Source of the DNA: Sandaracinus amylolyticus
GTDB lineage: Bacteria; Myxococcota_A; Polyangia; Polyangiales; Sandaracinaceae
NCBI RefSeq assembly: GCF_000737325.1
Contig: NZ_CP011125.1
Span: 1,054,001 to 1,118,000, forward strand
Length of the DNA: 64,000 nucleotides
Direction: 5' to 3'
This document shows, piece by piece, positions 1 through 64,000 of the stretch. The translations under genes were made by a program, and so were the position numbers. Under the pieces are notes generated by a model that saw only the letters and a list, made by a program, of their open reading frames with translations, searched no databases and was not told where the DNA came from. How positions within the stretch are numbered: position 1 is the stretch's first letter; each line of letters opens with the position of its first letter.

Positions 1-53
1 ACGTCGACTGCGGCGACGGGTTCCGGCACGTGTGCGAGTCGGCGCTGCCCTGA
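1..53 (+). CDS. C-terminal tail of a protein that starts before the window
   Basis: The reading frame from base 3 is open and ends in TGA at 51-53, giving VDCGDGFRHVCESALP. Two cysteines in 16 residues fit the tail of a secreted or cysteine-rich protein, but the fragment is too short for any family call. It could be chance, since frame 1 is also open here. Confidence 0.3.
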   Translation, partial: VDCGDGFRHVCESALP

Positions 54-75
54 GGCGCAGCGCCTCGCGTCGCGC

Positions 76-426
76 TCACGCCGGGGCGGGCATGTTCCAC
101 AGCGCGCGGAGGTCGGCGAGCATCTTCAGCTCCGCCGAGCTCTCCACCTCGGCCGCCGCGACCGACTCGAGCACGTCGAGCATCAGCTCGCGCGACTCGG
201 GGCGCGTCACCCCACGCGTGACCGCTTCGAGCTCGCGCTCGTTGGTCACGGACTGCGCGGCGCGCTCGATCGCCTCCCAGAACGCCTCGGGATCTCCGAG
301 CTCCTCGGCGATGGCGTGGAGCCGCTCCGACTCCTCGCTCGAGTAGCTGCGGTCGAGGCGCAGCATCGTGCGGACCAGCGCGGCGAGCGCGAGGCGCTCC
401 TGCGGATTGAGCTGTGTGAAGTCCAC
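76..426 (-). CDS. Small helical protein, TerB-like
   Basis: A 116-aa soluble protein, rich in Leu, Ala and Glu and predicted almost all-helical. The N-terminal half (ERLALAALVRTMLRLDRS followed by an acidic SSEESERL stretch and ELGD) resembles the start of TerB-like (tellurite resistance B, DUF533) helical bundles, in which an acidic helix-turn segment follows the first helix. The match is by eye only. It is divergent from the TPR gene at 486, with 59 bases between the two starts. There is no signal peptide or membrane segment. Function unknown. Confidence 0.6.
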   Translation of the reverse strand: MDFTQLNPQERLALAALVRTMLRLDRSYSSEESERLHAIAEELGDPEAFWEAIERAAQSVTNERELEAVTRGVTRPESRELMLDVLESVAAAEVESSAELKMLADLRALWNMPAPA

Positions 427-485
427 GAGGGCAATCTACCGCAACCGGCGCGCCATCGGCCGTGCGCGCTATCATCGCGAGGCAC

Positions 486-947
486 ATGGAGGACGAGGGG
501 GAGGGCAGGCGGCTCGTCGCGTTCGCCGATCAGCTCTCGTCGGAGGGTCGCTACGAAGAGGCGATCGGCTGGTACGAGCGCGCGATCGCGTGTGCGCCGA
601 GCGCGCTCGGTGGGTACCGCTTCGTGATCGGCGAGCTCCTCTTCGAGCTGCAGAGGTACCCCGACGCAGCGCGCGCGTTCGAGATGGTCGTGACCGCGCT
701 GCCCGCGCACGCGCAGGGCTGGGAGGCGCTCGGGCGCACCTGCTCGATGCTCGGCGCGCACGATCGCGCCGCGATGGCGCTCGAGCACGCGATCGCGCTC
801 GCGCCGGGGTGGGCCGAGCCCTGTTATCACGCCGCGCTCGCGTACGCGGAGCTCGGACAGCGCGCGGCGGTGGAGGATCGGCTGCGCCGCGCGATCGCGC
901 TGGACCCACGGTTCGCCGAGGCGGCGCGCGACGACGGGCTGATGTGA
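486..947 (+). CDS. TPR-repeat protein
   Basis: A 153-aa soluble protein with about four tetratricopeptide repeats: typical A/G-Y-A spacing is seen in GRYEEAIGWYERAIACAP, RYPDAARAFEMVVTALP, AHDRAAMALEHAIALAP and the last repeat ending IALDPRF. TPRs are protein-interaction scaffolds. The ATG at 486 is preferred over the in-frame ATG at 462 because the repeats begin just after it and the extra eight residues (MRAIIARH) add nothing. Its stop (945-947) faces the stop of the next, opposite-strand gene (952) across four bases. Confidence 0.7.
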   Translation: MEDEGEGRRLVAFADQLSSEGRYEEAIGWYERAIACAPSALGGYRFVIGELLFELQRYPDAARAFEMVVTALPAHAQGWEALGRTCSMLGAHDRAAMALEHAIALAPGWAEPCYHAALAYAELGQRAAVEDRLRRAIALDPRFAEAARDDGLM

Positions 948-951
948 GCGC

Positions 952-1521
952 TCAGCGCGTCTCGATCTCGAAGGGCTCGCCCTCGAGCCGATGCGCGCCG
1001 CCGCAGCTCGTCGCGACGAAGCGATAGGTACCGGGCTCCGCGGGGGCGCAGCGATCGCACGCGCACTGCGCGTCGCCCATCGTGCCGAGCCACGCGGGCG
1101 GGTGCAGCGCCGCGCCGGGCGCGAGCTCCACGCACGCCGGAGCCTCGCGCTCGCACGAGGGACGCAGCGCGAGCTCGACGGGATCGACGCGCGTGAAGCG
1201 GCCGTCGTCCGATGCGCGCTCGAGCACGAGGCGCGGCGAGACGCGCGCGAGCTCGGTGCCGCGGTTCTCGACGACGATCGCGATCTCGCGGCCGGCGCGC
1301 GCGGGCGTGCCGCGGATCGCGAGGACGGGCGCGGGGCCGGTCTCGGCGGGCGCTTCGGTCGAGCCCTGGTCCGCCGCGGTGGTGGTCGCGCTCGTGGTGG
1401 ACGTCGGCGTCTCGCCGACCTGCTCCGGCGCGCCCTGCGCCGGCGTGCTCGTGCCGCGCGATCCGCTGCACGACGCGAGCATCGCGATCCAGAGAAAGAG
1501 CGTCCGCGTCATCGTGCGCAC
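952..1521 (-). CDS. Predicted lipoprotein
   Basis: A 189-aa protein with a lipoprotein signal (MTRTLFLWIAMLASC; lipobox LASC), then a Ser/Thr/Pro/Ala/Glu-rich linker (about residues 20-65) and a compact domain with several paired cysteines (about 130-170). The mature domain looks beta-rich: it has the alternating pattern of an Ig-like or invasin-like fold (VLAIRGTPARAGREIAIVVENRG). No family recognised. It lies directly downstream of the zinc-ribbon membrane gene on the same strand (one base between), so the two are probably one operon. The start may be ATG 1521 or 1512. Confidence 0.65.
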   Translation of the reverse strand: MRTMTRTLFLWIAMLASCSGSRGTSTPAQGAPEQVGETPTSTTSATTTAADQGSTEAPAETGPAPVLAIRGTPARAGREIAIVVENRGTELARVSPRLVLERASDDGRFTRVDPVELALRPSCEREAPACVELAPGAALHPPAWLGTMGDAQCACDRCAPAEPGTYRFVATSCGGAHRLEGEPFEIETR

Positions 1522-1522
1522 C

Positions 1523-2443
1523 CTATCGCGATCCCGCCGCCGCGTCGTCCGCGACCTCGGCGGAGGGCGGCGGCGTGGGACGCAGCGACGCGATCGTCGA
1601 GTCGACGTAGAAGCTCGCGACCTCCATCGAGGCGAACGCGACGAGCACCACGACGAACGACGCGACGGGCCCGACGCCGCTCGCCATGCGCGCGGTCGAT
1701 CGCAGCGACACGAAGAGCAGCGCGAGCGGCACCACGACGAGCAGGCCTCGGATCGTGAGGAACGTGTCGACGTGCGGATGCTCGGGCGAGATCCAGTAGA
1801 GGACCGACACCGCGGCCGCGCCGAGCGGGAGGAGGAACGCGCGGTAGAGCACCGCGCGCAGCGGCGCGTCCCTGGCCGGAAGGCCCCCGTGCGGCGACGA
1901 CGAGGGTGCGTACGAGCGCGCGAGGCTCACGTAGGGGAGCGCGAACGCCGCGAGCTGCAGCGTCGAGAGCCCGAGGCCGAGGCCCATCGCGCGCGCCACG
2001 TCGATCGCGATCGCGCCCGCGTCCGCGTCGCCGAGCACCTCGACGCGCATCGCGCCGAAGAGGAGCGTGCTCGTCATCTCGACGATCTCGGTCACGAGCG
2101 CGAGCGGCACGAACGAGAGCGCGAAGAAGATCCACGCCGCGCCGACGCCGTCGCGCGCGAACGCGGGCGCGCTGCTCACGGGGCGCAGCGCGCTGCCGAG
2201 CGTCGCGACGAAGCGCGCGGGCAGCGAGCGCGACGAGTCCTCCCACGGGATCGGCGGCGCCGCCGCCGCGGGGTCGCGCATCAAGCACGCGTGGCAGCGC
2301 CGGATCGGGTGGTGCCAGCACGCGAGGCACGCGTAGCTGCCGCAGCGCGGGCACACGGCGAGCGCGGGACGGTCGGAGTGCTCGGCGCACGTCGCGCCCT
2401 CGGGCGGCGTCTCGACGCGGTCGTCGTCGTCGCGGTCGCTCAC
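1523..2443 (-). CDS. Zinc-ribbon membrane protein
   Basis: A 306-aa protein with a GTG start (2443-2441). Residues 18-55 hold C and H residues spaced as in a B-box-like zinc finger (CAEH, CPRCGSYACLACWHH, CHAC), a common N-terminal module in myxobacterial membrane proteins. After a short linker come about five hydrophobic segments (roughly residues 95-290), including FVPLALVTEIV and VASFVVVLVAFASMEVA, consistent with a Yip1-like or DUF1282-like bundle. Upstream, on the same strand, lies the terminator-like hairpin after the HtrA gene. Function unknown. Confidence 0.65.
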   Translation of the reverse strand: MSDRDDDDRVETPPEGATCAEHSDRPALAVCPRCGSYACLACWHHPIRRCHACLMRDPAAAAPPIPWEDSSRSLPARFVATLGSALRPVSSAPAFARDGVGAAWIFFALSFVPLALVTEIVEMTSTLLFGAMRVEVLGDADAGAIAIDVARAMGLGLGLSTLQLAAFALPYVSLARSYAPSSSPHGGLPARDAPLRAVLYRAFLLPLGAAAVSVLYWISPEHPHVDTFLTIRGLLVVVPLALLFVSLRSTARMASGVGPVASFVVVLVAFASMEVASFYVDSTIASLRPTPPPSAEVADDAAAGSR

Positions 2444-2471
2444 GCGCGCGCTCTTACCACGAGGGATCGCG

Positions 2472-2502
2472 GGACGCCCTCGCTCGTCCGGCGAGGGCGT
2501 CC
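2472..2502 (-). terminator. Strong hairpin after the HtrA gene
   Basis: A perfect 12-bp inverted repeat (GGACGCCCTCGC at 2472-2483 and its complement at 2491-2502) with a 7-base loop. It lies just past the HtrA stop (2513) and before the next same-strand gene. There is no T-run, as is common in very GC-rich genomes, so Rho-independent activity is inferred from position and stem strength. Confidence 0.6.
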
Positions 2503-2512
2503 ACCTCGGCGA

Positions 2513-4051
2513 CTACTCTCGGTGCAGCACCGTGAAGAACGAGCGCTCGCCGCGCGCGACGCGCAGGAGCGCGCGGCCGTCGCGCGCCGCGTTCTCCACC
2601 TCGCCGGGCCCGCGCACCGCGCCGCGATCGGCCTCGACGATCACGTCGCCGCGTTCCAGCCCGGCGCGCTCCGCGGGGCTGCCCTGGCGCACTCGCGCGA
2701 CCACCGCGCCCTGCGTTCCCGAGTGCCCGACCTCGCGCGCGAGCTGCGGCGTGAGCGGGAGCAGCGAGAGGCCCCACGTGCCGTCCTCGCGCGTCGGGCG
2801 CGCGTCGCGACCGCCGAGCTCCTGCGGCGTCGAGTCGCGCGGATCCGGGCGCTCCGCGGTCGTGAGCGAGAGCTGCACCGGACGTCCCGCGCGCATCACG
2901 TCGATGCGCACCGACGCGCCGATCGGACGGCGGAGCACGTGGCGCATCAGATCGCGCGACTCGCGGACCGGCACGCCCTCGACCGAGACGATCACGTCGC
3001 CCGACTGCACGCCGGCGCGCGCCGCCGGGCCGTTGGGCACGATCTCGTTCACCAGCGCGCCGCGCCGCGATCCGACGCCGAAGTCCGCCGCGAGCTCGGG
3101 CGTGAGCTCCTGGAACCCGACGCCGATCCACGCGCGCCGCACGCGGCCCTCGGCGATGAGCTGCTGCGCGACGCGCTCCGCCATGTCGGCGGGGATCGCG
3201 AAGCCGATGCCCTGACCGCGGCCGATGATCATCGTGTTGATCCCGACGACCTCGCCGTCGAGGTTCACCAGCGGACCGCCCGAGTTGCCCGGGTTGATGC
3301 TCGCGTCGGTCTGGATGTAGTCCTCGATCTCGTTCATCCCGATGCCGCCGCGGCCGGTCGCGCTGAGCACGCCCGCGGTCACCGTGGTGTCGAGCCCGAA
3401 GGGCGAGCCGATCGCGACGACCCACTGGCCGACGCGCTGCCGCTCCATGTTCGCGAAGCGCAGCGGAACGAGGTCGCGCGCCTGCACGCGCAGCACGGCG
3501 AGATCGGTCGCGCGATCGACGCCCGCGACCGTCGCGGGCAGCTCGCGCCCGTCCTGGAAGCGCACGCGGATGCGCGTCGCGTTCTCGATGACGTGGCGGT
3601 TCGTGAGGATCGCGCCGTCCGCGGAGATCACGAACCCCGAGCCGCCGCCCTGCACGATGCGCTCGTCGCCGCCGTCCTGCGGCATGCCGGGGATCATGCC
3701 GAACGGGAGCTGCTGCATCTGGTCGCGCGGATCGACGCGCGCCTCGACGCGGATCGAGACGACCGACGGCGAGATGCGCTCGGCGACCGCGGCGAACGCA
3801 GTGCCCACGCGCTCGGCGTCGGCGATCGCGGCCTGCGCCTGCGGCTGCGTGATCGGCGGAGGCTCGGCGGTGCTCTGCGGCTGCGTCGCGCGCGGTGCTT
3901 CCTGCGCGGAGAGGATGCTCGGCGCCGAGACGGCGGCGGCGCTGCCGCCGAGCGCGAGCGTGATGCCCAGCGCGGCGAGGCGTGCGCGGCGCCGGCGGGA
4001 ACGCGTGCACCGGGCGACGGGAGCGTGGTCGTGGAGGATGGACGGCGACAT
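2513..4051 (-). CDS. HtrA/DegP-family periplasmic serine protease with two PDZ domains
   Basis: A 512-aa envelope quality-control protease/chaperone. An N-terminal signal sequence (basic RSRRRRAR, then hydrophobic to about residue 50) precedes the trypsin-like domain. The catalytic triad is visible: H153 (LTNRHVIENA), D183 (ATDLAVLRV) and S257 (NPGNSGGPLV). Two PDZ domains follow (about 305-390 and 415-505; the first opens with GALVNEIVPNGPAARAGV). The length is usual for DegP/DegQ. ATG 4051 is chosen because it begins the signal peptide; longer in-frame starts run into the opposite-strand pilin gene. It is divergent from the Flp-like gene at 4192, sharing a 140-base control region. Confidence 0.93.
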   Translation of the reverse strand: MSPSILHDHAPVARCTRSRRRRARLAALGITLALGGSAAAVSAPSILSAQEAPRATQPQSTAEPPPITQPQAQAAIADAERVGTAFAAVAERISPSVVSIRVEARVDPRDQMQQLPFGMIPGMPQDGGDERIVQGGGSGFVISADGAILTNRHVIENATRIRVRFQDGRELPATVAGVDRATDLAVLRVQARDLVPLRFANMERQRVGQWVVAIGSPFGLDTTVTAGVLSATGRGGIGMNEIEDYIQTDASINPGNSGGPLVNLDGEVVGINTMIIGRGQGIGFAIPADMAERVAQQLIAEGRVRRAWIGVGFQELTPELAADFGVGSRRGALVNEIVPNGPAARAGVQSGDVIVSVEGVPVRESRDLMRHVLRRPIGASVRIDVMRAGRPVQLSLTTAERPDPRDSTPQELGGRDARPTREDGTWGLSLLPLTPQLAREVGHSGTQGAVVARVRQGSPAERAGLERGDVIVEADRGAVRGPGEVENAARDGRALLRVARGERSFFTVLHRE

Positions 4052-4131
4052 GGGCTCTTCGTTCCGGGTTCGAGTCACGAGGGGGTGAACCTCCGTCTCT
4101 CGGCTCGTATTCGCCACCCTCGTCATGCGGG

Positions 4132-4162
4132 TGGGCACCGCCGCTCGATCGAGTGGGCATCC
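4132..4162 (+). promoter_or_regulatory. Candidate activator sites upstream of the 4192 gene
   Basis: Two one-mismatch copies of the 9-mer TGGGCATCG occur: TGGGCACCG (4132-4140) and TGGGCATCC (4154-4162). The first is centred 29 bp upstream of the sigma54 GG, the same distance as the nearest site at the 5.3-kb and 12.5-kb promoters. The second abuts the promoter. This set is weaker than those at 5259 and 21557. Confidence 0.45.
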
Positions 4163-4163
4163 A

Positions 4164-4179
4164 CGGCACGTGCGCTGCT
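4164..4179 (+). promoter_or_regulatory. Sigma54 (-24/-12) promoter of the 4192 pilin gene
   Basis: CGGCACGTGCGCTGCT has GG and GC exactly 10 bases apart and the GGCAC core of the -24 element. It shares GGCACG-N3-GCTGC with three other promoters in this window, all before Tad/Flp-type genes. The predicted start of transcription is only about two bases before ATG 4192, so the mRNA would be leaderless; the 12.5-kb paralogue has the same geometry. Confidence 0.6.
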
Positions 4180-4191
4180 GAGCGTGGCGCC

Positions 4192-4998
4192 ATGCGACGG
4201 ACCTCTCCTCCATGGACACGAGCGCTCTCGGACACGCGAGGGCAGCTCGGCATCGAACAACTGCTGCTCGTCGGCGCGCTCGCGGTCGCGGGCGCGATCG
4301 GCGTCGCTGGGCTGGGCGCCGCGACGAGCACGTCGTTCGTCGGCGACGCGAGCGCGCCGCTCGACGACAGCCGCGTGCCCGGCGTCGACGACGGGCTCGA
4401 CGGCCGGCCGGGCGCGCCGGATCTCTCGACCGATCTCGGCGATCCCGATCGACGCCGAGACCGCGATCGCGATCGCGATCGAGACCGAGATCGAGACCGC
4501 GATCGAGACCGCTCGCCGGATCGCACCGACTCGCCGCGGTCCGGGCCCGACGATCGCGACGACGCACCACGCGCGGGCCCCGACGACGACCGAGATCGAC
4601 CGCGGACGAACTCCGAGGTCCGTCGCTGGTACAACGATCGGATCGCGCAGATCGCGGAGCGCGATCGCGAGCTCGAGCGACGCGGCGCATCGCTCGAGGA
4701 GCGCGCGCGCGCCGCGTACGACGCGCGCCACGATGCGCGGATGCGCGCGCGGCGCATGATGGGCAACTGCATGTCCGTCGCGTTCCTGCAGCTCCGCGAC
4801 ATCTGCACGTACGGCCGGACGGGCGGACCCTCGTTCGACGATCTCGTGCGGCGCGGTCGAGGGCGCGGCCGCAGCGACGACGACGTGTACCAGGGGATCA
4901 TCGACAGCTCGCAGCGCACGAACGAGCGCTTCAACGAGCACTTCGACGGTCGCCCACGACCGCGACCGGGCGAAGGCGACGAAGGAGAGGCACGATGA
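4192..4998 (+). CDS. Flp-like pilin with long variable C-terminal extension (first of two paralogues)
   Basis: 268 aa. Residues 1-50 look like a class III (Flp/Tad) prepilin: basic leader, SDTRG then cleavage after G17, with Glu at +5 (E22), then a hydrophobic helix (23-46). Next come SFVGDA (48-53), an acidic linker with LDDS and DDGL, and a low-complexity (Asp-Arg)n tract (about 88-108). The unique C-terminal part (about 140-268) is charged and helical, with NCMSVAFLQLRDIC and NERFNEHF; no family recognised. The first ~107 residues align without gaps to the protein at 12535, while the C-termini are unrelated. It overlaps the next gene by ATGA. A pilin carrying an effector or adhesin domain is inferred. 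Confidence 0.75.
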   Translation: MRRTSPPWTRALSDTRGQLGIEQLLLVGALAVAGAIGVAGLGAATSTSFVGDASAPLDDSRVPGVDDGLDGRPGAPDLSTDLGDPDRRRDRDRDRDRDRDRDRDRDRSPDRTDSPRSGPDDRDDAPRAGPDDDRDRPRTNSEVRRWYNDRIAQIAERDRELERRGASLEERARAAYDARHDARMRARRMMGNCMSVAFLQLRDICTYGRTGGPSFDDLVRRGRGRGRSDDDVYQGIIDSSQRTNERFNEHFDGRPRPRPGEGDEGEAR

Positions 4999-5207
4999 GG
5001 AAGTCGGCGTTCGATCGTTGGACCTCCAACGAGATCGTCTGGCGCACGACCGGCGATCTCGACTTTCCGTTCGCCGCCGAGCACGACGGGCACGCGCTGC
5101 GGCTGCGCCTCAACGACTTCCCCGACGAGCCGCTGCACACGCTCTTCGTCGACGGCCAGGACCTCGGCGACTTCGACGACTGGCCGCCGCGCTGGCGCCA
5201 GCCGTGA
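4995..5207 (+). CDS. Small acidic partner protein (possible immunity or chaperone)
   Basis: A 70-aa soluble protein whose ATG overlaps the previous stop (ATGA, 4995-4998), so translation is probably coupled. It is acidic and aromatic (LRLNDFPDEPLHTLFVDG, then DFDDWPPRW), a style familiar from small companion genes of polymorphic toxins; I cannot name a family. Tight coupling to a protein with a variable C-terminal domain makes an immunity or dedicated-chaperone role the simplest guess. A strong hairpin follows at 5214. Confidence 0.65.
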   Translation: MRKSAFDRWTSNEIVWRTTGDLDFPFAAEHDGHALRLRLNDFPDEPLHTLFVDGQDLGDFDDWPPRWRQP

Positions 5208-5213
5208 CGCATC

Positions 5214-5247
5214 CACGACGAGCGGGGCCCGTGCTCCGCTCGTCGTG
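5214..5247 (+). terminator. Hairpin terminator after the 4995 gene
   Basis: A perfect 12-bp stem (CACGACGAGCGG at 5214-5225, complement at 5236-5247) with a 10-base loop, seven bases after the stop at 5207. It separates the pilin/partner pair from the sigma54 region of the next operon. Confidence 0.6.
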
Positions 5248-5258
5248 CTTCGTGCGCA

Positions 5259-5320
5259 TGGGCATCGCGTCGCGATCGCCGTTGCCCACTCGATGCCCAC
5301 CTCGATCGCGACGATGCCCA
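5259..5320 (+). promoter_or_regulatory. Three activator-site repeats (UAS) upstream of the tadE-tadC operon
   Basis: Three exact copies of TGGGCATCG: forward at 5259-5267, reverse at 5291-5299 and 5312-5320. Their centres lie 82, 50 and 29 bp upstream of the sigma54 GG at 5345, separated by 32 and 21 bp (three and two helical turns). This is how enhancer sites for sigma54 activators are usually arranged. The same spacings (32 and 21) recur at 21557-21618. Confidence 0.7.
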
Positions 5321-5343
5321 CCCCGCGATCCGCACGATCCGCG

Positions 5344-5359
5344 TGGCACGCCGGCTGCG
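5344..5359 (+). promoter_or_regulatory. Sigma54 promoter of the tadE-cpaB-tadB-tadC operon
   Basis: TGGCACGCCGGCTGCG matches the -24 consensus TGGCAC fully and has GC at the -12 position, with the required 10-base GG-to-GC spacing. Transcription would begin near 5370, leaving a short leader with GAGGTGCGG before ATG 5384. Confidence 0.75.
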
Positions 5360-5383
5360 AAAGGGCCTCGTCGAGGTGCGGTG

Positions 5384-5917
5384 ATGCGACGAGACGTCGA
5401 ACGCTCGCTGCTGCGCGACACGCGCGGCGCGGCCTATGCCGAGGCGGTCCTGGTGATCCCCGTGTTCGTGCTGCTCGCGGGCGGCGTCGTGTACCTGCAC
5501 GGCGTGCACGCGGCGCGCATGGACGCGTCGCTTCGCGCGCGCGAGTGCGCGTGGGCCTACGCGAACGGCGGCTGCGAGACGCTGCCGCCCGAGTGCCGCG
5601 AGACCGGCGGCGGCGCGGCGGACGACGGCGGTGATCCCGCGCTCGCCGACGCGGTCGCGTCGGTGCAGGAGATGCAGAGCTCCTTCCCGATCCCCGGGCT
5701 CGGCTCCACCGGCGAGGCGATCTTCGGGCGCACCGTGCGCCTCTCCGCGACCGCGACCGCGCAGAGCACGCCGCTCTTCCCGGCGCCGCCCCGCGAGATG
5801 GAGGCGAGCGCGCTCGGCGTGTGCAACGAGCGCGAGCGCACCATCGAGACGGTCGCGCGCGACGTGTTCTGCAGCGCGGTGTCGAGCATCGGCCTCGGAG
5901 GGCCGCTCGGATGCTGA
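5384..5917 (+). CDS. TadE-like minor pilin
   Basis: A 177-aa pseudopilin of a Tad/Flp pilus. The leader ends RDTRG with predicted prepilin-peptidase cleavage after G15, Glu at +5 (E20 in AAYAE), then a hydrophobic helix (AVLVIPVFVLLAGGVVYL), as in TadE/TadF. The periplasmic part has paired cysteines. The ATG at 5384 has GAGGTG upstream and begins the leader. It is the first gene of a six-gene operon (tadE, unknown, cpaB, tadB, tadC, FHA) in which nearly every junction overlaps. It is preceded by a sigma54 promoter and enhancer-like repeats. Confidence 0.85.
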   Translation: MRRDVERSLLRDTRGAAYAEAVLVIPVFVLLAGGVVYLHGVHAARMDASLRARECAWAYANGGCETLPPECRETGGGAADDGGDPALADAVASVQEMQSSFPIPGLGSTGEAIFGRTVRLSATATAQSTPLFPAPPREMEASALGVCNERERTIETVARDVFCSAVSSIGLGGPLGC

Positions 5918-6828
5918 CGCTCGCTGCGCGCGTCGATCGTCGCGGGCTCGCGCGCCTCGCGATCTACCTCGTCGTGGTGTGGGCGATCGGCATCGTGTGG
6001 TGCCTCGGGCGCGTGCGCGCCGACGTCGACGAGGCGCTGCTCGGGCTCGGCGCCGATCTCGCGCGGCTCGATCGCGGCGCGCTGCTCTCGTCGGAGGTGC
6101 TGCAGCTCAACGGCGCGCGTCTCCGCATCACGACCGCGATGCACGACGCGTCGCTCGAGGACGTGCTCGACGGCGCCGACGCGCGATGCCGCGAGCGCGA
6201 CGGACGGCTCGAGGAGCAGCTCCAGGAGACGCTCGGTCGCGAAGGCGAGGCGCTCTCTCCGGTGGTGCGCGCGCAGGGCGAGACCCGCGGCTACGTCGCG
6301 TGCTTCGGCATGCGCATGGAGATGACGCCCGAGAGCGTCGCGCTGCTCGCGCAGCGCTTCCTCGACACCGGCGATCTCACGGCGATCGGCACGCTCCACT
6401 ACGTCTACGCGCGCGCGTCCGAGACCGGCACGCACGTCGTCACGGTCGAGAGCGCGGGGCCGGTGCGGCCGCTCGAGATGTTCCCCGCGGAGGGCGACGC
6501 GCCGGGCGCGGATCCCACGATCGTCTCGCGCCCCGCGGGGCTGCGCAGGTTGCTCTCGGCGAGCGTCGAGGCGCGGCCCTACGGCATCGCCGCGTACTCG
6601 GTGACGCGCGACGCGGACGACGTGCTCGACGAGTACCGCGCCGATCTCGCGCGGCGCGGATGGAACGAGCACACGCACGCGGCGTGGTCCGACGCGCGCG
6701 GTGAAGGATCGATCGTCGCCGAGCGCGACGGTGCGGTGGTCGCGGTGATCGCATCGCGTGACGAGGCCGGCGAGATCGCGATCGCCGTGCTCACGACGCC
6801 CACGAACGAACAGGAGGTCTCCCCGTGA
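5911..6828 (+). CDS. Unknown single-pass membrane protein of the tad operon
   Basis: 305 aa, ATG overlapping the TadE stop by seven bases. One N-terminal membrane helix (about residues 16-36, LAIYLVVVWAIGIVWCLG) is followed by a large domain rich in acidic helices (DVDEALLGLGADLARLD) and later alternating strands (SIVAERDGAVVAVIAS). No class III leader is visible. It sits between TadE and CpaB and ends in an overlap with cpaB, so it is most likely an inner-membrane-anchored periplasmic component of this pilus. Family not recognised. Confidence 0.7.
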   Translation: MLTLAARVDRRGLARLAIYLVVVWAIGIVWCLGRVRADVDEALLGLGADLARLDRGALLSSEVLQLNGARLRITTAMHDASLEDVLDGADARCRERDGRLEEQLQETLGREGEALSPVVRAQGETRGYVACFGMRMEMTPESVALLAQRFLDTGDLTAIGTLHYVYARASETGTHVVTVESAGPVRPLEMFPAEGDAPGADPTIVSRPAGLRRLLSASVEARPYGIAAYSVTRDADDVLDEYRADLARRGWNEHTHAAWSDARGEGSIVAERDGAVVAVIASRDEAGEIAIAVLTTPTNEQEVSP

Positions 6829-7592
6829 AGCTCCGAGCGCTGCTCCTCTCTCTCCTCGTCGCGGGCATCGGCGCCGCGCTCTGCTTCGCCGCGTTCGCGC
6901 GCGTGCGCCGCGAGGCCCAAGGCGGTGAGCCGGTCCGTGTGGTCGCGGTCACGCGCGACCTCGCGCCGGGCGCGGTGCTGACGCGCGACGTGCTCGCGGT
7001 GCGCACGATCCCGCGCGCGTACGTCGAAGAGCGCCACGTGCCCTTCGAGGACACCGAGACCGTCGTGGGGCTGCGCGCGGTGAGCGCGCTGCGCGCCGGC
7101 GAGGCGCTGCTCTGGAACGACGTCGACGACGAGGCGATCGCGGCCGCGCGGCTCGCCGCGGTGATCGGCGAAGGCCGGCGCGCGGTGACGGTCCGCGTGC
7201 ACGCGACCTCGGCGTTCACCGGCCTCTTGCGTCCCGGCGATCGCGTCGACGTGCTGCACTTCGCGCCGCGCCTCGGGAGCGAGGAGCGCGTCACCGCGCA
7301 GCTGCTCGAGAACGTGCTGGTCCTCGCCGTCGCGGGCACGCTCGATCCGAGCTCGCCCTCGCGCTGCGGCGCGACCTCGGCGCAGCAGGTCACGGTCGCG
7401 GCGACCGTCGACGAAGCGCAGCGCCTCGTGCACGCGCAGTCGACCGGCGACCTGCACCTCGTCCTGCGCAACCCCGACGACGTCGAGCCCATGCTCTCGA
7501 TGGGCGATCCCGTGACCGACGCCGACGTGCTCGTCGCGGCGGAGCGACGCCGCCGCCGCGCGCGCAGCGACGTGCCCTCGAGCATCCGCTGA
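6825..7592 (+). CDS. cpaB: CpaB/RcpC pilus assembly protein (SAF domain)
   Basis: 255 aa. The GTG start (6825) overlaps the previous stop (GTGA) and follows a good AGGAGG at 6812-6817. An N-terminal membrane helix (about 4-24) precedes a SAF-type domain (VVAVTRDLAPGAVLTRDVLA, about 38-100) and the RcpC/CpaB region (GDRVDVLHFAPRLG, about 140-230). CpaB proteins sit in the periplasm and link the secretin to the rest of a Tad apparatus. It has the usual length and the usual neighbours. Confidence 0.88.
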   Translation: MKLRALLLSLLVAGIGAALCFAAFARVRREAQGGEPVRVVAVTRDLAPGAVLTRDVLAVRTIPRAYVEERHVPFEDTETVVGLRAVSALRAGEALLWNDVDDEAIAAARLAAVIGEGRRAVTVRVHATSAFTGLLRPGDRVDVLHFAPRLGSEERVTAQLLENVLVLAVAGTLDPSSPSRCGATSAQQVTVAATVDEAQRLVHAQSTGDLHLVLRNPDDVEPMLSMGDPVTDADVLVAAERRRRRARSDVPSSIR

Positions 7593-7605
7593 AGGAGCAA
7601 AGGCG

Positions 7606-8454
7606 ATGGACCGCAACCTCGTGCTCGGTGTCGCCCTGCTCGCGGTCGGGGTCGCGATCGCGACCTACTCGACGCTCGTCGATCCCGACGCGCTCCCCGC
7701 GCGCTGGTGGCGGGCGCGCGAGGCCGCGCTCGCCGGAGATCTCGCGTTCGTGCGCGCGAAGGTCTCGGCGCGGACCGTGCTGATCGCGCAGGCGATCGGC
7801 GTCGTGGGCGCGCTCTCGCTCGCGATGGTGAGCGGACAGCCGCTCTTCGTACTGGTGGTGCCGTTTCTCGTGATCGGGCCAGCGCTGCACCTCCAGAAGG
7901 CGCGCGCCGCGCGCGTCACCGCGGTCGAGAGCGACGTCGAGGCGTGGCTCACCGCGATGGCGAGCTCGCTGCGCACCGACGGATCGATCGGCGGCGCGCT
8001 CGCCTACGCGTCGCGCCTCTCGACCGGCGCGATGTCGGAGGAGCTCGAGGTGCTGCTCGTCGAGTGCGAGCTCGGCGCGACGCTCGACGACGCGCTCCGG
8101 CGCCTCTCCGAGCGCATCCGCAGCCCGATGATCACCGGCGTCGTCGCGCTGCTGCTGGTGGGCCGCCGCACCGGTGGCGAGCTGCCCGCGCTGCTCGAGA
8201 GCAACGCGCGACAGCTGCGCGAGATCGCGCGCCTCGAGGGCGTGATCCGCAGCAAGACCGCGGAGGGCAAGGGCCAGATCTGGGTGCTCGGCGCGCTGCC
8301 GCTCGCCATCGCGCTCGCGCTGCGCGCGCTGAGCCCGGGGTACTTCGACCCCCTCTTCGAAGGGCTCATCGGCGGGATCGTGCTCGCGCTCGCGATCGCG
8401 CTCTGGCTCGCGGCGATCTTCACGGCGCGCTCGGTGCTCGCGCTGGAGGTGTGA
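7606..8454 (+). CDS. tadB: TadB-like inner-membrane platform protein
   Basis: 282 aa with hydrophobic segments near residues 6-26, 62-100 and two C-terminal helices (about 225-275), flanking a type II secretion system F (GspF-like) cytoplasmic domain with EVDAWLTAMASSLRT-like helices (here DVEAWLTAMASSLRTDGS) and a GGELPALLE turn. TadB and TadC form the membrane platform on which the TadA ATPase acts. It is 13 bases after cpaB, with AAGGAGC before the ATG. TadA itself is not in this window. Confidence 0.85.
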   Translation: MDRNLVLGVALLAVGVAIATYSTLVDPDALPARWWRAREAALAGDLAFVRAKVSARTVLIAQAIGVVGALSLAMVSGQPLFVLVVPFLVIGPALHLQKARAARVTAVESDVEAWLTAMASSLRTDGSIGGALAYASRLSTGAMSEELEVLLVECELGATLDDALRRLSERIRSPMITGVVALLLVGRRTGGELPALLESNARQLREIARLEGVIRSKTAEGKGQIWVLGALPLAIALALRALSPGYFDPLFEGLIGGIVLALAIALWLAAIFTARSVLALEV

Positions 8455-8458
8455 CGTG

Positions 8459-9361
8459 ATGACGACCTCGCTCGCATGGCTGACCTACGGGCTCGCGCTC
8501 GCCGCGATCGGCTTCGTGCTCGCGTCGATGCTCGTCGCCTCGGAGCCGCCGCTCGCCGACGCGCGCGCCGGACATCGCGGGATCCTCCGCGCGCGCAGCA
8601 TCGCGGCCGGTGGGCTCGTGCGGTGGATCGATCCGATCGTGCGCCACGTCGCGGCATGGCTGCCGTCGTCGCGCCTGGGATCGCTCGGGGTGCGCGCCGA
8701 AGAAGCGCTGGCGCGCGCGGGCTCGCCACACGGATGGGTCGCGTCGGAGCTCGTCGCCGCGTCGATCGTGCTCTCCGCGATCGCCACGCTCGGCGCGCTG
8801 CTCGCCTGCGCGATGGTGCCGCGCGTGCCGATCGCGCTGGTGCCCCTCGCGACGATGGTCGGTGCGGCGCATCCGCTCTCGATCCTGCGCGAGGCGCGCG
8901 CGCATCGCGAGCGCACGATCACCCGCGCGCTCCCGGGATGTGTCGAGGTCATGGCGCTCTGCATGAGCGCGGGCATGGACTTCGTCGGCGCGGTGCGCAC
9001 GACGCTCTCCGACGCGGTCGCGGCGGGCACGCCGCTCCACGACGAGCTCACGCGCATGCTCGAGGAGCTGCAGCTCGGGTCGACGCGCGGCGCTGCGCTG
9101 GCGCGCCTCGGAGAGCGCGTGCCGACGCGCCCGGTGCGCGATCTCGTGAACGCGGCGCTGCGCGCGGAGGAGAAGGGGAGCCCGCTCGCCGACGCGCTCG
9201 CGGTGCAGGCGTCGGTGCTGCGGCAGCGCCGCGGCGTCGCGGTGGAAGAAGCGGCGGCACGCGCGAGCCTCGCGCTCCTCGCACCGCTCACGTTGGTGTT
9301 CGGCGCCATCATGCTGCTCGTTCTCGGGCCGATGGCGCTCTCGATCGCGGAGGGACTCTGA
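8459..9361 (+). CDS. tadC: TadC-like inner-membrane platform protein
   Basis: 300 aa, companion of TadB: N-terminal membrane helix, two central helices (about 95-140), a GspF domain with LPGCVEVMALCMSAGMDF and a C-terminal hydrophobic helix (LTLVFGAIMLLVLGPMAL). ATG 8459 is used; a GTG three bases earlier is in frame. The last base of its TGA stop is the A of the next gene's ATG (TGATG). Confidence 0.85.
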   Translation: MTTSLAWLTYGLALAAIGFVLASMLVASEPPLADARAGHRGILRARSIAAGGLVRWIDPIVRHVAAWLPSSRLGSLGVRAEEALARAGSPHGWVASELVAASIVLSAIATLGALLACAMVPRVPIALVPLATMVGAAHPLSILREARAHRERTITRALPGCVEVMALCMSAGMDFVGAVRTTLSDAVAAGTPLHDELTRMLEELQLGSTRGAALARLGERVPTRPVRDLVNAALRAEEKGSPLADALAVQASVLRQRRGVAVEEAAARASLALLAPLTLVFGAIMLLVLGPMALSIAEGL

Positions 9362-10221
9362 TGCGCATCCGAGCTCGGGCTCACGTGGACTACGAGGACG
9401 GCACGCGCGACACGTTCGAGCTCGCGCGCTCGCCGATGACGATCGGGCGCGCGCCGACGTGCGACGCCGCGCTGATCGGAGCGCGACGTGTCGAGTGGGA
9501 GCACGCGCGCATCGAGCTCACGCGCGACGCGGTGTGCCTCACGCCGCTCGCGACGCCGGACGAGACGCCGGTGCGCACGCCGTATGGACGCGCGGTCGCG
9601 CTCGGCGATGCGCGCATCACGTTCGAGCGCGTCGAGGGGCCGGGCATGCGCGCGTACTGGATGCGCGGGCTCTCGGTCGCGGTCGCGACGGTGATCGTCG
9701 CGTCGCTCGGCACGCTCGTGATCGGGCGGCGCGGTGCGCGCGCGGCGGCGGAGGAGGACACGCCGAGCGCGTCGCGCCCTGCGCTCTTCGACGACGACCA
9801 CGTCGCGTCGTGCGATCAGGAGGAGCGCGCGGGGCGGCGCACGCTCGAGCTCTCGCTGGCGGCGCGCGCGCTGCGCGAGCAACGCGCGTTCGACGTGCAG
9901 GACGGAGTGCGCGCCGTCGAGACCTTCGCGCGCGCGGCGGCGTGCGCCGAGCACGTGGGCGACGCGCTCGGCGCGGACGCGCTGCGCGCCGAGGGCGACG
10001 CGCTGCGCATGGAGCTCGAAGAGCGCGCGGCGAGGTTGATCGCGCGGGTGCGGCGAGCGCGACAGCGCGAGGACGTGGAGGCGGAGCGCACCGCGCTGCG
10101 CTCGCTGCTCGACCTGCTCTCGCATCGCGACGACGCGCTGACTCAGGAGTACGTCGCGCGGGCGCGCACGCTCGAGGCCGAGGCGTCGCGGACCTCGCGC
10201 TTCCCGCGGCTCGGGCGCTGA
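9361..10221 (+). CDS. FHA-domain membrane protein of the tad operon
   Basis: 286 aa. Residues 1-98 form a forkhead-associated (FHA) domain: MTIGRAPTCDAAL supplies the GR turn, but the usual SxxH is replaced by EWEHARIEL, so phospho-threonine binding may be weakened. A membrane helix (about 105-122, VAVATVIVASLGTLVIG) leads to a helical, TPR-like C-terminal region (about 145-280), presumably periplasmic. The start overlaps tadC (TGATG). Its place at the operon end suggests it ties the pilus to kinase signalling, which fits the kinases at 12391 and 13474. Confidence 0.75.
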   Translation: MRIRARAHVDYEDGTRDTFELARSPMTIGRAPTCDAALIGARRVEWEHARIELTRDAVCLTPLATPDETPVRTPYGRAVALGDARITFERVEGPGMRAYWMRGLSVAVATVIVASLGTLVIGRRGARAAAEEDTPSASRPALFDDDHVASCDQEERAGRRTLELSLAARALREQRAFDVQDGVRAVETFARAAACAEHVGDALGADALRAEGDALRMELEERAARLIARVRRARQREDVEAERTALRSLLDLLSHRDDALTQEYVARARTLEAEASRTSRFPRLGR

Positions 10222-10228
10222 CGTTCGC

Positions 10229-12391
10229 TCAGCGTGTGAGGGCGACCGCGAGGATCACGATCGCGATCGACACGCCGATCGCGATCGTGATCACACGCCG
10301 CGCGCGGAGCGCGTCCTCGGAGGCACGCACCAGCGCGCGCGCGTCCTCCGGCCACGCAGGCGGCGCGCCTCCCGCCGCCGCGAGCTCGTCGAGCTCGGCG
10401 CGCGTGAGCAAGAGCGCGCGCGCACGACCGCTGCGCGCCCAGCGCTCCGCGGCCGCGAGCACGGTGCGGTGCACGTCGGGCTGGGTCGCGATCCACTCGG
10501 CGAGGCGAGGCCAGGCGCGCACGAGGCCCGGGTGCGCCAGCGTGATGGTCTCGCCGTCGCGCGCGAGGATTCGCTCGTCGACGAGGCGCTCGACGAGGGC
10601 ACTGGCCGCATCGCCGAGCCCCGCGACGAGCCGCTCGCGCGCGATCGTCCCCGCGTCCGCGGTGCGTCGCAGCACGGCGCGCGCAAGCCCGAGGTCGGCG
10701 TCGGAGAGCCGCGCGACCCACGCCTCGGCGTGCGCCGCGAGCGCGCCGACCGCGCCGCCGATCGCGTCGTAGTCCGCGCGGGTGAGCGACGTGCCTTCGC
10801 GGCGCTCCCACAATCGTTGGAGCACCAACGAGACGATCGGCAGGCTCGCGCTGCTCGCGGCCGCGCTCGTCTCCTCCACGAGCACGTCGACGATGGTCGC
10901 GTCCTCGGCCTCCGCGCGATCGAGCGAGCGCGTGATCGCTTCGTGCAGCGCGGCGCCCGCGAGCGGCCGGACGCGCGTCGTCGCGGTGCTCGGGTCGCCG
11001 GTGATCGTCTCGTCGCGCGCGACCACGACGATGCGCACCGGCTCCGCGGGATCGCCCACCGCGCGCGCGAGCGCTGCGCCCAGCAGGCGCGTCTCGTCGC
11101 GCTCGCTCGACGGATCGTCGAGCGGATCGATCACCAGCAGGACGCGCTTGCGCAGCGCGGTCGCGAGCCGTCCGAGCGCGAGACCGAGCGCGCCCGGAGA
11201 CGCGCGCAGCCGCGCCTCGAGGTCACGATCGTCGCGCCCCTCCGAGGCGTCGGCGATCGCGCGCGCGATGCTCGCGAACGGGCTCGGCCCCGGCTCGACC
11301 ACGAGCACGTGCCAGCGCTGCGTCGCCTCCAGCCTCGGCACGAGCCCTGCGCGCACGAGCGACGTCTTGCCCACGCCCGCGGGACCGACGACGCGCGTCA
11401 GCGGCTCGCGCTCGACCCGCGCGACGAGCTCGTCGATCTCGCGCTCCCGCCCGCGGAAGACGTCGGCGTCGCGCCGCTCGTAGGCGGCCAGGCCGCGGTA
11501 CGGCTCGCGCGTCGCGAGCGTCGGCGCGAGGCGCGCGAGCTCGGTCGCGATCTCCGCTGCGCTCGGTCGCGCTCCGGGATCGCGCGACAGGCATCGGAGC
11601 ACGAGCGCCGAGAGCTCCGGGGGCACGCGCGACGGGAGCGGCGGGAACGGCTGCTCGCCGTCGAGGCGCGCCATCAGCGCGACGGGATCGAGGCCCGCGA
11701 GCGGCTGCTTCCGCGCGAGCATCTCGTAGAGCACGAGCCCGATCGCCCACGAGTCGGTGCCGCGCGCGTCGCGCCCTTCCCACTGCTCGGGCGCCATGTA
11801 CGCCGGCGTGCCCGCGATCGACGCGTCGGGCGAGCGCGAGATCGCGGAAGGGCGCAGATCGAAGCGCGTGAGATCGTCGGGCGCGACCGGGCCGTCCTCC
11901 TCGACGAGCCGTGCGATGCCGAAGTCGAGCACGCGCACGCGATCGTCGTGTCCCACCACGACGTTGCTCGGCTTCAGATCGCGATGGAGCAGCCCGACGT
12001 CGTGCGCCGCCGCGATCGCGCGCGCGATGCCCTCGGCGAGCTGCGCCGCGCGGCCGATGGTCGGGGGATCGGCGCGCAGCAGCTGGTGCAGCGTGCGGCC
12101 GTGCACGTACTCGAGCGCGACGTAGGGACGACCGCCGTGCTCGCCGACGTCGTAGACCGTGATGACGTTCGGGTGCGAGAGCGACGCGGTCGCGCGCGCC
12201 TCGAACGTGAACTGCGCCCGCGCGCGCGCCGAGCCCACGAGCGTGCGCGAGAGGAATTTCAGCGCGGCGAGGCGCCCGAGCTCGACGTGCCGCGCGAGGT
12301 AGACGCGACCCATGCCGCCCGACGCGATGGGACGGAGCACGCGGTACGGCCCGACGATCGCTCCGACCTCGGAGCCCTCCGCGACGCTCAT
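10229..12391 (-). CDS. Ser/Thr kinase fused to an nSTAND1 ATPase domain, C-terminal membrane anchor
   Basis: 720 aa. The Hanks-type kinase domain spans about residues 15-285: glycine loop ASGGMGRV, K45 in ALKFL, HRDLKPSN at 136-143, DFG at 156-158, and GTPAYMAPEQ. From 297 comes the novel-STAND-1 signature: EPYRGLAAYERRDADVFRGR and then Walker A GPAGVGKT (336-343), followed by Walker B-like VLLVIDPLDD. STAND domains are signal-gated NTPase switches. A hydrophobic helix (about 698-716) ends the protein. It is divergent from the pilin gene at 12535; a link between the two is inferred from position. Confidence 0.88.
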   Translation of the reverse strand: MSVAEGSEVGAIVGPYRVLRPIASGGMGRVYLARHVELGRLAALKFLSRTLVGSARARAQFTFEARATASLSHPNVITVYDVGEHGGRPYVALEYVHGRTLHQLLRADPPTIGRAAQLAEGIARAIAAAHDVGLLHRDLKPSNVVVGHDDRVRVLDFGIARLVEEDGPVAPDDLTRFDLRPSAISRSPDASIAGTPAYMAPEQWEGRDARGTDSWAIGLVLYEMLARKQPLAGLDPVALMARLDGEQPFPPLPSRVPPELSALVLRCLSRDPGARPSAAEIATELARLAPTLATREPYRGLAAYERRDADVFRGREREIDELVARVEREPLTRVVGPAGVGKTSLVRAGLVPRLEATQRWHVLVVEPGPSPFASIARAIADASEGRDDRDLEARLRASPGALGLALGRLATALRKRVLLVIDPLDDPSSERDETRLLGAALARAVGDPAEPVRIVVVARDETITGDPSTATTRVRPLAGAALHEAITRSLDRAEAEDATIVDVLVEETSAAASSASLPIVSLVLQRLWERREGTSLTRADYDAIGGAVGALAAHAEAWVARLSDADLGLARAVLRRTADAGTIARERLVAGLGDAASALVERLVDERILARDGETITLAHPGLVRAWPRLAEWIATQPDVHRTVLAAAERWARSGRARALLLTRAELDELAAAGGAPPAWPEDARALVRASEDALRARRVITIAIGVSIAIVILAVALTR

Positions 12392-12419
12392 GCGGCGCGA
12401 GGATGCCGCGTCGATGAAC

Positions 12420-12482
12420 GCGTGCCCAGGGGGTCATGCGCATGCGCATGGCCGATGCCCGCCGCGATGCGCATGCGCATCG
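12420..12482 (+). promoter_or_regulatory. Degenerate activator sites with twin 14-bp palindromes upstream of the 12535 pilin gene
   Basis: Relative to the sigma54 GG at 12507, matches to TGGGCATCG are centred at 29 (TGCGCATCG, 12474-12482, one mismatch), 50 (CGATGCCCG, 12453-12461, reverse, one mismatch) and about 83 (core TGCCCA, 12423-12428). These are the same positions as the exact sites at the 5.3-kb promoter. Two copies of the self-complementary ATGCGCATGCGCAT (12436-12449 and 12467-12480) overlap the set, 31 bp apart. Confidence 0.5.
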
Positions 12483-12505
12483 CTCGTCCGGGCTCGCGGA
12501 TCGCG

Positions 12506-12521
12506 CGGCACGCTCGCTGCT
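12506..12521 (+). promoter_or_regulatory. Sigma54 promoter of the 12535 pilin gene
   Basis: CGGCACGCTCGCTGCT has GG-N10-GC spacing and shares GGCACG-N3-GCTGC with the promoters at 4164, 5344 and 21522. The ATG is 15 bases past the GC, almost the same as at 4192, implying a leaderless or near-leaderless mRNA. Confidence 0.65.
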
Positions 12522-12534
12522 CCGCGCGTCATCG

Positions 12535-13464
12535 ATGGACACCGACCACACGAAGCCACGCTCGCTCCGACGCGACACGCGCGGAGCGATGAGCACGCAG
12601 CAGATCATCATCACGACGTTCGTCGCCGTCGCAGGCGTGACGACGATGGGCTCGCTCGGCTTCGCATCGAGCGAGGCGTTCGTCGGCGAGGCCGGCGAGC
12701 TCGACGACTCGGCGATCGCGGGGCTCGACGACGGGCTCGGCGCGCCCGACCTCGACGGCGCGTTCGTCCCACCCGGCGTTCCCGATCCCGATCGTCGTCG
12801 CGACCGAGATCGCGATCGTGATCGAGATCGAGATCGTGATCGCGACGGCCCGCGCGATCGTGGGCGCGACGCCGGTGTCGATCGCGGCGCGCCCGACGCC
12901 GGCGCCGAGGAGATGGTCTGCAGCGCGCGCGACCGTCGCAACCCGCGCAGTCGACCCGCGAACGGCAGCCAGGGCCAGCAGGTGCCGACGGTGAGCGACT
13001 ACTACAACCCCGCGGCGATCGGGCACCACCCCGGGCAGCCGAACTTCTACTCGGTGCCGACGCGCAACGGCAGCGGACCGAGCGTGTGGGTCTCGACGAT
13101 CCCGATCGATCAGTCGGACTTCGAGGACATCGTCGACGGCTCTCCGGGCCGCACGTACGTGCTCAGCGGGACGCACGGCTCGGAGGACGGCGAAGGGCCC
13201 GGCGCGTGTCGCAGCAACGGCATGCCCGCGAGCGGCGCGAACGGCATCCACGAGGGTCAATTCCTCGACGAGGATCGCCAGCGCTGGTCCGGCACGCCGG
13301 GGGTGGTCGTCGAGGACGCGTCGAGGCTCTCGCAGCGCGCGGTCGCGAACCGCATCCGCCAGCTCGTGCGCAACCTCGGGCCGAACGATCGGATCGTGCT
13401 CGCGTGGTGCTACAGCGAGCGCAACACCGGGCTCACCAGCATCCTCGAGAACGGTTGTCTGTAG
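12535..13464 (+). CDS. Flp-like pilin with a caspase-like C-terminal domain (second paralogue)
   Basis: 309 aa. Residues 1-107 match the 4192 protein without gaps: RDTRG ending at G17, a hydrophobic helix (Q22 at +5 rather than Glu), AFVGEA at 48-53, LDDS at 57-60, and DPDRRRD then (DR)n from 84. The C-terminal domain (about 150-309) differs completely. It has a strand ending in His-Gly (YVLSGTHGSED, H214), a strand/helix unit, and a strand ending in Cys (RIVLAWCYSER, C292). That His-Gly...Cys order is seen in caspase-, clostripain- and CHAT-like proteases and in the Stv domain; assignment is inference. It is followed after nine bases by a kinase gene. Confidence 0.75.
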   Translation: MDTDHTKPRSLRRDTRGAMSTQQIIITTFVAVAGVTTMGSLGFASSEAFVGEAGELDDSAIAGLDDGLGAPDLDGAFVPPGVPDPDRRRDRDRDRDRDRDRDRDGPRDRGRDAGVDRGAPDAGAEEMVCSARDRRNPRSRPANGSQGQQVPTVSDYYNPAAIGHHPGQPNFYSVPTRNGSGPSVWVSTIPIDQSDFEDIVDGSPGRTYVLSGTHGSEDGEGPGACRSNGMPASGANGIHEGQFLDEDRQRWSGTPGVVVEDASRLSQRAVANRIRQLVRNLGPNDRIVLAWCYSERNTGLTSILENGCL

Positions 13465-13473
13465 AGTAGGTGG

Positions 13474-14418
13474 GTGCACGAACGGCTCGTTCCCGGCGCG
13501 ACGCTCGGCGGCTACGTCGTCGAGCGTCATCTCGCGCGTGGCGGCATGGCGGACGTCTATCTCGCGCGCGATCGCGCGAGCGGTGCGCACGTCGCGCTCA
13601 AGGTGATCGCGGCCGACGTCGAGGTGGTGCAGCGCGAGCTCGAGCACGAGGCGCGCGCCGCGACGTGCGTGCGTCATCCGAACGTGGCCGCGACCATCGC
13701 GGCGGGTGTCGACGCGGGACGTGCGTTCCTCGTCATGGAGCACGTCGACGGCGTCTCGGTGCGCGATCTGCTCGGCGCGCTGACCCGCGTCGTGGTGCCG
13801 ATCGCGGTGCGGCTCCACGTCGTCGCGGGCGCGGCGCGCGGCCTCGACGCGGCGCACGAGGCGCGCGACGCGCGTGGCGCACCGCTCGGTCTCGTCCACC
13901 GCGACGTGAGCCCGTCGAACCTGCTGCTCGCGCGCAGCGGCGAGGTCCGGGTGATCGACTTCGGCATCGCGAAGACGCGCGAGCGCGCGACGCAGACTCG
14001 GCTCGGCGTGCTCAAGGGGAAGCTCTCGTACATGTCGCCCGAGCAGGCCGCGGGGGCGCGGCTCGACGCGCGCAGCGATCTCTTCTCGCTCGGGATCGTG
14101 CTCCACGAGCTGCTCTCGGAGCGGAAGCTCTTCGCGGCCGCGAGCCCTGCGGAGCTGCGCCGTCTCGTGGTGCGCGCGGAGATCCCGCCGCTCCCTGCGC
14201 ACGTCCCCGCGCCGATCGCGGAGCTCGTCGCCGCGATGCTGCAGCGCGATCCCGCATCACGCCCTGCGAGCGCGAGAGAGATCGCGGAGACGCTCGAGCG
14301 CGCGCTACGAGGCGACGAAGCGGCGCAGCTCGCGCCGATCGTGGACGCGCTGGTCGATGGGCGCGCACACGAGGACGCGCTCTACGACGCCGCGACGCGG
14401 ATCGACGAGCTCGACTGA
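13474..14418 (+). CDS. Soluble Ser/Thr protein kinase
   Basis: 314 aa, GTG start nine bases after the pilin stop, so it is probably co-transcribed from the sigma54 promoter at 12506. It is a complete Hanks-type kinase domain: glycine loop ARGGMADV, K43 in ALKVI, HRDVSPSN at 142-149 (the variant loop usual in myxobacteria), DFG at 162-164, LKGKLSYMSPEQ. There is almost nothing beyond the kinase domain: about 50 acidic residues and no membrane helix. Likely substrates or readers are the nearby FHA proteins (9361, 17546); that is inference. Confidence 0.88.
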   Translation: MHERLVPGATLGGYVVERHLARGGMADVYLARDRASGAHVALKVIAADVEVVQRELEHEARAATCVRHPNVAATIAAGVDAGRAFLVMEHVDGVSVRDLLGALTRVVVPIAVRLHVVAGAARGLDAAHEARDARGAPLGLVHRDVSPSNLLLARSGEVRVIDFGIAKTRERATQTRLGVLKGKLSYMSPEQAAGARLDARSDLFSLGIVLHELLSERKLFAAASPAELRRLVVRAEIPPLPAHVPAPIAELVAAMLQRDPASRPASAREIAETLERALRGDEAAQLAPIVDALVDGRAHEDALYDAATRIDELD

Positions 14419-14435
14419 GCGGACCGGCTCCGCTC
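14417..14435 (+). terminator. Short hairpin at the kinase stop
   Basis: The 7-bp stem GAGCGGA/TCCGCTC with a 5-base loop begins inside the stop codon of the 13474 kinase. No T-run. It is a plausible terminator from position only. Confidence 0.4.
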
Positions 14436-14465
14436 GCGCTGCTCCTCGCGGATCCTCGATCACCC

Positions 14466-14838
14466 TCAGCCGCCGAGGCAGCGCGAGACGAGCTCGGTGC
14501 GCGAGCCCACACCCGCCTTCCGGAGCACCGACGACACGTGGAGCTCGACGACCGAGATCGATCGGTGCCACGCCGCCGCGATTTCCTCGTTCGACGCGCC
14601 GCGCACCGTCGGCGCTTCGCGACGCGAAGCGACTCCCGTGCTCGAACATCGCGTCGGGGCCACCGAGGTCGTGCTCCACGCGCTCCAACATCGCGGCGAA
14701 CGCGTCCCACGAGACGCGGCGCTCGGGCGCGCCGATCGTCCCGAGGTCGAGCCCGCGCGCCAGCCGCTCGAAGCGTCGCGGCGAACGGCGGAGCGCGCCG
14801 AGGAAGTCGTCCACGAAGATGCCCGCCACCACGCTCAT
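14466..14838 (-). pseudogene. Remnant of a LuxR-type (HTH) transcription regulator
   Basis: Two pieces of one protein lie in different frames. From ATG 14838 comes an N-terminal piece (MSVVAGIFVDDFLGALRR ... SWDAFAAMLERVEHDLGGPDAMFEHG). About 14640-14660 the reading frame must change, after which a LuxR C-terminal DNA-binding helix-turn-helix follows (RGASNEEIAAAWHRS, then SVVELHVSSVLRKAGVGSRT), ending at 14466. The expected start of the HTH (T-x-R-E-x-E-V-x-x-L) is shortened to SRREAPTVRG, so both a frameshift and an internal deletion are present. A functional family member would be much longer between the two pieces. No active role expected. Confidence 0.65.
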
Positions 14839-14951
14839 CGCGTCGTGAGGATGCGGCGTGCGCGCGCGCGCCGACAGGGACCTCGGGTTTCCCCCAGTGT
14901 CGTCGCGCTCGCGCGCTCGTGCATCGTCGCCGCCGGTCGGGAGGACTGCGC

Positions 14952-16028
14952 GTGAAGACGAGGAGAGCGATCGCGGTGTGGCTCGTCGCCTTCGTGATCG
15001 GCTGCGGAGGCGACGACGCCGACACGCCGGCCGACGGCGGCGGCATGACGTCACCCGACGCGCGAGCGGAGGAGGTCGACGCCGCGCTCGCCGACGCGGG
15101 TGATGCGCACGACGCGGGTGGTGCGCACGACGCCGGCGACGGGCACGACGCCGGCGACACACCCGACGCGCACGTCGGCGACGACGCGGGCCCGCCGTGC
15201 GCCGGCGACGAGGAGCGCATCGATGGTGCGTGCGTGGGGACGCCGCGCGCCCTGGCGTCGCTCGCGCTCTGGCTGCGCTCGGACCGCGGCGTCGTGTGCG
15301 CGGACGGCGTCGTCACCGGATGGACGGATCAGTCGGACTCCGGGCGCGACGCGATCCAGGCGCGACCCGGGATGGGACCGCGCTGCGGGGCCGAGTCGGG
15401 CGAGCTCGACGGAGACGACGTCGTCTCGTTCGCGCCCGCCGGCGAGTGGTCGCGCGCGTCGCAGGACGACGCGCTGCTCGCGGTCGACCTCACGCCGCTC
15501 GAGGGAACGTTCACCGCGATCGTCGTCGCGCGCCGCGCGCTGCCGCACAAAGATCTCTCGTTCGTCCTCGGCACCGCGCTGCCCGGCGAGGTCGACGTGC
15601 CCTGCCTCGCCGGACCGTCGTCGCCCGAGTACCGCAGCGCTCCGCAACTCGGCTGGCGGACCGCGACGCGCACGACGTTCGACCTCGGCTGCGATCGCGT
15701 CGAGGTCGACGTGGCCGCCGAGGACGCGCGCGTCGAGATCGTCACCGCGCGCATCGGCCGCAGCAGCAGCCCCGTGCCGGTCCCGCATCGCTCGTTGTGG
15801 TCGGGCACGAGCCCCGTCACGTCCGGGGCGACCGACGGCTTCGCCTCCGACTCGAACGCCGGCCGGATCGGGCGTGGTCAGGGCGGCTCGCTGCTCGACA
15901 CGCGCTTCCGCGGCGACGTCGCGGAGATCATCGTCTTCGACGCGCACCTCGACGGCACGCCGGACGATCCGGCCACGCCTCTCGGCCGCGTGCACGAGTG
16001 GGTCCGAGCGCACTGGACGCTCCGCTGA
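14952..16028 (+). CDS. Lipoprotein with LamG-like domain and Asp-Ala-Gly repeats
   Basis: 358 aa. The GTG start at 14952 is chosen for GGGAGG just upstream (14939-14944) and for the lipoprotein signal that follows (MKTRRAIAVWLVAFVIGC). The mature chain opens with an Asp/Ala/Gly/His low-complexity linker (about 20-78; HDAG recurs). From about 90 there is a concanavalin/LamG-like beta-sandwich (LALWLRSDRGV, GWTDQSDSGRDA, and later AEIIVFDAHL), typical of surface proteins that bind glycans or other ligands. It is a single gene between the pseudogene and the sigma54 activator. Confidence 0.8.
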   Translation: MKTRRAIAVWLVAFVIGCGGDDADTPADGGGMTSPDARAEEVDAALADAGDAHDAGGAHDAGDGHDAGDTPDAHVGDDAGPPCAGDEERIDGACVGTPRALASLALWLRSDRGVVCADGVVTGWTDQSDSGRDAIQARPGMGPRCGAESGELDGDDVVSFAPAGEWSRASQDDALLAVDLTPLEGTFTAIVVARRALPHKDLSFVLGTALPGEVDVPCLAGPSSPEYRSAPQLGWRTATRTTFDLGCDRVEVDVAAEDARVEIVTARIGRSSSPVPVPHRSLWSGTSPVTSGATDGFASDSNAGRIGRGQGGSLLDTRFRGDVAEIIVFDAHLDGTPDDPATPLGRVHEWVRAHWTLR

Positions 16029-16058
16029 GCCGTCACGACGCCGAGCCGTCGACGCGCG

Positions 16059-17546
16059 TCACTCGTGCGCGTCGTCCTCGCTCATCCACCCGAACGTGAT
16101 CAGGAATCGCCGCGTCTGCCGCCGCGAGTACCCGAGCGCGCGCGCGATGCGCGAGACGTTCGTGCCGTGCTCCTCGACGAGACCTGCGAGCTCCGCGCGA
16201 TCGGGCGGCGGACGCTGGGGACGCGACTTCTTCTTGCGCAGCGGCGCGACGATCGCGGGCGGGCTCGGCGCGATCGTCGGCGCGACGAGCACCACGGCCT
16301 CGCTCTCCATCGTCGTCGCCGTGCTCACCGCGACGCGGCGCGCCGACAGCGCGGGCACGTCCAGGCGATCGACGATCGTCGCGAGCGTCAGCGGCCCCTC
16401 CGCCGCGCGGATGCGCAGCTCGGTCGCGACGCGGATCAGCTCGCGCACGTTGAACGGCCACGGATGCAGCAGCAGCGCCTCCGCGAGATCCGCGTCGAGC
16501 TCGGACGTCGATCGACCGAGCGTGCGCTCGACGAGCGCGAGCACGTCCTCGCGCCGCTCGCGCAGCGGCGGCGTGCGCAGCACGACACCGGCGAGGCGCG
16601 AGTAGAGATCGCCGCGGAACCGACCCTCGTCGACCGCGGTGCGCAGATCGCGATGCGTCGCGGCGACGATCGTCGCCTGCGCCGCGAACGTCTTGGTCGA
16701 TCCGACCGGCGTCACCGCGCGCTCTTCGAGCGCGCGCAGCAGCTTCGCCTGGATCGCGAGCGGCATCTCGCCGATCTCGTCGAGGAAGAGCGTGCCTCCG
16801 TGCGCCTGTCGCAGCACGCCGGGGAAGTCGCTGCGCGCGCCGGTGAACGCGCCCGCGACGTGCCCGAAGAGCTGGCTCTCTGCGAGCGCCTCCGGGATCG
16901 CGCCGCAGTTGAGCGCGACGAACGCGCCGCTGCGCCCGCTCGTGTCGTGCAGCGCGCGCGCGACGAGCTCCTTGCCGGTGCCGCTCTCGCCGAGCACGAG
17001 GATCGGGACGTCGTGGGGCGCGACGGTGCCGATCGCGCCGCGCAACCGCTGCATGCTCGGCGCGGTGCCGAGGAGGGCGGCGACGCTCGCGTCGATCGCG
17101 CCGCGCGCGCGGAGTCGCACCACGAAGAGCGAGTCCCCGGTGCGGATCACGTCACCATCCGTTGCGATCGCGCGCTGCACGCGCGCGCCCATCACGAACG
17201 TGCCGTTGGTGCTCGTGTCCTCGACGCGCACCCGATCGCCCTCGGGCACGAGCCGCACGTGCTTGCGCGAGATGCGCGCGTCGGGGATCGCGTAGACGCC
17301 CGGCTCACGCGCGCGCCCGATCACCAGCGCGTCGAGCAGTGGCATCGTCACCGCGCTCGAGAGCCCCGGCCCGTGCACGTGCACCAGCGAGAGCTCCGCG
17401 CTCGTCGTCGCGATCGCCTCGGCTCCCGCCTGGGCGGTGACTTCCTCGTCCCACGCCATCCGTCGCGTGCGGCCGCGTCGATCGCGGAGCCCACACTGCG
17501 GACAGAGTAGGCGGCGCACGCTCGCATCTGCAACCTCGAGATCCAC
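16059..17546 (-). CDS. FHA-type sigma54-dependent activator at the end of the tad operon
   Basis: 495 aa from GTG 17546 (GGAAAGG ten bases upstream; start inferred; ATG 17459 would give 466 aa and drop LLCPQCG). Domains in order: FHA ([27 protein letters not shown]), AAA+ sigma54-interaction domain (Walker A GESGTGKE, the sigma54-contacting GAFTGA loop, LFLDEIGEM), and a C-terminal Fis-type helix-turn-helix ([18 protein letters not shown]). FHA activators respond to threonine phosphorylation. It begins 19 bases after the tadG stop, which makes it the best candidate for binding the TGGGCATCG sites near the four sigma54 promoters. Confidence 0.9.
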
Positions 17547-17565
17547 GATGCGCGCCCTTTCCGCG

Positions 17566-19299
17566 TCAATGAGCGATGATCGTGCCCCACGCCTGCAGCG
17601 GGCCGAGCACCGCGGTGCAGTCGAGCCCGGGCACCGCGGAGCACGCCGAGTCGAGCATGCCGATCGCGGGCACGTGCACGCGCCGCATCCGCGCGCGCCA
17701 CCGCATGTTCCACATCCAGTCGGGGCGATCCGCGAGATCGGTCGACGGGTAGTACATCTCGGCCTGCGCAATCGACATGCGACCGAGATCGGCGAGCGGC
17801 AGATCACCGCCTGCCTCGAGGCTCCCACCGCCCGCCACCGCGACGCCGCGCGCCGCGCGATCCGACGGAGTCTCGCCCATCACGAGGATGCGCATCTGGA
17901 ACGGCTCGCCGCCGAGCTCGACGTCGAACCCACCGCTCTCGAACGCGACGCGCTGCGACGCCATCCCGGTGCGATCCTCGAGCATCCCGGGGTCCTGCTC
18001 GATCAGCGTCTGCTCCTCTTCGACCAGGCACGCGTGCACGTGCCGCACGACCTCGATCTCGATCACGCGCGCCGCGTCCCGCAACTCCGGCAGCATGCTC
18101 GCGGTGAAGCGCGGCACCTCGGTGATCACGCACGCAGGTCCGCGCGGATCTTCGCTCCATCGACCATCGCACAGGCGCTCGTCGCGCTCGCTGCGCTCGG
18201 AGGAGAGCACCTCGTCGTGATCGCTCGGATCGTCGGAGTCGAGCGCGAGATCGTCGTCGGTGTGTCGCACTCGGCCGTCCTCGGCCCAGTAGGCGCGGCG
18301 ACGTCGCTCGATCTGGTAGACGTAGGACTGGATCCCCGGCGTGGTGCGGCACTCGTGGCGCGCGTCCTCGGCGCGCGTGAGGCAGTCGTCGTGGCCCGCG
18401 GCGCCCTCGGCGGGACACGCGCCGGTGGTCTGATCGAAGAGCGCGTTCAGCTCGGCATCACCGGCGTCGAGACAGCCCGACGTGAGCTGCGATCCCAGGC
18501 ACTCCGACGTGCTCTCGATCGACGGGATCCATCGCTCCACCGAGTACGTGAGTTTCGGCGGCACGCCGCCCTCGCCCGCGCCGCAGAACCACGGCGAGAA
18601 CGCGGCCACGAGCGCCTCGATCGCGTCGCCGATCGCGTCCTGCACCGCGTCGGGCAGCACGCCGATCTTGTCGAAGGGCAGCATCACGATCTCGCCGACC
18701 ACGCGACCGGCGCGACCGCAGAGGCGCTCGAAGTCGTCGTCCTCGGTGGGCAGCTCGATGCGCGGCGGCAGCGGCACCCCGGTCTCGGGGATGTCGTCGA
18801 ACGCGTCGTCCTGGACCACGGCGTTCGCACGCGCCCATGCAGCCGCGGGCACGGCGCGTCGGATCGCAGCCGCGGTGCGATTGCCGATGCGCAGCACCGC
18901 GAACACCGGCCCGCGCAGCGCGGCCTCGGCCTGGAAGAGCGCGGTCTGCACCGTGGTCAGCGGCGCGAGCGCGACGAGCGACGCGCCGAACGTCGGGATC
19001 GCGAGCGCGAGCACGATCGCGATCGCCACGGCGACGACCGTGATCAGCACCTTGAGCATCACGAGCACGGCGAGCGCGCCCGCCATCACGAGGTTCACGA
19101 GCACGAGCAGGTTCATCCCGCGCGCGTGCAACACCGCGGCGGCGAACGCGCTCGCATCGGCCGCGTCCTGCATCGTCTCGCGATGACGGATCGCCTCGCC
19201 GACCCCGACCACGTAGAAGACGAGCCCGGTCGCGACGAGCGCCGCGAACAGGCCGAGCACGGTGATCGCGCCGCGCGTGTCGGAGAAACACGATTTCAT
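17566..19299 (-). CDS. TadG-like pilus-associated protein
   Basis: 577 aa. The leader SDTRG ends at G10 and is followed by a hydrophobic helix (AITVLGLFAALVATGLVFYVVG) without Glu at +5, as in TadG. RHRETMQDAADASAFAAAV is the motif with which TadG/TadE-type proteins begin their periplasmic part. Further membrane-like segments occur near 60-110. The large C-terminal region has many cysteines and acidic stretches. GAGGAG precedes ATG 19299. It lies in the operon flp-flp-tadV-tadE-tadG-activator; TadG is a structural or assembly factor at the pilus base. Confidence 0.78.
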   Translation of the reverse strand: MKSCFSDTRGAITVLGLFAALVATGLVFYVVGVGEAIRHRETMQDAADASAFAAAVLHARGMNLLVLVNLVMAGALAVLVMLKVLITVVAVAIAIVLALAIPTFGASLVALAPLTTVQTALFQAEAALRGPVFAVLRIGNRTAAAIRRAVPAAAWARANAVVQDDAFDDIPETGVPLPPRIELPTEDDDFERLCGRAGRVVGEIVMLPFDKIGVLPDAVQDAIGDAIEALVAAFSPWFCGAGEGGVPPKLTYSVERWIPSIESTSECLGSQLTSGCLDAGDAELNALFDQTTGACPAEGAAGHDDCLTRAEDARHECRTTPGIQSYVYQIERRRRAYWAEDGRVRHTDDDLALDSDDPSDHDEVLSSERSERDERLCDGRWSEDPRGPACVITEVPRFTASMLPELRDAARVIEIEVVRHVHACLVEEEQTLIEQDPGMLEDRTGMASQRVAFESGGFDVELGGEPFQMRILVMGETPSDRAARGVAVAGGGSLEAGGDLPLADLGRMSIAQAEMYYPSTDLADRPDWMWNMRWRARMRRVHVPAIGMLDSACSAVPGLDCTAVLGPLQAWGTIIAH

Positions 19300-19309
19300 C
19301 GCCGGCTCC

Positions 19310-20050
19310 TCAGGGGTACGGGTACGGCGCGCCCTGGTTCGTGAGCGTCGCCTCGGCCTGGATCAGTCGATATCGAACGTTCCCGTCGAGCACGCCCGAG
19401 AGCGCGCCGGGGCGGGCGGCGTACGAGAGATCGCTGGTGTCGAGCGCGTCGTATTCGTCGCAGAGCAGCTCCGCGACCAGCGGCACGAGGCACGGATACG
19501 CCATCGTCACGCGCGCGGTGATCGGCTCGTCCGGCGCGAAGCTGGTGCGGAGCGACGACGAGCCCGGTGTCTCGGGGAAGGTCACCGCCGCGGCCGCGTC
19601 GAGATAGATCACGGCGAACGCGAGACGGTCGTTCGAGGCGCCGCCGATCGCGTGGCGGATGCTGCGCGCCGCGCGTCCCGACGCGACCTGCGAGGGCCCG
19701 GGCGCGATGCCGAGCAGCGGCCGGAACGCGGCCGTGCGAATGGTCCCGATGCGGCTCGCGGCGGGCAGTCCGCCCGGCGATCCCGACATCGCGGTGACGA
19801 CCGCGGTGAGCGCGCCCGGGGCCGCCTCGTCTTCGATCATCAACCGCGGAGCGCCGCCGTAATACGACTCGTCGTCGTCGAGCACGACCACCGCGCTGCG
19901 CACCGCGCTCTGCGCCGCGTGCCGCACCACGAGCGACGCCTGCGCGATCAATGCGAGCTGCGCGACGCCCATCACCAGCGTGAAGAGCGGCAGAATCGCA
20001 ATCGCGATCTCGGCGTAGACCGCGCCTCCCTCGTCTCGATATGCCCGCAT
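19310..20050 (-). CDS. TadE-like minor pilin (second copy)
   Basis: 246 aa. The very short leader MRAYRDEGG gives cleavage after G9 with Glu at +5 (AVYAE), then a hydrophobic helix (IAIAILPLFTLVMGVAQLALI). The periplasmic domain contains VVRHAAQSAVRSAVVV, typical of TadE. GGAGG is eight bases before ATG 20050. The gene ends ten bases before tadG. Upstream lies a 431-base spacer full of inverted repeats, so read-through from the pilin promoter may be limited here. Confidence 0.82.
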   Translation of the reverse strand: MRAYRDEGGAVYAEIAIAILPLFTLVMGVAQLALIAQASLVVRHAAQSAVRSAVVVLDDDESYYGGAPRLMIEDEAAPGALTAVVTAMSGSPGGLPAASRIGTIRTAAFRPLLGIAPGPSQVASGRAARSIRHAIGGASNDRLAFAVIYLDAAAAVTFPETPGSSSLRTSFAPDEPITARVTMAYPCLVPLVAELLCDEYDALDTSDLSYAARPGALSGVLDGNVRYRLIQAEATLTNQGAPYPYP

Positions 20051-20140
20051 GTCCAAGCCTCCTCGAGGAGAGCAGGAATCTCTGGTGAGAACGCGAATGA
20101 ACCGGAGTGCGAACGAAGAAGTGCGATCGAAGAAATTGAT

Positions 20141-20330
20141 GAGGAGAGCAGGAGGAGAAGGAGGGACCACGTGGAGTGTGTTCTCGTGGTCCCGACGCGC
20201 GCGCCGTCCCTCGAGTCGAGGTTTCTGCGGGCCGCGCGGCCGCCCCCGACTCCAGAGTCGGGCGCGTCTCGCAACGCGAGGACGAGGCGAGCGAATTCGC
20301 CGTGGTACTCCTTCTCCTCCTGCTCTCCTC
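20141..20330. repeat. Palindromic element with 30-bp terminal inverted repeats
   Basis: The arm at 20141-20171 (opens GAGGAGAGCAGGAGG) is repeated inverted at 20301-20330 with about two differences. Inside are further stems: GGGACCACG (20163-20171) with CGTGGTCCC (20185-20193), and CCCGACT/AGTCGGG near 20244-20262. The spacer 20051-20481 between tadE and the prepilin peptidase contains no gene that I can support. The GAGGAGAGC(A/G)GGA core also occurs at 20065, 20421 and 63573. It could be a palindromic mobile repeat or a stack of RNA hairpins. Confidence 0.65.
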
Positions 20331-20419
20331 AAAAGCTCCCGAGTCGAGCTCTCCTGGCGAAATCGCCTCCTACTCCCCTCATCACCGACTGAGTCGCGCG
20401 TCTGGTGCAGTCGGCGGAA

Positions 20420-20469
20420 CGAGGAGAGCGGAGTCGGCGTGGTGCTCCGACTCCTTCCTGCTCTCCTCG
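20420..20469 (-). terminator. Long hairpin after the prepilin peptidase gene
   Basis: Outer 10-bp stem CGAGGAGAGC (20420-20429) with its complement (20460-20469), and inner 8-bp stem GGAGTCGG/CCGACTCC (20430-20437 and 20447-20454). It starts 13 bases past the stop at 20482 on the minus strand. It may terminate or attenuate transcription so that pilins are made in excess over TadE/TadG. Confidence 0.55.
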
Positions 20470-20481
20470 GAGGACGCGCGG

Positions 20482-20988
20482 TCAGGTGATGAGCGCGAGC
20501 ACGAGCCCGCACAGGATCGCCGGGCCGAGCCGCACGCTCGTGCGCGCGTCGTCCTCGTGCGCTTCGTCGCTGCGCACCACTGCGCGGACCGCGACGCGCG
20601 CCGTGCGCGTCAGCATGCGTCCGAGCGTTCCTTCGTACGCCTGGCGCCCGAGCACGTAGAGCATTCCGACCACGAACGCCCACCACTGGGCCTCGACGCC
20701 GATGCTCGGGCCGAGCATCGCGCCCAGCGCCGCGAAGAGCTTCACGTCGCCGCCGCCCATCGCGCCCTTGCGGAAGAGCAGGTACGGCACGAGCCCCGCT
20801 GCGAGCGTGCCGAGCGCGGCCGTGAGCAGCGCGTCGACTCCCCCGCTCACGAGGTGCGCGATCAGCGCGAGGGCGAGCGCGGGCAGCGTGATCGCGTTGG
20901 GGATGCGCCCGGTGCGCGCGTCGGTCCACGCGCCGAGCGCCGCGACGGCGGTCGCCGCGATCGCGGCGACCGTGCCCGCCGCGATCAT
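20482..20988 (-). CDS. TadV/CpaA-type prepilin peptidase
   Basis: 168 aa, aspartyl prepilin peptidase of the short (A24) type without the N-methyltransferase domain. The first catalytic Asp is in AWTDARTGRIPN and the second in MGGGDVKLFAALG (GxGD class). About five membrane segments. It cleaves class III leaders after glycine, as found on both Flp pilins, the TadE proteins and probably the two long-tailed pilins here. Its ATG overlaps the flp stop (ATGA type, 20986-20990). Confidence 0.92.
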   Translation of the reverse strand: MIAAGTVAAIAATAVAALGAWTDARTGRIPNAITLPALALALIAHLVSGGVDALLTAALGTLAAGLVPYLLFRKGAMGGGDVKLFAALGAMLGPSIGVEAQWWAFVVGMLYVLGRQAYEGTLGRMLTRTARVAVRAVVRSDEAHEDDARTSVRLGPAILCGLVLALIT

Positions 20989-21197
20989 CACGCGCCTCCG
21001 CCGCCCGCCGCGCCGATCTGCTCGGTCTGCGACTCGAGCACCGCGACGATCTGATCGCCGAACGCGGTCCACGCCGCGATGCCGGCGATGACGACCAGGC
21101 CGACGATCAGGATGTACTCGGTGAACCCGGCCCCTTCGACGTCCTTGTGGAGCGAGCGGAACGAGCGCGAGCGCGAGGTGACGTTGCGGGTCTTCAT
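20988..21197 (-). CDS. flp: Flp-type major pilin
   Basis: 69 aa, a classic Flp prepilin: basic leader ending EG, cleavage after G22, AGFTEY with Glu at +5, then the hydrophobic helix ILIVGLVVIAGIAAWTAFG and a short tail. Start 21197 is preferred over 21212 because GGAGG is eight bases upstream of it. Probably the main fibre subunit. It overlaps the prepilin peptidase start. Confidence 0.9.
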   Translation of the reverse strand: MKTRNVTSRSRSFRSLHKDVEGAGFTEYILIVGLVVIAGIAAWTAFGDQIVAVLESQTEQIGAAGGGGA

Positions 21198-21293
21198 GGG
21201 ATCGTCCTCCATCGGTTCGAGAGCACACGACTACGGAGACGCGTCGCTCGGACGAGCGCGCGAGCGAGCCAGTCGGCGACTGCCACGCTGGCG

Positions 21294-21482
21294 TCAGGGA
21301 AAGGGCAACAGCAGCAGCGCGCGGGTGAAGCGATAGGCGCGCAGCATCGGCTCGCCGAGGCTCACCGCGGCGAGCGCGGCGACGAGCGCGAAGGTGCCCA
21401 CGGCGAAGAGGTACTCGACGAACACTCCACCGCGCGCGTCGTCCACCAACCGAGCGAGCGTGCGAGTCGAGCGCGTCGTCAT
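21294..21482 (-). CDS. Flp-type pilin, first gene of the operon
   Basis: 62 aa: the leader ends DARG, cleavage after G18, GVFVEY with Glu at +5, helix LFAVGTFALVAALAAVSLG, short C-terminus. ATG 21482 has AGGAGG six bases upstream and follows the sigma54 promoter at 21522-21507. It is a second, divergent Flp, 96 bases ahead of the first; it may be a minor or alternative pilin. Confidence 0.85.
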   Translation of the reverse strand: MTTRSTRTLARLVDDARGGVFVEYLFAVGTFALVAALAAVSLGEPMLRAYRFTRALLLLPFP

Positions 21483-21506
21483 CGTGACCTCCTGCGTGCT
21501 CCCTTG

Positions 21507-21522
21507 AGCAGCGCGCGTGCCA
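21507..21522 (-). promoter_or_regulatory. Sigma54 promoter of the flp operon
   Basis: On the minus strand TGGCACGCGCGCTGCT has a full TGGCAC, GG-N10-GC spacing, and differs from the 5344 promoter at only three positions. Transcription would begin near 21496, just before AGGAGG and ATG 21482. Confidence 0.75.
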
Positions 21523-21556
21523 CCTCCGAATGCCGCGATCGCGCCGCGCAGGGGGG

Positions 21557-21618
21557 TGGGCATCGCGGCCCGTGACGCCGATGCGCAGTGGGCATCGCGG
21601 AGGCGCGCTCGATGCCCA
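21557..21618 (-). promoter_or_regulatory. Three activator-site repeats upstream of the flp operon
   Basis: Exact TGGGCATCG copies at 21557-21565 and 21589-21597 and an inverted copy at 21610-21618, centred 40, 72 and 93 bp upstream of the promoter GG. The spacings are 32 and 21 bp, as at the 5.3-kb promoter. Offsets from the 29-bp site are close to whole helical turns. Confidence 0.7.
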
Positions 21619-21655
21619 CGTGGGCGCCGTGGCTCGTGCTACCGTGCCCGCAGGC

Positions 21656-22405
21656 ATGCCTTTCTTGGTCGCGCTCGCACTGCTGCTCCTGGTCGTACCG
21701 ACCGCCGAAGCACAGCGGGACCGACGCGCGCGCTCACGGGCCGACACGCTCTTCCACGCTGCCGAGATCGCGTACGACGAAGGTCGCTACGAGGCCGCCG
21801 CGCAGCTCCTCGAAGAGGCGATCTCGGTGCGCCCGACCGCCGCGTTCCAGTTCAACCTCGGCCGCTGTTACGAGCGCCTCGAGCGCTGGGACGACGCGGA
21901 GCGCGCGTATCTCGTGTACCTCGCGTCGATCCGCGATCGCGCCCAGCGACAGCGCGTCGAGGAACGGCTCGTCGTGGTGCGCGAGGAGAGCGCACGCGCG
22001 CGTCAGCGCGAAGAGGAAGCGCGCGCCGCGGCGGCTGCGGTGCCGCTCGAGCCCGAGCCGGAGCCCGCGGTGATCGCGCCCGCACCGGCCGGCCCGAGCC
22101 TGACGCCCACGCCCTTCGTCCTCGGCGGCGTGGGCATCGCGGGGCTCGCGGTCGGCGGCGCGCTCACCGCGCTCGCGCTCGACGCGGACGCGCAGTCGCA
22201 GCACCCATCGACCTCGGGCCGCGATGCCGCCGACGCCCACGCGCGCGCCAACGATCTCGCGCTCGGCGCGACGATCGCATGGGCCGTGGGCGCTGGGCTG
22301 CTCGTCACCGGGACCATCTGGCTGATCGTGGAGCTCTCGAGCGGAGGATCGAGCGATGGCGATCGAGCGCGCATCTCGGAGCAGGGCGTCGAGCTTCGTT
22401 TCTGA
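21656..22405 (+). CDS. Exported TPR protein with C-terminal membrane helices
   Basis: 249 aa. A short signal peptide (MPFLVALALLLLVVPTAEAQ) precedes two to three TPR units (AAEIAYDEGRYEAAAQLLEEAI, AFQFNLGRCYERLERWDDAERAY), an Arg/Glu coiled-coil and a Pro/Glu linker. It ends with two hydrophobic helices (about 158-180 and 205-230). The same plan recurs at 44865 and, with a beta domain added, at 50821; in each case a lipoprotein gene follows directly. Its promoter region is shared with the divergent flp operon. A role in envelope organisation is inferred. Confidence 0.75.
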   Translation: MPFLVALALLLLVVPTAEAQRDRRARSRADTLFHAAEIAYDEGRYEAAAQLLEEAISVRPTAAFQFNLGRCYERLERWDDAERAYLVYLASIRDRAQRQRVEERLVVVREESARARQREEEARAAAAAVPLEPEPEPAVIAPAPAGPSLTPTPFVLGGVGIAGLAVGGALTALALDADAQSQHPSTSGRDAADAHARANDLALGATIAWAVGAGLLVTGTIWLIVELSSGGSSDGDRARISEQGVELRF

Positions 22406-23861
22406 TCTGCGCGTCGCGTGCCTCCTCGCGCTCGCCACGACGACGTCGTGCACCTTCGATGCGCCTCGCATCGAAGGTCGTGCTTGCCCCTGTCCGACTG
22501 GCTACGTGTGCGTCGCCGACGTGTGCGCGCGCCAGGCCGGCGAAGGCGATGCGGGCGTCAGCGGCGACGCACCGACCCGCGCGCGCACCTACACCGAGAT
22601 CACCACGCCGATTCTGAACCCCGAGCGCGGCTTCTTCGCGGGCGCCGATCTCACGACGCTCACCAACGCCGACTTCCTCGCGGTCGAGCGCGGCGTGACG
22701 CTCACGTACGATCTCGTGCTGCTCGAGCCCTATCGCGAGACCGCGCTGCCGACGACGTTCCTCGACGCGCTCGAGCGCGGGCTCGGCGAGCTGCGCGAGT
22801 CCGGCGCGTCCGCGGTGCTGCGCTTTTCGTACAACGAGGCCGACGGCGGCGCCGACGCGACGCTCTCGCAGATCCTCGCGCACATCGAGCAGCTGCGCGG
22901 CGTGCTCTCGCGCAACGCCGACGTGATCGCGACGATCGAAGCCGGCTTCATCGGCGTGTACGGCGAGTGGCGCGAGTCGAGCCACGGCAACGAGGGACCG
23001 CCGCAGCAGCGCGCGGTCGTCGAGGCGCTGCTCGACGCGCTCGAGGAGCGCACCGCGCTGGTGCGCCGCCCCGAGCTCAAGAGCGACATGTACGGGAATC
23101 CCGTCGCGGTCGGGATGGCGTGGAGCGACGCGTACGCGTCGCGCGTCGGGCACCACAACGAGTGCTTCCTCGGCAGCGAGGACGACGGCGGGACGTTCGC
23201 GGGCGCCGTGGATCGCTGGCGCGACTACATGGAATCGGAGTCGCCCTTCGTGCCGGTCGGAGGATCGATGTGTCAGCCCTCGGGGCGCGCCAACTGCGCC
23301 ACGGCGCTCTCCGAGCTCGCGCTGTTCCACTACACGTTCTTGAGCGACGACTACAACACCGAGGTGCTCGACGCGCTCGAGGCCGAAGGGTGCATGGACG
23401 AGATCCAGTCGCGCCTCGGATATCGATTCGTGCTCGGGAGCGCGGAGATTCCCGACGCGATCAGGCCCGGCGGCTCGTTCCGACTGCGCGCGCAGCTCGA
23501 GAACCGCGGGTTCGCGGCGCCCATGAACCGCCGCGACGTCTGGCTCGTGATCGAAGGGCCGGGCGTGCGTCACGAGGTCGAGCTGCCCGGCACCGACGTG
23601 CGGCGTTTCGTGCCCGGGCAGGCTCACGCGCTCGATGCGCGCATCCGACTGCCCGCGTCGATCGCGCCGGGGACCTATCGAGTCGCGCTCTGGGTCCCGT
23701 CGCGCTCGGAGAGCGTGCGTGATCGCGCGGAGTACGCGATTCGATTCGCGAACGAAGACACGTGGGATCTCGGCCTGAACGTGCTCGGCGAGATCGAGGT
23801 GCGAGACAACGCGGAGGGCGAGAGCGACCCCGAGGCGACCGCGCTGCGCGTGCTGTTCTGA
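22356..23861 (+). CDS. DUF4874/DUF4832 lipoprotein
   Basis: 501 aa, with its ATG inside the end of the TPR gene (50-base overlap). A hydrophobic segment ending ATTTSC may be a weak lipobox; a Cys-rich stretch follows (CPCPTGYVCVADVC). DUF4874 spans about 78-250 (TPILNPERGFF, LRFSYNEADGGADA, FIGVYGEWRESSHG), a TIM-barrel-like, glycosidase-related domain. DUF4832 follows (GHHNECFLGSEDDGGTF, VPVGGSMCQ), with a beta-sandwich tail. Members are secreted proteins of unknown, probably carbohydrate-related activity. It converges on the kinase gene at 23862 with no gap between the stops. Confidence 0.82.
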   Translation: MAIERASRSRASSFVSDLRVACLLALATTTSCTFDAPRIEGRACPCPTGYVCVADVCARQAGEGDAGVSGDAPTRARTYTEITTPILNPERGFFAGADLTTLTNADFLAVERGVTLTYDLVLLEPYRETALPTTFLDALERGLGELRESGASAVLRFSYNEADGGADATLSQILAHIEQLRGVLSRNADVIATIEAGFIGVYGEWRESSHGNEGPPQQRAVVEALLDALEERTALVRRPELKSDMYGNPVAVGMAWSDAYASRVGHHNECFLGSEDDGGTFAGAVDRWRDYMESESPFVPVGGSMCQPSGRANCATALSELALFHYTFLSDDYNTEVLDALEAEGCMDEIQSRLGYRFVLGSAEIPDAIRPGGSFRLRAQLENRGFAAPMNRRDVWLVIEGPGVRHEVELPGTDVRRFVPGQAHALDARIRLPASIAPGTYRVALWVPSRSESVRDRAEYAIRFANEDTWDLGLNVLGEIEVRDNAEGESDPEATALRVLF

Positions 23862-25355
23862 TCAGTCCCAGAGATCGTAGTCGTCGCGCGATTGACCACC
23901 ACGAGCACGCGAGAGCGTGACCTCGACGGACTCCGGCGACGACGGAGAGAGCCGCACGCGCGCCGGGCGGAAGCGCGGCTGGTGCAGCGTGATCTCGCGC
24001 GGCGTCGCGACGTCGAGCGAGAGCGGCGTTCGCCCGAGCACGACGTCTCCTTCGCGCACCTCGGCGCGTGGCGTGCTGCTGACTCGAATCGCGCGCACCG
24101 GCGCCGGAGGCGGACTCTCTCGCTCGTCGGACGGACTGGCACGCTCGGGCGACGGACTGGCGCTCACGATCGGAGGCGGTACTGCCATGGTCGTGCTCGC
24201 GACCGGCACGACGGCGGCCGGCGTCGCGCGCGCCGCGAGCACGCCGCCGACGGCCGCGAACGCGACCACCGCGAGCGCCGCGAGCCACCACCCGCGGTTC
24301 GAGCGCGCGCGCCCGGATTGCGTGATGCGGACCCGCGACTCGCCTTCCGCCGCGATGGGCGCGAACGACGTGTCCGCTCCGCGGCGCAGCGCAGCCATCG
24401 CGTCCAGGCGCGCGCGGCAGTGCGCGCGGAGGAGCGCAGCCGCATCGTCGGCGCTGCTCGACGTCACGAAAGGCAGCAGCTGCGCGCGCAGCTCGGCCAT
24501 GCTCGACGTGCGCGCCGCGGGATCGCGCGCCAGCGCGGCGAGGCACGCCCGATCGAGCGCGGGCGTGACGTCCGGCGCGAGCACCGAGGGCGCCGCGATC
24601 TCTCCGTCGAGCACCGCGCGGATCGTCGCGGCCTCCGACTCGCGCTTGAAGAGCCGTTCGCCCGTGAGCGCTTCCCACAGCACGCACCCGAGCGAGAACA
24701 CGTCCCAGCGCGCATCGGGCCGACCGCCGTCGAGCGCTTCGGGCGCGGTGTACGCGAGCTTGCCCTTCAGCTCGCCGGTGCGCGTGCGCGCGAGCCGTCC
24801 TTCCGCGGCCGCGACGCCGAAGTCGAGCAGCTTCACGCTGCCGTCGAGCGTGATCATCACGTTCGACGGCGACACGTCGCGATGCACGAGGTTCAGCGGC
24901 GCGCCGGACCCGTCGACGATGGTGTGCGCGGCGTGCAGCCCCGCCGCGATCTCCGCGACGACGTACGCGATCACGTGAACCGGCAGCCGCACGCCGGAGG
25001 CGGCGGTCGCGCGCAGGAGCCCGGCGAGCGTCTCGCCCTCGACGAGCTCCATCACGATCGCGAGCTCGGGCGTCGAGACGAGCTCGATCACCTGCGCGAC
25101 GCTTCGATGCCGCACGTGCGCCGCGAGCCGCGCCTCGTCGGCGAGCATCGCGACGAAGCGCTCGTCCCCCGCGAGCTCGGGGAGAATTCGTTTGAGCACG
25201 AACGATTGCGCGAACCCGAGCTCACCGACGAGGCTGGCGAGATAGACCTCCGCCATCCCGCCCCCGCCGATCCGCGCGACCGTGCGATAGCGTCCGAAGC
25301 GCGTGCCTTCGGGCAGCGCCCCGATCGGCTCGCTCGTCGCCCGCGCCGACGTCAT
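23862..25355 (-). CDS. Ser/Thr kinase, membrane-anchored, with C-terminal PEGA-like domain
   Basis: 497 aa from ATG 25355 (a longer start at 25409 adds an Arg/Ser-rich stretch and is less likely). Kinase domain about 15-285: GGGGMAEV loop, VLKRIL, HRDVSPSNVM, LLDFGVAA, LKGKLAYTAPE. One membrane helix follows (WWLAALAVVAFAAVGGVLAA), then a Pro/Ser linker and a PEGA-type domain (STPRAEVREGDVVLGRTPL) that would be periplasmic and may bind surface material. Likely a stand-alone sensor kinase. Confidence 0.88.
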   Translation of the reverse strand: MTSARATSEPIGALPEGTRFGRYRTVARIGGGGMAEVYLASLVGELGFAQSFVLKRILPELAGDERFVAMLADEARLAAHVRHRSVAQVIELVSTPELAIVMELVEGETLAGLLRATAASGVRLPVHVIAYVVAEIAAGLHAAHTIVDGSGAPLNLVHRDVSPSNVMITLDGSVKLLDFGVAAAEGRLARTRTGELKGKLAYTAPEALDGGRPDARWDVFSLGCVLWEALTGERLFKRESEAATIRAVLDGEIAAPSVLAPDVTPALDRACLAALARDPAARTSSMAELRAQLLPFVTSSSADDAAALLRAHCRARLDAMAALRRGADTSFAPIAAEGESRVRITQSGRARSNRGWWLAALAVVAFAAVGGVLAARATPAAVVPVASTTMAVPPPIVSASPSPERASPSDERESPPPAPVRAIRVSSTPRAEVREGDVVLGRTPLSLDVATPREITLHQPRFRPARVRLSPSSPESVEVTLSRARGGQSRDDYDLWD

Positions 25356-25431
25356 CGACGATGACCGTACCACGCGTGATCGTGTCGCCGTCCCGGCGAA
25401 CCGGGTCACGACGACACGTCACGAGCGCAGA

Positions 25432-26895
25432 TCAGGCCATCTCGAGGAAGAGGCGGTCGGGGTCTTCGAGGTAACCGATGATGTCGTACGCGAACGCCGC
25501 GCCGACGTGGCCGTCGACGATGCGGTGATCGAACGAGAGCGAGAGCAGCATGATCTCGCCGATCACGATCTGGTCGTCGCGCACCACCGGCTTCTGCTTG
25601 ATCTGGTGCACGCCGAGGATGCCGACCTCGGGGAAGTTGAGCACCGGCGTCGCGAAGAGCCCGCCCTGCGTGCCGAGCGACGTGATGGTGAACGTCGAGC
25701 CCTGCAGGTCCGCGCTCTGGATCGAGCCGCTCTTCGCCGCCGCGCCGAGCCGATCGATCTCCGCCGCGATCTCGAGGATCGACTTGCGGTCCGCGTCCTT
25801 CACGACCGGCACCATCAGGCCCTGATCGGTCGAGGCCGCGATGCCGATGTGGAAGTACTTGCGGTAGACGAGCTCGTTCGTGCTCTCGTCGAGCGCGCTG
25901 TTGAGCACGGGGTGCTTCTTCAGCGCGGCCACGACCGCCTTCACGATGAAGGGCAGGAACGTGAGCTTCACGCCCGCCTTCTCGGCCGCGGGCTTGAGGC
26001 GCGCGCGCAGCTCCTTGATCTTCGCGACGTCGCACTCCTCGACGAACGTGAAGTGCGCCGCGGTGTTCTTCGACGTCTGCATGCGCTCCGCGATCTTCCG
26101 GCGCATCCCGACGAACGGCTTGCGCTCCTCGAGCGCCTTCTCGGTGCCCGCGGGCGGCGTGATCGCGATCGGCGCGCGTCCCTTCGCGCTCGCGACGGGC
26201 GCAGCGGGCGGCGGCGTCGAAGGAGCCTCGATCGCACGCGTCGGCGCGCCGCCCGCGAAGCCGCGCACGTCTTCGTTGGTGATGCGCCCACCGGGGCCGG
26301 TGCCGGTGACGAAGCGCAGGTCGACCTCGAGCTCGCGCGCGAGCTGACGCGTCGCCGGCGTCGCGAGCGGGCGCTCGCTGACGACCGCGTGCGCGTGTCC
26401 GTTCGCGCCGTTCGCGCTCTTCGACGGAGTCGCGATCTTGTCGAAGAAGCCAGCGCCAGGAAGCGTGTCCTTGATGTCGCCGACGGCCGTCGCGGCGGGC
26501 TCGCTCTTCGCGCTCGCGACCGTGCCCTGCATCGCCGCCGCGGTCGCCGCCGCGGGCGCAGGCGCGGCCTTCGGCGCGACCGGCGCGGGCGCGGGCTTCG
26601 CGGCCACGGGAGGCTGCGCGGGCGCGGGCTTCGCGGGCGCGACCACGGCTGCGCCCTCGGTCTCGATCACGACGAGCAGCCCGCCGACCGGCATCACCTG
26701 CCCGACGGTCGCGCACGTCTCGAGGATCGTGCCCTTCTTCGGCGCGCCGATGGTGACCGTCGCCTTGTCGGTCATCACCTCGACCATCGCCTGGTCTTCC
26801 TTGACCTGATCGCCGACGTTGACGTGCCAGGCGACGATCTCGCCCTCGGCGACGCCTTCACCGATGTCGGGAAGCTTGAACTCGAAGCGAGCCAT
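25432..26895 (-). CDS. Dihydrolipoamide acyltransferase (E2) of a 2-oxoacid dehydrogenase complex
   Basis: 487 aa. The N-terminal lipoyl domain has the attachment lysine K44 (VMTDKATV), then a long Ala/Pro linker, the E3-binding domain (about 178-215, ATPATRQLARELEVDL, TGTGPGGRI) and the catalytic domain with HRIVDG at 457-462 (H457, D461). It transfers the acyl group from E1 to CoA. It is the third gene of E1alpha-E1beta-E2, eight bases after E1beta. Substrate (pyruvate or branched-chain 2-oxoacid) cannot be told from the sequence alone, though MVEVMTDKATV is the branched-chain style. E3 is not in the window; lipoyl synthase is at 31483. Confidence 0.93.
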   Translation of the reverse strand: MARFEFKLPDIGEGVAEGEIVAWHVNVGDQVKEDQAMVEVMTDKATVTIGAPKKGTILETCATVGQVMPVGGLLVVIETEGAAVVAPAKPAPAQPPVAAKPAPAPVAPKAAPAPAAATAAAMQGTVASAKSEPAATAVGDIKDTLPGAGFFDKIATPSKSANGANGHAHAVVSERPLATPATRQLARELEVDLRFVTGTGPGGRITNEDVRGFAGGAPTRAIEAPSTPPPAAPVASAKGRAPIAITPPAGTEKALEERKPFVGMRRKIAERMQTSKNTAAHFTFVEECDVAKIKELRARLKPAAEKAGVKLTFLPFIVKAVVAALKKHPVLNSALDESTNELVYRKYFHIGIAASTDQGLMVPVVKDADRKSILEIAAEIDRLGAAAKSGSIQSADLQGSTFTITSLGTQGGLFATPVLNFPEVGILGVHQIKQKPVVRDDQIVIGEIMLLSLSFDHRIVDGHVGAAFAYDIIGYLEDPDRLFLEMA

Positions 26896-26903
26896 GGTGC
26901 CTC

Positions 26904-27878
26904 TCAGTAATTCGCAGTGGCGATGAGCTGGGGAACGACGCGGTGCGCGAGCGGCAGGTACTCGTTCTCGAGCGTGTACGGGAACGGCGTGTCCCAGCCC
27001 GTCACGCGCGCCGGCGGCGCCTGGAAGTGCAGGAACGACTTCTCGCTGACGAGCTGCAGGATCTCCGCGCCGAACCCGCACGCCTTCGGCGCCTCGTGCA
27101 CGACCACGATACGCCCGGTCTTCTCGACGCTGCGCACGATCGTGTCGAGGTCGAGCGGCCACAGCGTGCGCAGATCGATCACCTCGCACGAGATGCCCTG
27201 CTCCGCGACCTGCTCCGCCGCGCTCAGCGCCTCGTAGAGCATCGCGCCCCACGCGACCAGCGTGAGCGAGTCTCCCTCGCGCACCACCTTCGCCTCGCCG
27301 AGCGGCAGCGTGTACGCCTCGTCCGGCACGTCCATCTTCACCGCGCGGTACACGCGCTTCGGCTCGAAGAAGAGCACCGGATCGTCGTCCTGGATCGCCG
27401 CCGCGAGCAGGCCCTTCGCGTCGTACGGGTTGCTCGGGCACACGACCTTCAGGCCCGCGGTGTGGATGAAGAGCGCCTCGGGCGACTGCGAGTGGTACGC
27501 GCCGCCCTTGATGCCGCCGCCGTACGGCGTGCGGATCACCATCGGGCACGGGTACTCGCCGCCCGAGCGATAGCGGGACTTCGCGGCCTCGCTGACGATC
27601 TGATCGAACGCGGGATAGATGAAGTCGGCGAACTGGATCTCGGGCACCGGGCGCATCCCGTACGCCGCCATGCCGATCGCGGTGCCGATGATCCCGCCCT
27701 CGTTGAGCGGCGTGTCGATCACGCGGCCGTCGCCGAACTCGTCCCAGAGGCCCTGCGTCACGCGGAAGACGCCGCCGACCTTGCCGACGTCCTCGCCCAT
27801 CACGACCACGCGCTCGTCGCGGCGCATCTCGAGGCGGAGCGCCTCGTTGATCGCCTGCACCATGTTCTTCTGCGTCAT
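26904..27878 (-). CDS. 2-oxoacid dehydrogenase E1 beta subunit
   Basis: 324 aa, usual length. Transketolase-like pyrimidine-binding domain first (VVVMGEDVGKVGGVFRVTQGL, DTPLNEGGIIGTAIGMA, EIQFADFIYPAFDQIVSEAAK), then the transketolase C-terminal domain (ISCEVIDLRTLWPLD, VVVHEAPKACGFGAEI). With E1alpha it forms the thiamine-diphosphate decarboxylase. ATG 27878 is 20 bases after the E1alpha stop. Confidence 0.93.
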   Translation of the reverse strand: MTQKNMVQAINEALRLEMRRDERVVVMGEDVGKVGGVFRVTQGLWDEFGDGRVIDTPLNEGGIIGTAIGMAAYGMRPVPEIQFADFIYPAFDQIVSEAAKSRYRSGGEYPCPMVIRTPYGGGIKGGAYHSQSPEALFIHTAGLKVVCPSNPYDAKGLLAAAIQDDDPVLFFEPKRVYRAVKMDVPDEAYTLPLGEAKVVREGDSLTLVAWGAMLYEALSAAEQVAEQGISCEVIDLRTLWPLDLDTIVRSVEKTGRIVVVHEAPKACGFGAEILQLVSEKSFLHFQAPPARVTGWDTPFPYTLENEYLPLAHRVVPQLIATANY

Positions 27879-27898
27879 CGTCTCGTCGGCTCCGTCGA

Positions 27899-28834
27899 TC
27901 AACGATCTTCGTGGTTGGCGGTCGCGAGCAGGGTCGTGCGCTGGTCCTCGAGGTGGCGCGGCAGCGTCGCGTACACGTCCTCGAACACCGCCTCGCGCGG
28001 CGGCGCGCCGACCTGCTGCGCGTGCGCGACGGCGGACTCGATCTCCGTCATCAGCTCGCGTCGCAGCTCGAGCGCGCGGTGCGCGTCCCAGTGACCCTCC
28101 GACGACAGACGCGCCTCGAGCGCCTCGATCGGATCGCTCTTGCTCTCGCGGATCGCCTCGACGAGCGTCGGGCCTTCGCCCGCGAGCGCGCGCTGGTGCG
28201 CCTGCGCCATCGCGCTCGCGACCGCGCCCGCATCGTCCGCCGAGCACACGAGGCTCTCGACGCCGTACGCGATGCCCTTGTCCGCGACGCGATCGATCGG
28301 CGTCGGCGGGTGCGCGCTGCGCGTGCGATCGGTGCGGCAGAAGAAGATCACCGGCGCCTTCGTCGCGCCCGCGAAGTTCACCGCGCTGTGGAAGTCGCCC
28401 GCGTCCGCGGCCGTGTCCGCGAACATCGTGAGCACCGCGCACGTCTCGCCGCGCAGCTTCGCGGCCCACGCGTAGCCCGCTGCGTGCGTCATGTGGTTCG
28501 AGACGAGGCCCGACGCCGCGGCGATGCGCAGCTCGCGCGACGCGAGGTGCCCCGGCGCCGCGTGACCGCGCATCGGATCTTCGACGCTGCCGAACGCGTG
28601 CGCGACGTAGCGCGAGATCGGCAGGCCGCGCACGAGAAACGCTGCGTGGTCGCGCGCGCTCGGGAAGATCGCGTCCTCCGCGCGCATCGCGAGCACGGCC
28701 GCGGCGATCGCGGGCTCGAAGCCTCGCGCGTCGGGATGGAAGCCGATGCGACCGGCGCGCGCGAGCTGGGTGAGACGCTCGTCGAGCAGCCGCGCGCGCA
28801 CCGCGTGACGGTGGATCGCGAGCAGGTCCGCCAT
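27899..28834 (-). CDS. 2-oxoacid dehydrogenase E1 alpha subunit with altered cofactor motif
   Basis: 311 aa. Overall E1alpha plan: N-terminal helices, SGLVSNHMTHAAGYAWAAK, GDFHSAVNFAGATKAPVIFF and a C-terminal acidic helical region. The ThDP/Mg motif is unusual: the GDG start reads ADT (139-141; Asp140 kept), and the paired Asn about 28 residues later reads T-D (168-169). Asp169 could replace the Mg-ligand Asn. Length is slightly short for branched-chain E1alpha. It may be active with altered metal binding, or serve mainly as a partner for E1beta. First gene of the operon. Confidence 0.88.
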   Translation of the reverse strand: MADLLAIHRHAVRARLLDERLTQLARAGRIGFHPDARGFEPAIAAAVLAMRAEDAIFPSARDHAAFLVRGLPISRYVAHAFGSVEDPMRGHAAPGHLASRELRIAAASGLVSNHMTHAAGYAWAAKLRGETCAVLTMFADTAADAGDFHSAVNFAGATKAPVIFFCRTDRTRSAHPPTPIDRVADKGIAYGVESLVCSADDAGAVASAMAQAHQRALAGEGPTLVEAIRESKSDPIEALEARLSSEGHWDAHRALELRRELMTEIESAVAHAQQVGAPPREAVFEDVYATLPRHLEDQRTTLLATANHEDR

Positions 28835-28845
28835 GATCGGCGGCT

Positions 28846-28854
28846 CCTATAACA
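28846..28854 (-). promoter_or_regulatory. Possible extended -10 promoter of the E1-E2 operon
   Basis: On the minus strand TGTTATAGG fits TGnTATAxx, an AT-rich patch in GC-rich surroundings, close before ATG 28834. The hexamer is so near the start codon that the mRNA would be almost leaderless. No good -35 is seen. Confidence 0.3.
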
Positions 28855-28919
28855 CGACGCGCAATCCCGTTGCGCGCGCGCTGTGACCGACCTCCGCGTA
28901 CGTGGGACGACGCGCTGCG

Positions 28920-29396
28920 TCAGCCCGCGCTCGCGTCGGGCGGTGCGGCATCGTCGGGCGCGGTGAGCCGCGCGAGCATCGACTCGAGCTCGTCGAGGCG
29001 GAACGGCTTGTCGATCACCGGCAGCCCGGTCGCGCTCACGTAGCGACGCAGCGCTTCGGAGAGCCCGCCGCCGGTCATCCACACGAAGCGCTGCGCGAGC
29101 GGGTGCTGGCGCGCGACGAGCCCGCGGTGGAGCTCGACGCCGTGGACCCACGGCATGCGCACGTCGCTCAGCACGAGATCGATATCGGCGTCGTTCGCCT
29201 CGATCACGCGCATCGCTTCGCCGCCGTGCTCGGCCACGCTCACGTCGAAGCGCGCGCGCAGGACCGTGCGGAGCACGTCGCGCAGCGCGGCCTCGTCGTC
29301 GACGATCAGCACGTGCGCGCGCGCCGCATCCACCCGCGGGAGCGAGGGCCGCGTGCGGGTGCGCGATCGATCGGCGCCGTGCGGATCCATGAGCAT
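28920..29396 (-). CDS. Stand-alone response regulator (receiver domain)
   Basis: 158 aa; a CheY-like receiver occupies about residues 25-145. Acidic pocket VDDE, phospho-acceptor Asp in LVLSDVRMP, conserved Thr in WMTGGG and Lys in IDKPF. No output domain; the C-terminus is Asp/Ala/Pro-rich. The pattern (GGGLSEALRRYV, FRLDEL) is like receivers paired with hybrid histidine kinases, none of which is encoded nearby. ATG 29396 or 29390. It lies downstream of pssA but separated by a hairpin. Confidence 0.85.
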   Translation of the reverse strand: MLMDPHGADRSRTRTRPSLPRVDAARAHVLIVDDEAALRDVLRTVLRARFDVSVAEHGGEAMRVIEANDADIDLVLSDVRMPWVHGVELHRGLVARQHPLAQRFVWMTGGGLSEALRRYVSATGLPVIDKPFRLDELESMLARLTAPDDAAPPDASAG

Positions 29397-29437
29397 CGAG
29401 TCTGCGACACGGCCCTCCGCTCGAACATATCGGGGAA

Positions 29438-29455
29438 ACCCTCGGTCCCGAGGGT
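29438..29455 (-). terminator. Hairpin terminator after pssA
   Basis: ACCCTCGGTCCCGAGGGT: an 8-bp stem with a 2-base centre, followed on the minus strand by TTT. It lies 20 bases beyond the pssA stop. Confidence 0.5.
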
Positions 29456-29475
29456 GATTGACGTCGAACCGGCGG

Positions 29476-30111
29476 CTAGGGCTTCGGAATCCGCAGAGAA
29501 GCGCTGATCATCGCGGACCCGCTGAGCGCGTAGATCAGGACCAACGGGTGCAGCTCCCACGGACCAATCCGGAGCGCGCCGAGCCAGAGCTGGTCGTGCA
29601 CCGCGCCGGCCCAGAACGCGCCGCCGAGGATCGCGACCAGACCGAGGCTCGTCGGGATCGGCGTGCCCTCGTAGTACTTCACCTTCCCGTCGTCGCCCGA
29701 GAGCGCGCTCGCCGTCACGTTGTACCGAGCGAGGCGGCTGATCCCGCACGCGACGAAGTACACGAGCACGAGCGCGTCCCACCCGCCGTCCATGCCGAGC
29801 GCGAACGCGAGCACCGCGGGCGCGACGCCGAAGCTCACGACGTCGGCGAGCGAGTCGAGGTCCGCGCCGAGCGGTGACTGCCTGCGACGCCATCGCGCGA
29901 CCGCTCCGTCGAGCACGTCCGCGACGAGCGCGATCGGCAGGAGCGCGAACGCGCCGAGCGCGTAGGCGGGGTCGCGCTCCGCGACGTAGCGGAGACAGAG
30001 GAAGATCGCGCCGGTGCCGCTCGCCGCGTTCGCCATCGTGACGAGGTCGGCGAGCACGAACGTGCGCAGCATCGAGAAGTGCTTGGGCCGAGTCGGACGC
30101 GTGTCGTTCAT
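29476..30111 (-). CDS. pssA: CDP-diacylglycerol-serine O-phosphatidyltransferase
   Basis: 211 aa integral membrane enzyme that makes phosphatidylserine, the precursor of phosphatidylethanolamine. The CDP-alcohol phosphatidyltransferase motif DGx2ARx8Gx3Dx3D is complete (DVLDGAVAR ... GADLDSLAD). SLADVVSFGVAPAVL and KYYEGTPIPTS are typical of the PssA (type II) subclass. About six membrane helices. No decarboxylase gene is adjacent. Confidence 0.9.
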   Translation of the reverse strand: MNDTRPTRPKHFSMLRTFVLADLVTMANAASGTGAIFLCLRYVAERDPAYALGAFALLPIALVADVLDGAVARWRRRQSPLGADLDSLADVVSFGVAPAVLAFALGMDGGWDALVLVYFVACGISRLARYNVTASALSGDDGKVKYYEGTPIPTSLGLVAILGGAFWAGAVHDQLWLGALRIGPWELHPLVLIYALSGSAMISASLRIPKP

Positions 30112-30251
30112 CGGTGCTCCTCGCCAGGATAGGCCCCGCGAGGCCGATCCGTGTGGGCCGGGGCGCGCGATCTCGCGTGGCAGCTCGCGTCGCGACGCGT
30201 GCTGCGCGCCGGCACGCGCCTTGTAACGGCTGCGCGCCCGGAGGACGAGCG

Positions 30252-30920
30252 ATGGAACGCGTGGACGAGACGAGCACCTACGTTCCGAGCGGCGCGTTGC
30301 CGCTCACCACCATCAACTGGCGCGCGATCTTCGGCGGAGTCGTGGTCGCGCTCGCCGTGCAGATCCTGCTGACGACGCTCGGGCTCGCGATCGGCGCGAC
30401 GACGGTCGGTGCGAGCACCGACGCGAGCACCGCGCGCGACGCCGGGATCGGCGTCGGCATCTGGTACCTCGTGAGCAACCTGATCTCGGTGTTCTGCGGC
30501 GGTCTCGTCGCGGGCATCAGCGCGCGAGAGACGACGCGCACGCTCGGCGCGATCGAGGGCATGGTGGTGTGGGCGCTCTCGCTGCTGCTCTTCCTGTGGT
30601 TCGTGACCGGCGGCGTGCAGTCGCTGATCGCGCAGGCGAGCGGGATGATCATGCCGGAGCCGGACGTGCGCGGCATGCAGATGCCTCAGGGCCTCGAGGA
30701 CATGGGTCCCGATCTGTCGCGACGCGATGCGCAGCAGGTCGCGACGGCGTCGACGATCGCGGCGTGGATCGCGTTCGGGACGCTGCTCCTCGCCGCGGTG
30801 TCCGGCACGATCGGCGGGATCGTGGGCGCGCGCTTCAACCGTCGGCGCCTCGTGGTGCCGAGCATCGGCTATCGCCGCGAGGTCGTGCCGCCGGTGGCGA
30901 TCCATCCGCGCGAGGCGTGA
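30252..30920 (+). CDS. Four-helix membrane protein, unknown family
   Basis: 222 aa with four hydrophobic segments (about 25-48, 70-90, 100-120, 168-192). It opens WRAIFGGVVVALAVQILLTTLGLAIG and contains YLVSNLISVFCGGLVAGISA and a GTIGGIVGARF turn. This layout resembles uncharacterised four-helix proteins related to small glycine-zipper membrane families, but I cannot name one. AGGACG lies before ATG 30252. Divergent from pssA; single gene. Confidence 0.6.
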   Translation: MERVDETSTYVPSGALPLTTINWRAIFGGVVVALAVQILLTTLGLAIGATTVGASTDASTARDAGIGVGIWYLVSNLISVFCGGLVAGISARETTRTLGAIEGMVVWALSLLLFLWFVTGGVQSLIAQASGMIMPEPDVRGMQMPQGLEDMGPDLSRRDAQQVATASTIAAWIAFGTLLLAAVSGTIGGIVGARFNRRRLVVPSIGYRREVVPPVAIHPREA

Positions 30921-31023
30921 TCGCGCGCCGCGCGGGCCGGTCACGACGGGGCCGCGCCCGCGCGCGCGACACGACGTAGAATGCCGTCGCCCTCGCGTCG
31001 CGCGAGAGCGAGGACGACGACAC

Positions 31024-31455
31024 GTGGACGACGAGGTGTGCTCGCTGACACGCTCGCGCATCGCGCTCCTGTGGCTCGCGTTGGTGAGCGCCTGCAGCGG
31101 CGCGCACGACGGGAGCCCCGCAGCGCCTCACGTGATCGCGCCGGGTCAGGAGGCGACGGTCGCGGCGATGCTCGGGGAGGGCGATCCGCTTCCCGACGGG
31201 TGCACGTGGGACGGAGCCGCGATCGATCACGATCGCGTGATCGCGCGGTTCGTTTGTGCGACGGGCGGCGTCGCGATCGAGCTCCGACATCCCGAGCTCG
31301 GCTCCGGCGCGGCGCGCACCGAGCAGTTCGTCCTCGTGCCGACGAGCGGCACGGCGTCGCCGGCGTTGCTGCGCGCGATCACGGCTCGCGTGCGAGCACG
31401 CGAGGCATCGTTCCGATGGTCGCGAACGCAGAGCCGCGCGACCGCCGGGTCGTGA
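31024..31455 (+). CDS. Predicted small lipoprotein
   Basis: 143 aa, GTG start (31024) with GAGGACGACGAC upstream; another in-frame GTG is at 31036. Signal with lipobox VSAC (SRIALLWLALVSAC). The mature domain has a Cys pair (GCTWDG and RFVC) and alternating strands (VIARFVCATGGVAIELRHP). No family recognised. It converges on lipA. Confidence 0.6.
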   Translation: MDDEVCSLTRSRIALLWLALVSACSGAHDGSPAAPHVIAPGQEATVAAMLGEGDPLPDGCTWDGAAIDHDRVIARFVCATGGVAIELRHPELGSGAARTEQFVLVPTSGTASPALLRAITARVRAREASFRWSRTQSRATAGS

Positions 31456-31482
31456 TCCGCGCTGCGGCGACCCGAGCGCGGC

Positions 31483-32433
31483 TCACGAGATGACGTGGAG
31501 GCGCGTCTTCTTGCCGTAACGATCCTCGAACGCCGCGCTCGTCGGCACGCCCTTGAGGATCCCCTTGAGGAACGCCTCCGCCGCGCGATAGCTCGAGCGA
31601 ACGAGCGGACCGCTCGCGACGAAGCGGAAGCCCATCTCGAGCCCCGCGTCGCGATACCGATCGAACTCCGCGGGCTCGACGTAGCGCTTCAGCTCCGCGT
31701 GCTTCGGCGAAGGGCGCAGGTACTGCCCGATCGTGAGCACGTCGACCTGCGCGTCGCGCAGCGACCTCATCGCGTCGAGCACCTGCTCCTCGGTCTCGCC
31801 GCACCCGACCATCAGCGACGTCTTCGTGACGTTCGCGCCCTCTTCCTTCGCCCAGCGCAGCACGTCGACCGAGCGCTGCCACGAGCACCGCGCGTCGCGC
31901 ATCGCGCGCTGCAGCGCGGGCACGACCTCGACGTTGTGCGCGAACACGTCGGGGCGCCCTTCGCTCACGACGGTCGCGACGTCGTTGCGCACGCCCTGGA
32001 AGTCGCCCACCAGCGTCTCGACGAGCATGTCGGGCGCGTGGTGCTTGATGCGCTGCACGGTGCGCGCGACGTGGTCGGCGCCCCCGTCGAGCAGATCGTC
32101 GCGATCGACCATCGTGAGCACGACGTACGCGAGGCCCATCTCGCCGAGCGCGCGCCCGACGTTCTCGGGCTCGCGCGGATCGGTGACACCGCCGGGATCG
32201 CCGGTGTTCACCGCGCAGAAACGACACCCGCGGGTGCACGTCTCGCCGAGGATCATGATCGTCGCGGTGCCCTCGCCCCAGCACTCACCGACGTTCGGAC
32301 AGCGCGCCTCCTCGCACACCGTGTGGAGATCGAGCCTGCGGAGGCGCTCCTTGATCTCCAGATAACGCTCGCCGCCGGGGAGGCGCACGCGCAGCCAGTC
32401 GGGCTTCTTCTGCTGCTGCATCGGGGGCTTCAT
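31483..32433 (-). CDS. lipA: Lipoyl synthase
   Basis: 316 aa radical-SAM enzyme that inserts two sulfurs into octanoyl-lysine on lipoyl domains. Both clusters are visible: the auxiliary [4Fe-4S] ligands in CEEARCPNVGEC and the radical-SAM CTRGCRFC, plus DRDDLLDGGA and the C-terminal serine motif (VRSSYRAAE). Usual length. Its product is needed by the E2 encoded at 25432. lipB is not in the window. Confidence 0.96.
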   Translation of the reverse strand: MKPPMQQQKKPDWLRVRLPGGERYLEIKERLRRLDLHTVCEEARCPNVGECWGEGTATIMILGETCTRGCRFCAVNTGDPGGVTDPREPENVGRALGEMGLAYVVLTMVDRDDLLDGGADHVARTVQRIKHHAPDMLVETLVGDFQGVRNDVATVVSEGRPDVFAHNVEVVPALQRAMRDARCSWQRSVDVLRWAKEEGANVTKTSLMVGCGETEEQVLDAMRSLRDAQVDVLTIGQYLRPSPKHAELKRYVEPAEFDRYRDAGLEMGFRFVASGPLVRSSYRAAEAFLKGILKGVPTSAAFEDRYGKKTRLHVIS

Positions 32434-32453
32434 GGGGCTCTCGGGGTGGCGCG

Positions 32454-32462
32454 TCTATATCA
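32454..32462 (-). promoter_or_regulatory. Possible extended -10 promoter of lipA
   Basis: On the minus strand TGATATAGA fits TGnTATAxA, an isolated AT-rich patch 20-29 bases before ATG 32433. No clear -35 element. Confidence 0.4.
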
Positions 32463-32538
32463 CGGGCCCTCGGCGCGGGCCGTGCGCGGAGCCCCTCGAC
32501 GATGGCACCGCGGGCTGTCAAAAGCAGCCGGCCGTTCC

Positions 32539-33162
32539 ATGACCGCCCCTCACTCGCGCACGACGGACCTGCTGTTCCGCACGCCCCGCGAGGACGCGCC
32601 GGTCGACCTCGAGGCGCACCTCTCGCGGCTGCATCCGCGCGCGACGGTCAAGGGGCTCTTCTTCGCGGACCTGATCGCGACGGTCTCGGGCCGCGTGCCC
32701 GGGCTCGACGTCGCGGCGCACGCGGGCCTGCCGGCGCGGCGTTATCTGCCGTTCTTCGACTATCCGTGCGCCGATTGGCTGCGCTTGAAGGTCGCGGCGG
32801 CGGAGGTGCTGCACCCGCGGATCTCGCGCGGCGCTGCGCTGCGCAGGCTCGGGCGGATGGCGTTCCCGGCGTTCATGCAGTCGCGCGCGGGGCGCTTGAT
32901 GTTCGAGCTCGCGGCGCCGCGGCTCGAGGACGCGCTCTCGCGCGCGCCGCAGGCGTACGCGGTGATCTCGAACGCGGGGACCGTCGAGTACGTGCGCTCG
33001 AGCGCGCGCGCGGCGGACATCGTGTTCATGGGGTTCCCCGGGTTCCTCGAGAGCTATCAGGTCGGCATCGTCGAGGGCGTGTGCGCGCACTACGGCGGTG
33101 GCGCGCGCATCGAGATCGCGCTCGAGTCGATCGGAGACGGCTCGATCCGCATCCGCTGGTAG
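32539..33162 (+). CDS. TIGR02265/DUF2378 family protein
   Basis: 207 aa soluble protein of a family expanded in Myxococcales. Typical features: TVKGLFFADLIATV near the N-terminus (FG or FF after KG), YLPFFDYPCADWLRL in the middle, LRRLGRMAFPAFMQS, and the C-terminal FLESYQVGIVEGV ... IEIALES. Function unknown; possibly a sensory or scaffold domain related to heme-NO-binding-like folds. It converges on the hydrolase gene at 33177. Confidence 0.85.
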   Translation: MTAPHSRTTDLLFRTPREDAPVDLEAHLSRLHPRATVKGLFFADLIATVSGRVPGLDVAAHAGLPARRYLPFFDYPCADWLRLKVAAAEVLHPRISRGAALRRLGRMAFPAFMQSRAGRLMFELAAPRLEDALSRAPQAYAVISNAGTVEYVRSSARAADIVFMGFPGFLESYQVGIVEGVCAHYGGGARIEIALESIGDGSIRIRW

Positions 33163-33176
33163 GCGCGCTCCGCGCC

Positions 33177-34130
33177 TCACGCCGCGCGTCTTGAACGATC
33201 GTTCAAGAACGACAGCACCGGCGGCAGGAAGCGCTCGGGCGCGTCGACGTGCGCGAAGTGCGACGCGTCCTCGACCCACTCGAAGCGCGCGCCGGGGACG
33301 AGCTTCGCGTACTCGGTGCCGATGCGCGCGGGGACCATCGGGTCGCGCCGCGCATAGAGCAACATCAGCGGCACCGGGAACGCCTCGGCGCGATCACGTC
33401 GCGCCTGCAGTCGATCGCGCAGCGCGCGCATCGGGCCGATCGCCATCGTCTCCTGCAGGTACTTGCTCAGCGCGCGTCGTCCTTCGCGCGTGCGCAGCGG
33501 CGCCGCGTACTCGCGCGCTTCCTCGAGCGACTTCAGCGTCTCGTCGTAGTAGTGCACGTTGCGGTGGCACCAGCGCTCGGGGTCGCGCGCGATGACGGCG
33601 CCGAGCACGTCGTGCGCGAACGGGAGCGAGAGCGCGACGCCGAGCGCGGCGAAGCGTGCCTCGGGGATCCCCGGGCCGTGCACCTGGATCAGCCGCTCGA
33701 AGCGGACGCCCTCGAGCGCCGCGTGCATCGCGAGATAACCCGCCATCGAGTTCGCGATGCACGGCGCCGCGCCGATGCCGAGCGCGTCCTGGAGCGCCGC
33801 GATCCACGTGACGAACGACGCGGGCGAGTACGACGCGTCGAGGCACGGCTCGCTCTTGCCGTTGCCCGGCAGATCGGGCGCGTAACACGTGAAGCGCTCG
33901 CCGAGTGGGCCGAGCACGTAGCGCCACGAGTAGCTCGACGTCATCAGGCCGTGCAGCAGGAGCAGCGGCGGTCCGCTGCCGTGCTTGCGAACGTGCACGC
34001 GCGCCCGGCGGCGGGGACCCCACGCGACGTCGACGTCGAGCGTCTCGCGCTCGAAGAACCCGTGCGCGACGCGCGGCACGTCGGGGAGCGCATCGAAGCG
34101 CCCCTGCCTGAACGGAGTGAGCGAAGCCAT
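33177..34130 (-). CDS. Alpha/beta hydrolase
   Basis: 317 aa. Alpha/beta-hydrolase fold with oxyanion loop LLLLHGLMTSSYSWRYV, strand-turn YAPDLPGNGKSE, nucleophile Ser in IANSMAGYLAMH (GNSxGG-like elbow), Asp in ARRDPMVP and His in ASHFAHVDAPE. No signal peptide. Substrate cannot be predicted. The last codons contain an 18-bp palindrome. Confidence 0.88.
   Translation of the reverse strand: MASLTPFRQGRFDALPDVPRVAHGFFERETLDVDVAWGPRRRARVHVRKHGSGPPLLLLHGLMTSSYSWRYVLGPLGERFTCYAPDLPGNGKSEPCLDASYSPASFVTWIAALQDALGIGAAPCIANSMAGYLAMHAALEGVRFERLIQVHGPGIPEARFAALGVALSLPFAHDVLGAVIARDPERWCHRNVHYYDETLKSLEEAREYAAPLRTREGRRALSKYLQETMAIGPMRALRDRLQARRDRAEAFPVPLMLLYARRDPMVPARIGTEYAKLVPGARFEWVEDASHFAHVDAPERFLPPVLSFLNDRSRRAA
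33190..33207. terminator. 18-bp perfect palindrome at convergent gene ends
   Basis: CTTGAACGATCGTTCAAG is a perfect palindrome within the last codons of the hydrolase gene, 28 bases past the stop of the DUF2378 gene. Its position between two converging transcripts suggests a two-way terminator or processing hairpin. Confidence 0.4.
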
Positions 34131-34232
34131 GCGCGCATGTGTCGCTCGAATCGGCGGAGGAGCGCAACGAGCGCGGCCGAGGACCGCCTACGGGTTCACG
34201 CTTCTTCGCAGATGCTCGCAGCCCCGCCACTG

Positions 34233-36263
34233 TCAGCCCGTGAACAGCTGCGCGATCGCGCGGCGCGCGAAGCCGCCGGCCATCACCGCGGTCTCGACGA
34301 CCTTCACGTAGCGCGGGAGGTCGACGATCGCGGCTCGAAGATCGGGGCGCTCCCAGCCCTCGACGCCTTCGCGATCGATCCACGAGCCGTGCAGCGGGAA
34401 GCCGGGGCGCACGCCGATCTCGTCGGGCGCGGGCGTGAGCTTCGCGATCGGTCCCGCCGCGAGCGACTGCTGTCCGTCGAAGATCCAGAGCTCGACGTGC
34501 GGGTGCGTCGGGCCCCACACGCAGCCGACGAGCCATCCGTCCTTCGTCGTCGTGCCGCCCGCGCGCGGTACGTAGATCGGCGCGCTCATCAGCCACCCCG
34601 GCGGGAACGCGTACGCGCTCTCGAGGCTCAGATCGGCATCGAGCCGGAAGAGCTGCGTCGTGTTCGCCGGGTCGACGAGCTTCGTCAGGAACTGCGCCTC
34701 GGGGAGCAATCGCTCGCTCGGCGTGCGCGCCGCGCGGAAGTCGTCGAACGTGCGCACCGCCATGATCTCGGGCAGGTACCCGCCCGCGATCCAGTACGTG
34801 TGCGTCTGCGTGCGGACCTGGGCCGCGAGGCTGCTCGCCGCGCTCGTCCCGCCCGCGAGCTCGTACGGCAGCGGCTGACACGGCGGGAGCAGGTTCACGC
34901 CGTACTTGAACTGGCTCGCGCTCGCGGGATCGGGGAACGACTTCGTCGACACCAACGTCGCGGTGCTCGAGGTCACGTGCACGACGTGCTTGCGCACCTG
35001 GTTGAGATCGGTCGCGTGCGTGAAGAGCCCGCGATAACGATCGTCGACGCGATCGCCCGTCGCGAGCTCGTCGTCCTCGTGGATCTGATCCGCGGGATCC
35101 GCGCCGATGTTGTGCTGCGCGTAGAACGTGAGGTGCCCGCTCGAGTCGTCCCAGTCGGCGATCGCGTGGCTGAGCTCACCCGGCAGGCGCACGCGCAGTC
35201 CGTCGACGCGACGGCTTCCGTCCTCGAGCGCGCGGCGCAGCGCCTCCTTCGGGATGATGTAGAGGTCGCACGCGGTGCCGGGAACGGGCGCGCGCAGGAA
35301 TCGCTCGAGCGGGCGCCACATCGCGTCGAGCGCGGGCCGCGCGAACGAGGGCAGCTTGCGCCGCACTTCCTCGGTGAGGAGCCCGAGGATCGGCTCGGCG
35401 AGCGCCGACGTGTTGAGCACGAGGTTCGCGTTGAAGACGAGGAGATGATCCCTCGTGAGGCAGATCTGGTGCGCGGACGCCTGCTCCATCGTGACGGGAT
35501 CGCCGTCGACGTGGACGCGGATCGGTCGCGCCGGGCCGCGCGAGCTGCCGTCCCACGCGGTCACGTAGAGATCGCCGCGCACGATTCGCTGCGAGAACGG
35601 CGTGACGAAGTCGAGCACGCGCGGCACGACGTTGGTGAAGAGCAGCGCGGGACGGCCCGAGTCGAACGCGGGGTCGTAGACCGGGTGCCCGCTCGTCATG
35701 ATCATCGGCGAGAAGGAGCTGCCCACCGCGGTCTCGTAGTCGCGGGCACTGCCGATCGGGCTGACGTGACAGAGCGCGCGCGGATCGATCTCGGTCGGGC
35801 GACCTGCGTCGTACGAGACGACGAGGCGACGACCTCCGGAGCCGATCTCGAACGTGGGCACGGGCGTGGTGTTCGCGAGGTTCGCGAGGCCGAGCCAGCT
35901 CACCTCCGCGAAGTCGGTGCGCACCGTCGCCTGCGGCGCGATCGCGCGCAGGTGCTGCGACAGCACGTCGAGCGCGCGCAGCGTGAGGCGATGCTCGCCC
36001 GCGCCATCGGCGTCGAGATCGATCGCGAGCACGCGCCCGGGCGCGGTGAGCATGTGCGGATGCGCGAAGCGCGCGGTGTGCTCGTCGAACACGGCCTCGT
36101 AGGGGAAGACCGTGAAGAGCAGGCGGCCCGAGAGCTCGGCGGGCAGCGGCGCGCTGGCGACGTAGCGCGCGACGCGGTCGTTCGTCTCGCCGTGATAGAC
36201 GTGGGTCAAGCCCTGCGCTTGGGCCTGGCGGAAGACCGGATCTGGCTGGGGGCCGAGCGACAT
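34233..36263 (-). CDS. Carotenoid-cleavage-type oxygenase (RPE65 family)
   Basis: 676 aa, long for the family (usually 450-600). The four iron-binding histidines fit H193 (TSGHPVYDP), H265 (SAHQICLT), H366 (ELSHAIADWDD) and H625 (GFPLHGSW), spread over a seven-bladed propeller. ATG 36263 is chosen because the family N-terminus begins there; the long in-frame extension upstream lies in repeats. Substrates in the family are carotenoids, retinoids or stilbenes; none can be assigned. A terpene synthase is encoded about 3 kb away, but no carotenoid pathway is in the window. Confidence 0.82.
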   Translation of the reverse strand: MSLGPQPDPVFRQAQAQGLTHVYHGETNDRVARYVASAPLPAELSGRLLFTVFPYEAVFDEHTARFAHPHMLTAPGRVLAIDLDADGAGEHRLTLRALDVLSQHLRAIAPQATVRTDFAEVSWLGLANLANTTPVPTFEIGSGGRRLVVSYDAGRPTEIDPRALCHVSPIGSARDYETAVGSSFSPMIMTSGHPVYDPAFDSGRPALLFTNVVPRVLDFVTPFSQRIVRGDLYVTAWDGSSRGPARPIRVHVDGDPVTMEQASAHQICLTRDHLLVFNANLVLNTSALAEPILGLLTEEVRRKLPSFARPALDAMWRPLERFLRAPVPGTACDLYIIPKEALRRALEDGSRRVDGLRVRLPGELSHAIADWDDSSGHLTFYAQHNIGADPADQIHEDDELATGDRVDDRYRGLFTHATDLNQVRKHVVHVTSSTATLVSTKSFPDPASASQFKYGVNLLPPCQPLPYELAGGTSAASSLAAQVRTQTHTYWIAGGYLPEIMAVRTFDDFRAARTPSERLLPEAQFLTKLVDPANTTQLFRLDADLSLESAYAFPPGWLMSAPIYVPRAGGTTTKDGWLVGCVWGPTHPHVELWIFDGQQSLAAGPIAKLTPAPDEIGVRPGFPLHGSWIDREGVEGWERPDLRAAIVDLPRYVKVVETAVMAGGFARRAIAQLFTG

Positions 36264-36280
36264 GTGCGGTGGGGTAACAC

Positions 36281-36366
36281 GGAAAGGCTTCGGCGTGCGG
36301 CGCGGGGTGGTGGGGCCGGCCGTACGGAGAGGCTTCGGCGTGCGGCGCGGGGTGGTGGGTCCGGCG
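36281..36366. repeat. Two 40-bp direct repeats, 45-bp period
   Basis: 36281-36320 and 36326-36366 share GGCTTCGGCGTGCGGCGCGG and the following GGTGGTGGG(G/T)CCGGC, differing at about two or three positions. They lie just upstream of the oxygenase start and lead into the inverted-repeat element. Confidence 0.7.
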
Positions 36367-36521
36367 GCTTGGTACTCGCGGCTGCCCTTCAGTGGCGGTG
36401 AGTGCGTCGGGCATCGGAGCTTCGCTCGCTCGTGCGCTGTCGCGCACAGCGCTCGCTCGCCGACGATCTCGCGTTGCCGTCGTGCGGACCCGCTGCGTGA
36501 AGCCGCCGGACCCACCACCCC
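36349..36521. repeat. 173-bp element with 22-bp perfect inverted repeats
   Basis: 36349-36370 (ends GTCCGGCGGCTT) is repeated exactly inverted at 36500-36521 (begins AAGCCGCCGGAC). About 129 bp lie between. Size and end structure resemble a MITE-like or palindromic repeat element. The outer arm overlaps the second 40-bp direct repeat. No gene is supported in 36264-36879. Confidence 0.6.
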
Positions 36522-36616
36522 ACGCCCGGTACCGCGGTTCTGCCGTCTTCCTGGGTGAGGGTGAGGAGAGCTCACGACGGTGCCGCGCTGTTCGCGCGTC
36601 TCCGACGTTCGCGCGT

Positions 36617-36805
36617 AGCAGCGCGCTTCGCGCGACTGGAGCCCGTGAAGAGCAGCGCGCTTCGCGCGGCTGAACCCGATGGAGAAGCGCGCTTCGCGCG
36701 ACTGGAGGCGGATGGAGAGCAGCGCGCTTTGCGCGACTGGAGGCGGATGGAGAGCAGCGCGCTTCGCGCGACTGGAGCTGGATGGAGAGCAGCGCGATGG
36801 CGCGG
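36617..36805. repeat. Tandem array, six units of 31-36 bp
   Basis: The core AGCGCGCTTCGCGCGACTGG begins at 36620, 36654, 36685, 36721 (one change) and 36756; a decayed sixth unit begins at 36791. Each full core contains the hairpin GCGCGCttCGCGC. Units 3-5 are joined by a GGCGGATGGAGAGC-type spacer. Unit lengths are not multiples of three, so the array is not coding. Confidence 0.75.
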
Positions 36806-36879
36806 ACGTGGATGAGGATCAGCGCGCGTCGATCATCGTCGTCGTGATCGGGCTCGTGATCTCGGTCCTGGAGCGCCGC

Positions 36880-37485
36880 TCACTCGGTGAGCATGACCGC
36901 GAGGGCGCGGAGGATCATCGCCGCGACGAGGACCACGCCGGCGAGCGCGACGAACCGCTGGCGCTTCGTCTCGGCCTGCGCCGCGCGCTGCGAGGCGGCG
37001 CGCACGTCGGGCGCCGCACCCGCGCTCTGCAGCGCGTCGTCGATCGCGAGGAGCACGTCCTCGAGGGTCGCGCCGGGCTCGAGCCGCGGCGCGTGCACGA
37101 GCAGCTTGGGCTGCGACGCGAGCGACACGACGAGCACGTCGTGGCGCGCGTCTCCGTGCTGGAGGATCATCGCCTTCTGCACGTCGGTGATCGGCACGTC
37201 GACGGGCGCGCGGCGCCACGCATCGAAGCGCAGCCGGCCCTCCTCGATGCGAATGGATCCCGCGGGCTGCGGCGCGTGATCGCTCCACGCGATCGCGACG
37301 AGCGCTGCGATCGCGACGCTCTCGGAGATCGCGATCGCGAGCCACGGCGCGAGACCCACGAGCACGATCAGCGGATACGCCGCGACGAAGCCCGCGACGA
37401 GCAGCCCGAACGTGGCCGCGACGAGGTTCCCGAGCGCCGGAGCGAGCGGACGGCGGAAGGTCGCCAGCGTGAAGGTCGTCGACAT
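36880..37485 (-). CDS. Membrane protein with PH-like cytosolic domain, unknown function
   Basis: 201 aa. Two adjacent hydrophobic segments (about 17-42 and 45-67), then a beta-rich domain (SIRIEEGRLRFDAWRRAPVD, then VLVVSLASQPKLLV) like the bacterial PH-domain membrane proteins, a helical linker and a C-terminal hydrophobic helix (FVALAGVVLVAAMILRALAV). No catalytic motif. Divergent from the secreted protein at 37595. Confidence 0.6.
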   Translation of the reverse strand: MSTTFTLATFRRPLAPALGNLVAATFGLLVAGFVAAYPLIVLVGLAPWLAIAISESVAIAALVAIAWSDHAPQPAGSIRIEEGRLRFDAWRRAPVDVPITDVQKAMILQHGDARHDVLVVSLASQPKLLVHAPRLEPGATLEDVLLAIDDALQSAGAAPDVRAASQRAAQAETKRQRFVALAGVVLVAAMILRALAVMLTE

Positions 37486-37594
37486 CGCGCCGATGCTGGT
37501 CCAGCCCGCTCGAGCGCGTGATCGGCAGCGTGCTCCAGCTCACCCACATGTAACCTTTGTCTCGCGATTGATACCGCGCTACCAGGGGCCGCAC

Positions 37595-38455
37595 ATGAAG
37601 AAGTTGGCCCTTTCGTCGGCGATCGTGATCGCCCTTTCTTCCATCATCGCGCCCACTTTCGCGAGCGCGCAGTCGACGTCGCAGTGCCTCCCCGCGACGC
37701 AGCTCTGGAGCGACGATTTCGAGACCGGTGATCATCGCCGCTGGACCGGCCGCGACTACGCGGAGGACTGGGGCGACGAGTGCCAGAGCACCGCGATCAC
37801 CACCGCGCGCCGCCACTCCGGGCGCTACGCGCAGCGCAGCGAGATCGAGTGCGAGTCGAGCTCGCCCGAGGGCGTGCACCGCGGCTACGGCGGTCTGCAG
37901 ATCGACGGGCGCGGCACGGTGCTCCCGCAGCACACGAACGCCGGCGCTGGTCTCGACGCGCCGCACGGCATCGTGACCACGTTCTGGACCTGGCTCGACG
38001 CCGGCTATGCGTTCGAAGACGGGCGCTGGATGTCGCTCTTCACGATCAACCCGTCGTGCGACTACACCGATCGCGTCGTCACGCTCGGCCTCGATCAGCG
38101 CGACGGCGTGATGCGCGCCGCGCACTACTGGCCCGAGGCGACGCAGACGATCGAGCCCGGCGCGCCCGCGATGCCGCTGCGCCAGTGGGTCCGCGTGACC
38201 GTCTACATGAACCTGCACACCGGCGACATGCACGTGTGGCAGAACGGGCGGAGCATCCTGCACGTCGAGGGCCTGCACCGTCGTCTCACGACGATGTGCC
38301 AGTGGCACTGGGGCCTCTACGCGAGCGCCGACAACAGCGACGTCGAGATGTACGAGGACGACAAGATCGTCTGGCGCCTCGACGCGCCCTACGAGGACTG
38401 GGCGCGCGAGCCGTGGATGGGGCAGACCGGCGCGACGCGCCGCGCGTGCCGCTGA
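37595..38455 (+). CDS. Secreted polysaccharide-lyase-like beta-sandwich protein
   Basis: 286 aa with a clear Sec signal peptide (MKKLALSSAIVIALSSIIAPTFASAQ; cleavage after ASA). The mature domain fits the jelly-roll polysaccharide lyase-like group (heparinase I/alginate lyase-like): opening LWSDDFETGDHRRW, central HSGRYAQRSE, WVRVTVYMNLHTGDMHVWQNG, and a closing strand DVEMYEDDKIVW. Catalytic residues cannot be assigned. Several Cys suggest disulfides. Lysines in the signal are AAG, in contrast with the Arg-rich surroundings. Confidence 0.75.
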   Translation: MKKLALSSAIVIALSSIIAPTFASAQSTSQCLPATQLWSDDFETGDHRRWTGRDYAEDWGDECQSTAITTARRHSGRYAQRSEIECESSSPEGVHRGYGGLQIDGRGTVLPQHTNAGAGLDAPHGIVTTFWTWLDAGYAFEDGRWMSLFTINPSCDYTDRVVTLGLDQRDGVMRAAHYWPEATQTIEPGAPAMPLRQWVRVTVYMNLHTGDMHVWQNGRSILHVEGLHRRLTTMCQWHWGLYASADNSDVEMYEDDKIVWRLDAPYEDWAREPWMGQTGATRRACR

Positions 38456-38480
38456 TCGCGAGCGCTCGATGCACCGAGGA

Positions 38481-38508
38481 GCCGCGGTCGACTCCGGTCG
38501 ATCGCGGC
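38481..38508. terminator. Bidirectional hairpin between convergent genes
   Basis: GCCGCGGTCGA (38481-38491) pairs with TCGATCGCGGC (38498-38508), one G-U wobble, 6-base loop. It lies between the stops at 38455 (plus) and 38537 (minus). Confidence 0.55.
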
Positions 38509-38536
38509 TTCCGTGCGTTCGGGGTCGACGCCGTGC

Positions 38537-38965
38537 TCACGCGGTCTTGGCGGCGGTCTCGGCCAGCTTCAGCGAGCTCGGCACGCGCACGTTGTTGCGG
38601 TCGAGCACCGACGCGAGCCACGCGCGCGCCGGCGCGCGGGCATCGAACACCTTCACCTCGGTCGGCAGCGGCGCGACGATGATGAGCCGCGAGAGCACGA
38701 AGCGCGCGATCGCCGAGCTCACGACGACCGCATCGCCGATCCACACGTCCTTCAGCGACGGCATCCGCTTCAGCGCATCCGCGAAGTCCGACGCGACCTG
38801 GGGCGACACCGTGCTCATCGCGAGCGTGTCGGTGAGCACGACGAAGGGCCCCGACCGACGGGCCCTGTCGATCGCATCCAGCAGCGCGGCGAGATCCGAC
38901 GGCTCGAGCGCGTTCGTGATCACGACGTCGATGAATGGCCCACTGGTCGAGACGCTCAGGGTCAT
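38537..38965 (-). CDS. Small STAS-like protein coupled to the terpene synthase
   Basis: 142 aa soluble alpha/beta protein (FIDVVITNALEPSDLAALLD, FVVLTDTLAMSTVSP, VVVSSAIARFVLSRLIIVAP) with the strand-helix order of STAS/SpoIIAA-like domains found in myxobacterial signalling proteins. No phospho-acceptor Ser can be assigned. Its ATG overlaps the terpene synthase stop (ATGA at 38965-38962), so the two are translated together; the functional link is unknown. Confidence 0.65.
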   Translation of the reverse strand: MTLSVSTSGPFIDVVITNALEPSDLAALLDAIDRARRSGPFVVLTDTLAMSTVSPQVASDFADALKRMPSLKDVWIGDAVVVSSAIARFVLSRLIIVAPLPTEVKVFDARAPARAWLASVLDRNNVRVPSSLKLAETAAKTA

Positions 38966-40062
38966 CCGAACCTCCTGCCGATGGGGAAACGAATCGAGCG
39001 CGAATCGAAGTCGGCGTCCTCGTCGGTGACGAACGACGGCTCGACGACGCGTCCGTCGACGACGAGCTTGTGCGCCGCGTAGCGCGGAGCGCGCGCCTCC
39101 CAGAGGCCGAACCCCAGCGACGCGTAGCGGACGTCCTCGAGCCAGCGCGCGACCCACGGATCTTCGTCGGCGCTCCAGCTGCCGACGGAGGCTGCGAGCC
39201 GGTCGAACGTCTCGAGCGCGCGATCGTGCATCCGCACGATCCGCTCGAGCGCATCGGCGCCCGAGAGATCGGCCTCGTGCTGGAGCGTGGAGACGAGGTT
39301 GAGCCGACCGAGCGCGAGATCCTTCCCGAAGCTGAAGATGTCGTTGCCGAGCCCGACGATCTCACCAGACGTCTTCTTCAGCTGCGCCAGGACGGGGTCG
39401 TCGTGGAGCGCGCGAGGGAGCTCGTGATCGAGCGCGTCCTCGAGCAGATGGAACGTCGGGTACATGCCGATCGTGACGATGCGCGTCGCGAGCTGCGCCT
39501 CGAAGGTCGGGCGCGCTCCGGTCCGACTCCAGTCGTCGATGGCGATCGCCTCCGCGCGCGCTGCGTCGCTCCACGTGATCATCGCGTCGCACAGATCGCG
39601 CAGCCAGCGCGCGCTCCGCCGCGCCGCGAGCGCCGAGAAGAGCTGCCACCAGCCTTCGTCGAAGCGTGTCAGTCGCGCGGGACGTCGTCCCTCGAGCACG
39701 TGAGTGGGCTCGATGCGCCATCCGTGCTCCAGCGACTCGACGTGGACGTCGTCCCAGAGCAGCCAGAGCGTGAGGTGCTTGGCGATTCGGATCGTCGTCT
39801 CGCGCGAGATGCTCGGAAACGGGATTCCCACGTAGCCCGCGACGTCGAACTGGCGCGCTCGCCCGATTTCGGCGCTCGTGCATCCGAGCTGCTCGAGCCA
39901 TCCGAGCACGACGCTCTCGGCCTCTCGTGCATACGGATTGACGGCAATCGGCGATCGCCAATGCGCCGGAGCGCGTAGTCGGAAACGCGGCGAGCCGTCG
40001 CGCTCGAGCCGGTGGGCCTCCCGCTCCGGAAGCACCACGAAATCGGATCCATTCGCGCGCAT
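38962..40062 (-). CDS. Class I terpene synthase
   Basis: 366 aa, a single alpha-domain bacterial terpene cyclase. The aspartate-rich metal motif is WDDVHVE (D104, D105, E109) and the second metal triad is N240-D241-x-x-S244-x-x-x-D248 (NDIFSFGKD), plus a C-terminal Arg-Tyr (APRYAAH). These are the residues that bind three Mg ions and the prenyl diphosphate. Product cannot be predicted; length is typical of sesquiterpene synthases. Start 40062 has GGAGGTGAC directly upstream; ATG 40080 is also in frame. Confidence 0.9.
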   Translation of the reverse strand: MRANGSDFVVLPEREAHRLERDGSPRFRLRAPAHWRSPIAVNPYAREAESVVLGWLEQLGCTSAEIGRARQFDVAGYVGIPFPSISRETTIRIAKHLTLWLLWDDVHVESLEHGWRIEPTHVLEGRRPARLTRFDEGWWQLFSALAARRSARWLRDLCDAMITWSDAARAEAIAIDDWSRTGARPTFEAQLATRIVTIGMYPTFHLLEDALDHELPRALHDDPVLAQLKKTSGEIVGLGNDIFSFGKDLALGRLNLVSTLQHEADLSGADALERIVRMHDRALETFDRLAASVGSWSADEDPWVARWLEDVRYASLGFGLWEARAPRYAAHKLVVDGRVVEPSFVTDEDADFDSRSIRFPIGRRFG

Positions 40063-40282
40063 GTCACCTCCGATTCGCATCGAGCATCGTCCGGTGTCTC
40101 GCCGTGGCCGTAAAGCTCGCGAGATGGAGATATGCAGATGGGCTCGGGGAAATCCCCCTCACGAAGAGCGCCAATCGTGGTGGCCAGTCCGCCGGCGCGT
40201 GTCGGGGCACGTCCCGCTTCTCGCGAGAGCGCGCGAACGCTCACGGCGCGGCCGTCGTGCTTTCGGGTAGTGGTCCGTCGTC

Positions 40283-41167
40283 ATGACCCGCCGCCGCCTC
40301 TGGTCGATCCTCGGGAACTCGCAGCGCCTCGACGGAGGCGCGATGTTCGGCAACGCACCGCGCCCGGTGTGGGAGCGCTGGATCGCGCCGGACGAACGGC
40401 ATCGCATCCCGCTCGCGTGCCGCGCGATGTTGATCGAGGAGACGCACGACGACGGAACGGTGCGGCGCGTGCTGTTCGAGACCGGGATCGGCGCGTTCTT
40501 CGCGCCCAAGCTGCGGGATCGCTACGGCGTGGTCGAGAGCGAGCACGTGCTCCTCGCGAGCCTCGCGCGCGCGGGCACCACGCACGAGCAGATCGACGTC
40601 GTCGTGCTCTCGCACCTGCACTTCGATCACGCGGGCGGTCTCCTCGCCGCGTACGAAGAGGGCGCGGCCCCGCGCCTGCTCTTCCCGAACGCGACGTTCG
40701 TCGTCGGTCACGAGGCCTGGGAGCGCGCGAAGCACCCGCATCCGCGCGATCGCGCGTCGTTCGTGCCCGAGCTGATCGCGCTGCTCGAGCAGAGCGGGCG
40801 CCTCGAGATCGCGTCCGGCGATCGCTCGCGCGCGCTCGGGCCGGACTACGTGCTCCATCGCTCCGAGGGGCACACGCCGGGGCTCGTGCTCGCCGAGGTG
40901 CCGAGCGACGCCGGTCCGATCGTGTTCGCGGCCGATCTGATCCCGGGTCGCCCCTGGGTGCACCTGCCGATCACGATGGGCTACGACCGCTGGCCCGAGA
41001 AGCTGATCGACGAGAAGGAGTCGCTGCTGCGCGATCTCGTCGCGCGGGGAGGGCGGCTCTTCTTCACGCACGATCCCGAGACCGCGATGGGCCGCGTGAC
41101 GCGCGATGACGCGGGGCGCTACGGCGTCGGCGAGATCTGGACCGAGCCGAGCGCGCTTCCGATCTGA
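40283..41167 (+). CDS. MBL-fold metallo-hydrolase (lactonase-like)
   Basis: 294 aa. Metallo-beta-lactamase fold with the di-zinc motif [10 protein letters not shown], a further His in VVGHEAW, the bridging Asp in VFAADLIPG and a distal His in FTHDPE. The arrangement resembles the AHL-lactonase/YtnP-like group, but substrate is open. Single gene, divergent from the terpene synthase across 220 bases; that spacer holds a small GGGGAAATCCCC hairpin (40146-40157) and otherwise nothing I can assign. Confidence 0.83.
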
Positions 41168-41174
41168 GTCGGGC

Positions 41175-42068
41175 TCACTTCCGTCGGCGCGCCGCGACGA
41201 GCGTCGCGACCACCACGATCAGCGCCATCGCGCCGCCCGCGCTGCCGCCCGGCAGCCCGGGGACGCTGCAGTTGCAGCCCTCTTCACGCTGGCAGTCGAG
41301 CCCGAGCCCGCCGCGCGGCGCCGGGTCGCACTGCTCGGGCAGCGCGCCCGGCGGATAGATCGAGCAGAGCCCGGTGACGTCGTCGGGCTGCAGATCGCGC
41401 TTCAGCGTCTCGGCGGGCTCGGCCGACGCCCACATCGTCGCGAGCGCGTCGTCGGGCGTGTGCGCGAGGCCGAAGTAGTGCCCCATCTCGTGCGTGATGA
41501 CGTTCGGGAGGTCGACCTCGCCGTCGGCGCAGCCCTCCGCGGGGCACACGACGAAGGGGCCGCGCTCCTCGTTGATCTCCATGTCGGCGTCCCAGATCTC
41601 GCCGCTCTGCGGGTCGTGCCACACGAGCGTGACCGCGAACGCACGCGCGTCGTGCATGCGCTCGGTGACCCAGCCGTCCTGCACGAAGATCACCGAGTGC
41701 ACGTTGCGATCGCCGGTGAAGTGCGACGCGCGCTCGCACGCGTTCATCTCGGCGAGCACCTCGACGTGGAGCCCGGTCGGCTGGCCGTCGCAGCGCACGC
41801 CTTCCCACGTCGCGATCGCGCCGCGCAGCACGTCTGCGACCTGGTCGGGCGAGAGCGTCGAGCTCCCGAACGTGCTCAGCGACATCGACGTGCAGCGCTG
41901 CCGCCACGCGAGCGGGAACGAGTCCGGTGGGGTCGCGACGACGCACGTCTCACCGGGCCCGGGGCGACGTCCGCCGGTCGTCATCTGACACCACGCGCTC
42001 GCCTCCGCGGGGACGAGCGCGAGCGTCGCGAGCAGCGCGGATGCGAGGACGCTCTCAGTCCGCACCAT
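41175..42068 (-). CDS. Secreted matrixin-type metalloprotease with MYXO-CTERM tail
   Basis: 297 aa. Signal peptide (SVLASALLATLALVPAEASA), pre-catalytic region, zinc site HEMGHYFGLAH (H193, E194, H197, H203) and Met-turn ATMW near 210-213, as in metzincins. The C-terminus is a MYXO-CTERM sorting signal: CNCSVPG, a hydrophobic helix (GAMALIVVVATLVA) and ARRRK, so the protein is surface-anchored or released. Overlaps the upstream gene by 14 bases. Confidence 0.9.
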   Translation of the reverse strand: MVRTESVLASALLATLALVPAEASAWCQMTTGGRRPGPGETCVVATPPDSFPLAWRQRCTSMSLSTFGSSTLSPDQVADVLRGAIATWEGVRCDGQPTGLHVEVLAEMNACERASHFTGDRNVHSVIFVQDGWVTERMHDARAFAVTLVWHDPQSGEIWDADMEINEERGPFVVCPAEGCADGEVDLPNVITHEMGHYFGLAHTPDDALATMWASAEPAETLKRDLQPDDVTGLCSIYPPGALPEQCDPAPRGGLGLDCQREEGCNCSVPGLPGGSAGGAMALIVVVATLVAARRRK

Positions 42069-42663
42069 GGATCTCCGCGACGAGGTCGCGCACGCGCGCG
42101 AGCAGCGCGTCGACCGGCTCCGGCGCCATCAGCGCGCCCGGCGCCGCACGCAGCCGACCATCGCTGCCGCGCTGCACGAGCGCGAGCCCCTCGCCGCCCG
42201 GCATCACCATCTCGATCCCGCTCTCGCGCGAGATCGGCAGCACGCCCTGCGACATCCCGATCGGGCGCAGCACGTGATCGGCCGCGACGAGCCGCGCGAA
42301 GAGCACGACGCGCTCGCCCTCGACGAAGCTCGGCTCGCCCTCGATGCGCAGGCCCACGTCGCCGATCACGCCGCCGAGCCGCCGCACCACGATCGTGGTC
42401 CCTTCGCGCGCGGCACCGTGCATGCGCTCGTCGACCCGGATCGTCACGTCGGTGACGATGCGATCGAGGTGGTCGTAGCGCGCGTCCTGGGAGACGACGG
42501 TGCCGACCACGACGTGATCCGCGTCGTGCACGAGCGCGCGGAGGTCCATCGCCTCGGTCGAGGTCGCGTGCGCCACGCCCGCCGCGGAGAGCGACGACGC
42601 GACGAGGGCGATCACCACGGCGAGCGATCGCGGGTGAAGAAAGGAGCGCACACGAGCTTCCAT
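42055..42663 (-). CDS. Exported protein co-encoded with the matrixin protease
   Basis: 202 aa. Signal peptide (SLAVVIALVASSLSAAGVAHA), then a compact beta-rich domain (DHVVVGTVVSQDARYD, IVTDVTIRVDERM, IEGEPSFVEGERVVLF), resembling small secreted OB- or Ig-like domains found beside metalloproteases in myxobacteria. Start 42663 is set by the signal peptide. The overlap with the protease gene suggests a shared function, for example substrate, inhibitor or cofactor; unproven. Confidence 0.65.
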   Translation of the reverse strand: MEARVRSFLHPRSLAVVIALVASSLSAAGVAHATSTEAMDLRALVHDADHVVVGTVVSQDARYDHLDRIVTDVTIRVDERMHGAAREGTTIVVRRLGGVIGDVGLRIEGEPSFVEGERVVLFARLVAADHVLRPIGMSQGVLPISRESGIEMVMPGGEGLALVQRGSDGRLRAAPGALMAPEPVDALLARVRDLVAEIHGAD

Positions 42664-42848
42664 GTTCCCCGAGCATGCGGACCGCGAGGGCCCGCCGCAA
42701 TCAGCACTGCTCCAGCGGGAGGGCTCGCCGGCGCAGGGCCCGCACGGCAGCGCCCGGAGCGGCCGAGCCGATGTTGGACACGCTCTCACCGGCGCGCGAC
42801 GTGCGCGCCTGCATGCGTCGCCGGTCCTCGCGCCCGATTCCGAGCGCA

Positions 42849-43313
42849 TCAGGTCGACGCTTCGGCAGCGCGCGGCGGCTCACGTCGGTCGCTCGCGAGC
42901 ACGATCGGCAGGCACGCGAGCGCGAGGATCACGTTGCGCGTCACCGTCGCGCCGCTGACGCGCGCTTCCATCGCGCTGCCGAAGCAGCCGCAGTCGAGAT
43001 CGATGCCGCGCGCGAGCGCCTGCACCATGCCGAGCGCGAACACGACGAGCATGCCCATCGCGATCAGCGCCGCGCCCGCGGCGTGCACGCCGCTGACGAG
43101 CGCGGCCGCGACGACGAGCTCGATCACCGGCAGCGCGACCGCGACCGGTCCGACCAGCGCGGCCGGGAGCACGTGGTAGTTGTCGACGTCGCGCGCGAAC
43201 GACGCGGGGTCCATCAGCTTCGGGATCGCGGCGCTCACGAACACGGCGGCGATCGCGAGCCGCAGCACGACGACCGCGACGCGGCGGGTGCGAGGCGAGA
43301 GGCGCGCGATCAC
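42849..43313 (-). CDS. MauE/DoxX-like membrane protein
   Basis: 154 aa with four membrane helices. GTG start overlaps the rhodanese-like gene's stop (GTGA). FVSAAIPKLMDPASFARDVDNY is the opening of MauE-type proteins, and the CGCFG motif (DLDCGCFGSAMEA) is a redox-active Cys pair typical of the methylamine-utilisation MauE / DoxX-related group. These proteins usually help electron transfer or disulfide formation in partner proteins; here the partner is probably the rhodanese-like protein. Confidence 0.83.
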   Translation of the reverse strand: MIARLSPRTRRVAVVVLRLAIAAVFVSAAIPKLMDPASFARDVDNYHVLPAALVGPVAVALPVIELVVAAALVSGVHAAGAALIAMGMLVVFALGMVQALARGIDLDCGCFGSAMEARVSGATVTRNVILALACLPIVLASDRREPPRAAEAST

Positions 43314-43969
43314 GGGCACACCCGGCACGGTCCGGCCTCCGCGGCATATCCGTTCTCGAGCCAGCCCGGCATGCCGCCGCGCAGCACGCGCACGTCGGGG
43401 AGCCCGGCCTCCGCGAGCAACCCCGCGAGGCGCTTGCTGCTCGCGCAGTCGCCGCTGGTGTCGCAGTACGTGATCACCACGCGCGATCCGCGGACGAGCG
43501 ACGTCGCGCGCTCGTCGATCGCGCCCGTCTCCATCGGCACGTTGAGCGCGCCCGCGACGTGGCCCGCCTCGTACGCGTCGCGCGAGCGTGCATCGACGAA
43601 CGTCACCGCGACGTCCTCCACCATGCCGTGCGCCTCGGCCTGCTCGATCCAGCGCACCTCGGGCCGCGCTTCGACCGGCGCGGCGCACGACGCGGGCGCC
43701 TCGGCGCGCATCCCTTCGACGTCGGGCACGCCGCGCAGGACGCCGATCGCCGCGCCGAGCAGCGCGCCGACGAGCAGCACGCGCCCCGCCTCGATCGCGA
43801 CCCGCGTCGCGCGACCCGTCGATCGCGCTGCGGCACCGGTGGCGAGGTCGCGCTGGAGAGGCGCCTCCGGGCCAGCTGCATCGTGGGCGGGAACGTCGGG
43901 CGAGGGCACTGCTTCTCTGTTGATCGCCGCGCGGAGGAGCTCGCTTCGCAGCGAGCGAGCCCCCGACAT
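43310..43969 (-). CDS. Membrane-anchored rhodanese-like protein
   Basis: 219 aa. An N-terminal soluble stretch, one membrane helix (about 58-80, RVLLVGALLGAAIGVL), then a rhodanese domain (VTFVDARSRDAYEAGHVAGALNVP, active-site Cys in VITYCDTSGDCASS, RVLRGGMPGWLENGY). The domain would lie outside the cytoplasm. It overlaps the MauE gene, and a sulfur or disulfide relay between the two is inferred. It ends with a Cys pair (CRVCP). Confidence 0.82.
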   Translation of the reverse strand: MSGARSLRSELLRAAINREAVPSPDVPAHDAAGPEAPLQRDLATGAAARSTGRATRVAIEAGRVLLVGALLGAAIGVLRGVPDVEGMRAEAPASCAAPVEARPEVRWIEQAEAHGMVEDVAVTFVDARSRDAYEAGHVAGALNVPMETGAIDERATSLVRGSRVVITYCDTSGDCASSKRLAGLLAEAGLPDVRVLRGGMPGWLENGYAAEAGPCRVCP

Positions 43970-44107
43970 GTAGCAGCGGTCGATGCTCGGGGCGAGGCTT
44001 GCGACCGCGATCGCGCCCAGGCATGGTCGGGCCCTCCGATGCGCGCCTCGATCGACGTCTGCGGCTGCTTCCCGACCGGCAAACACTATCCAGGCATCGC
44101 CGAGCGC

Positions 44108-44788
44108 ATGGCGCGCCTGACGACGCGCGTGCGCGGCATGGCCGAGGGCTTCGAGCCCGCGACCGTGTGGGCCGCGGCGCGCTTCGCGGTGCTCGACTTC
44201 GAGACGACGGGCCTCGATCCCGAGGTCGATCGCGTGATCGAGATCGGCGTCGCGTGCTTCGAGGGCGGCGAGCTCGTCGAGACGCGCAACTGGCTGGTGA
44301 ACCCGGGCATGCCGATCGGCGAGGAGAGCAAGGCGATCACCGGCATCACCGACGAGATGGTCGCGGACGCGCCGAGCTTCGGGGGCGTCTGGGACGAGGT
44401 CCGCGTGGTGCTGACCGGGCGCATCCCGGTCGCGTACAACCACGCGTTCGACAGCAAGTTCCTGTGGGCCGAGTGTCGTCGCCTCGGTCTTCCGCCGCGC
44501 GGCTCCGAGCTGCCGCCCGCGGCCTGCGACGACGGCGTGTGGATCGATCCGCTCGTCTGGGCCCGCGAGATCCAGAAGGACGAGAAGGGCCACAAGCTCG
44601 GCGACGTGTGCGCGCGCCTCGGCGTGTCGCTCGAGACCGCGCACCGCGCGAACCACGACGCGGAAGCGGCGGGGCGCGTGCTGCTCGCGCTCGCCGCGAA
44701 GATGCCCGAGCGCTACGGCGACCTGCTGCGCGTGCAGCAGCGCTACGCGGCGACGCAGGACGTCGAGATCACCTGGCGCCGGCGCTGA
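44108..44788 (+). CDS. DnaQ-like 3'-5' exonuclease
   Basis: 226 aa from ATG 44108; starts at 44039 or 44139 are possible, none having a clear ribosome site. DEDDh exonuclease fold: ExoI motif AVLDFETTGLD, ExoII VAYNHAFDSKFLWAE, ExoIII HRANHDAEAAGRVL. Similar stand-alone proteins act in proofreading or repair. Single gene, divergent from the rhodanese-like gene. Confidence 0.87.
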   Translation: MARLTTRVRGMAEGFEPATVWAAARFAVLDFETTGLDPEVDRVIEIGVACFEGGELVETRNWLVNPGMPIGEESKAITGITDEMVADAPSFGGVWDEVRVVLTGRIPVAYNHAFDSKFLWAECRRLGLPPRGSELPPAACDDGVWIDPLVWAREIQKDEKGHKLGDVCARLGVSLETAHRANHDAEAAGRVLLALAAKMPERYGDLLRVQQRYAATQDVEITWRRR

Positions 44789-44794
44789 CCGCGG

Positions 44795-44823
44795 TTCCGA
44801 GACGCATCCACACCGACTATCCT
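44795..44823 (+). promoter_or_regulatory. Possible housekeeping promoter before the 44865 gene
   Basis: TTCCGA (44795-44800), a 17-base spacer and TATCCT (44818-44823), with a predicted start near 44830 and a 35-base leader. Both hexamers are partial matches. Confidence 0.35.
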
Positions 44824-44864
44824 CGTCCCGCGCGCGAGAGGCGCTCGGCGCGAGGGGGACGTGG

Positions 44865-45617
44865 ATGCGACTGGGATTCGCAGCGATCGTGATCATCGGC
44901 ATCGGGCTGGTCGCCGCCGCGCCACGCGCGCGGGCTCAGGAGGACGATGCCGCGCGCGCGCACTTCGAGGCGGGACGTCTGCACTTCGATCGCGGCGCGT
45001 ACGAAGCCGCGCAGCAGGAGTTCGAGGCCGCGTACGAGCTGAGCGGGCGGCCCGCGCTGCTCTACAACCTCTATCTCACGGCCGAGCGTCTCGGTGACTT
45101 CGACACCGCGATCGCGCACCTCGAGCGCTTCCTCGCGGAGGGCTCGCCCTCGGACGAGCAGCGCGCGCAGCTCGAGCCGCGGCTCGACAACCTGAGGACG
45201 CGACGCGATCGTGCGCGCGCCGGGATGGAGCCCGAGCCCGAGCCCGACCCGGCGACACCGCCTCCCGCGCCCGCGCGGCGCGAGGGCGATCTCGTCCCTG
45301 CGCTGGTCGCGTTCGGGGTGGCCGGTGCCGCGCTCGTGTCCTTCGCGATCACCGGCGGGCTCGCGCTCGCCGAGGACGACTCGCTCTCGAGCGGATGCGG
45401 CGCGACGGATCGATGCACCGACGACGAGGTGTCGACGCTCTCGGCGCTCGTCGTCGCGGCGGACGTCAGCTGGATCACCGCGGCGGTCGCGGCGACCGCG
45501 GGCGTGGTGCTGCTCGTGACGCTGGGGCTTCCCTCCGGCGACTCGGAGCGCGTGTCGCTCGCGCCGTTCTTCACGCCGGACGGCAGCGGCGGCGTCGTCG
45601 TGATGGGGAGGCTCTGA
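44865..45617 (+). CDS. Exported TPR protein with C-terminal membrane helices
   Basis: 250 aa, same plan as 21656: signal peptide (AAIVIIGIGLVAAAPRARAQ), TPR units (AGRLHFDRGAYEAAQQEFEAAY and ALLYNLYLTAERLGDFDTAIAHLERFL), Pro/Glu linker, two hydrophobic helices (about 145-165 and 190-220). The extracytoplasmic turn between them has Cys (SSGCGATDRC). Ends in TGATG overlap with a lipoprotein gene. Probably an envelope scaffold. Confidence 0.75.
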   Translation: MRLGFAAIVIIGIGLVAAAPRARAQEDDAARAHFEAGRLHFDRGAYEAAQQEFEAAYELSGRPALLYNLYLTAERLGDFDTAIAHLERFLAEGSPSDEQRAQLEPRLDNLRTRRDRARAGMEPEPEPDPATPPPAPARREGDLVPALVAFGVAGAALVSFAITGGLALAEDDSLSSGCGATDRCTDDEVSTLSALVVAADVSWITAAVAATAGVVLLVTLGLPSGDSERVSLAPFFTPDGSGGVVVMGRL

Positions 45618-46660
45618 TGTCGCGCTTCGGATCGATCACGCTCGTCGCATGCGCGCTCGTCGGATCGGGTCTGGTCGCGGGCTGCACGATCGCGCTCGAC
45701 CCCGGTCGACACCAAGGCGCGGTCGACGACGACGACGGAGGCTCGCAGTCCGACGGCGGCGGGAGCGACGGCGGCGGGCACGACGACGCGCAGGTCGACG
45801 GAGACGGCGGCGGTGGGTGCGCGGGCGGCGGTGTGTGCGAGCCGGCGGCGCCGCTCGGCTGGAACGGTCCGATCGTGCTCGTCAGCGGCGCCGGCGACGT
45901 CGATCCCCCCGCGTGCCCGGCATCGGCGCCTTCGACCGCGTTCACCGGCAAGAGCGAGCCGAGCGCGTCGCCCGCGACGTGCGGGTGCGAGTGCACGCCG
46001 CCCTCGGCGGCCGCGATGAGCTGCGGCGTCGGCACGATCACGACGACCGGCAACGCGATGTGCATCACGATCCCGACGAACCACGCGACGATCTCGGACG
46101 GCGAGTGTCGAAGCATTCCGGCGCTTCCGAGCGGCGGCCGCTGGTCGGTCACGTCGCCTGCGTTCTCGTCGAGCATGGGATGCACGCCCGCGCCGTCGGT
46201 CGACGTGCCGCCGATCACGTGGGAGGCGTCGCACCGCGGGTGCGGCTTCGGCTCGCCGGTGTCGTGCGGGGACGCGCGCGCGTGCGCGCCGGAGCGCGCC
46301 GAAGGCGAGCGGCTCTGCGTGTGGGCGGAGGGTGAAGCAGCGTGCCCCGCGGCGTTCTCGGAGCAGGTGATCACGGCCGACGGGGCGGACGACGAGCGTG
46401 GATGCTCCGAGTGCACGTGCGGGTCGATCACGGGCTCGTGCGGCGGGCACGTCGACATCATCAGCGAGTGCCCCGCGGGCCCGACGACGATCGCCTACGC
46501 GCGCATCGGCGTCGCGTCGTGCACGCCCGCGAGCGCGATCGGCGGCACGCGCGCGCTCGCGAGCTTCACGCCGACCGGCAGCTGTCCTCCGAGCGCGACG
46601 ACGCCGACCGGGACCGCGACGCCGACGGGCGTGCGCACGGTGTGCTGCGTGCCGGAGTGA
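45617..46660 (+). CDS. Cysteine-rich lipoprotein
   Basis: 347 aa. Lipoprotein signal (SITLVACALVGSGLVAGC), then an Asp/Gly-rich linker (about 35-68) and a large domain with about 20 cysteines, many in CxC or CxxC pairs (CGCECTPP, CSECTCGSITGSC, RTVCCVPE). No family recognised. Translationally coupled to the TPR gene. It ends close to a 22-bp palindrome. Confidence 0.72.
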   Translation: MSRFGSITLVACALVGSGLVAGCTIALDPGRHQGAVDDDDGGSQSDGGGSDGGGHDDAQVDGDGGGGCAGGGVCEPAAPLGWNGPIVLVSGAGDVDPPACPASAPSTAFTGKSEPSASPATCGCECTPPSAAAMSCGVGTITTTGNAMCITIPTNHATISDGECRSIPALPSGGRWSVTSPAFSSSMGCTPAPSVDVPPITWEASHRGCGFGSPVSCGDARACAPERAEGERLCVWAEGEAACPAAFSEQVITADGADDERGCSECTCGSITGSCGGHVDIISECPAGPTTIAYARIGVASCTPASAIGGTRALASFTPTGSCPPSATTPTGTATPTGVRTVCCVPE

Positions 46661-46668
46661 GCGCGCGA

Positions 46669-46690
46669 GATCGTTGGAGCTCCAACGATC
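46669..46690. terminator. 22-bp perfect palindrome between convergent genes
   Basis: The left half GATCGTTGGAG (46669-46679) is followed directly by its exact complement (46680-46690), with no loop spacer. It overlaps the stop codon of the minus-strand activator (46689-46691) and lies eight bases past the lipoprotein stop (46660). Two-way terminator is the likely role; a dimeric-regulator site is the alternative. Confidence 0.5.
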
Positions 46691-48002
46691 ATCCGAGGCC
46701 GTGGCGGCGCAGGAGCTCGATGAGGTACGAGCGGTCCATGCTCGCCTCGCGCGCCGCCGCGCGCACGCTCTCGGTGCGCTCGAGCAGCGCCTCGAGGTAG
46801 CGGCGCTCGAACGCGTCGACGACCTCGCGGCGCGCCTCCTTGTACGGCCGTCGGAGGAGCGCGTCGGGGATCGCGGTCGCCCCCGGCGCGCTCGGAGGTG
46901 CGTCGTCGTCGTCGTCCGGCGGAGGTCGGCCGAGCGCGAGCGTCGCGAGCACCGTGTTGCGGAGCTCGCGCACGTTGCCGGGCCAGGGACGGCGCTTGAG
47001 CTCGTCGATGCTCGCCGGCGGGAAGAGCGCGTCGATCGGGCCCTCGTACCCGGCCTCCTCGAGGAAGTGCGCGATGAGCGTCGGGACGTCGGACGCGCGC
47101 TCGCGCAGCGGCGGGACCAGGACGCGCACGATCGCGAGCCGGTAGAAGAGATCGAGACGGAACCGGTTCGCGTTCACCTCGGCGCGCAGATCGCGGTGCG
47201 TCGCGCACACGACGCGCAGGTCGATCGGGATGTCCTGGGTGCCGCCGACGCGGCGGATGCGACGTCGCTCGAGCGCGCCGAGCAGCGACGCCTGCAGCTC
47301 GGGCGAGAGCTCCGCGACCTCGTCGAGGAACACCGTCCCGCCGTTCGCGCGCTCGAACGCGCCCACGTGGCGGCGATCGGCGCCGGTGAACGCGCCGCGC
47401 TCGTGCCCGAAGAGCTCCGACGCGAACAGCGTCGGGGAGATCGCGCCGCAGTCGACGGTGACGAACGGCTGCTCGCGACGCGGGCCGCTGTCGTGGATCG
47501 CACGCGCGACGAGCTCCTTGCCGGTGCCCGACTCGCCGCGCACGTACACGCTCACGTTCGTCGGCGCGAGCGACGCGATGGTCGCGGCGAGGCGGCGGAG
47601 CGGCTCGGATCGACCGTAGAGCCCGGCGATCGGCGGCGCGTCGTCGTCGACGATCCACGCGCCGTCCTCGACGCGAAGCTGCGTGCCGCCGAGCGTGATC
47701 GTCGTGCCCGCGGCGATCTCGGCGCGGCTCTGGCGCAGCAGCACCGGACCGACGCGCGTGCCGTTGGTCGATCCGAGGTCGACGATCTCGATGCGCCCGC
47801 CGCTGCTGCGGAGCTCGAGATGGAAGCGCGACACGGTGGGATCTTCGAGCACCAGGTCGTTGCCGCTCGCCGATCCGATCGTGAGCACGTCGCGCTCGGA
47901 GACCACGCTGCGTCCCGCGAGCGGGCCCGCGGTGACGGTGATCGAGAGCGTCTGCACCGGGAGCCCGTAGGAGAGCAGCGGGACGGTGTCGGGCACAGTC
48001 AT
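46689..48002 (-). CDS. FHA-type sigma54-dependent activator
   Basis: 437 aa. FHA domain about 35-110 (LTIGSASGNDLVL, SRFHLEL, STNGTRVG; all phospho-Thr-contact residues present), AAA+ domain with Walker [24 protein letters not shown] and the Arg-finger region, and a C-terminal Fis-like helix-turn-helix (VRAAAREASMDRSYLIELL). Second activator of this type in the window and unlikely to be a recent copy, since the linkers and HTH differ. Targets unknown. It follows the Kelch lipoprotein gene on the same strand across a hairpin. Confidence 0.92.
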   Translation of the reverse strand: MTVPDTVPLLSYGLPVQTLSITVTAGPLAGRSVVSERDVLTIGSASGNDLVLEDPTVSRFHLELRSSGGRIEIVDLGSTNGTRVGPVLLRQSRAEIAAGTTITLGGTQLRVEDGAWIVDDDAPPIAGLYGRSEPLRRLAATIASLAPTNVSVYVRGESGTGKELVARAIHDSGPRREQPFVTVDCGAISPTLFASELFGHERGAFTGADRRHVGAFERANGGTVFLDEVAELSPELQASLLGALERRRIRRVGGTQDIPIDLRVVCATHRDLRAEVNANRFRLDLFYRLAIVRVLVPPLRERASDVPTLIAHFLEEAGYEGPIDALFPPASIDELKRRPWPGNVRELRNTVLATLALGRPPPDDDDDAPPSAPGATAIPDALLRRPYKEARREVVDAFERRYLEALLERTESVRAAAREASMDRSYLIELLRRHGLG

Positions 48003-48056
48003 CGAGTCCGGTCGACTCTACCATCGTCTCGCGGCGCGCCCCGGCGGGAGGATCCA

Positions 48057-48073
48057 CCCGACCACCGGTCGGG
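48057..48073 (-). terminator. Hairpin after the 48082 lipoprotein gene
   Basis: CCCGACC-acc-GGTCGGG: a 7-bp perfect stem with a 3-base loop, eight bases past the stop, between it and the activator gene at 48002. Confidence 0.5.
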
Positions 48074-48081
48074 CGCACCCT

Positions 48082-49290
48082 TCAGCCCGGCGGCGACCAG
48101 TCGCGCGGCTTCCACATCATCACCGGGCCGCTCACGGTGGTCGCGAGGATCATCACGTCGTACTCGGGCACGTACTGGAAGCGACCGAACACACCGTTCG
48201 TGTTCGGCGCGCCCGGTGTCGCACCGCTCGACGGCACCTCGGTGGTCCACGTCCAGTCGCTGCGCGAGAGATGGTAGAGCGTGCGCGTGTCGCCGACGCC
48301 CCACCCGGTGAAGCGATCGCGCCGCGCGTCGTAGGTGAAGCCCGGCCCCTGCATCGCCTCGAGCGCGGTGTCGCCCGCGGTCGTGATCGGCGTCGCGACG
48401 CCGGTGGCGACGACGACGCGAATCGGCGCGACGCGGTTGCCGGTGTAGACGAGCTCGCCGTGCGTCGTGTCGAGCGCGCCGGTGACCGCGCTCATCGTCG
48501 GACCGAACTGCTGCAGCCGCGTCGCCTCGGGCTCGCGCGGATCGAAGCGATCGACGTGCGCGAACCCCGCGGCGTGCTGCGCGTTCTGGAGCAGGAGGAT
48601 CGACTCGCTCGCGGGATCCCAGCGCGCGGTCCCGCCGAACGGATCGAGCACCTCGACCGGCACCGCGCGCCAACGCAGCGTGTCGAGGCTGAATTCCCAC
48701 GCCTGACGCAGCGGAGATCCGCCCGCGCCCATGCGGTACACGCTGTTCGTGGTCGGCGCGTAGACGAGGCAGTCGTAGGTGTGGATCGGGATCGGCGCGC
48801 CGTCGGGGAACACACCCGCGGTCGCTTCGGTCTCGAGGTACACGCTCGGATCGTTCACGCGCTCCCAGCGCGCAGCGTGGACGTCGAACGCGTACCACTC
48901 GTTGCCGTCGTAGTCGCGATGACCACCGCCGTTGACGTAGAGGCGATGGCGCTCGCGCGCGTACGTGCCGCCGCTCCACGCGTCCATGAGCCCCTGGAGG
49001 CCGGTTCGGAACCCGTCGGGCGTCGCGACCGAGCCGTAGTCGAACGCGACGTCGGCGAGGGTGTTCACGCCGATCGCGGTCCACTCGCCGGGCGTCGCGT
49101 CGACGATGTACGCGGGCACGTCGGTCGGGATCGGACCTCCGTCGGCGCGCGCTGCGTCATCGGTCGTGCGCGCGTCGAGCGGCTCGAGAGGCGCGTCGAT
49201 CGCGGGACCGGCATCGGGTGCGATGACATCGCTCGGCTCGCTGCACGCGATCGCCGCGAGCGACGTCAGGATCGAGAGGCATCGGCGCAT
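48082..49290 (-). CDS. Kelch/beta-propeller lipoprotein
   Basis: 402 aa. Lipobox AIAC (SILTSLAAIAC), Asp/Ala-rich linker, then Kelch-like repeats: HRLYVNGGGHRDYDGNEWYAFD, NSVYRMGAGGSPLRQAWEFS, ARWDPASESILLLQN, FTYDARRDRFTGWGVGDTRT, FGRFQYVPEYDVMILA. These form a galactose-oxidase-type propeller, exposed on the surface. Paralogue of the protein at 51783, which ends with an almost identical repeat (FGRFAYFPTHDVFVLV). Ligand unknown. Confidence 0.82.
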   Translation of the reverse strand: MRRCLSILTSLAAIACSEPSDVIAPDAGPAIDAPLEPLDARTTDDAARADGGPIPTDVPAYIVDATPGEWTAIGVNTLADVAFDYGSVATPDGFRTGLQGLMDAWSGGTYARERHRLYVNGGGHRDYDGNEWYAFDVHAARWERVNDPSVYLETEATAGVFPDGAPIPIHTYDCLVYAPTTNSVYRMGAGGSPLRQAWEFSLDTLRWRAVPVEVLDPFGGTARWDPASESILLLQNAQHAAGFAHVDRFDPREPEATRLQQFGPTMSAVTGALDTTHGELVYTGNRVAPIRVVVATGVATPITTAGDTALEAMQGPGFTYDARRDRFTGWGVGDTRTLYHLSRSDWTWTTEVPSSGATPGAPNTNGVFGRFQYVPEYDVMILATTVSGPVMMWKPRDWSPPG

Positions 49291-49444
49291 GCGCAGCGCG
49301 ATGGCAAGCGCCGAGCCGTGCGCGATCGCTGCGCCGCATCGCGACCGACGTGCGTGGTGGGGTCCACCCTGCCACGTGGTCGGGTGGAGCCGACGACCGC
49401 GCGCTTCGCTTCTCTCGCTCGGTGCGCTGTGGAATCATCGCGCG

Positions 49445-50824
49445 GTGGATCGGCGCGCCGTGTCGTCCAGCCGCGAAGCTCCGCGTTACCGACTGCTCGC
49501 ACCGATCGCGAGCGGAGGCATGGGCTCGGTCGATCTCTGCGTGCGGATCGAGGGCGAGTTCCAGCGCCTCGTCGCGGTGAAGCGCCTCTTGCCGCTGCTG
49601 CGCGTCGACGAGTCCGTGCGCGCGATGTTCCTCGACGAAGCGCGCATCGCGGGGCTGCTGCGGCATCCGAACGTCGTCAGCGTCGTCGACGTCGGCGAGG
49701 ACGAGGGCGGCCCCTACCTCGTGATGGACTACGTCGACGGGATGTCGCTGCACGCGATCTCGGCGCGCCTCGGCGACGAGCCGATGCCGATCGGCATCGC
49801 GGCGCGCATCGTCGCCGACTGCGCGCGCGGTCTGCACGCGGCGCACGAGCTGCGCGGTCACGACGGCGCGTGGCTCGCGCTCGTGCATCGCGACGTATCG
49901 CCGCACAACGTGCTCGTCGGGCTCGACGGGCACGTGCGCCTGACCGACTTCGGGATCTCGAAGGCCGTGGGCCGACAGACGCGCACCACGACCGGGCTCC
50001 TCAAGGGAAAGCTCGGGTACATGGCGCCCGAGCAATTGCGCTTCGAGGAGGCCGATCGACGCTCCGACGTGTTCGCGCTCGGCGTGGTGCTGCACGAGCT
50101 GCTCACGGGCGCGCGACTGTTCAGCGGCGAGCCGCGCATCGTCGCGCAGAAGATCCTCAACGGCGCGATCCCCGACGTGCGCGACGCGCGCCCCGAGATC
50201 CCGTCCGCGCTCGCCGCGCTCACGTCGAAGATGCTCGCGACGCGCCCCGAGGCACGGCCGGCGACCGCCGAGGAGGTCGCGCTCGCGCTCGAGGAGATCC
50301 TGCGCGCGGCGGCGATCGAGCACTCGTCGTCGGACGTCGCGGCGTTCGTGAGCGCGCGCGCGGGCGAGGATCGCGCGCAGCTGCGCGAGAGGATCGCGGC
50401 GCTCGTCGCGGGCTCGTCCGAGCCCGATGTCGCAGCGGATCTCGAGCCGACTCGACACGAGCTCGCGCAGCCGGAGACGGCCGTCGCGACGCCGGGCTCG
50501 ATCGCGGCGCGGCCGCCCGCACGGCGCGCGGTCGTGTGGGCCCTCGCGGCGTGCTTCGTGCTGACTCCTCTGGCGATGTGGGCGCTCGGTGCGGCGTGGG
50601 CTCGGGACGACGGAGGCGCGGAGCCCGAGAGCCCGCGCGCAGAAACCGCGGCCCCCGAGCCCGAGCGCGCGATCGAGCCTGCGCCCGCGCCACCGGTCGA
50701 GCCGAGCGCCGTGACCGCGCCGGCGGAGCCGGACGCGCCCGCGCTCGAGACGACGCCGCCGAGATCGCGCCGACGTGCGCGATCGCGCGCAACGGATCCG
50801 ATGGGACGATGGGACTGGGAGTGA
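49445..50824 (+). CDS. Membrane-anchored Ser/Thr kinase leading a surface-protein operon
   Basis: 459 aa, GTG start (49445; GTG 49460 also possible). Kinase domain about 10-285: ASGGMGSV, VAVKRLL, HRDVSPHNVL, LTDFGISKA, LLKGKLGYMAPEQ. A helical linker, one membrane helix (AVVWALAACFVLTPLAMWAL) and a Pro/Glu-rich and then Arg-rich tail follow. The next gene overlaps (GTGA). The gene order kinase, TPR protein, Kelch lipoprotein suggests that it senses or controls an envelope process. Confidence 0.87.
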   Translation: MDRRAVSSSREAPRYRLLAPIASGGMGSVDLCVRIEGEFQRLVAVKRLLPLLRVDESVRAMFLDEARIAGLLRHPNVVSVVDVGEDEGGPYLVMDYVDGMSLHAISARLGDEPMPIGIAARIVADCARGLHAAHELRGHDGAWLALVHRDVSPHNVLVGLDGHVRLTDFGISKAVGRQTRTTTGLLKGKLGYMAPEQLRFEEADRRSDVFALGVVLHELLTGARLFSGEPRIVAQKILNGAIPDVRDARPEIPSALAALTSKMLATRPEARPATAEEVALALEEILRAAAIEHSSSDVAAFVSARAGEDRAQLRERIAALVAGSSEPDVAADLEPTRHELAQPETAVATPGSIAARPPARRAVVWALAACFVLTPLAMWALGAAWARDDGGAEPESPRAETAAPEPERAIEPAPAPPVEPSAVTAPAEPDAPALETTPPRSRRRARSRATDPMGRWDWE

Positions 50825-51780
50825 GCCGCGCGCTCGTCCTCCTCGTGCTCGGAATGATCGGGGTCGGGTCGAGCCGCGCGCACGCGCAGTTCGACGAGAT
50901 CACCGCGCCCGACGACGCGACGATCGCCCGCGCGCGCGAGCTCTTCGAGCTCGGCCACGGCGCGATGGATCAGGGCCGCTTCGAGCTCGCGATCGAGCAT
51001 CTCTCGGCCTCGCTCGCGATCGCGGCGCGCCCCGCGACCGCGTTCGATCTCGCGATCGCGCTGCGCGGCGCGGGACACCCGACGCACGCGGTCGAGATCC
51101 TCGACGGACTGCTCGCCGGCTCGTACGGCGCGCTCCGCAGCGCGCAACGCGACGAGGTCGTGCGGCTCCGCGCCGCGACCGCCGCCGACGTCGCGCACGT
51201 GCGCATCCGCGTCGCGCCGCAGGGCGAGATCGAGCTGCGCATCGACGGACTGCGGGTCGACGACATCGCGCCCGGCGCGTGGATCGAACGCGCGCTCGAT
51301 CCCGGACGTCACGCGATCACCGCGAGCGCGCCCGCGCGTGTCCCCGCGGAGCGCGTCGTGGTGCTCGAGCGCGGGGGCCACGCGGAGATCGAGCTCGAGC
51401 TGGCGCCCGAGCTGCGCCCCGGGACGCTCGCCGTCGAGGGCACGGCGCCCGAGCTGCAGGTCGAGATCGTGGGCATCGCGCGCGGGCGCGGCCGCGTCGC
51501 GGCGGAGATCCCGCCCGGGGCGTACGTCGTGCGCGCGACCGGCGCGGGCGGCGCGAGCGAGACCCGCATCGAGGTGCCGTCCGGCCGCACCGTGCGGCTG
51601 CGGGTGTCGGGGCGCGACGTGTCGATCGCCGAGGAGCCGTGGTTCTGGGTCGCGCTCGTGGGCGGTGTCGTCGCGCTCGGCGGCGCGGCCGCAGCGACCG
51701 CCGTCGCGCTCGATCCGCCGCTGACCGATGCGATCGCGGACCCGGTGTTCGGCGTCACCGTCGCGCTCACGGGCCCCTGA
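50821..51780 (+). CDS. Exported TPR/PEGA-like protein with C-terminal membrane helix
   Basis: 319 aa from GTG 50821, which overlaps the kinase stop (GTGA); ATG 50809 is an alternative. Signal peptide (ALVLLVLGMIGVGSSRAHAQ), TPR-like helices (ARELFELGHGAMDQGRFELAIEHL), then two PEGA-like beta domains (RIRVAPQGEIELRIDGLRVD and GTLAVEGTAPELQVEIVG), and a hydrophobic helix (WFWVALVGGVVALGGAAAATAVAL). Related in plan to 21656 and 44865. Confidence 0.75.
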   Translation: MSRALVLLVLGMIGVGSSRAHAQFDEITAPDDATIARARELFELGHGAMDQGRFELAIEHLSASLAIAARPATAFDLAIALRGAGHPTHAVEILDGLLAGSYGALRSAQRDEVVRLRAATAADVAHVRIRVAPQGEIELRIDGLRVDDIAPGAWIERALDPGRHAITASAPARVPAERVVVLERGGHAEIELELAPELRPGTLAVEGTAPELQVEIVGIARGRGRVAAEIPPGAYVVRATGAGGASETRIEVPSGRTVRLRVSGRDVSIAEEPWFWVALVGGVVALGGAAAATAVALDPPLTDAIADPVFGVTVALTGP

Positions 51781-51782
51781 CG

Positions 51783-53192
51783 ATGCGCGCGATCACGACA
51801 CGCCTCGCGCTCGCCGCGATCGTGCTCGCGAGCACGCTCTCGTGCGCGCGTACCCGCACGCAGGTGCTGGTGCGCGTCGACGCCGATCCCTGGACGCTGA
51901 TGCGCACCACGCGCGTGCACGTCCGGGTGTGGAACCACGAGGACGAGGTGCGGCTCGATCGCGTCGTGCGCGTGCAGGGCGACGGCGCCGAGACGATGCT
52001 GCCGCTCACGGTCCCGATCACGCCGCGCGACAACGACGCATCGCGCGCGTGGCGCGCCCACGTCGAGGCGTTCGACGCCGACAGCCGCAAGTTCAACGAG
52101 GTCCGCGCGATCAGCACGTTCGTCGCGGATCGCGTGTTCGAGGTGCGCCTGCGGCTCGAGGACGCGTGCATCGATCGGCTCACGTGCCCCGAGGATCAGA
52201 CGTGTCATCGCGGCGAGTGCCGCGACGCGCACGTCGACCCGATGCCGCCGGTGATCCCCGCCGGGCTCGGATGGCACGAGCTCGACGACACGCGGCTCGC
52301 GGACGTCTGCGATCCCGCGTACGGCCAGTGCGAGTTCGTGGTGTCGTCGTGGAGCGGCGCGACGATCGACGCCGAGGGCGCCCGCATGTTCGTCTGGGGC
52401 GGCGGCGGGACCGGCGAGTACCGCGGCAATCAGGTGTTCGAGCTCGAGCTCGACACGCTCACGATGCGCGCGATCGATGCGCCGATCGGCGTCGGCGCGA
52501 CGTGCGAGGAGAGCGACTTCCGCGAGCGCCCGCCGCCGCGCGCGACCTACGACGGGCTCGAGTGGATCCCGGCGCTGCAGCGCATGCTCGCGTACGGCGG
52601 CGCGCAGTGGTGCAACGGGATGGACGCGCAGCTCTACGACCCCGCGACCGCCACGTGGGAGCGCGTTCCCGTGCCCGCGGCGAGCATGTATCCGCACGTC
52701 GCGCTCGCGTACGACCGCGATCGCGGCGTGATCGTCTCGGCGCCCGGGAGCCTCTGGATCTTCGACCCGGCGGTGCGCGCGCTGACGCGCATCGCGGACG
52801 CGCCGATCGACTCGTTCAACGTGACCGCGACCATCGACACGCGGCGGCGGAGGTTCGCGGCGTTCGGCAACGGCGTGTACTGGGAGCTCGACCTCGCGAC
52901 GAACACGATCTCGCGCCCGGCGCTCACGGGCTGCGAGGCCGCGCTCGCGCAGCCGGCGCCGGGGTTCGTCTACGACTCCGCGGGCGATCAGTACGTCACG
53001 TGGGGCGGCGGCGACGACGTCGTGCTGATCGATCCCGAGACGCACGTGTGCACGACGCTTACGTTCCAGGACGGCCCGGGACCGCAGGTGACGCAGGGCA
53101 CGTTCGGTCGGTTCGCGTACTTCCCGACGCACGACGTCTTCGTGCTCGTGAACGCGGCGTCGCAGAACGTCTTCGCGCTCCGGCTGCGCTGA
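51783..53192 (+). CDS. Kelch/beta-propeller lipoprotein
   Basis: 469 aa, two bases after the TPR/PEGA gene. Lipobox LSC (LALAAIVLASTLSC), a beta domain (TQVLVRVDADPWTLMRTTRV), a small Cys-rich module (CIDRLTCPEDQTCHRGEC) and a Kelch-type propeller (ARMFVWGGGGTGEYRGNQVFELELD, MLAYGGAQWCNGMDAQLYD, QYVTWGGGDDVVLIDP). Third gene of the kinase-led operon. Paralogue of 48082. Confidence 0.82.
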   Translation: MRAITTRLALAAIVLASTLSCARTRTQVLVRVDADPWTLMRTTRVHVRVWNHEDEVRLDRVVRVQGDGAETMLPLTVPITPRDNDASRAWRAHVEAFDADSRKFNEVRAISTFVADRVFEVRLRLEDACIDRLTCPEDQTCHRGECRDAHVDPMPPVIPAGLGWHELDDTRLADVCDPAYGQCEFVVSSWSGATIDAEGARMFVWGGGGTGEYRGNQVFELELDTLTMRAIDAPIGVGATCEESDFRERPPPRATYDGLEWIPALQRMLAYGGAQWCNGMDAQLYDPATATWERVPVPAASMYPHVALAYDRDRGVIVSAPGSLWIFDPAVRALTRIADAPIDSFNVTATIDTRRRRFAAFGNGVYWELDLATNTISRPALTGCEAALAQPAPGFVYDSAGDQYVTWGGGDDVVLIDPETHVCTTLTFQDGPGPQVTQGTFGRFAYFPTHDVFVLVNAASQNVFALRLR

Positions 53193-53267
53193 GCGTCCTC
53201 GAGCACGCGCGCTGGCGCGTGCCGTGCAGAGCGTCGCGAGCCCGCGCTCGGCGGGAGGAGGACGCGG

Positions 53268-55061
53268 ATGCGACGGCGAGCGAAGCGACAAGGGACGCGT
53301 GTGCTCCTCGCGGTGCTGCTCGCGGCCTGCGGCGGCACCGGCGGCGCGCAGGACGACGGAGGCATCGCGAGCACGGACGCGCAGTGCACGACGACGCCGA
53401 CCACACCACCCGACGATCCGCTCTCCGCGACGCGCCGCCTGCGGCGCATGACGCTCGCGCTGACCGATCGCATGCCGAGCCGCGAGCGCCTGAGCGCGCT
53501 CGCCGCGATCACCGAGCCCGACGCGCAGGACGCGTTCCTCGACGCCGAGCTCGAGCGGCTGCTCGCCGAGCCCGCGTTCTACGACGCGATGGTCGACTTC
53601 GGGCACGCGTGGGTGAGCGCGCCGCCGGTGGGATCGATCGCCGACGCGCCGGAGTACGGGCTCCTCCAGCAGCGCACGATCCGGCAGTGCCCGGCGGGAA
53701 CGCTCCACGCCGGCAAATGGGGCTCGCCGAACATCTACGCCGACAACCAGCCGTGCAACGGGCTCGACGCCGACGGCAACCCCACCGTCGTGCGCACGGT
53801 CGAGCCGTGGTGGGCCGAGGGCACGACGATCGAGGTCGTCGGCCGCGACGGCGACGATCGCGTGATGATCACCGCGCGCGACGGCACGACGATCGACTGC
53901 GGCGATCGCCTCGGCGCGGGGTTCTCGTCGGAGAACTACGAGCAGTGCGGGTGCGGTCCGCACCTCGTGTGGTGCAACCCCAACCCCGAGGGCCTCCAGA
54001 ACTACAGCGCGTACGGGCTCGGCTATCCGGACGCGAACCGCCGGCACACCTGGGACGAGCCCGCGCGTCTGCTCGCGCACGTCGCCTGGCACGATCGACC
54101 GCTCACCGATCTGATCGCGGGCACGTACTCGGTCGGGCCCGTCTCGCTGCAGGCGACGTACGTGCGCTACGGGCGCCGGCTGTCGGGCCCCGGTCGCGAC
54201 GACGACGACGCGTGGTGGCGCGCGAGCCGCTGGAGCACGCCCCACGATCCGCACCACGACGCGAACGACCCGCGCGCGTGGAGCGAATTCGACGTCACCA
54301 CGCGAAACCCGTTCCTCCTCGCGGATCGACACTACCGATTCGATCCGCGCGTCGAGCCGAGCGGAACGATGCGCGGCGTGCCCGCGGCGGGCGTGCTCAC
54401 GTCGCCGGGGCTCCTCGCGTCGTGGGTCCGCGAGCGCGTCGCGGGCGCGCGCACGCTCGAGATGTTCGCGTGCGAGAACTTCGTTCCTCCGCCGCCGACC
54501 GCGCACTTCGCGCCCTACGAGCACGATCCCGCGAGCGGCGGTCCGTGCATGCACTGCCACACGCGGATCGATCCCGCGTCGATCCACTTCAAGCGCTTCA
54601 TGCGGGTCGCCGACGACTACGCGATCCTCGGCGTCGGCGACGCGCACTACGGCGATGCCTGGGTCCGCGGCGTCTATCCGTTCAACGGCGATCCGTGGGA
54701 GCGCATGAACCGCCTCTGGCTCCCCGGCAGTCGCATGACGCCGGTGAGCGCGGACGAAGCGATGCGCGAGCCGGAGACGCGCTTCATCGACTTCCTCCCG
54801 CCCGACCAGACGCTCTACGGCCGCACGAGCGACGGCACCGTCGGCCCGCTCGGCCTCGCGCACCTGCTGATCGACTCGGGCGCGTTCGATCGCTGCGCGG
54901 TGCGTCGCCTGCATCGTCGCTTCGTCGGTCGCGACGTCGATCCCACCGCGGAGTCCGGATACCTCGATCGGCTCGTCGCCGGGTTCGTCGAGGACGGTCG
55001 TCGCGTTCGTCCGTTCGTCCGCCGTCTCGTGGACACCGACGCGTTCGGGAGGGGGCTCTGA
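53268..55061 (+). CDS. DUF1588-type lipoprotein
   Basis: 597 aa. Lipobox LLAAC. The N-terminal region (LSATRRLRRMTLALTDRMPSR) is like the DUF1592/DUF1549 helical start. The C-terminal half has the DUF1588 signature (LTSPGLLASWVRERVAGARTLEMF, GPCMHCHTRIDPASIHFKRF) including one CxxCH heme site. A loop in the middle (150-280) has several Cys and no assignment. Such proteins are encoded beside DUF1501/DUF1552 proteins in Planctomycetes and myxobacteria and may handle redox at the cell surface. Stop overlaps the next start (TGATG). Confidence 0.8.
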   Translation: MRRRAKRQGTRVLLAVLLAACGGTGGAQDDGGIASTDAQCTTTPTTPPDDPLSATRRLRRMTLALTDRMPSRERLSALAAITEPDAQDAFLDAELERLLAEPAFYDAMVDFGHAWVSAPPVGSIADAPEYGLLQQRTIRQCPAGTLHAGKWGSPNIYADNQPCNGLDADGNPTVVRTVEPWWAEGTTIEVVGRDGDDRVMITARDGTTIDCGDRLGAGFSSENYEQCGCGPHLVWCNPNPEGLQNYSAYGLGYPDANRRHTWDEPARLLAHVAWHDRPLTDLIAGTYSVGPVSLQATYVRYGRRLSGPGRDDDDAWWRASRWSTPHDPHHDANDPRAWSEFDVTTRNPFLLADRHYRFDPRVEPSGTMRGVPAAGVLTSPGLLASWVRERVAGARTLEMFACENFVPPPPTAHFAPYEHDPASGGPCMHCHTRIDPASIHFKRFMRVADDYAILGVGDAHYGDAWVRGVYPFNGDPWERMNRLWLPGSRMTPVSADEAMREPETRFIDFLPPDQTLYGRTSDGTVGPLGLAHLLIDSGAFDRCAVRRLHRRFVGRDVDPTAESGYLDRLVAGFVEDGRRVRPFVRRLVDTDAFGRGL

Positions 55062-56095
55062 TGTTCCGCGACGATCGATCGTGGGTGCTCGTCGCGCTGC
55101 TCGCGACGATCGGGTGCGACGCCGCGCTCGACACCGGGCCCGCAGGACCACGCGGCGGCGCGCCGCCGACGAGCGATCCGACGTGCGAGAGCGGCGGCAT
55201 GGATCCCCGCAACGACGTGATCCGTCGCGGCCTCGCGCGCACCTGCGAGGGCTGTCACTCGGTGGGCGAGCACGGGTACTTCGCGTCCGCCGTCGCGTTC
55301 GAGTCGCTGCTCGTGCGCAACCCGCGGCTCGTCGTCCCCGGCGATCCCGACGGAAGCGCGCTCGTGCAGCTGCTCGAGGGACGGCGCGAAGGATCGACGT
55401 TCTCGCAGATGCCGCTCTCTGGCGATCCGTTCGCGGTGATGGCGGAGCGCGGCGAGACCGACGTCTCGATGGAGGCGATCCGCAGCTGGATCCGCGATCT
55501 CACGGTGCCGGGCGTGTCGACGGAGCCCGACGTACACGCCGCGACGGTGCAGCGCATCTCGGCGACGCACGTCGAGCTCGGTCTCCGTGATCTCCTCGGG
55601 CTCACCGAGGACGACTTCTGGACCGTACATCCGAGCGCGAACGGATCGATCCGCGTGATCGCGCGCAGCACCGACACGTACCCGGTGCGCTCGCCCGATC
55701 GCGTGGCGGGCCTCGAAGGGCTCAACCGGTTCGAGGCGCTCGGCGGTGGCTCCGCGATCGCGCAGCGCAGCGAGGATCGCACACCTTCGACGACGTTCGT
55801 GCAGACGCTCGTCCCGCTCTCGCAGGCGTGGTGCGCGCTCGCGGTGCAGAAGGTCGGCAACACCGCGCTCTTCACCGTCGCGACGCCGGCGACCGGCAGC
55901 GCCGACGACGCGTCGCTTCGCGCGCAGATCGCCGACTGGCACCTGCTCTTCCTCGCGGAGCCCGCGCGCGACGAGGACGTCGACACGATCGTGAACGACG
56001 TCTTCGTCCCGCTCGAGGCCGAGAACGACGCGCAGACCGCGTGGATCGGCACCTGCGCGTACTTCGTCCGCCACCCGCTTTTCGTCCTCTACTGA
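55061..56095 (+). CDS. Mono-heme cytochrome c-like lipoprotein
   Basis: 344 aa. Lipobox TIGC (WVLVALLATIGC). One heme c site, CEGCH, near residue 63, in a planctomycete-type cytochrome C domain (RTCEGCHSVGEHG, NPRLVVPGDPDGSALVQLLEG, MPLSGDPF). The rest (about 155-344) is mixed alpha/beta with no assignment. Coupled to the DUF1588 gene and followed 13 bases later by the DUF1501 gene. Confidence 0.8.
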   Translation: MFRDDRSWVLVALLATIGCDAALDTGPAGPRGGAPPTSDPTCESGGMDPRNDVIRRGLARTCEGCHSVGEHGYFASAVAFESLLVRNPRLVVPGDPDGSALVQLLEGRREGSTFSQMPLSGDPFAVMAERGETDVSMEAIRSWIRDLTVPGVSTEPDVHAATVQRISATHVELGLRDLLGLTEDDFWTVHPSANGSIRVIARSTDTYPVRSPDRVAGLEGLNRFEALGGGSAIAQRSEDRTPSTTFVQTLVPLSQAWCALAVQKVGNTALFTVATPATGSADDASLRAQIADWHLLFLAEPARDEDVDTIVNDVFVPLEAENDAQTAWIGTCAYFVRHPLFVLY

Positions 56096-56108
56096 GTCGG
56101 AGGTCCGC

Positions 56109-57659
56109 ATGAAGATGTCGAGACGCACGCTGCTCGCGGCCGGCGGTGTCGGCGCGGTCCAGCTCGGGCTCCTTTCGCGCTTCGGTCTGCTCGACGGTCG
56201 CGCGCGCGCCGACTGCACGACCGATCGCCCGACGAAGCTGCTGATGATCATGATCCCGGGCGGGATCCACCACGAGCTCATGTGGTCGGTGTTCCACGAC
56301 GATCGCATCGGGCGATTCATCCCGCGTCCCGATGGCTCGCCGATCTTCTACGACGCGTCGACGGTCGAGAACCTCGACGGCTCGGGCGACGCCGACGTCG
56401 ATGCGCCGATTCGGCGGGTGCGCATGAACGTGACGTGGGATCGCGCCGATCCGTCGATGCGCCTCGCCGAGCCGGGCAACAAGGGCTACGCGTGGGCCGC
56501 GCCCGAATATCGGCTCTGGGAGAACACCGCGATCATCTCCGGCGTCGACCAGGGCACGGCCGCGCACCTCTCCGGGCAGATCGCGTCACTGTGCGGCGTC
56601 GCGGGCGCGACGTTCGGTGCACCCGCGATCCCCGCGGTGATCGCGAATCACTTCCTCGATCGCTTCCCCGATCGCGCGGTGCCGAGCGTCTCGATCGGCG
56701 GCTCGCTCTCCGGCCCCGCGCTCGACCTCGCGCCCGCGGCGGGACCCGCCGAGATCGCGAACGTCGGTGACCTCGAGTACACGCTCTCCGATCGTCGCTA
56801 CGCGTGGAACGGGCTGCGCACCCGCACCGAGGAGCCCGCGCTCGCGTTCGATGGAACGCCGCAGGGCAGCGGCATCCCGCTCACCGCGGTCGAGGGCGCG
56901 CTGCTCCCGCAGATCCGAGGGCTGCGCGGGCGCAGCACGCGCGGCACCGACACCGCGCTCGAGCAGCTCTACGAGGGCTACGCTGGCCTGTCGCGCACGC
57001 TCGCGCGCGACATCGTCGATCTCGTGGCCGCCACGCCGGGGGTCGAGCATCTACCCGCGTCGATGCCGTGGGCGCCGGGCGCGCCGCGCTTCGGGTGGAC
57101 GATCGGCTATGCCGACTACCACGCGACCGACGCGACGTGGGGGCCGAACTTCGATCTCGCGCTGCGGATGCTGAAGAGCGATCTGACGACGGCGGTGAGC
57201 TTCCGACTGCCGATGACGTTCAACTTCGACTCGCACTTCACGAACCCGTTCGGCGGCCACGGCACGCACCTGCGCGGCGCGTTCGAGGTCATCGGACGAC
57301 TGATCGCGGAGATGAAGCTGACGCCTTCGACGATGCGCGCGGGGAGCACGCTGCTCGACGACACGCTCGTGTACATCACGAGCGACTTCGGTCGGACGTT
57401 CCCGATCACCGGCGGCTCGGATCACAACCCGATGCACTCCGCGGTGCTCGTGAACGGACGCATCCAGGGCAACCGGATGCTGGGCGGATACGAGGAGAAC
57501 GGGCTCGGTCGTCCCGTCGAGCTGATCGGCGAGGACGACGAGCGCGAGACGCGGCCGCCGACGTCGCGCGACGTGGCCGCGACGATCTACTCGTGCTTCG
57601 GGTTCCGCTCGTTCATCCCCGGCGGCTACGGCATCGTCGACGGCGTCGCGTGCCCGTGA
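56109..57659 (+). CDS. Tat-exported DUF1501/DUF1552-like protein
   Basis: 516 aa. Twin-arginine signal (MSRRTLLAAGGVGAVQLGLL), so it is exported folded. The body has a sulfatase/phosphatase-like pattern: LLMIMIPGGIHHELMW near the start, STRGTDTALEQLYEGYAGLSR, FDSHFTNPFGGHGTHLRG, and VYITSDFGRTFPITGGSDHNP near the end, with metal-binding Asp and His typical of DUF1501. Function unknown. End of the three-gene island. Confidence 0.82.
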   Translation: MKMSRRTLLAAGGVGAVQLGLLSRFGLLDGRARADCTTDRPTKLLMIMIPGGIHHELMWSVFHDDRIGRFIPRPDGSPIFYDASTVENLDGSGDADVDAPIRRVRMNVTWDRADPSMRLAEPGNKGYAWAAPEYRLWENTAIISGVDQGTAAHLSGQIASLCGVAGATFGAPAIPAVIANHFLDRFPDRAVPSVSIGGSLSGPALDLAPAAGPAEIANVGDLEYTLSDRRYAWNGLRTRTEEPALAFDGTPQGSGIPLTAVEGALLPQIRGLRGRSTRGTDTALEQLYEGYAGLSRTLARDIVDLVAATPGVEHLPASMPWAPGAPRFGWTIGYADYHATDATWGPNFDLALRMLKSDLTTAVSFRLPMTFNFDSHFTNPFGGHGTHLRGAFEVIGRLIAEMKLTPSTMRAGSTLLDDTLVYITSDFGRTFPITGGSDHNPMHSAVLVNGRIQGNRMLGGYEENGLGRPVELIGEDDERETRPPTSRDVAATIYSCFGFRSFIPGGYGIVDGVACP

Positions 57660-57669
57660 CGTCGCGCGA

Positions 57670-58446
57670 TCAGAACGAGTCTTTCGCCTCGCGGATGCGC
57701 GCGAACACGTCGTCCTCGGACTCCGCTGCGCCGCGCGACTTCGCGTAGGCGCGCACCGCGATCGAGTCCCAGCGCAAGAACGGGTTCGTCGCGAGCTCCT
57801 CGGCGATCGTCGCGGGGACCGTGACGCGCCCTTCCTCGCGCGTCGCGATCACCGCCTCGAGCCGCGCCGCGATCGCGGCGTCGTTCGGCTCGACCACGCG
57901 CGCGAACTCGAGGTTGCGCTTGGTGTACTCGTGCCCGCAGTAGATGCGCGTGTCGGGCGGCAGCGCGCGCAGCCGCGCGAGCGACGCGCGCATGATCGGC
58001 ATCGTGCCCTCGAACACGCGCCCGCAGCCGCCGAGGAACAGCGTGTCCCCGGTGAACGCCATCCCGCCGCCCACGTACGCGATCGCGCCGAGCGTGTGAC
58101 CCGGGATCGCGAGCACCTCGAAGCGCACGCCGCCGTGCTCGACGACCTCGCCGTCCGCGACCCCGCGCGTCTGCCGCTCGATGTTCCCGCTCGTCGCGTC
58201 GTGCGCGCTGCCGAGCACCGCGAGGTCGGGGAAGCGCGCGAGCAGCCCCGGGATCCCGCCGACGTGATCCCAGTGGTGGTGCGTGCACCAGATCGCATCG
58301 AGCGAGAGGCGCTCGCGCTCGAGCACGTCGATCACCGGCTCGTGCGCGGACGGATCGATCGCGACCGCGCGCTGCGTCTCGCGATCGACGATCAAGTAGC
58401 CGTAGTTGTCGCGCAGCAGCGGGATCGTGAGCACCTCGAGCGTCAT
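57670..58446 (-). CDS. gloB: Hydroxyacylglutathione hydrolase-like MBL protein (glyoxalase II)
   Basis: 258 aa, the usual length. Glyoxalase II features: LLRDNYGYLIVD, THHHWDHVGG metal motif, IPGHTLGAIAYV, FTGDTLFLGGCGRVFEG, YCGHEYTKRNLEFA and a C-terminal helical substrate domain (ELATNPFLRWDS). It hydrolyses S-lactoylglutathione or a related thioester. ATG 58446 overlaps the upstream DUF2721-like gene (ATGA). Confidence 0.92.
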   Translation of the reverse strand: MTLEVLTIPLLRDNYGYLIVDRETQRAVAIDPSAHEPVIDVLERERLSLDAIWCTHHHWDHVGGIPGLLARFPDLAVLGSAHDATSGNIERQTRGVADGEVVEHGGVRFEVLAIPGHTLGAIAYVGGGMAFTGDTLFLGGCGRVFEGTMPIMRASLARLRALPPDTRIYCGHEYTKRNLEFARVVEPNDAAIAARLEAVIATREEGRVTVPATIAEELATNPFLRWDSIAVRAYAKSRGAAESEDDVFARIREAKDSF

Positions 58447-58889
58447 GACGCGTCTCCTCTCATCAGCACCACGCCCTGCGCGAGCACGGAGAGCGTTCCG
58501 ATCGCCACACCCACCAGGGTAGGCACCAGCGACGCGCCGAACATGAACGCGAACGTCGACGCGATCGTCGGCAGCTGCGGGATCGACGCGGTGATCAGGA
58601 ACACCTGGTTGCGCACGGTCTCGATCTGCACCGCCGTCGCGCCGGCGCCCAGCTTCGCGATCCGTCGCGCCGCGATCGTGCGCTGCGCGAACGTCCCCGC
58701 GATCCCCGCCAGCGCCGAGATCACCACGAGGAGCCACGCGAGCGGCGTCAGGAACGGCTCGAGGAACGCGCGCACCGCCTCGAAATCGGGCGGGAACAGC
58801 AGCCAGCGCAGGACGCTCTCGAACGCGAGCGCGATCGGCGCGGCGAGCACCGTCGCCGCGACCAGCAGGATCGTGCTGCCTCGCTTCAT
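58443..58889 (-). CDS. DUF2721-like membrane protein
   Basis: 148 aa with four hydrophobic segments (about 7-27, 45-68, 93-115, 120-142). AQRTIAARRIAKLGAG and FLITASIPQLPTIASTFAFMFG resemble DUF2721 proteins, by eye. Its stop overlaps the gloB start, so the two are co-translated. Function unknown. Confidence 0.65.
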   Translation of the reverse strand: MKRGSTILLVAATVLAAPIALAFESVLRWLLFPPDFEAVRAFLEPFLTPLAWLLVVISALAGIAGTFAQRTIAARRIAKLGAGATAVQIETVRNQVFLITASIPQLPTIASTFAFMFGASLVPTLVGVAIGTLSVLAQGVVLMRGDAS

Positions 58890-58939
58890 GCGCGCGAGCG
58901 TACTCGATGCGCGATGTGGTATTCGCTCCGGGAGCGCGG

Positions 58940-59443
58940 ATGAGCGACCGGACGAGCGTGCAGGTGATCGGCTGGCGCGAGTGGATCGCGCTGCCCTCGC
59001 TCGGCATCGAGTCGATCAAGGTCAAGACCGACACCGGCGCGCGCACGTCCGCGCTGCACGCCGACGACGTCGAGCGCTTCACCTCGCGCGGTCGCCCGAT
59101 GCTCACGTTCCTCGTGCACCCGCTGCAGCGCGATCGCGGGCTCGAGGTGCGCTGCGAGGCCGAGATGATCGACGAGCGCCTCGTCCGCTCGAGCCACGGC
59201 GATCAGCAGCTCCGTCCGGTGATCCGCACGCCGATCGAGATCCGCGGCGTGCTCTGGGAGATCGAGGTCACGCTGACGCGCCGCGACGTGATGGGCTTCC
59301 GCATGCTGCTCGGACGCGAGGCGATGCGCGGGCACCTTCTCGTCGACCCGGGCCGGAGCTATCTCGGCAATCCGTCGCCCTACCGGCGCAAGAAGAAGCG
59401 CAAGAAGAAGAAGGCGCACGACGTGACGGAGCAGTCCGAATGA
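58940..59443 (+). CDS. RimK/LysX-associated retropepsin-like protein
   Basis: 167 aa. The family (putative ATP-dependent zinc protease, COG4067) has an aspartyl-protease-like motif, here IKVKTDTGARTSALHA (Asp-Thr-Gly-Ala), plus RRDVMGFRMLLGREAM. It is often next to rimK-type ligases; none is seen here. ATG 58940 follows GGGAGCGCGG; the earlier in-frame start (58907) is less likely. It has a strikingly basic end (RRKKKRKKKK), which may bind nucleic acid or ribosomes. Confidence 0.83.
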   Translation: MSDRTSVQVIGWREWIALPSLGIESIKVKTDTGARTSALHADDVERFTSRGRPMLTFLVHPLQRDRGLEVRCEAEMIDERLVRSSHGDQQLRPVIRTPIEIRGVLWEIEVTLTRRDVMGFRMLLGREAMRGHLLVDPGRSYLGNPSPYRRKKKRKKKKAHDVTEQSE

Positions 59444-59462
59444 GAGAGCAGTCCGAATGAGA
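59429..59462 (+). repeat. Perfect 17-bp tandem duplication across a stop/start junction
   Basis: GAGCAGTCCGAATGAGA occurs twice head to tail (59429-59445 and 59446-59462). Copy 1 carries the TGA stop of the 58940 gene; copy 2 supplies the ATG of the 59457 gene. Confidence 0.9.
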
Positions 59463-60527
59463 AGGTCCCTCGCGCTCTCGATCGCGCTCTCGCTGACGGC
59501 ATGCGGCGCGAGCCCGCCGCCCCCGCCGCGTCCACCGCAGGAGTCGACGCTCGAGCTCGTCGCGGAGTCGCCGCGTCGCTGGACCGGCATCGCGATCCGC
59601 CCCGAGGGACGCGTCTACGTGAGCTACCCGCGGTGGAGCGACGACGTGCCGATCTCGGTCGCGGTGCTCGATCCGAGCGGCACGCCGATCCCGTACCCCG
59701 ACGAGCGCTGGAACGCGTGGCGGCCCGGCGAAGATCCGCGCACCCACTGGGTCGCGGTGCAGAGCGTCACCGTCGATCGCGAGCGTCGCCTCTGGGTCGT
59801 CGATCCCGGCAACCCGCGCTTCGCGGGCGTCGTCGAGGGAGCGCCGAAGCTCGTCGTGTTCGACGATCCCGAGGACGCCGACGAGCCGCCTCGCACCTAC
59901 TCGTTCGAGCCGCCGGTGATCACGCCGAGCTCGTACCTCAACGACGTGCGCGTGGACGTCTCGCACCACCACGCGTACCTCACCGACTCCGGCGACGGCG
60001 CGCTCGTGATCGTCGATCTCGAGACCGGCCTCGCGCGCCGCGTGCTCGACGGGCATCCGAGCACGCACGCCGAGGACATCACGCTGCGCATCGGTGGCCA
60101 GCCCTTCGCGCGCGAGGTGCACTCGGACGGCATCGCGCTCGACGAGGACGGAGGCTGGCTCTACTTCCAGGCGCTGCGCGGGCGCACGCTCTACCGCGTG
60201 CCCACCGAGGTGCTCCGCGATCCGAGCGCCGACGACGCGACGATCGCGAGCCGCATCCAGGTGCTCGGCGAGACCGGCGCGTCCGACGGGCTCGAGTTCC
60301 ACGACGGGCGCGTGTGGCTCAGCTCGCTCGAGCACGACGCGATCCGCACCTTCGTGCCCGGTCAGGGCGCGCCCGAGGTCGTCGTGCAGGACGCGCGCAT
60401 CGCGTGGCCGGACTCGTTCGCGATCGGCCCGCAGGGTCAGATGTACTTCACGACCGCGCAGATCCACCTCGGCGCCGCGCCGCCCGATCCGTTCCGCATC
60501 TTCCGCGTGGTCACGCCGTCGCCGTGA
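59457..60527 (+). CDS. MRJP/yellow-like beta-propeller lipoprotein
   Basis: 356 aa. Lipobox LTAC (LALSIALSLTAC), Pro-rich linker, then a six-bladed propeller of the major royal jelly protein type: RRWTGIAIRPEGRVYVSYPR, VTVDRERRLWVVDPGNPRF, SYLNDVRVDVSHHHAYLTDS, HSDGIALDEDGGWLYFQAL, GRTLYRVPTEVL. These proteins are secreted binders or lactonase relatives. Starts 13 bases after the previous stop, through a tandem duplication. Confidence 0.85.
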   Translation: MRRSLALSIALSLTACGASPPPPPRPPQESTLELVAESPRRWTGIAIRPEGRVYVSYPRWSDDVPISVAVLDPSGTPIPYPDERWNAWRPGEDPRTHWVAVQSVTVDRERRLWVVDPGNPRFAGVVEGAPKLVVFDDPEDADEPPRTYSFEPPVITPSSYLNDVRVDVSHHHAYLTDSGDGALVIVDLETGLARRVLDGHPSTHAEDITLRIGGQPFAREVHSDGIALDEDGGWLYFQALRGRTLYRVPTEVLRDPSADDATIASRIQVLGETGASDGLEFHDGRVWLSSLEHDAIRTFVPGQGAPEVVVQDARIAWPDSFAIGPQGQMYFTTAQIHLGAAPPDPFRIFRVVTPSP

Positions 60528-60638
60528 CGTCGGCGCGCGGCAGTGGCGAACGGCGACGTCGCCGCTCGCTCCGCCGCGCGCGTCTGCATCGCAACGAGGG
60601 CGCACGCCGCTTGCTCCGTCGGGGGCGAGGGATGCGCC

Positions 60639-61118
60639 ATGCAGACGAACCGCACGATCGACGCGTTCGAGACGACGCTCCAGGCGACGCACCAGTGGAT
60701 CCGCGACTACGCCGACAACCTCGGCCAGCTGCACCCGCCGCTCGCGTATCGCTGTCTGCGCACTGCGCTGCACGCGATCCGTGATCGCCTCCCGGTGTCC
60801 GAAGCGGTCGCGCTCGCGGCGCAGCTGCCGATGCTGCTCCGCGGCGCGTACTACGAGGGCTGGGTGCCGGGGCACACGCCGCACGCGATGCGCACGCCCG
60901 ACGAGCTCTACGACCGCGTGAGCAAGGAGCTGAGCGGCGGGCTCGCCGCTGCGCCGCGCGACGTGATGCTCGCGGCGTTCGAGCTCCTCAACCAGCACAT
61001 CGACGAAGGCGAGATCCGGAAGGTGCGACACCTCCTCCCCGAAGAGCTGCGGCGCATCTGGCCCGAGCCGCTCCCGCACATCGCGCGACCGCCGATCGAG
61101 CAGCCCGGCACGGCGTGA
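60639..61118 (+). CDS. DUF2267 protein
   Basis: 159 aa soluble helical protein. TTLQATHQWIRDYADNLG, YRCLRTALHAIRDRLPVSEAV, AAQLPMLLRGAYYEGW and VSKELSGG are typical of DUF2267, found in many proteobacteria; function unknown. The ATG at 60639 begins the domain. A TTGC-containing, GC-N10-GC element at 60600-60615 looks partly like a sigma54 promoter but lacks the GG. Confidence 0.85.
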   Translation: MQTNRTIDAFETTLQATHQWIRDYADNLGQLHPPLAYRCLRTALHAIRDRLPVSEAVALAAQLPMLLRGAYYEGWVPGHTPHAMRTPDELYDRVSKELSGGLAAAPRDVMLAAFELLNQHIDEGEIRKVRHLLPEELRRIWPEPLPHIARPPIEQPGTA

Positions 61119-61210
61119 TCGATCGCCTCGGTACGCGAGGCGAGACGCGCGCACGTCCGCGGCTCCGGTCGCACGCGCGTGCCCCAGTTGCGGGAGGATC
61201 CGACGCGGCG

Positions 61211-61969
61211 ATGACTCTGTTCATCGTGCGCTCCACGAATTCATCGGCTCTCTCCGCGGCCGGCTCCCGTGCGTGCCCGAGACGGGCACTCCCGTCCGCC
61301 GTCCGCTGTGTGAGCACTCCTATCGCGCTCGTCCTGGCGCTCTCGATCGTGCTCGCCGCGCCCGCCGCGACGGCGCAGGAGGGCCCGGATCCATCGCCGT
61401 CGGACGCAGCGCAGACCGAGCTCGACCCGCAGCGGCTCCGCCACCTGCTCGGTGTGCGCGAGACGATGGCCGACTGGATGACCGGTCTCGGCATCGCCGC
61501 GTGGGTGTCGCTCACGACGACCGCGATCCTCGGTGCGATCAGCTTCCACGATCGCTACGGGTTCGCGGGGCGATACGAGGACACGCCGTGCGCGCAGGGC
61601 ACCGCGGTCTGGAACGAGTACTGCGAAGGCACGGTGTGGCCGCATGCGATCGCCGGCGGGATCACGACGACGCTCTACGTGACCACGTCGATGCTCGGCA
61701 TGTTCATGCCGGACCCGCTGCACCTCGGCGATCAAGACGACGCGCGCGGCGAGCGCATCCGCATCCACCGCACGATCCGGATCGCGACGACCTCGCTGAT
61801 CATCGCGCAGGCGCTGCTCGGGCTCTTCATCTCGAACGCCGACGACTGGTTCGGCATCGATCGCCAGCAGCACTTCGACGCGATGCAGGCGCTCAGCGTG
61901 ACGCACATGGCGCTCGGCGCCGCCGCGATCGTCTCGCTCTCCGCGCAAGGCGCGGTGATGATCTTCTGA
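61211..61969 (+). CDS. Exported four-helix membrane protein, possibly cytochrome b561-like
   Basis: 252 aa from ATG 61211 (GGGAGG lies 13 bases upstream); GTG 61310 would instead begin exactly at a signal peptide (STPIALVLALSIVLAAPAATAQ). Four hydrophobic helices follow (about 95-115, 145-165, 190-210, 225-250) with His near their ends (HAIAGG, RIHRTIRIA, QQHFDAMQ, VTHMALG), which could bind heme as in b561-type proteins; unproven. Converges on the desaturase gene with no gap. Confidence 0.65.
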   Translation: MTLFIVRSTNSSALSAAGSRACPRRALPSAVRCVSTPIALVLALSIVLAAPAATAQEGPDPSPSDAAQTELDPQRLRHLLGVRETMADWMTGLGIAAWVSLTTTAILGAISFHDRYGFAGRYEDTPCAQGTAVWNEYCEGTVWPHAIAGGITTTLYVTTSMLGMFMPDPLHLGDQDDARGERIRIHRTIRIATTSLIIAQALLGLFISNADDWFGIDRQQHFDAMQALSVTHMALGAAAIVSLSAQGAVMIF

Positions 61970-62836
61970 CTACGAGCGCGCCAACCGCGCGCGCAGCACC
62001 GCGCTGGTCTCGCCGCGTCCGCCGGGCGCCCAACCCGGCGGTCCGAACACGTACCCGAGCGCGTCGCGCAGCGATCGTGCGCGCATCACGTCGCGCGCGA
62101 TCGCGAGCCACTCGTGGAAGGCGATCTTCACGGGATGGAACGTCTCGATGTTCTTCGTGAGCCCGTAGTCCGGCGTCTCGGCCTCGGGCTCGAACGTGCC
62201 GAACAGGCGATCCCAGACGATCAGGATCCCACCGTGGTTGCGGTCGAGGTACTTCACGTTGCGCCCGTGGTGCACGCGGTGGTGCGAGGGCGTGTTGAAG
62301 ATCCACTCGAAGGGCCCGAGCTTCGGCAGCCACTCGACGTGCAGCCAGTACTGGTAGAGCAGCGAGATCGCCTGCTGCACCAGGATCATCCCGGGATGGA
62401 ACCCGAGCAGCGGGAGCGGCAGCCAGAACACGATGCCGGTGAACGGCGTGGTCCACGACTGCCGGAGCGCGGTCGAGAGGTTGTAGTGCGTGCTCGAGTG
62501 ATGGTTGACGTGCGCCGCCCAGAAGAAGCGCGACTCGTGGCTCACTCGATGGAACCAGTAGTAACAGAAGTCCTCGCACACGAAGAGCAGCAGCCAGACC
62601 CACCACGCAGAGACCGGCAGATCGAAGATCCGGTGCTCGTACAGGAAGAGCCACAGCGCGATGACGCCGATCTTCACGACCCCGGCGATGAGCACGTTGC
62701 CGACGCCCATCGTGAGGCTCGCGAACGTGTCCTTCGTCTCGTAGCCCCGCACGTTCGCGCGCTGGCGCACGTAGAGCGCCTCGAGCGCGACCGTGATGAT
62801 GAACGCGGGGATCGCGTAGTAGATCAGCGTCGACAT
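61970..62836 (-). CDS. Sterol desaturase/fatty acid hydroxylase family protein
   Basis: 288 aa integral membrane di-iron enzyme. His clusters: WFHRVSHE, HVNHHSSTHYN, and SHHRVHH, with a further H near FHPG; several membrane helices. Members hydroxylate or desaturate sterols or fatty acids. Coupled to the TetR gene upstream by ATGA (62838-62834... overlap at 62836), so the regulator probably controls this gene. Confidence 0.92.
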   Translation of the reverse strand: MSTLIYYAIPAFIITVALEALYVRQRANVRGYETKDTFASLTMGVGNVLIAGVVKIGVIALWLFLYEHRIFDLPVSAWWVWLLLFVCEDFCYYWFHRVSHESRFFWAAHVNHHSSTHYNLSTALRQSWTTPFTGIVFWLPLPLLGFHPGMILVQQAISLLYQYWLHVEWLPKLGPFEWIFNTPSHHRVHHGRNVKYLDRNHGGILIVWDRLFGTFEPEAETPDYGLTKNIETFHPVKIAFHEWLAIARDVMRARSLRDALGYVFGPPGWAPGGRGETSAVLRARLARS

Positions 62837-63495
62837 CACCCCCTCCGTCGGGCTCGTGAGCCCGCCTTCGACTGCGCTGCTTGCGTGACCTGCGGTGCTG
62901 CGGCCGCGAGCTCGTGCACCGCGAGGCGCTCGAAGAACGCGAGGTGCTCGCGGTCGCGCCGCTCGTCGTTCGAGAACACACCGAGCGCGACGCCCTGCAT
63001 CGCGTAGACGACCGCGTCGACGCCGCTCGCGAGCCCGGGATGCGACGCGAGCTCGGGGAGCAGCGCGCGCGCCTCGCGCTGGATGTTCGCGTTGTGCGCG
63101 GCGAGCAGCGGCTCGAGCGCGCGCCCGAGCTCGGGATCGGTGCGCGCCGCGAGATAGACCTCGAAGAGGCCCTGCATCGCGGGCAGGCGGAACACCTTCC
63201 AGAGCGCCGCGACGCCGACGCGGAGGCGCGCGTCGAGATCCGCGGGGGTGCGCTTGGGCAGCGCCGCGCGGAAGGCGTCCACGAGCGAGGCGAGCACCGC
63301 TTCGACGCACGCGGCGAGGAGATCGAGCTTCGTGGGGAAGTGCTTGAAGAGCGCGCCCTGCGAGACCTCGGCGCGCGCGGCGACGGCCGCCGTCGTCGTG
63401 CCGCGCAGGCCTTCTTCGACGAGGAGCGCGCTCGCGGCCTCGACGAGGCGAGCACGGGTGGCGATCGCACGGGCCTGCTGCGGCGCTTGGAGCAC
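62836..63495 (-). CDS. TetR-family regulator
   Basis: 219 aa. TetR N-terminal helix-turn-helix: ATRARLVEAASALLVEEGLR, TTTAAVAARAEVSQGALFKHF, then a C-terminal ligand domain (about 80-205). The usual length. It is the first gene of a two-gene operon with the desaturase and lies just behind a GTGA-N4-TCAC inverted repeat. Likely a repressor of itself and the desaturase; ligand perhaps a lipid. Confidence 0.92.
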   Translation of the reverse strand: MLQAPQQARAIATRARLVEAASALLVEEGLRGTTTAAVAARAEVSQGALFKHFPTKLDLLAACVEAVLASLVDAFRAALPKRTPADLDARLRVGVAALWKVFRLPAMQGLFEVYLAARTDPELGRALEPLLAAHNANIQREARALLPELASHPGLASGVDAVVYAMQGVALGVFSNDERRDREHLAFFERLAVHELAAAAPQVTQAAQSKAGSRARRRG

Positions 63496-63515
63496 GGCCG
63501 TCAGGCTAGCAGAAA

Positions 63516-63533
63516 AAAGTGAGCGGTCACTTT
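63516..63533. promoter_or_regulatory. Likely TetR operator
   Basis: AAAGTGAGCGGTCACTTT: half-sites AAAGTGA and TCACTTT around GCGG, in an AT-rich patch 20-40 bases before the TetR start. Typical TetR operator geometry; the A/T runs beside it may be part of the promoter. Confidence 0.55.
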
Positions 63534-63572
63534 CTTTTCTGAGCGATGAGCCCTCGAAGAGGGGGAATTTCT

Positions 63573-63647
63573 AAGGAGAGCAGGAAGTTAGGAAGGCAGG
63601 AGAAACTCTGTCTTTGGTTCCCGTCCTGCCTTCCTGCTGCTCTCCTT
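63573..63647 (-). terminator. Long interrupted hairpin, GAGGAGAGC-type repeat
   Basis: Two perfect 11-bp stems: AAGGAGAGCAG (63573-63583) with CTGCTCTCCTT (63637-63647), and GGAAGGCAGGA (63591-63601) with TCCTGCCTTCC (63624-63634), separated by small bulges and a 22-base loop. It lies 12 bases past the stop at 63659. Same core as the elements at 20.1-20.5 kb. Probably a terminator for the last gene. Confidence 0.6.
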
Positions 63648-63658
63648 GGAGGAACTCT

Positions 63659-64000
63659 TCAGAAGCCGCCGGCCGGGCGGCAGTTGTCGAGGAGGCCGAG
63701 CGCGATCACCGGCGCGCAGAGCGACTCGACCTGCACGTCGGTGAGCGCGCGCGAGCGCTGCAGTCGGCGGTAGCAGTCGACCGGCGCGGTCGAGTCCGCG
63801 CAGCGGCAGAGGCCGATGCGCTGCGGGTCCGTGATCGTCAGCCGCGCGCGCGCGTCGAGGTAGCACTGGATCGGCGCCGACGACCATGCGCCGCTGCAGA
63901 GCAGCGCGATCTGCTGCTCGGTGAGGTTCGTGCGGTTCGCCGCGACCTCGTAACAAGTCGCGGGGGCTTCGGGCTCGGGCGCCGGGCGCTCCTCCGGCGC
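63659..64000 (-). CDS. 3' end of a cysteine-repeat protein
   Basis: 113 residues of the C-terminus; the start is beyond the window. After a Pro/Glu-rich stretch (EERPAPEPEAPA), three similar units of about 30 residues follow: TCYEVAANRTNLTEQQIALLC, IQCYLDARARLTITDPQRIGLC and VDCYRRLQRSRALTDVQVESLC. Each has Cys-Tyr, a helix and a closing Leu-Cys. The units suggest a disulfide-linked helical repeat in a secreted or lipid-anchored protein. The chain ends NCRPAGGF and TGA. Family not recognised. (The unit strings are given without their flanks.). Confidence 0.75.
   Translation of the reverse strand, partial: APEERPAPEPEAPATCYEVAANRTNLTEQQIALLCSGAWSSAPIQCYLDARARLTITDPQRIGLCRCADSTAPVDCYRRLQRSRALTDVQVESLCAPVIALGLLDNCRPAGGF

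What the first reader, a model, noticed from the sequence alone, without database searches (positions are those of the whole stretch)
4192..13464. Two Flp-like pilins with one shared N-terminal module and unrelated C-terminal domains
Proteins at 4192-4998 and 12535-13464 align without gaps over about 107 residues: class III leader ending at G17, hydrophobic helix, FVG(D/E)A at 49-53, LDDS at 57-60, DPDRRRD at 84-90, then an Asp-Arg repeat. After that they are unrelated (a charged helical domain versus a His-Gly/Cys domain). A fixed trafficking module with swapped tails is the plan of polymorphic effectors. Both genes lie beside tad genes and share sigma54 promoters with them. It is established that a Tad-like apparatus is needed for contact killing by Myxococcus xanthus. 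I infer that these are pilins carrying cargo domains on a Tad pilus.
Basis: partly seen in the sequence, partly recalled or inferred. Interest (0 to 1): 0.88.

Follow-up and report, generated by a model that had tools for sequence, protein, structure and literature searches.

The report
Pilin-headed polymorphic toxins in myxobacteria
Two proteins that look like pilus subunits at the front and toxins at the back turn out to belong to a family of such hybrids in predatory soil bacteria, several with an antidote gene next door, which suggests that these bacteria load poisons onto or through their Tad pili to kill other cells.

Summary
P0001 (4192-4998) and P0002 (12535-13464) share a roughly 80-residue Flp-like class III leader module plus an Asp-Arg linker; the tails are unrelated. 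A third paralogue lies 6.8 Mb away in the same genome, and a sister species keeps all three. Every tail is a recognised or newly traced toxin domain. P0001 carries a helical toxin domain also found behind VgrG and lipoprotein leaders in other Myxococcota, with a homologous 70-aa immunity gene downstream (window 4995-5207). P0002 carries Tox-HDC. The third carries a Peptidase_M91/HopH1 domain. In at least four other genera of the order, an Flp pilin N-terminus precedes a Gly/Ser linker and then pre-toxin, PT-HINT, RNase, deaminase, ADP-ribosyl-cyclase-like or lipase-like tails; cognate immunity genes (barstar, Imm74, ankyrin lipoprotein) sit next to several. In the window genus, all three toxin genes and both Tad operons carry -24/-12 sigma54-type sites at their starts. 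So the polymorphic-effector reading is well supported. Delivery by the Tad pilus is the best inference but unproven. A 2012 survey of trafficking modules lists no pilin; a 2025 paper mentions Flp pilins only in passing. I rate it a new variant of polymorphic toxins.

The parts
4192..4998 (+). P0001: Flp-like class III leader module (res 1-82), Asp-Arg linker, helical C-terminal toxin domain (res about 136-254)
4995..5207 (+). Predicted immunity protein of P0001 (70 aa), start codon overlaps P0001's stop (ATGA)
   Evidence: homologues (38-48% id) directly downstream of homologous toxin domains in five other loci; 94% id in the sister species
4165..4179 (+). -24/-12 sigma54-type promoter of P0001 (GGCACGTGCGCTGCT)
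   Evidence: conserved in sister species
4131..4161 (+). Upstream repeats GTGGGCACC / GTGGGCATC (candidate activator sites)
5292..5321 (-). Two GATGCCCAC repeats upstream of the tadE-like operon
5344..5358 (+). -24/-12 sigma54-type promoter of the tad operon (TGGCACGCCGGCTGC)
5384..5917 (+). TadE-like minor pilin with class III leader (RDTRG|AAYAE)
   Evidence: TadE 17.7 bits, under cut-off 22.9
6825..7592 (+). RcpC/CpaB
   Evidence: 86.7 bits
7606..8454 (+). TadB-like platform protein (T2SSF)
   Evidence: 41.9 bits
8456..9361 (+). TadC-like platform protein (T2SSF)
   Evidence: 59.6 bits
12466..12481 (+). Variant upstream palindrome GATGCGCATGCGCATC before P0002
12507..12521 (+). -24/-12 sigma54-type promoter of P0002 (GGCACGCTCGCTGCT)
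12535..13464 (+). P0002: Flp-like module, Asp-Arg linker, Tox-HDC domain (res 197-300; candidate residues His214, Asp257, Cys292)
   Evidence: (26.2 bits, cut-off 21)
16059..17828 (-). sigma54 activator with FHA domain, candidate regulator of the regulon (5' end of ORF probably too long)
   Evidence: 205 bits
17566..19299 (-). TadG-like protein
   Evidence: 21.9 bits, cut-off 22.3
20482..20985 (-). Prepilin peptidase (A24); start approximate
   Evidence: 70.2 bits in the longer ORF 20482-21747
20988..21197 (-). Flp major pilin of the window (GAGFTEYILIVGLVVIAG)
21294..21482 (-). Minor pilin, first gene of the pilin operon
21507..21521 (-). -24/-12 sigma54-type promoter of the pilin operon (GGCACGCGCGCTGCT)
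21556..21619 (.). Three GTGGGCATC repeats upstream of the pilin operon

Best explanation
These are polymorphic toxins whose N-terminal trafficking module is an Flp (Tad) prepilin. Proposed working: Sec inserts the protein in the inner membrane by the pilin helix; a prepilin peptidase cuts after Gly17; the Tad machine pulls the pilin helix into a pilus, probably as a minor or tip subunit; the toxic tail is carried on the disordered linker out through the secretin and into or against a neighbouring cell on contact. In relatives, a self-cutting PT-HINT domain would release the tail. Where an immunity gene is present, it protects the producer. In the window genus, toxins and Tad genes are switched on together by sigma54. 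Shown here: module homology, toxin and immunity domains, tail exchange, shared promoter type. Inferred: cleavage, pilus incorporation, delivery, toxicity.
For: Third paralogue with Peptidase_M91 tail at 77 bits; Tox-HDC in P0002. P0001's tail is at 39-45% identity (E < 1e-17, 12 genomes) in other Myxococcota, behind VgrG, lipoprotein leaders and large polymorphic proteins. Homologues of window ORF 4995-5207 are next to five of them. In the order, Flp N-termini (33 of 33 non-window proteins match an Flp-only HMM at E <= 8e-7; best of 3,600 decoys 0.67) precede PT-HINT, RNase, YwqJ deaminase and near-cut-off ADP-ribosyl cyclase, lipase and GH-E tails. Barstar (84.8 bits) is beside the RNase tail, Imm74 (66.5 bits) beside a cyclase-like tail, and ankyrin lipoproteins beside lipase-like tails. 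sigma54-type sites stand before P0001, P0002, the unlinked M91 gene, the tadE operon and the pilin operon. GTGGGCATC occurs 8 times in the window vs 0.48 expected, six of them at these promoters. A Tad-like apparatus (Kil) is required for contact killing by M. xanthus, with toxins unidentified (PMC8460266, PMC12075869).
Against: No direct evidence for cleavage, incorporation or transfer. The window-genus module is diverged: P0001 and the M91 protein miss an Flp-only HMM singly, Tyr+6 is lost, and P0002 lacks Glu+5. The M91 gene and the toxins of G154-156 are not beside tad genes. The sigma54 sites are absent before nearly all toxin genes of G154-156, and the motif is not enriched genome-wide. 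P0002 and the M91 gene have no evident immunity gene, though Tox-HDC usually lacks one (PMC3482391). Passage of a folded 100-200 residue tail through a Tad secretin is unproven.
Confidence: 0.7

Rival explanations
1. True polymorphic toxins, but the Flp-like N-terminus is only a Sec signal-anchor. The toxin is held in the inner membrane and leaves by another route (T2SS, HINT or PrsW-type release, lysis), and the Tad pilus is not involved.
For: The window-genus modules are diverged from Flp. Toxin genes of G154-156 are dispersed around the chromosome. A PrsW protease gene (126 bits) lies downstream of the toxin in G031, and PrsW is a known release system (PMC3482391). Other PT-HINT toxins of the same genomes carry non-Flp TM helices.
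Against: The prepilin signature is specific: Gly-1 and Glu+5 in 35 of 36 proteins, and Gly at about +25 in most. A plain anchor would not need to keep it. In the window genus the genes share promoter type with Tad operons.
Confidence: 0.22
2. Specialised minor pilins or tip adhesins; the tails recognise or dock onto prey rather than poison it, like the variable Tip domains of the M. xanthus Kil pilus.
For: Kil tips expose variable domains on minor pilins (PMC12075869). The genes sit with tad genes in the window.
Against: The tails are enzyme-type toxin domains (M91 with HELVH, barnase-type RNase, deaminase) with immunity partners; adhesins need no barstar.
Confidence: 0.05
3. Host-directed rather than antibacterial effectors in the window genus: Tox-HDC and M91 tails act on eukaryotic cells, and only P0001 is antibacterial. 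(A question of target, compatible with the best explanation of delivery.)
For: M91 is the HopH1/NleD family and Tox-HDC is common in pathogens and usually lacks immunity genes (PMC3482391). No immunity gene is seen after P0002 or the M91 gene.
Against: P0001 with its immunity gene is in the same promoter group. Both families also occur in polymorphic toxins of bacteria.
Confidence: 0.3

Closest known systems
Polymorphic toxin systems (Zhang et al. 2012, PMC3482391)
   Same: Fixed N-terminal trafficking module, linker or pre-toxin (PT-HINT) region, exchangeable C-terminal toxin, adjacent immunity gene; same toxin and immunity families
   Different: None of the trafficking modules listed there (TpsA, VgrG/PAAR, WXG/LXG, PVC, SpvB, PrsW, MuF, signal peptide) is a pilin; the words pilin, pilus and prepilin do not occur in the text held
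Flp pilins among partners of the ADP-ribosyl cyclase toxin domain (J Biol Chem 2025, PMC12605009)
   Same: One sentence names Flp pilins as partners of this toxin domain; the example list includes the myxobacterium Pendulispora albinea
   Different: A passing mention; no class, survey, immunity map or Tad link. Which example is the Flp one is not stated in the text read
Kil (Tad-like) system of Myxococcus xanthus (PMC8460266, PMC12075869)
   Same: Tad pilus with minor pilins carrying variable domains, needed for contact killing in the same phylum
   Different: Kil tips are not described as fused to toxin domains in the passages read, and its toxins are unidentified; orthology of the window's Tad genes to Kil was not tested
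SitA lipoprotein toxins of myxobacteria (PMC5562445)
   Same: Family of polymorphic toxins with a fixed leader in myxobacteria; relatives of P0001's tail also occur behind lipoprotein-type leaders
   Different: Delivered by outer-membrane exchange, not by a pilus
Evolved VgrG effectors of the type VI system
   Same: A piece of the delivery machine is fused to the toxin; a homologue of P0001's tail sits on a VgrG
   Different: Phage-tail spike rather than pilin

Membership tests
Polymorphic toxins | Shared N-terminal module with unrelated C-terminal toxin domains | tested here: met
Polymorphic toxins | The same toxin domain found behind other trafficking modules | tested here: met
   P0001 tail behind VgrG, lipoprotein-type and large N-termini
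Polymorphic toxins | Cognate immunity gene directly downstream | tested here: met
   P0001 / 4995-5207; barstar, Imm74, ankyrin lipoprotein in relatives. Not seen for P0002 or the M91 gene
Polymorphic toxins | Pre-toxin or processing domain (PT-HINT) | tested here: met
   Met in relatives; absent from the three window-genus proteins
Polymorphic toxins | Toxicity neutralised by the immunity protein | not testable with these tools
   needs expression
Flp/Tad (type IVb) pilin | Class III leader: short charged N-terminus, Gly at -1, hydrophobic helix after it | tested here: met
Flp/Tad (type IVb) pilin | Glu at +5, usually followed by Tyr | tested here: inconclusive
   Glu in 35 of 36 (P0002 has Gln); Tyr+6 missing in all three window-genus proteins
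Flp/Tad (type IVb) pilin | Sequence similarity to Flp pilins | tested here: met
   Profile-profile E 9e-9; 33 of 33 relatives by HMM; Pfam Flp_Fap only below its cut-off
Flp/Tad (type IVb) pilin | Small size (about 50-80 aa) | tested here: not met
   268-383 aa in the window genus; hence not filed as Flp pilins but as pilin-headed toxins
Flp/Tad (type IVb) pilin | Cleaved by prepilin peptidase and built into a pilus | not testable with these tools
   needs biochemistry
Tox-HDC (PF15656) | Pfam gathering score and H, D/N, C signature | tested here: met
   26.2 bits vs 21; His214, Cys292 and a candidate Asp257. The fold model was too weak to use (pLDDT 51)

The most novel reading that the evidence does not exclude
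The Tad pilus is a dedicated delivery route for polymorphic toxins: a further class beyond the secretion routes listed for them in 2012, in which the toxin is itself a pilin subunit carried to the prey by pilus extension. It would supply candidate effectors for Tad-dependent contact killing in predatory myxobacteria.
Probability: 0.6. Interest if true: 0.93.

Novelty: new variant of a known kind. Interest (0 to 1): 0.86.

Why it matters
Tad-dependent contact killing is established in Myxococcus xanthus, but its toxins are unknown. Pilin-headed toxins with recognisable catalytic tails and antidotes are candidate effectors and make that question directly testable. They also add a pilin module to the short list of N-terminal modules that route polymorphic toxins, and suggest that type IV filaments can carry enzymes as subunits.

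Tried and rejected
Gene-pattern scan of 85k named genomes with the module found no relatives. P0001's tail has no match in plasmids, phages or PDB sequences, and no fold match for its all-helical model (pLDDT 72). P0002's tail model (pLDDT 51) gives only weak alpha/beta hits: not used. A general sigma54 rule was rejected for G154-156 and genome-wide. Chance leader resemblance was rejected with shuffled decoys. Long Flp-headed proteins with Gly/Ala linkers and a C-terminal TM helix in other families were examined and set aside as not toxin-like. The 'beside tad genes' claim was checked for the third paralogue and not met among the flanking ORFs scanned. Sister-species conservation is weak evidence: the locus is 89-94% identical DNA. 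Tad genes were not tested for Kil orthology.

Full report
1. Setting. The window is G000:C1:1054001-1118000 of a closed 10,327,335-base genome. The size matches, from memory, Sandaracinus amylolyticus; I did not verify the name. A sister species (G008) has the locus in the same order at 89-94% DNA identity, so conservation between the two says little.

2. Observation. The two proteins read as described. A search of the own genome finds a third protein with the module at 7.8756 Mb (54% identity, E 1.4e-25). The modules match each other at E 3e-17 to 8e-26 and the tails do not. All three have orthologues in G008 with the same tails. The alignment is gapless except for a compensated one-residue shift around LDDS. 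The module is Flp-like: a profile of the three finds the genome's true Flp pilin next (E 2.7e-5), and profile-profile comparison with 12 short Flp pilins gives 95.7% and E 9e-9 over 45 gapless columns. Taken singly the three are weak against an Flp-only HMM.

3. The tails are toxins. P0002: Tox-HDC, 26.2 bits, cut-off 21; predicted in 2012 to be a caspase-like thiol peptidase or transglutaminase, usually without an immunity gene (PMC3482391). Third protein: Peptidase_M91, 77 bits, cut-off 25, with HELVH, the HopH1/NleD family, also a polymorphic-toxin domain. P0001: no Pfam name. Searching 377 Myxococcota genomes with the tail finds it in 12 other genomes at E < 1e-17. It stands at the end of a VgrG (Gp5_trimer_C 56.6 bits), of proteins with lipoprotein-type leaders, and of large multi-domain proteins. 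A homologue of the 70-aa ORF whose start overlaps P0001's stop (window 4995-5207) lies directly downstream in five of these loci (38-48% identity, E 1e-11 to 1e-16 in a database of the 22 loci). This is the classical toxin-immunity signature.

4. The plan is wider than this genus. An Flp-type profile run over 183 genomes of the order led to long Flp-headed proteins. G010 (another family) has four with Ser/Gly/Ala linkers and pre-toxin-like regions. G154-156, one genus with 12-13.6 Mb genomes (probably Pendulispora, by size and by the mention in PMC12605009; not verified), have several dozen Flp-headed matches, many with long tails. Tails above Pfam cut-offs: PT-HINT in many, ribonuclease (40.1/24), YwqJ deaminase (28.6/25.9). 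Near cut-off: ADP-ribosyl cyclase (23.6/25), GH-E nuclease (23.6/25), Lipase_3 (19.4/22). Downstream neighbours: barstar beside the RNase tail of L143 (84.8/23.4; the RNase domain itself was scored in its close relative L138), barstar beside L134 (34.1) and barstar-like beside L141 (22.2, just under cut-off), Imm74 beside a cyclase-like tail (66.5/27.1), ankyrin-repeat lipoproteins beside lipase-like tails. G117 (another genus) has four Flp-headed PT-HINT proteins, one ending in a YwqJ deaminase (39.7/25.9); G031 (a third family) has one with pre-toxin, PT-HINT and a deaminase-like tail by eye. Independent check: 33 of 33 non-window proteins match an HMM of short Flp pilins at E <= 8e-7, while the best of 3,600 shuffled decoys scores 0.67. 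Gly-1 and Glu+5 stand in 35 of 36.

5. Link to Tad. In the window, P0001 precedes a TadE-like/CpaB/TadB/TadC operon, and a pilin operon with Flp pilin, minor pilin, prepilin peptidase, TadE- and TadG-like genes and a sigma54 activator lies at 16-21.5 kb. P0002 sits between two kinase genes. GG-N10-GC (-24/-12) sites stand at P0001, P0002, the unlinked M91 gene, the tadE operon and the pilin operon. GTGGGCATC repeats (8 in 64 kb, 0.48 expected) cluster at three of these, and the M91 gene has similar repeats. The pattern alone is not enriched genome-wide (103 vs 181 for the reversed control), and the sites are lacking in G154-156, so this supports co-regulation in the window genus only.

6. Mechanism. 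Prepilin cleavage would leave the hydrophobic helix on the toxin, so the tail could leave the membrane only by being drawn into a filament or by a further cut. That argues for transport as a pilin subunit, most likely minor or tip-located, with the disordered linker carrying the tail. HINT self-cleavage would free the toxin in relatives. Everything after the sequence evidence is inference. M. xanthus Kil shows that a Tad-type machine can be essential for contact killing, with its toxins still unidentified (PMC8460266, PMC12075869).

7. Novelty. The 2012 census of polymorphic toxins lists N-terminal modules for each export route and holds no pilin. A 2025 paper names Flp pilins in one sentence as partners of a cyclase toxin domain. 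Eight searches of 5.39 million open papers found no description of the class, but subscription papers and preprints are not held. I file this as a new variant of polymorphic toxins with a pilin trafficking module, and hold the stronger claim (a Tad delivery route) at about 0.6.

Noticed in passing
G154:C1:9400205-9411537 (minus strand; L100 covers part): Tandem array of about 15 near-identical short Flp pilin genes (65-aa frames, KLVKDEKGATTVEYGLLLVAILLIVAGAFKALG...).
   Followed up: no
L115, L119, L120, L122, L125, L244, L245, L248, L249, L253: A second kind of long Flp-headed protein in other families: Flp helix, Gly/Ala-rich linker, then a C-terminal TM helix with a basic or proline-rich end; in three loci followed by a long exported-looking protein. 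Function unknown.
   Followed up: partly
window 4178-4192, 12520-12535: If the -24/-12 sites are real, transcripts of P0001 and P0002 (and the M91 gene) would start 2-3 nt before ATG (leaderless), while the tadE and pilin operons have 14-nt leaders, the latter with AGGAGG.
   Followed up: partly
window 10229-12391 (-) and 13474-14418 (+): P0002 is flanked by a protein kinase fused to nSTAND1 and, 9 nt downstream, by another Ser/Thr kinase conserved in the sister species (83% id).
   Followed up: partly
L170 downstream of 2526 (G031): A PrsW intramembrane protease gene (126 bits) follows the Flp-headed PT-HINT toxin; PrsW is itself a known polymorphic-toxin release module.
   Followed up: no
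window 22130: A further GTGGGCATC repeat stands about 220 bases before the DUF4874/DUF4832 gene 22356-23861.
   Followed up: no
L260, L261 (G117): Flp-headed PT-HINT proteins whose tails carry HG...ACxSG motifs by eye, resembling the Tox-HDC/caspase-like layout of P0002; no Pfam hit above cut-off.
   Followed up: partly
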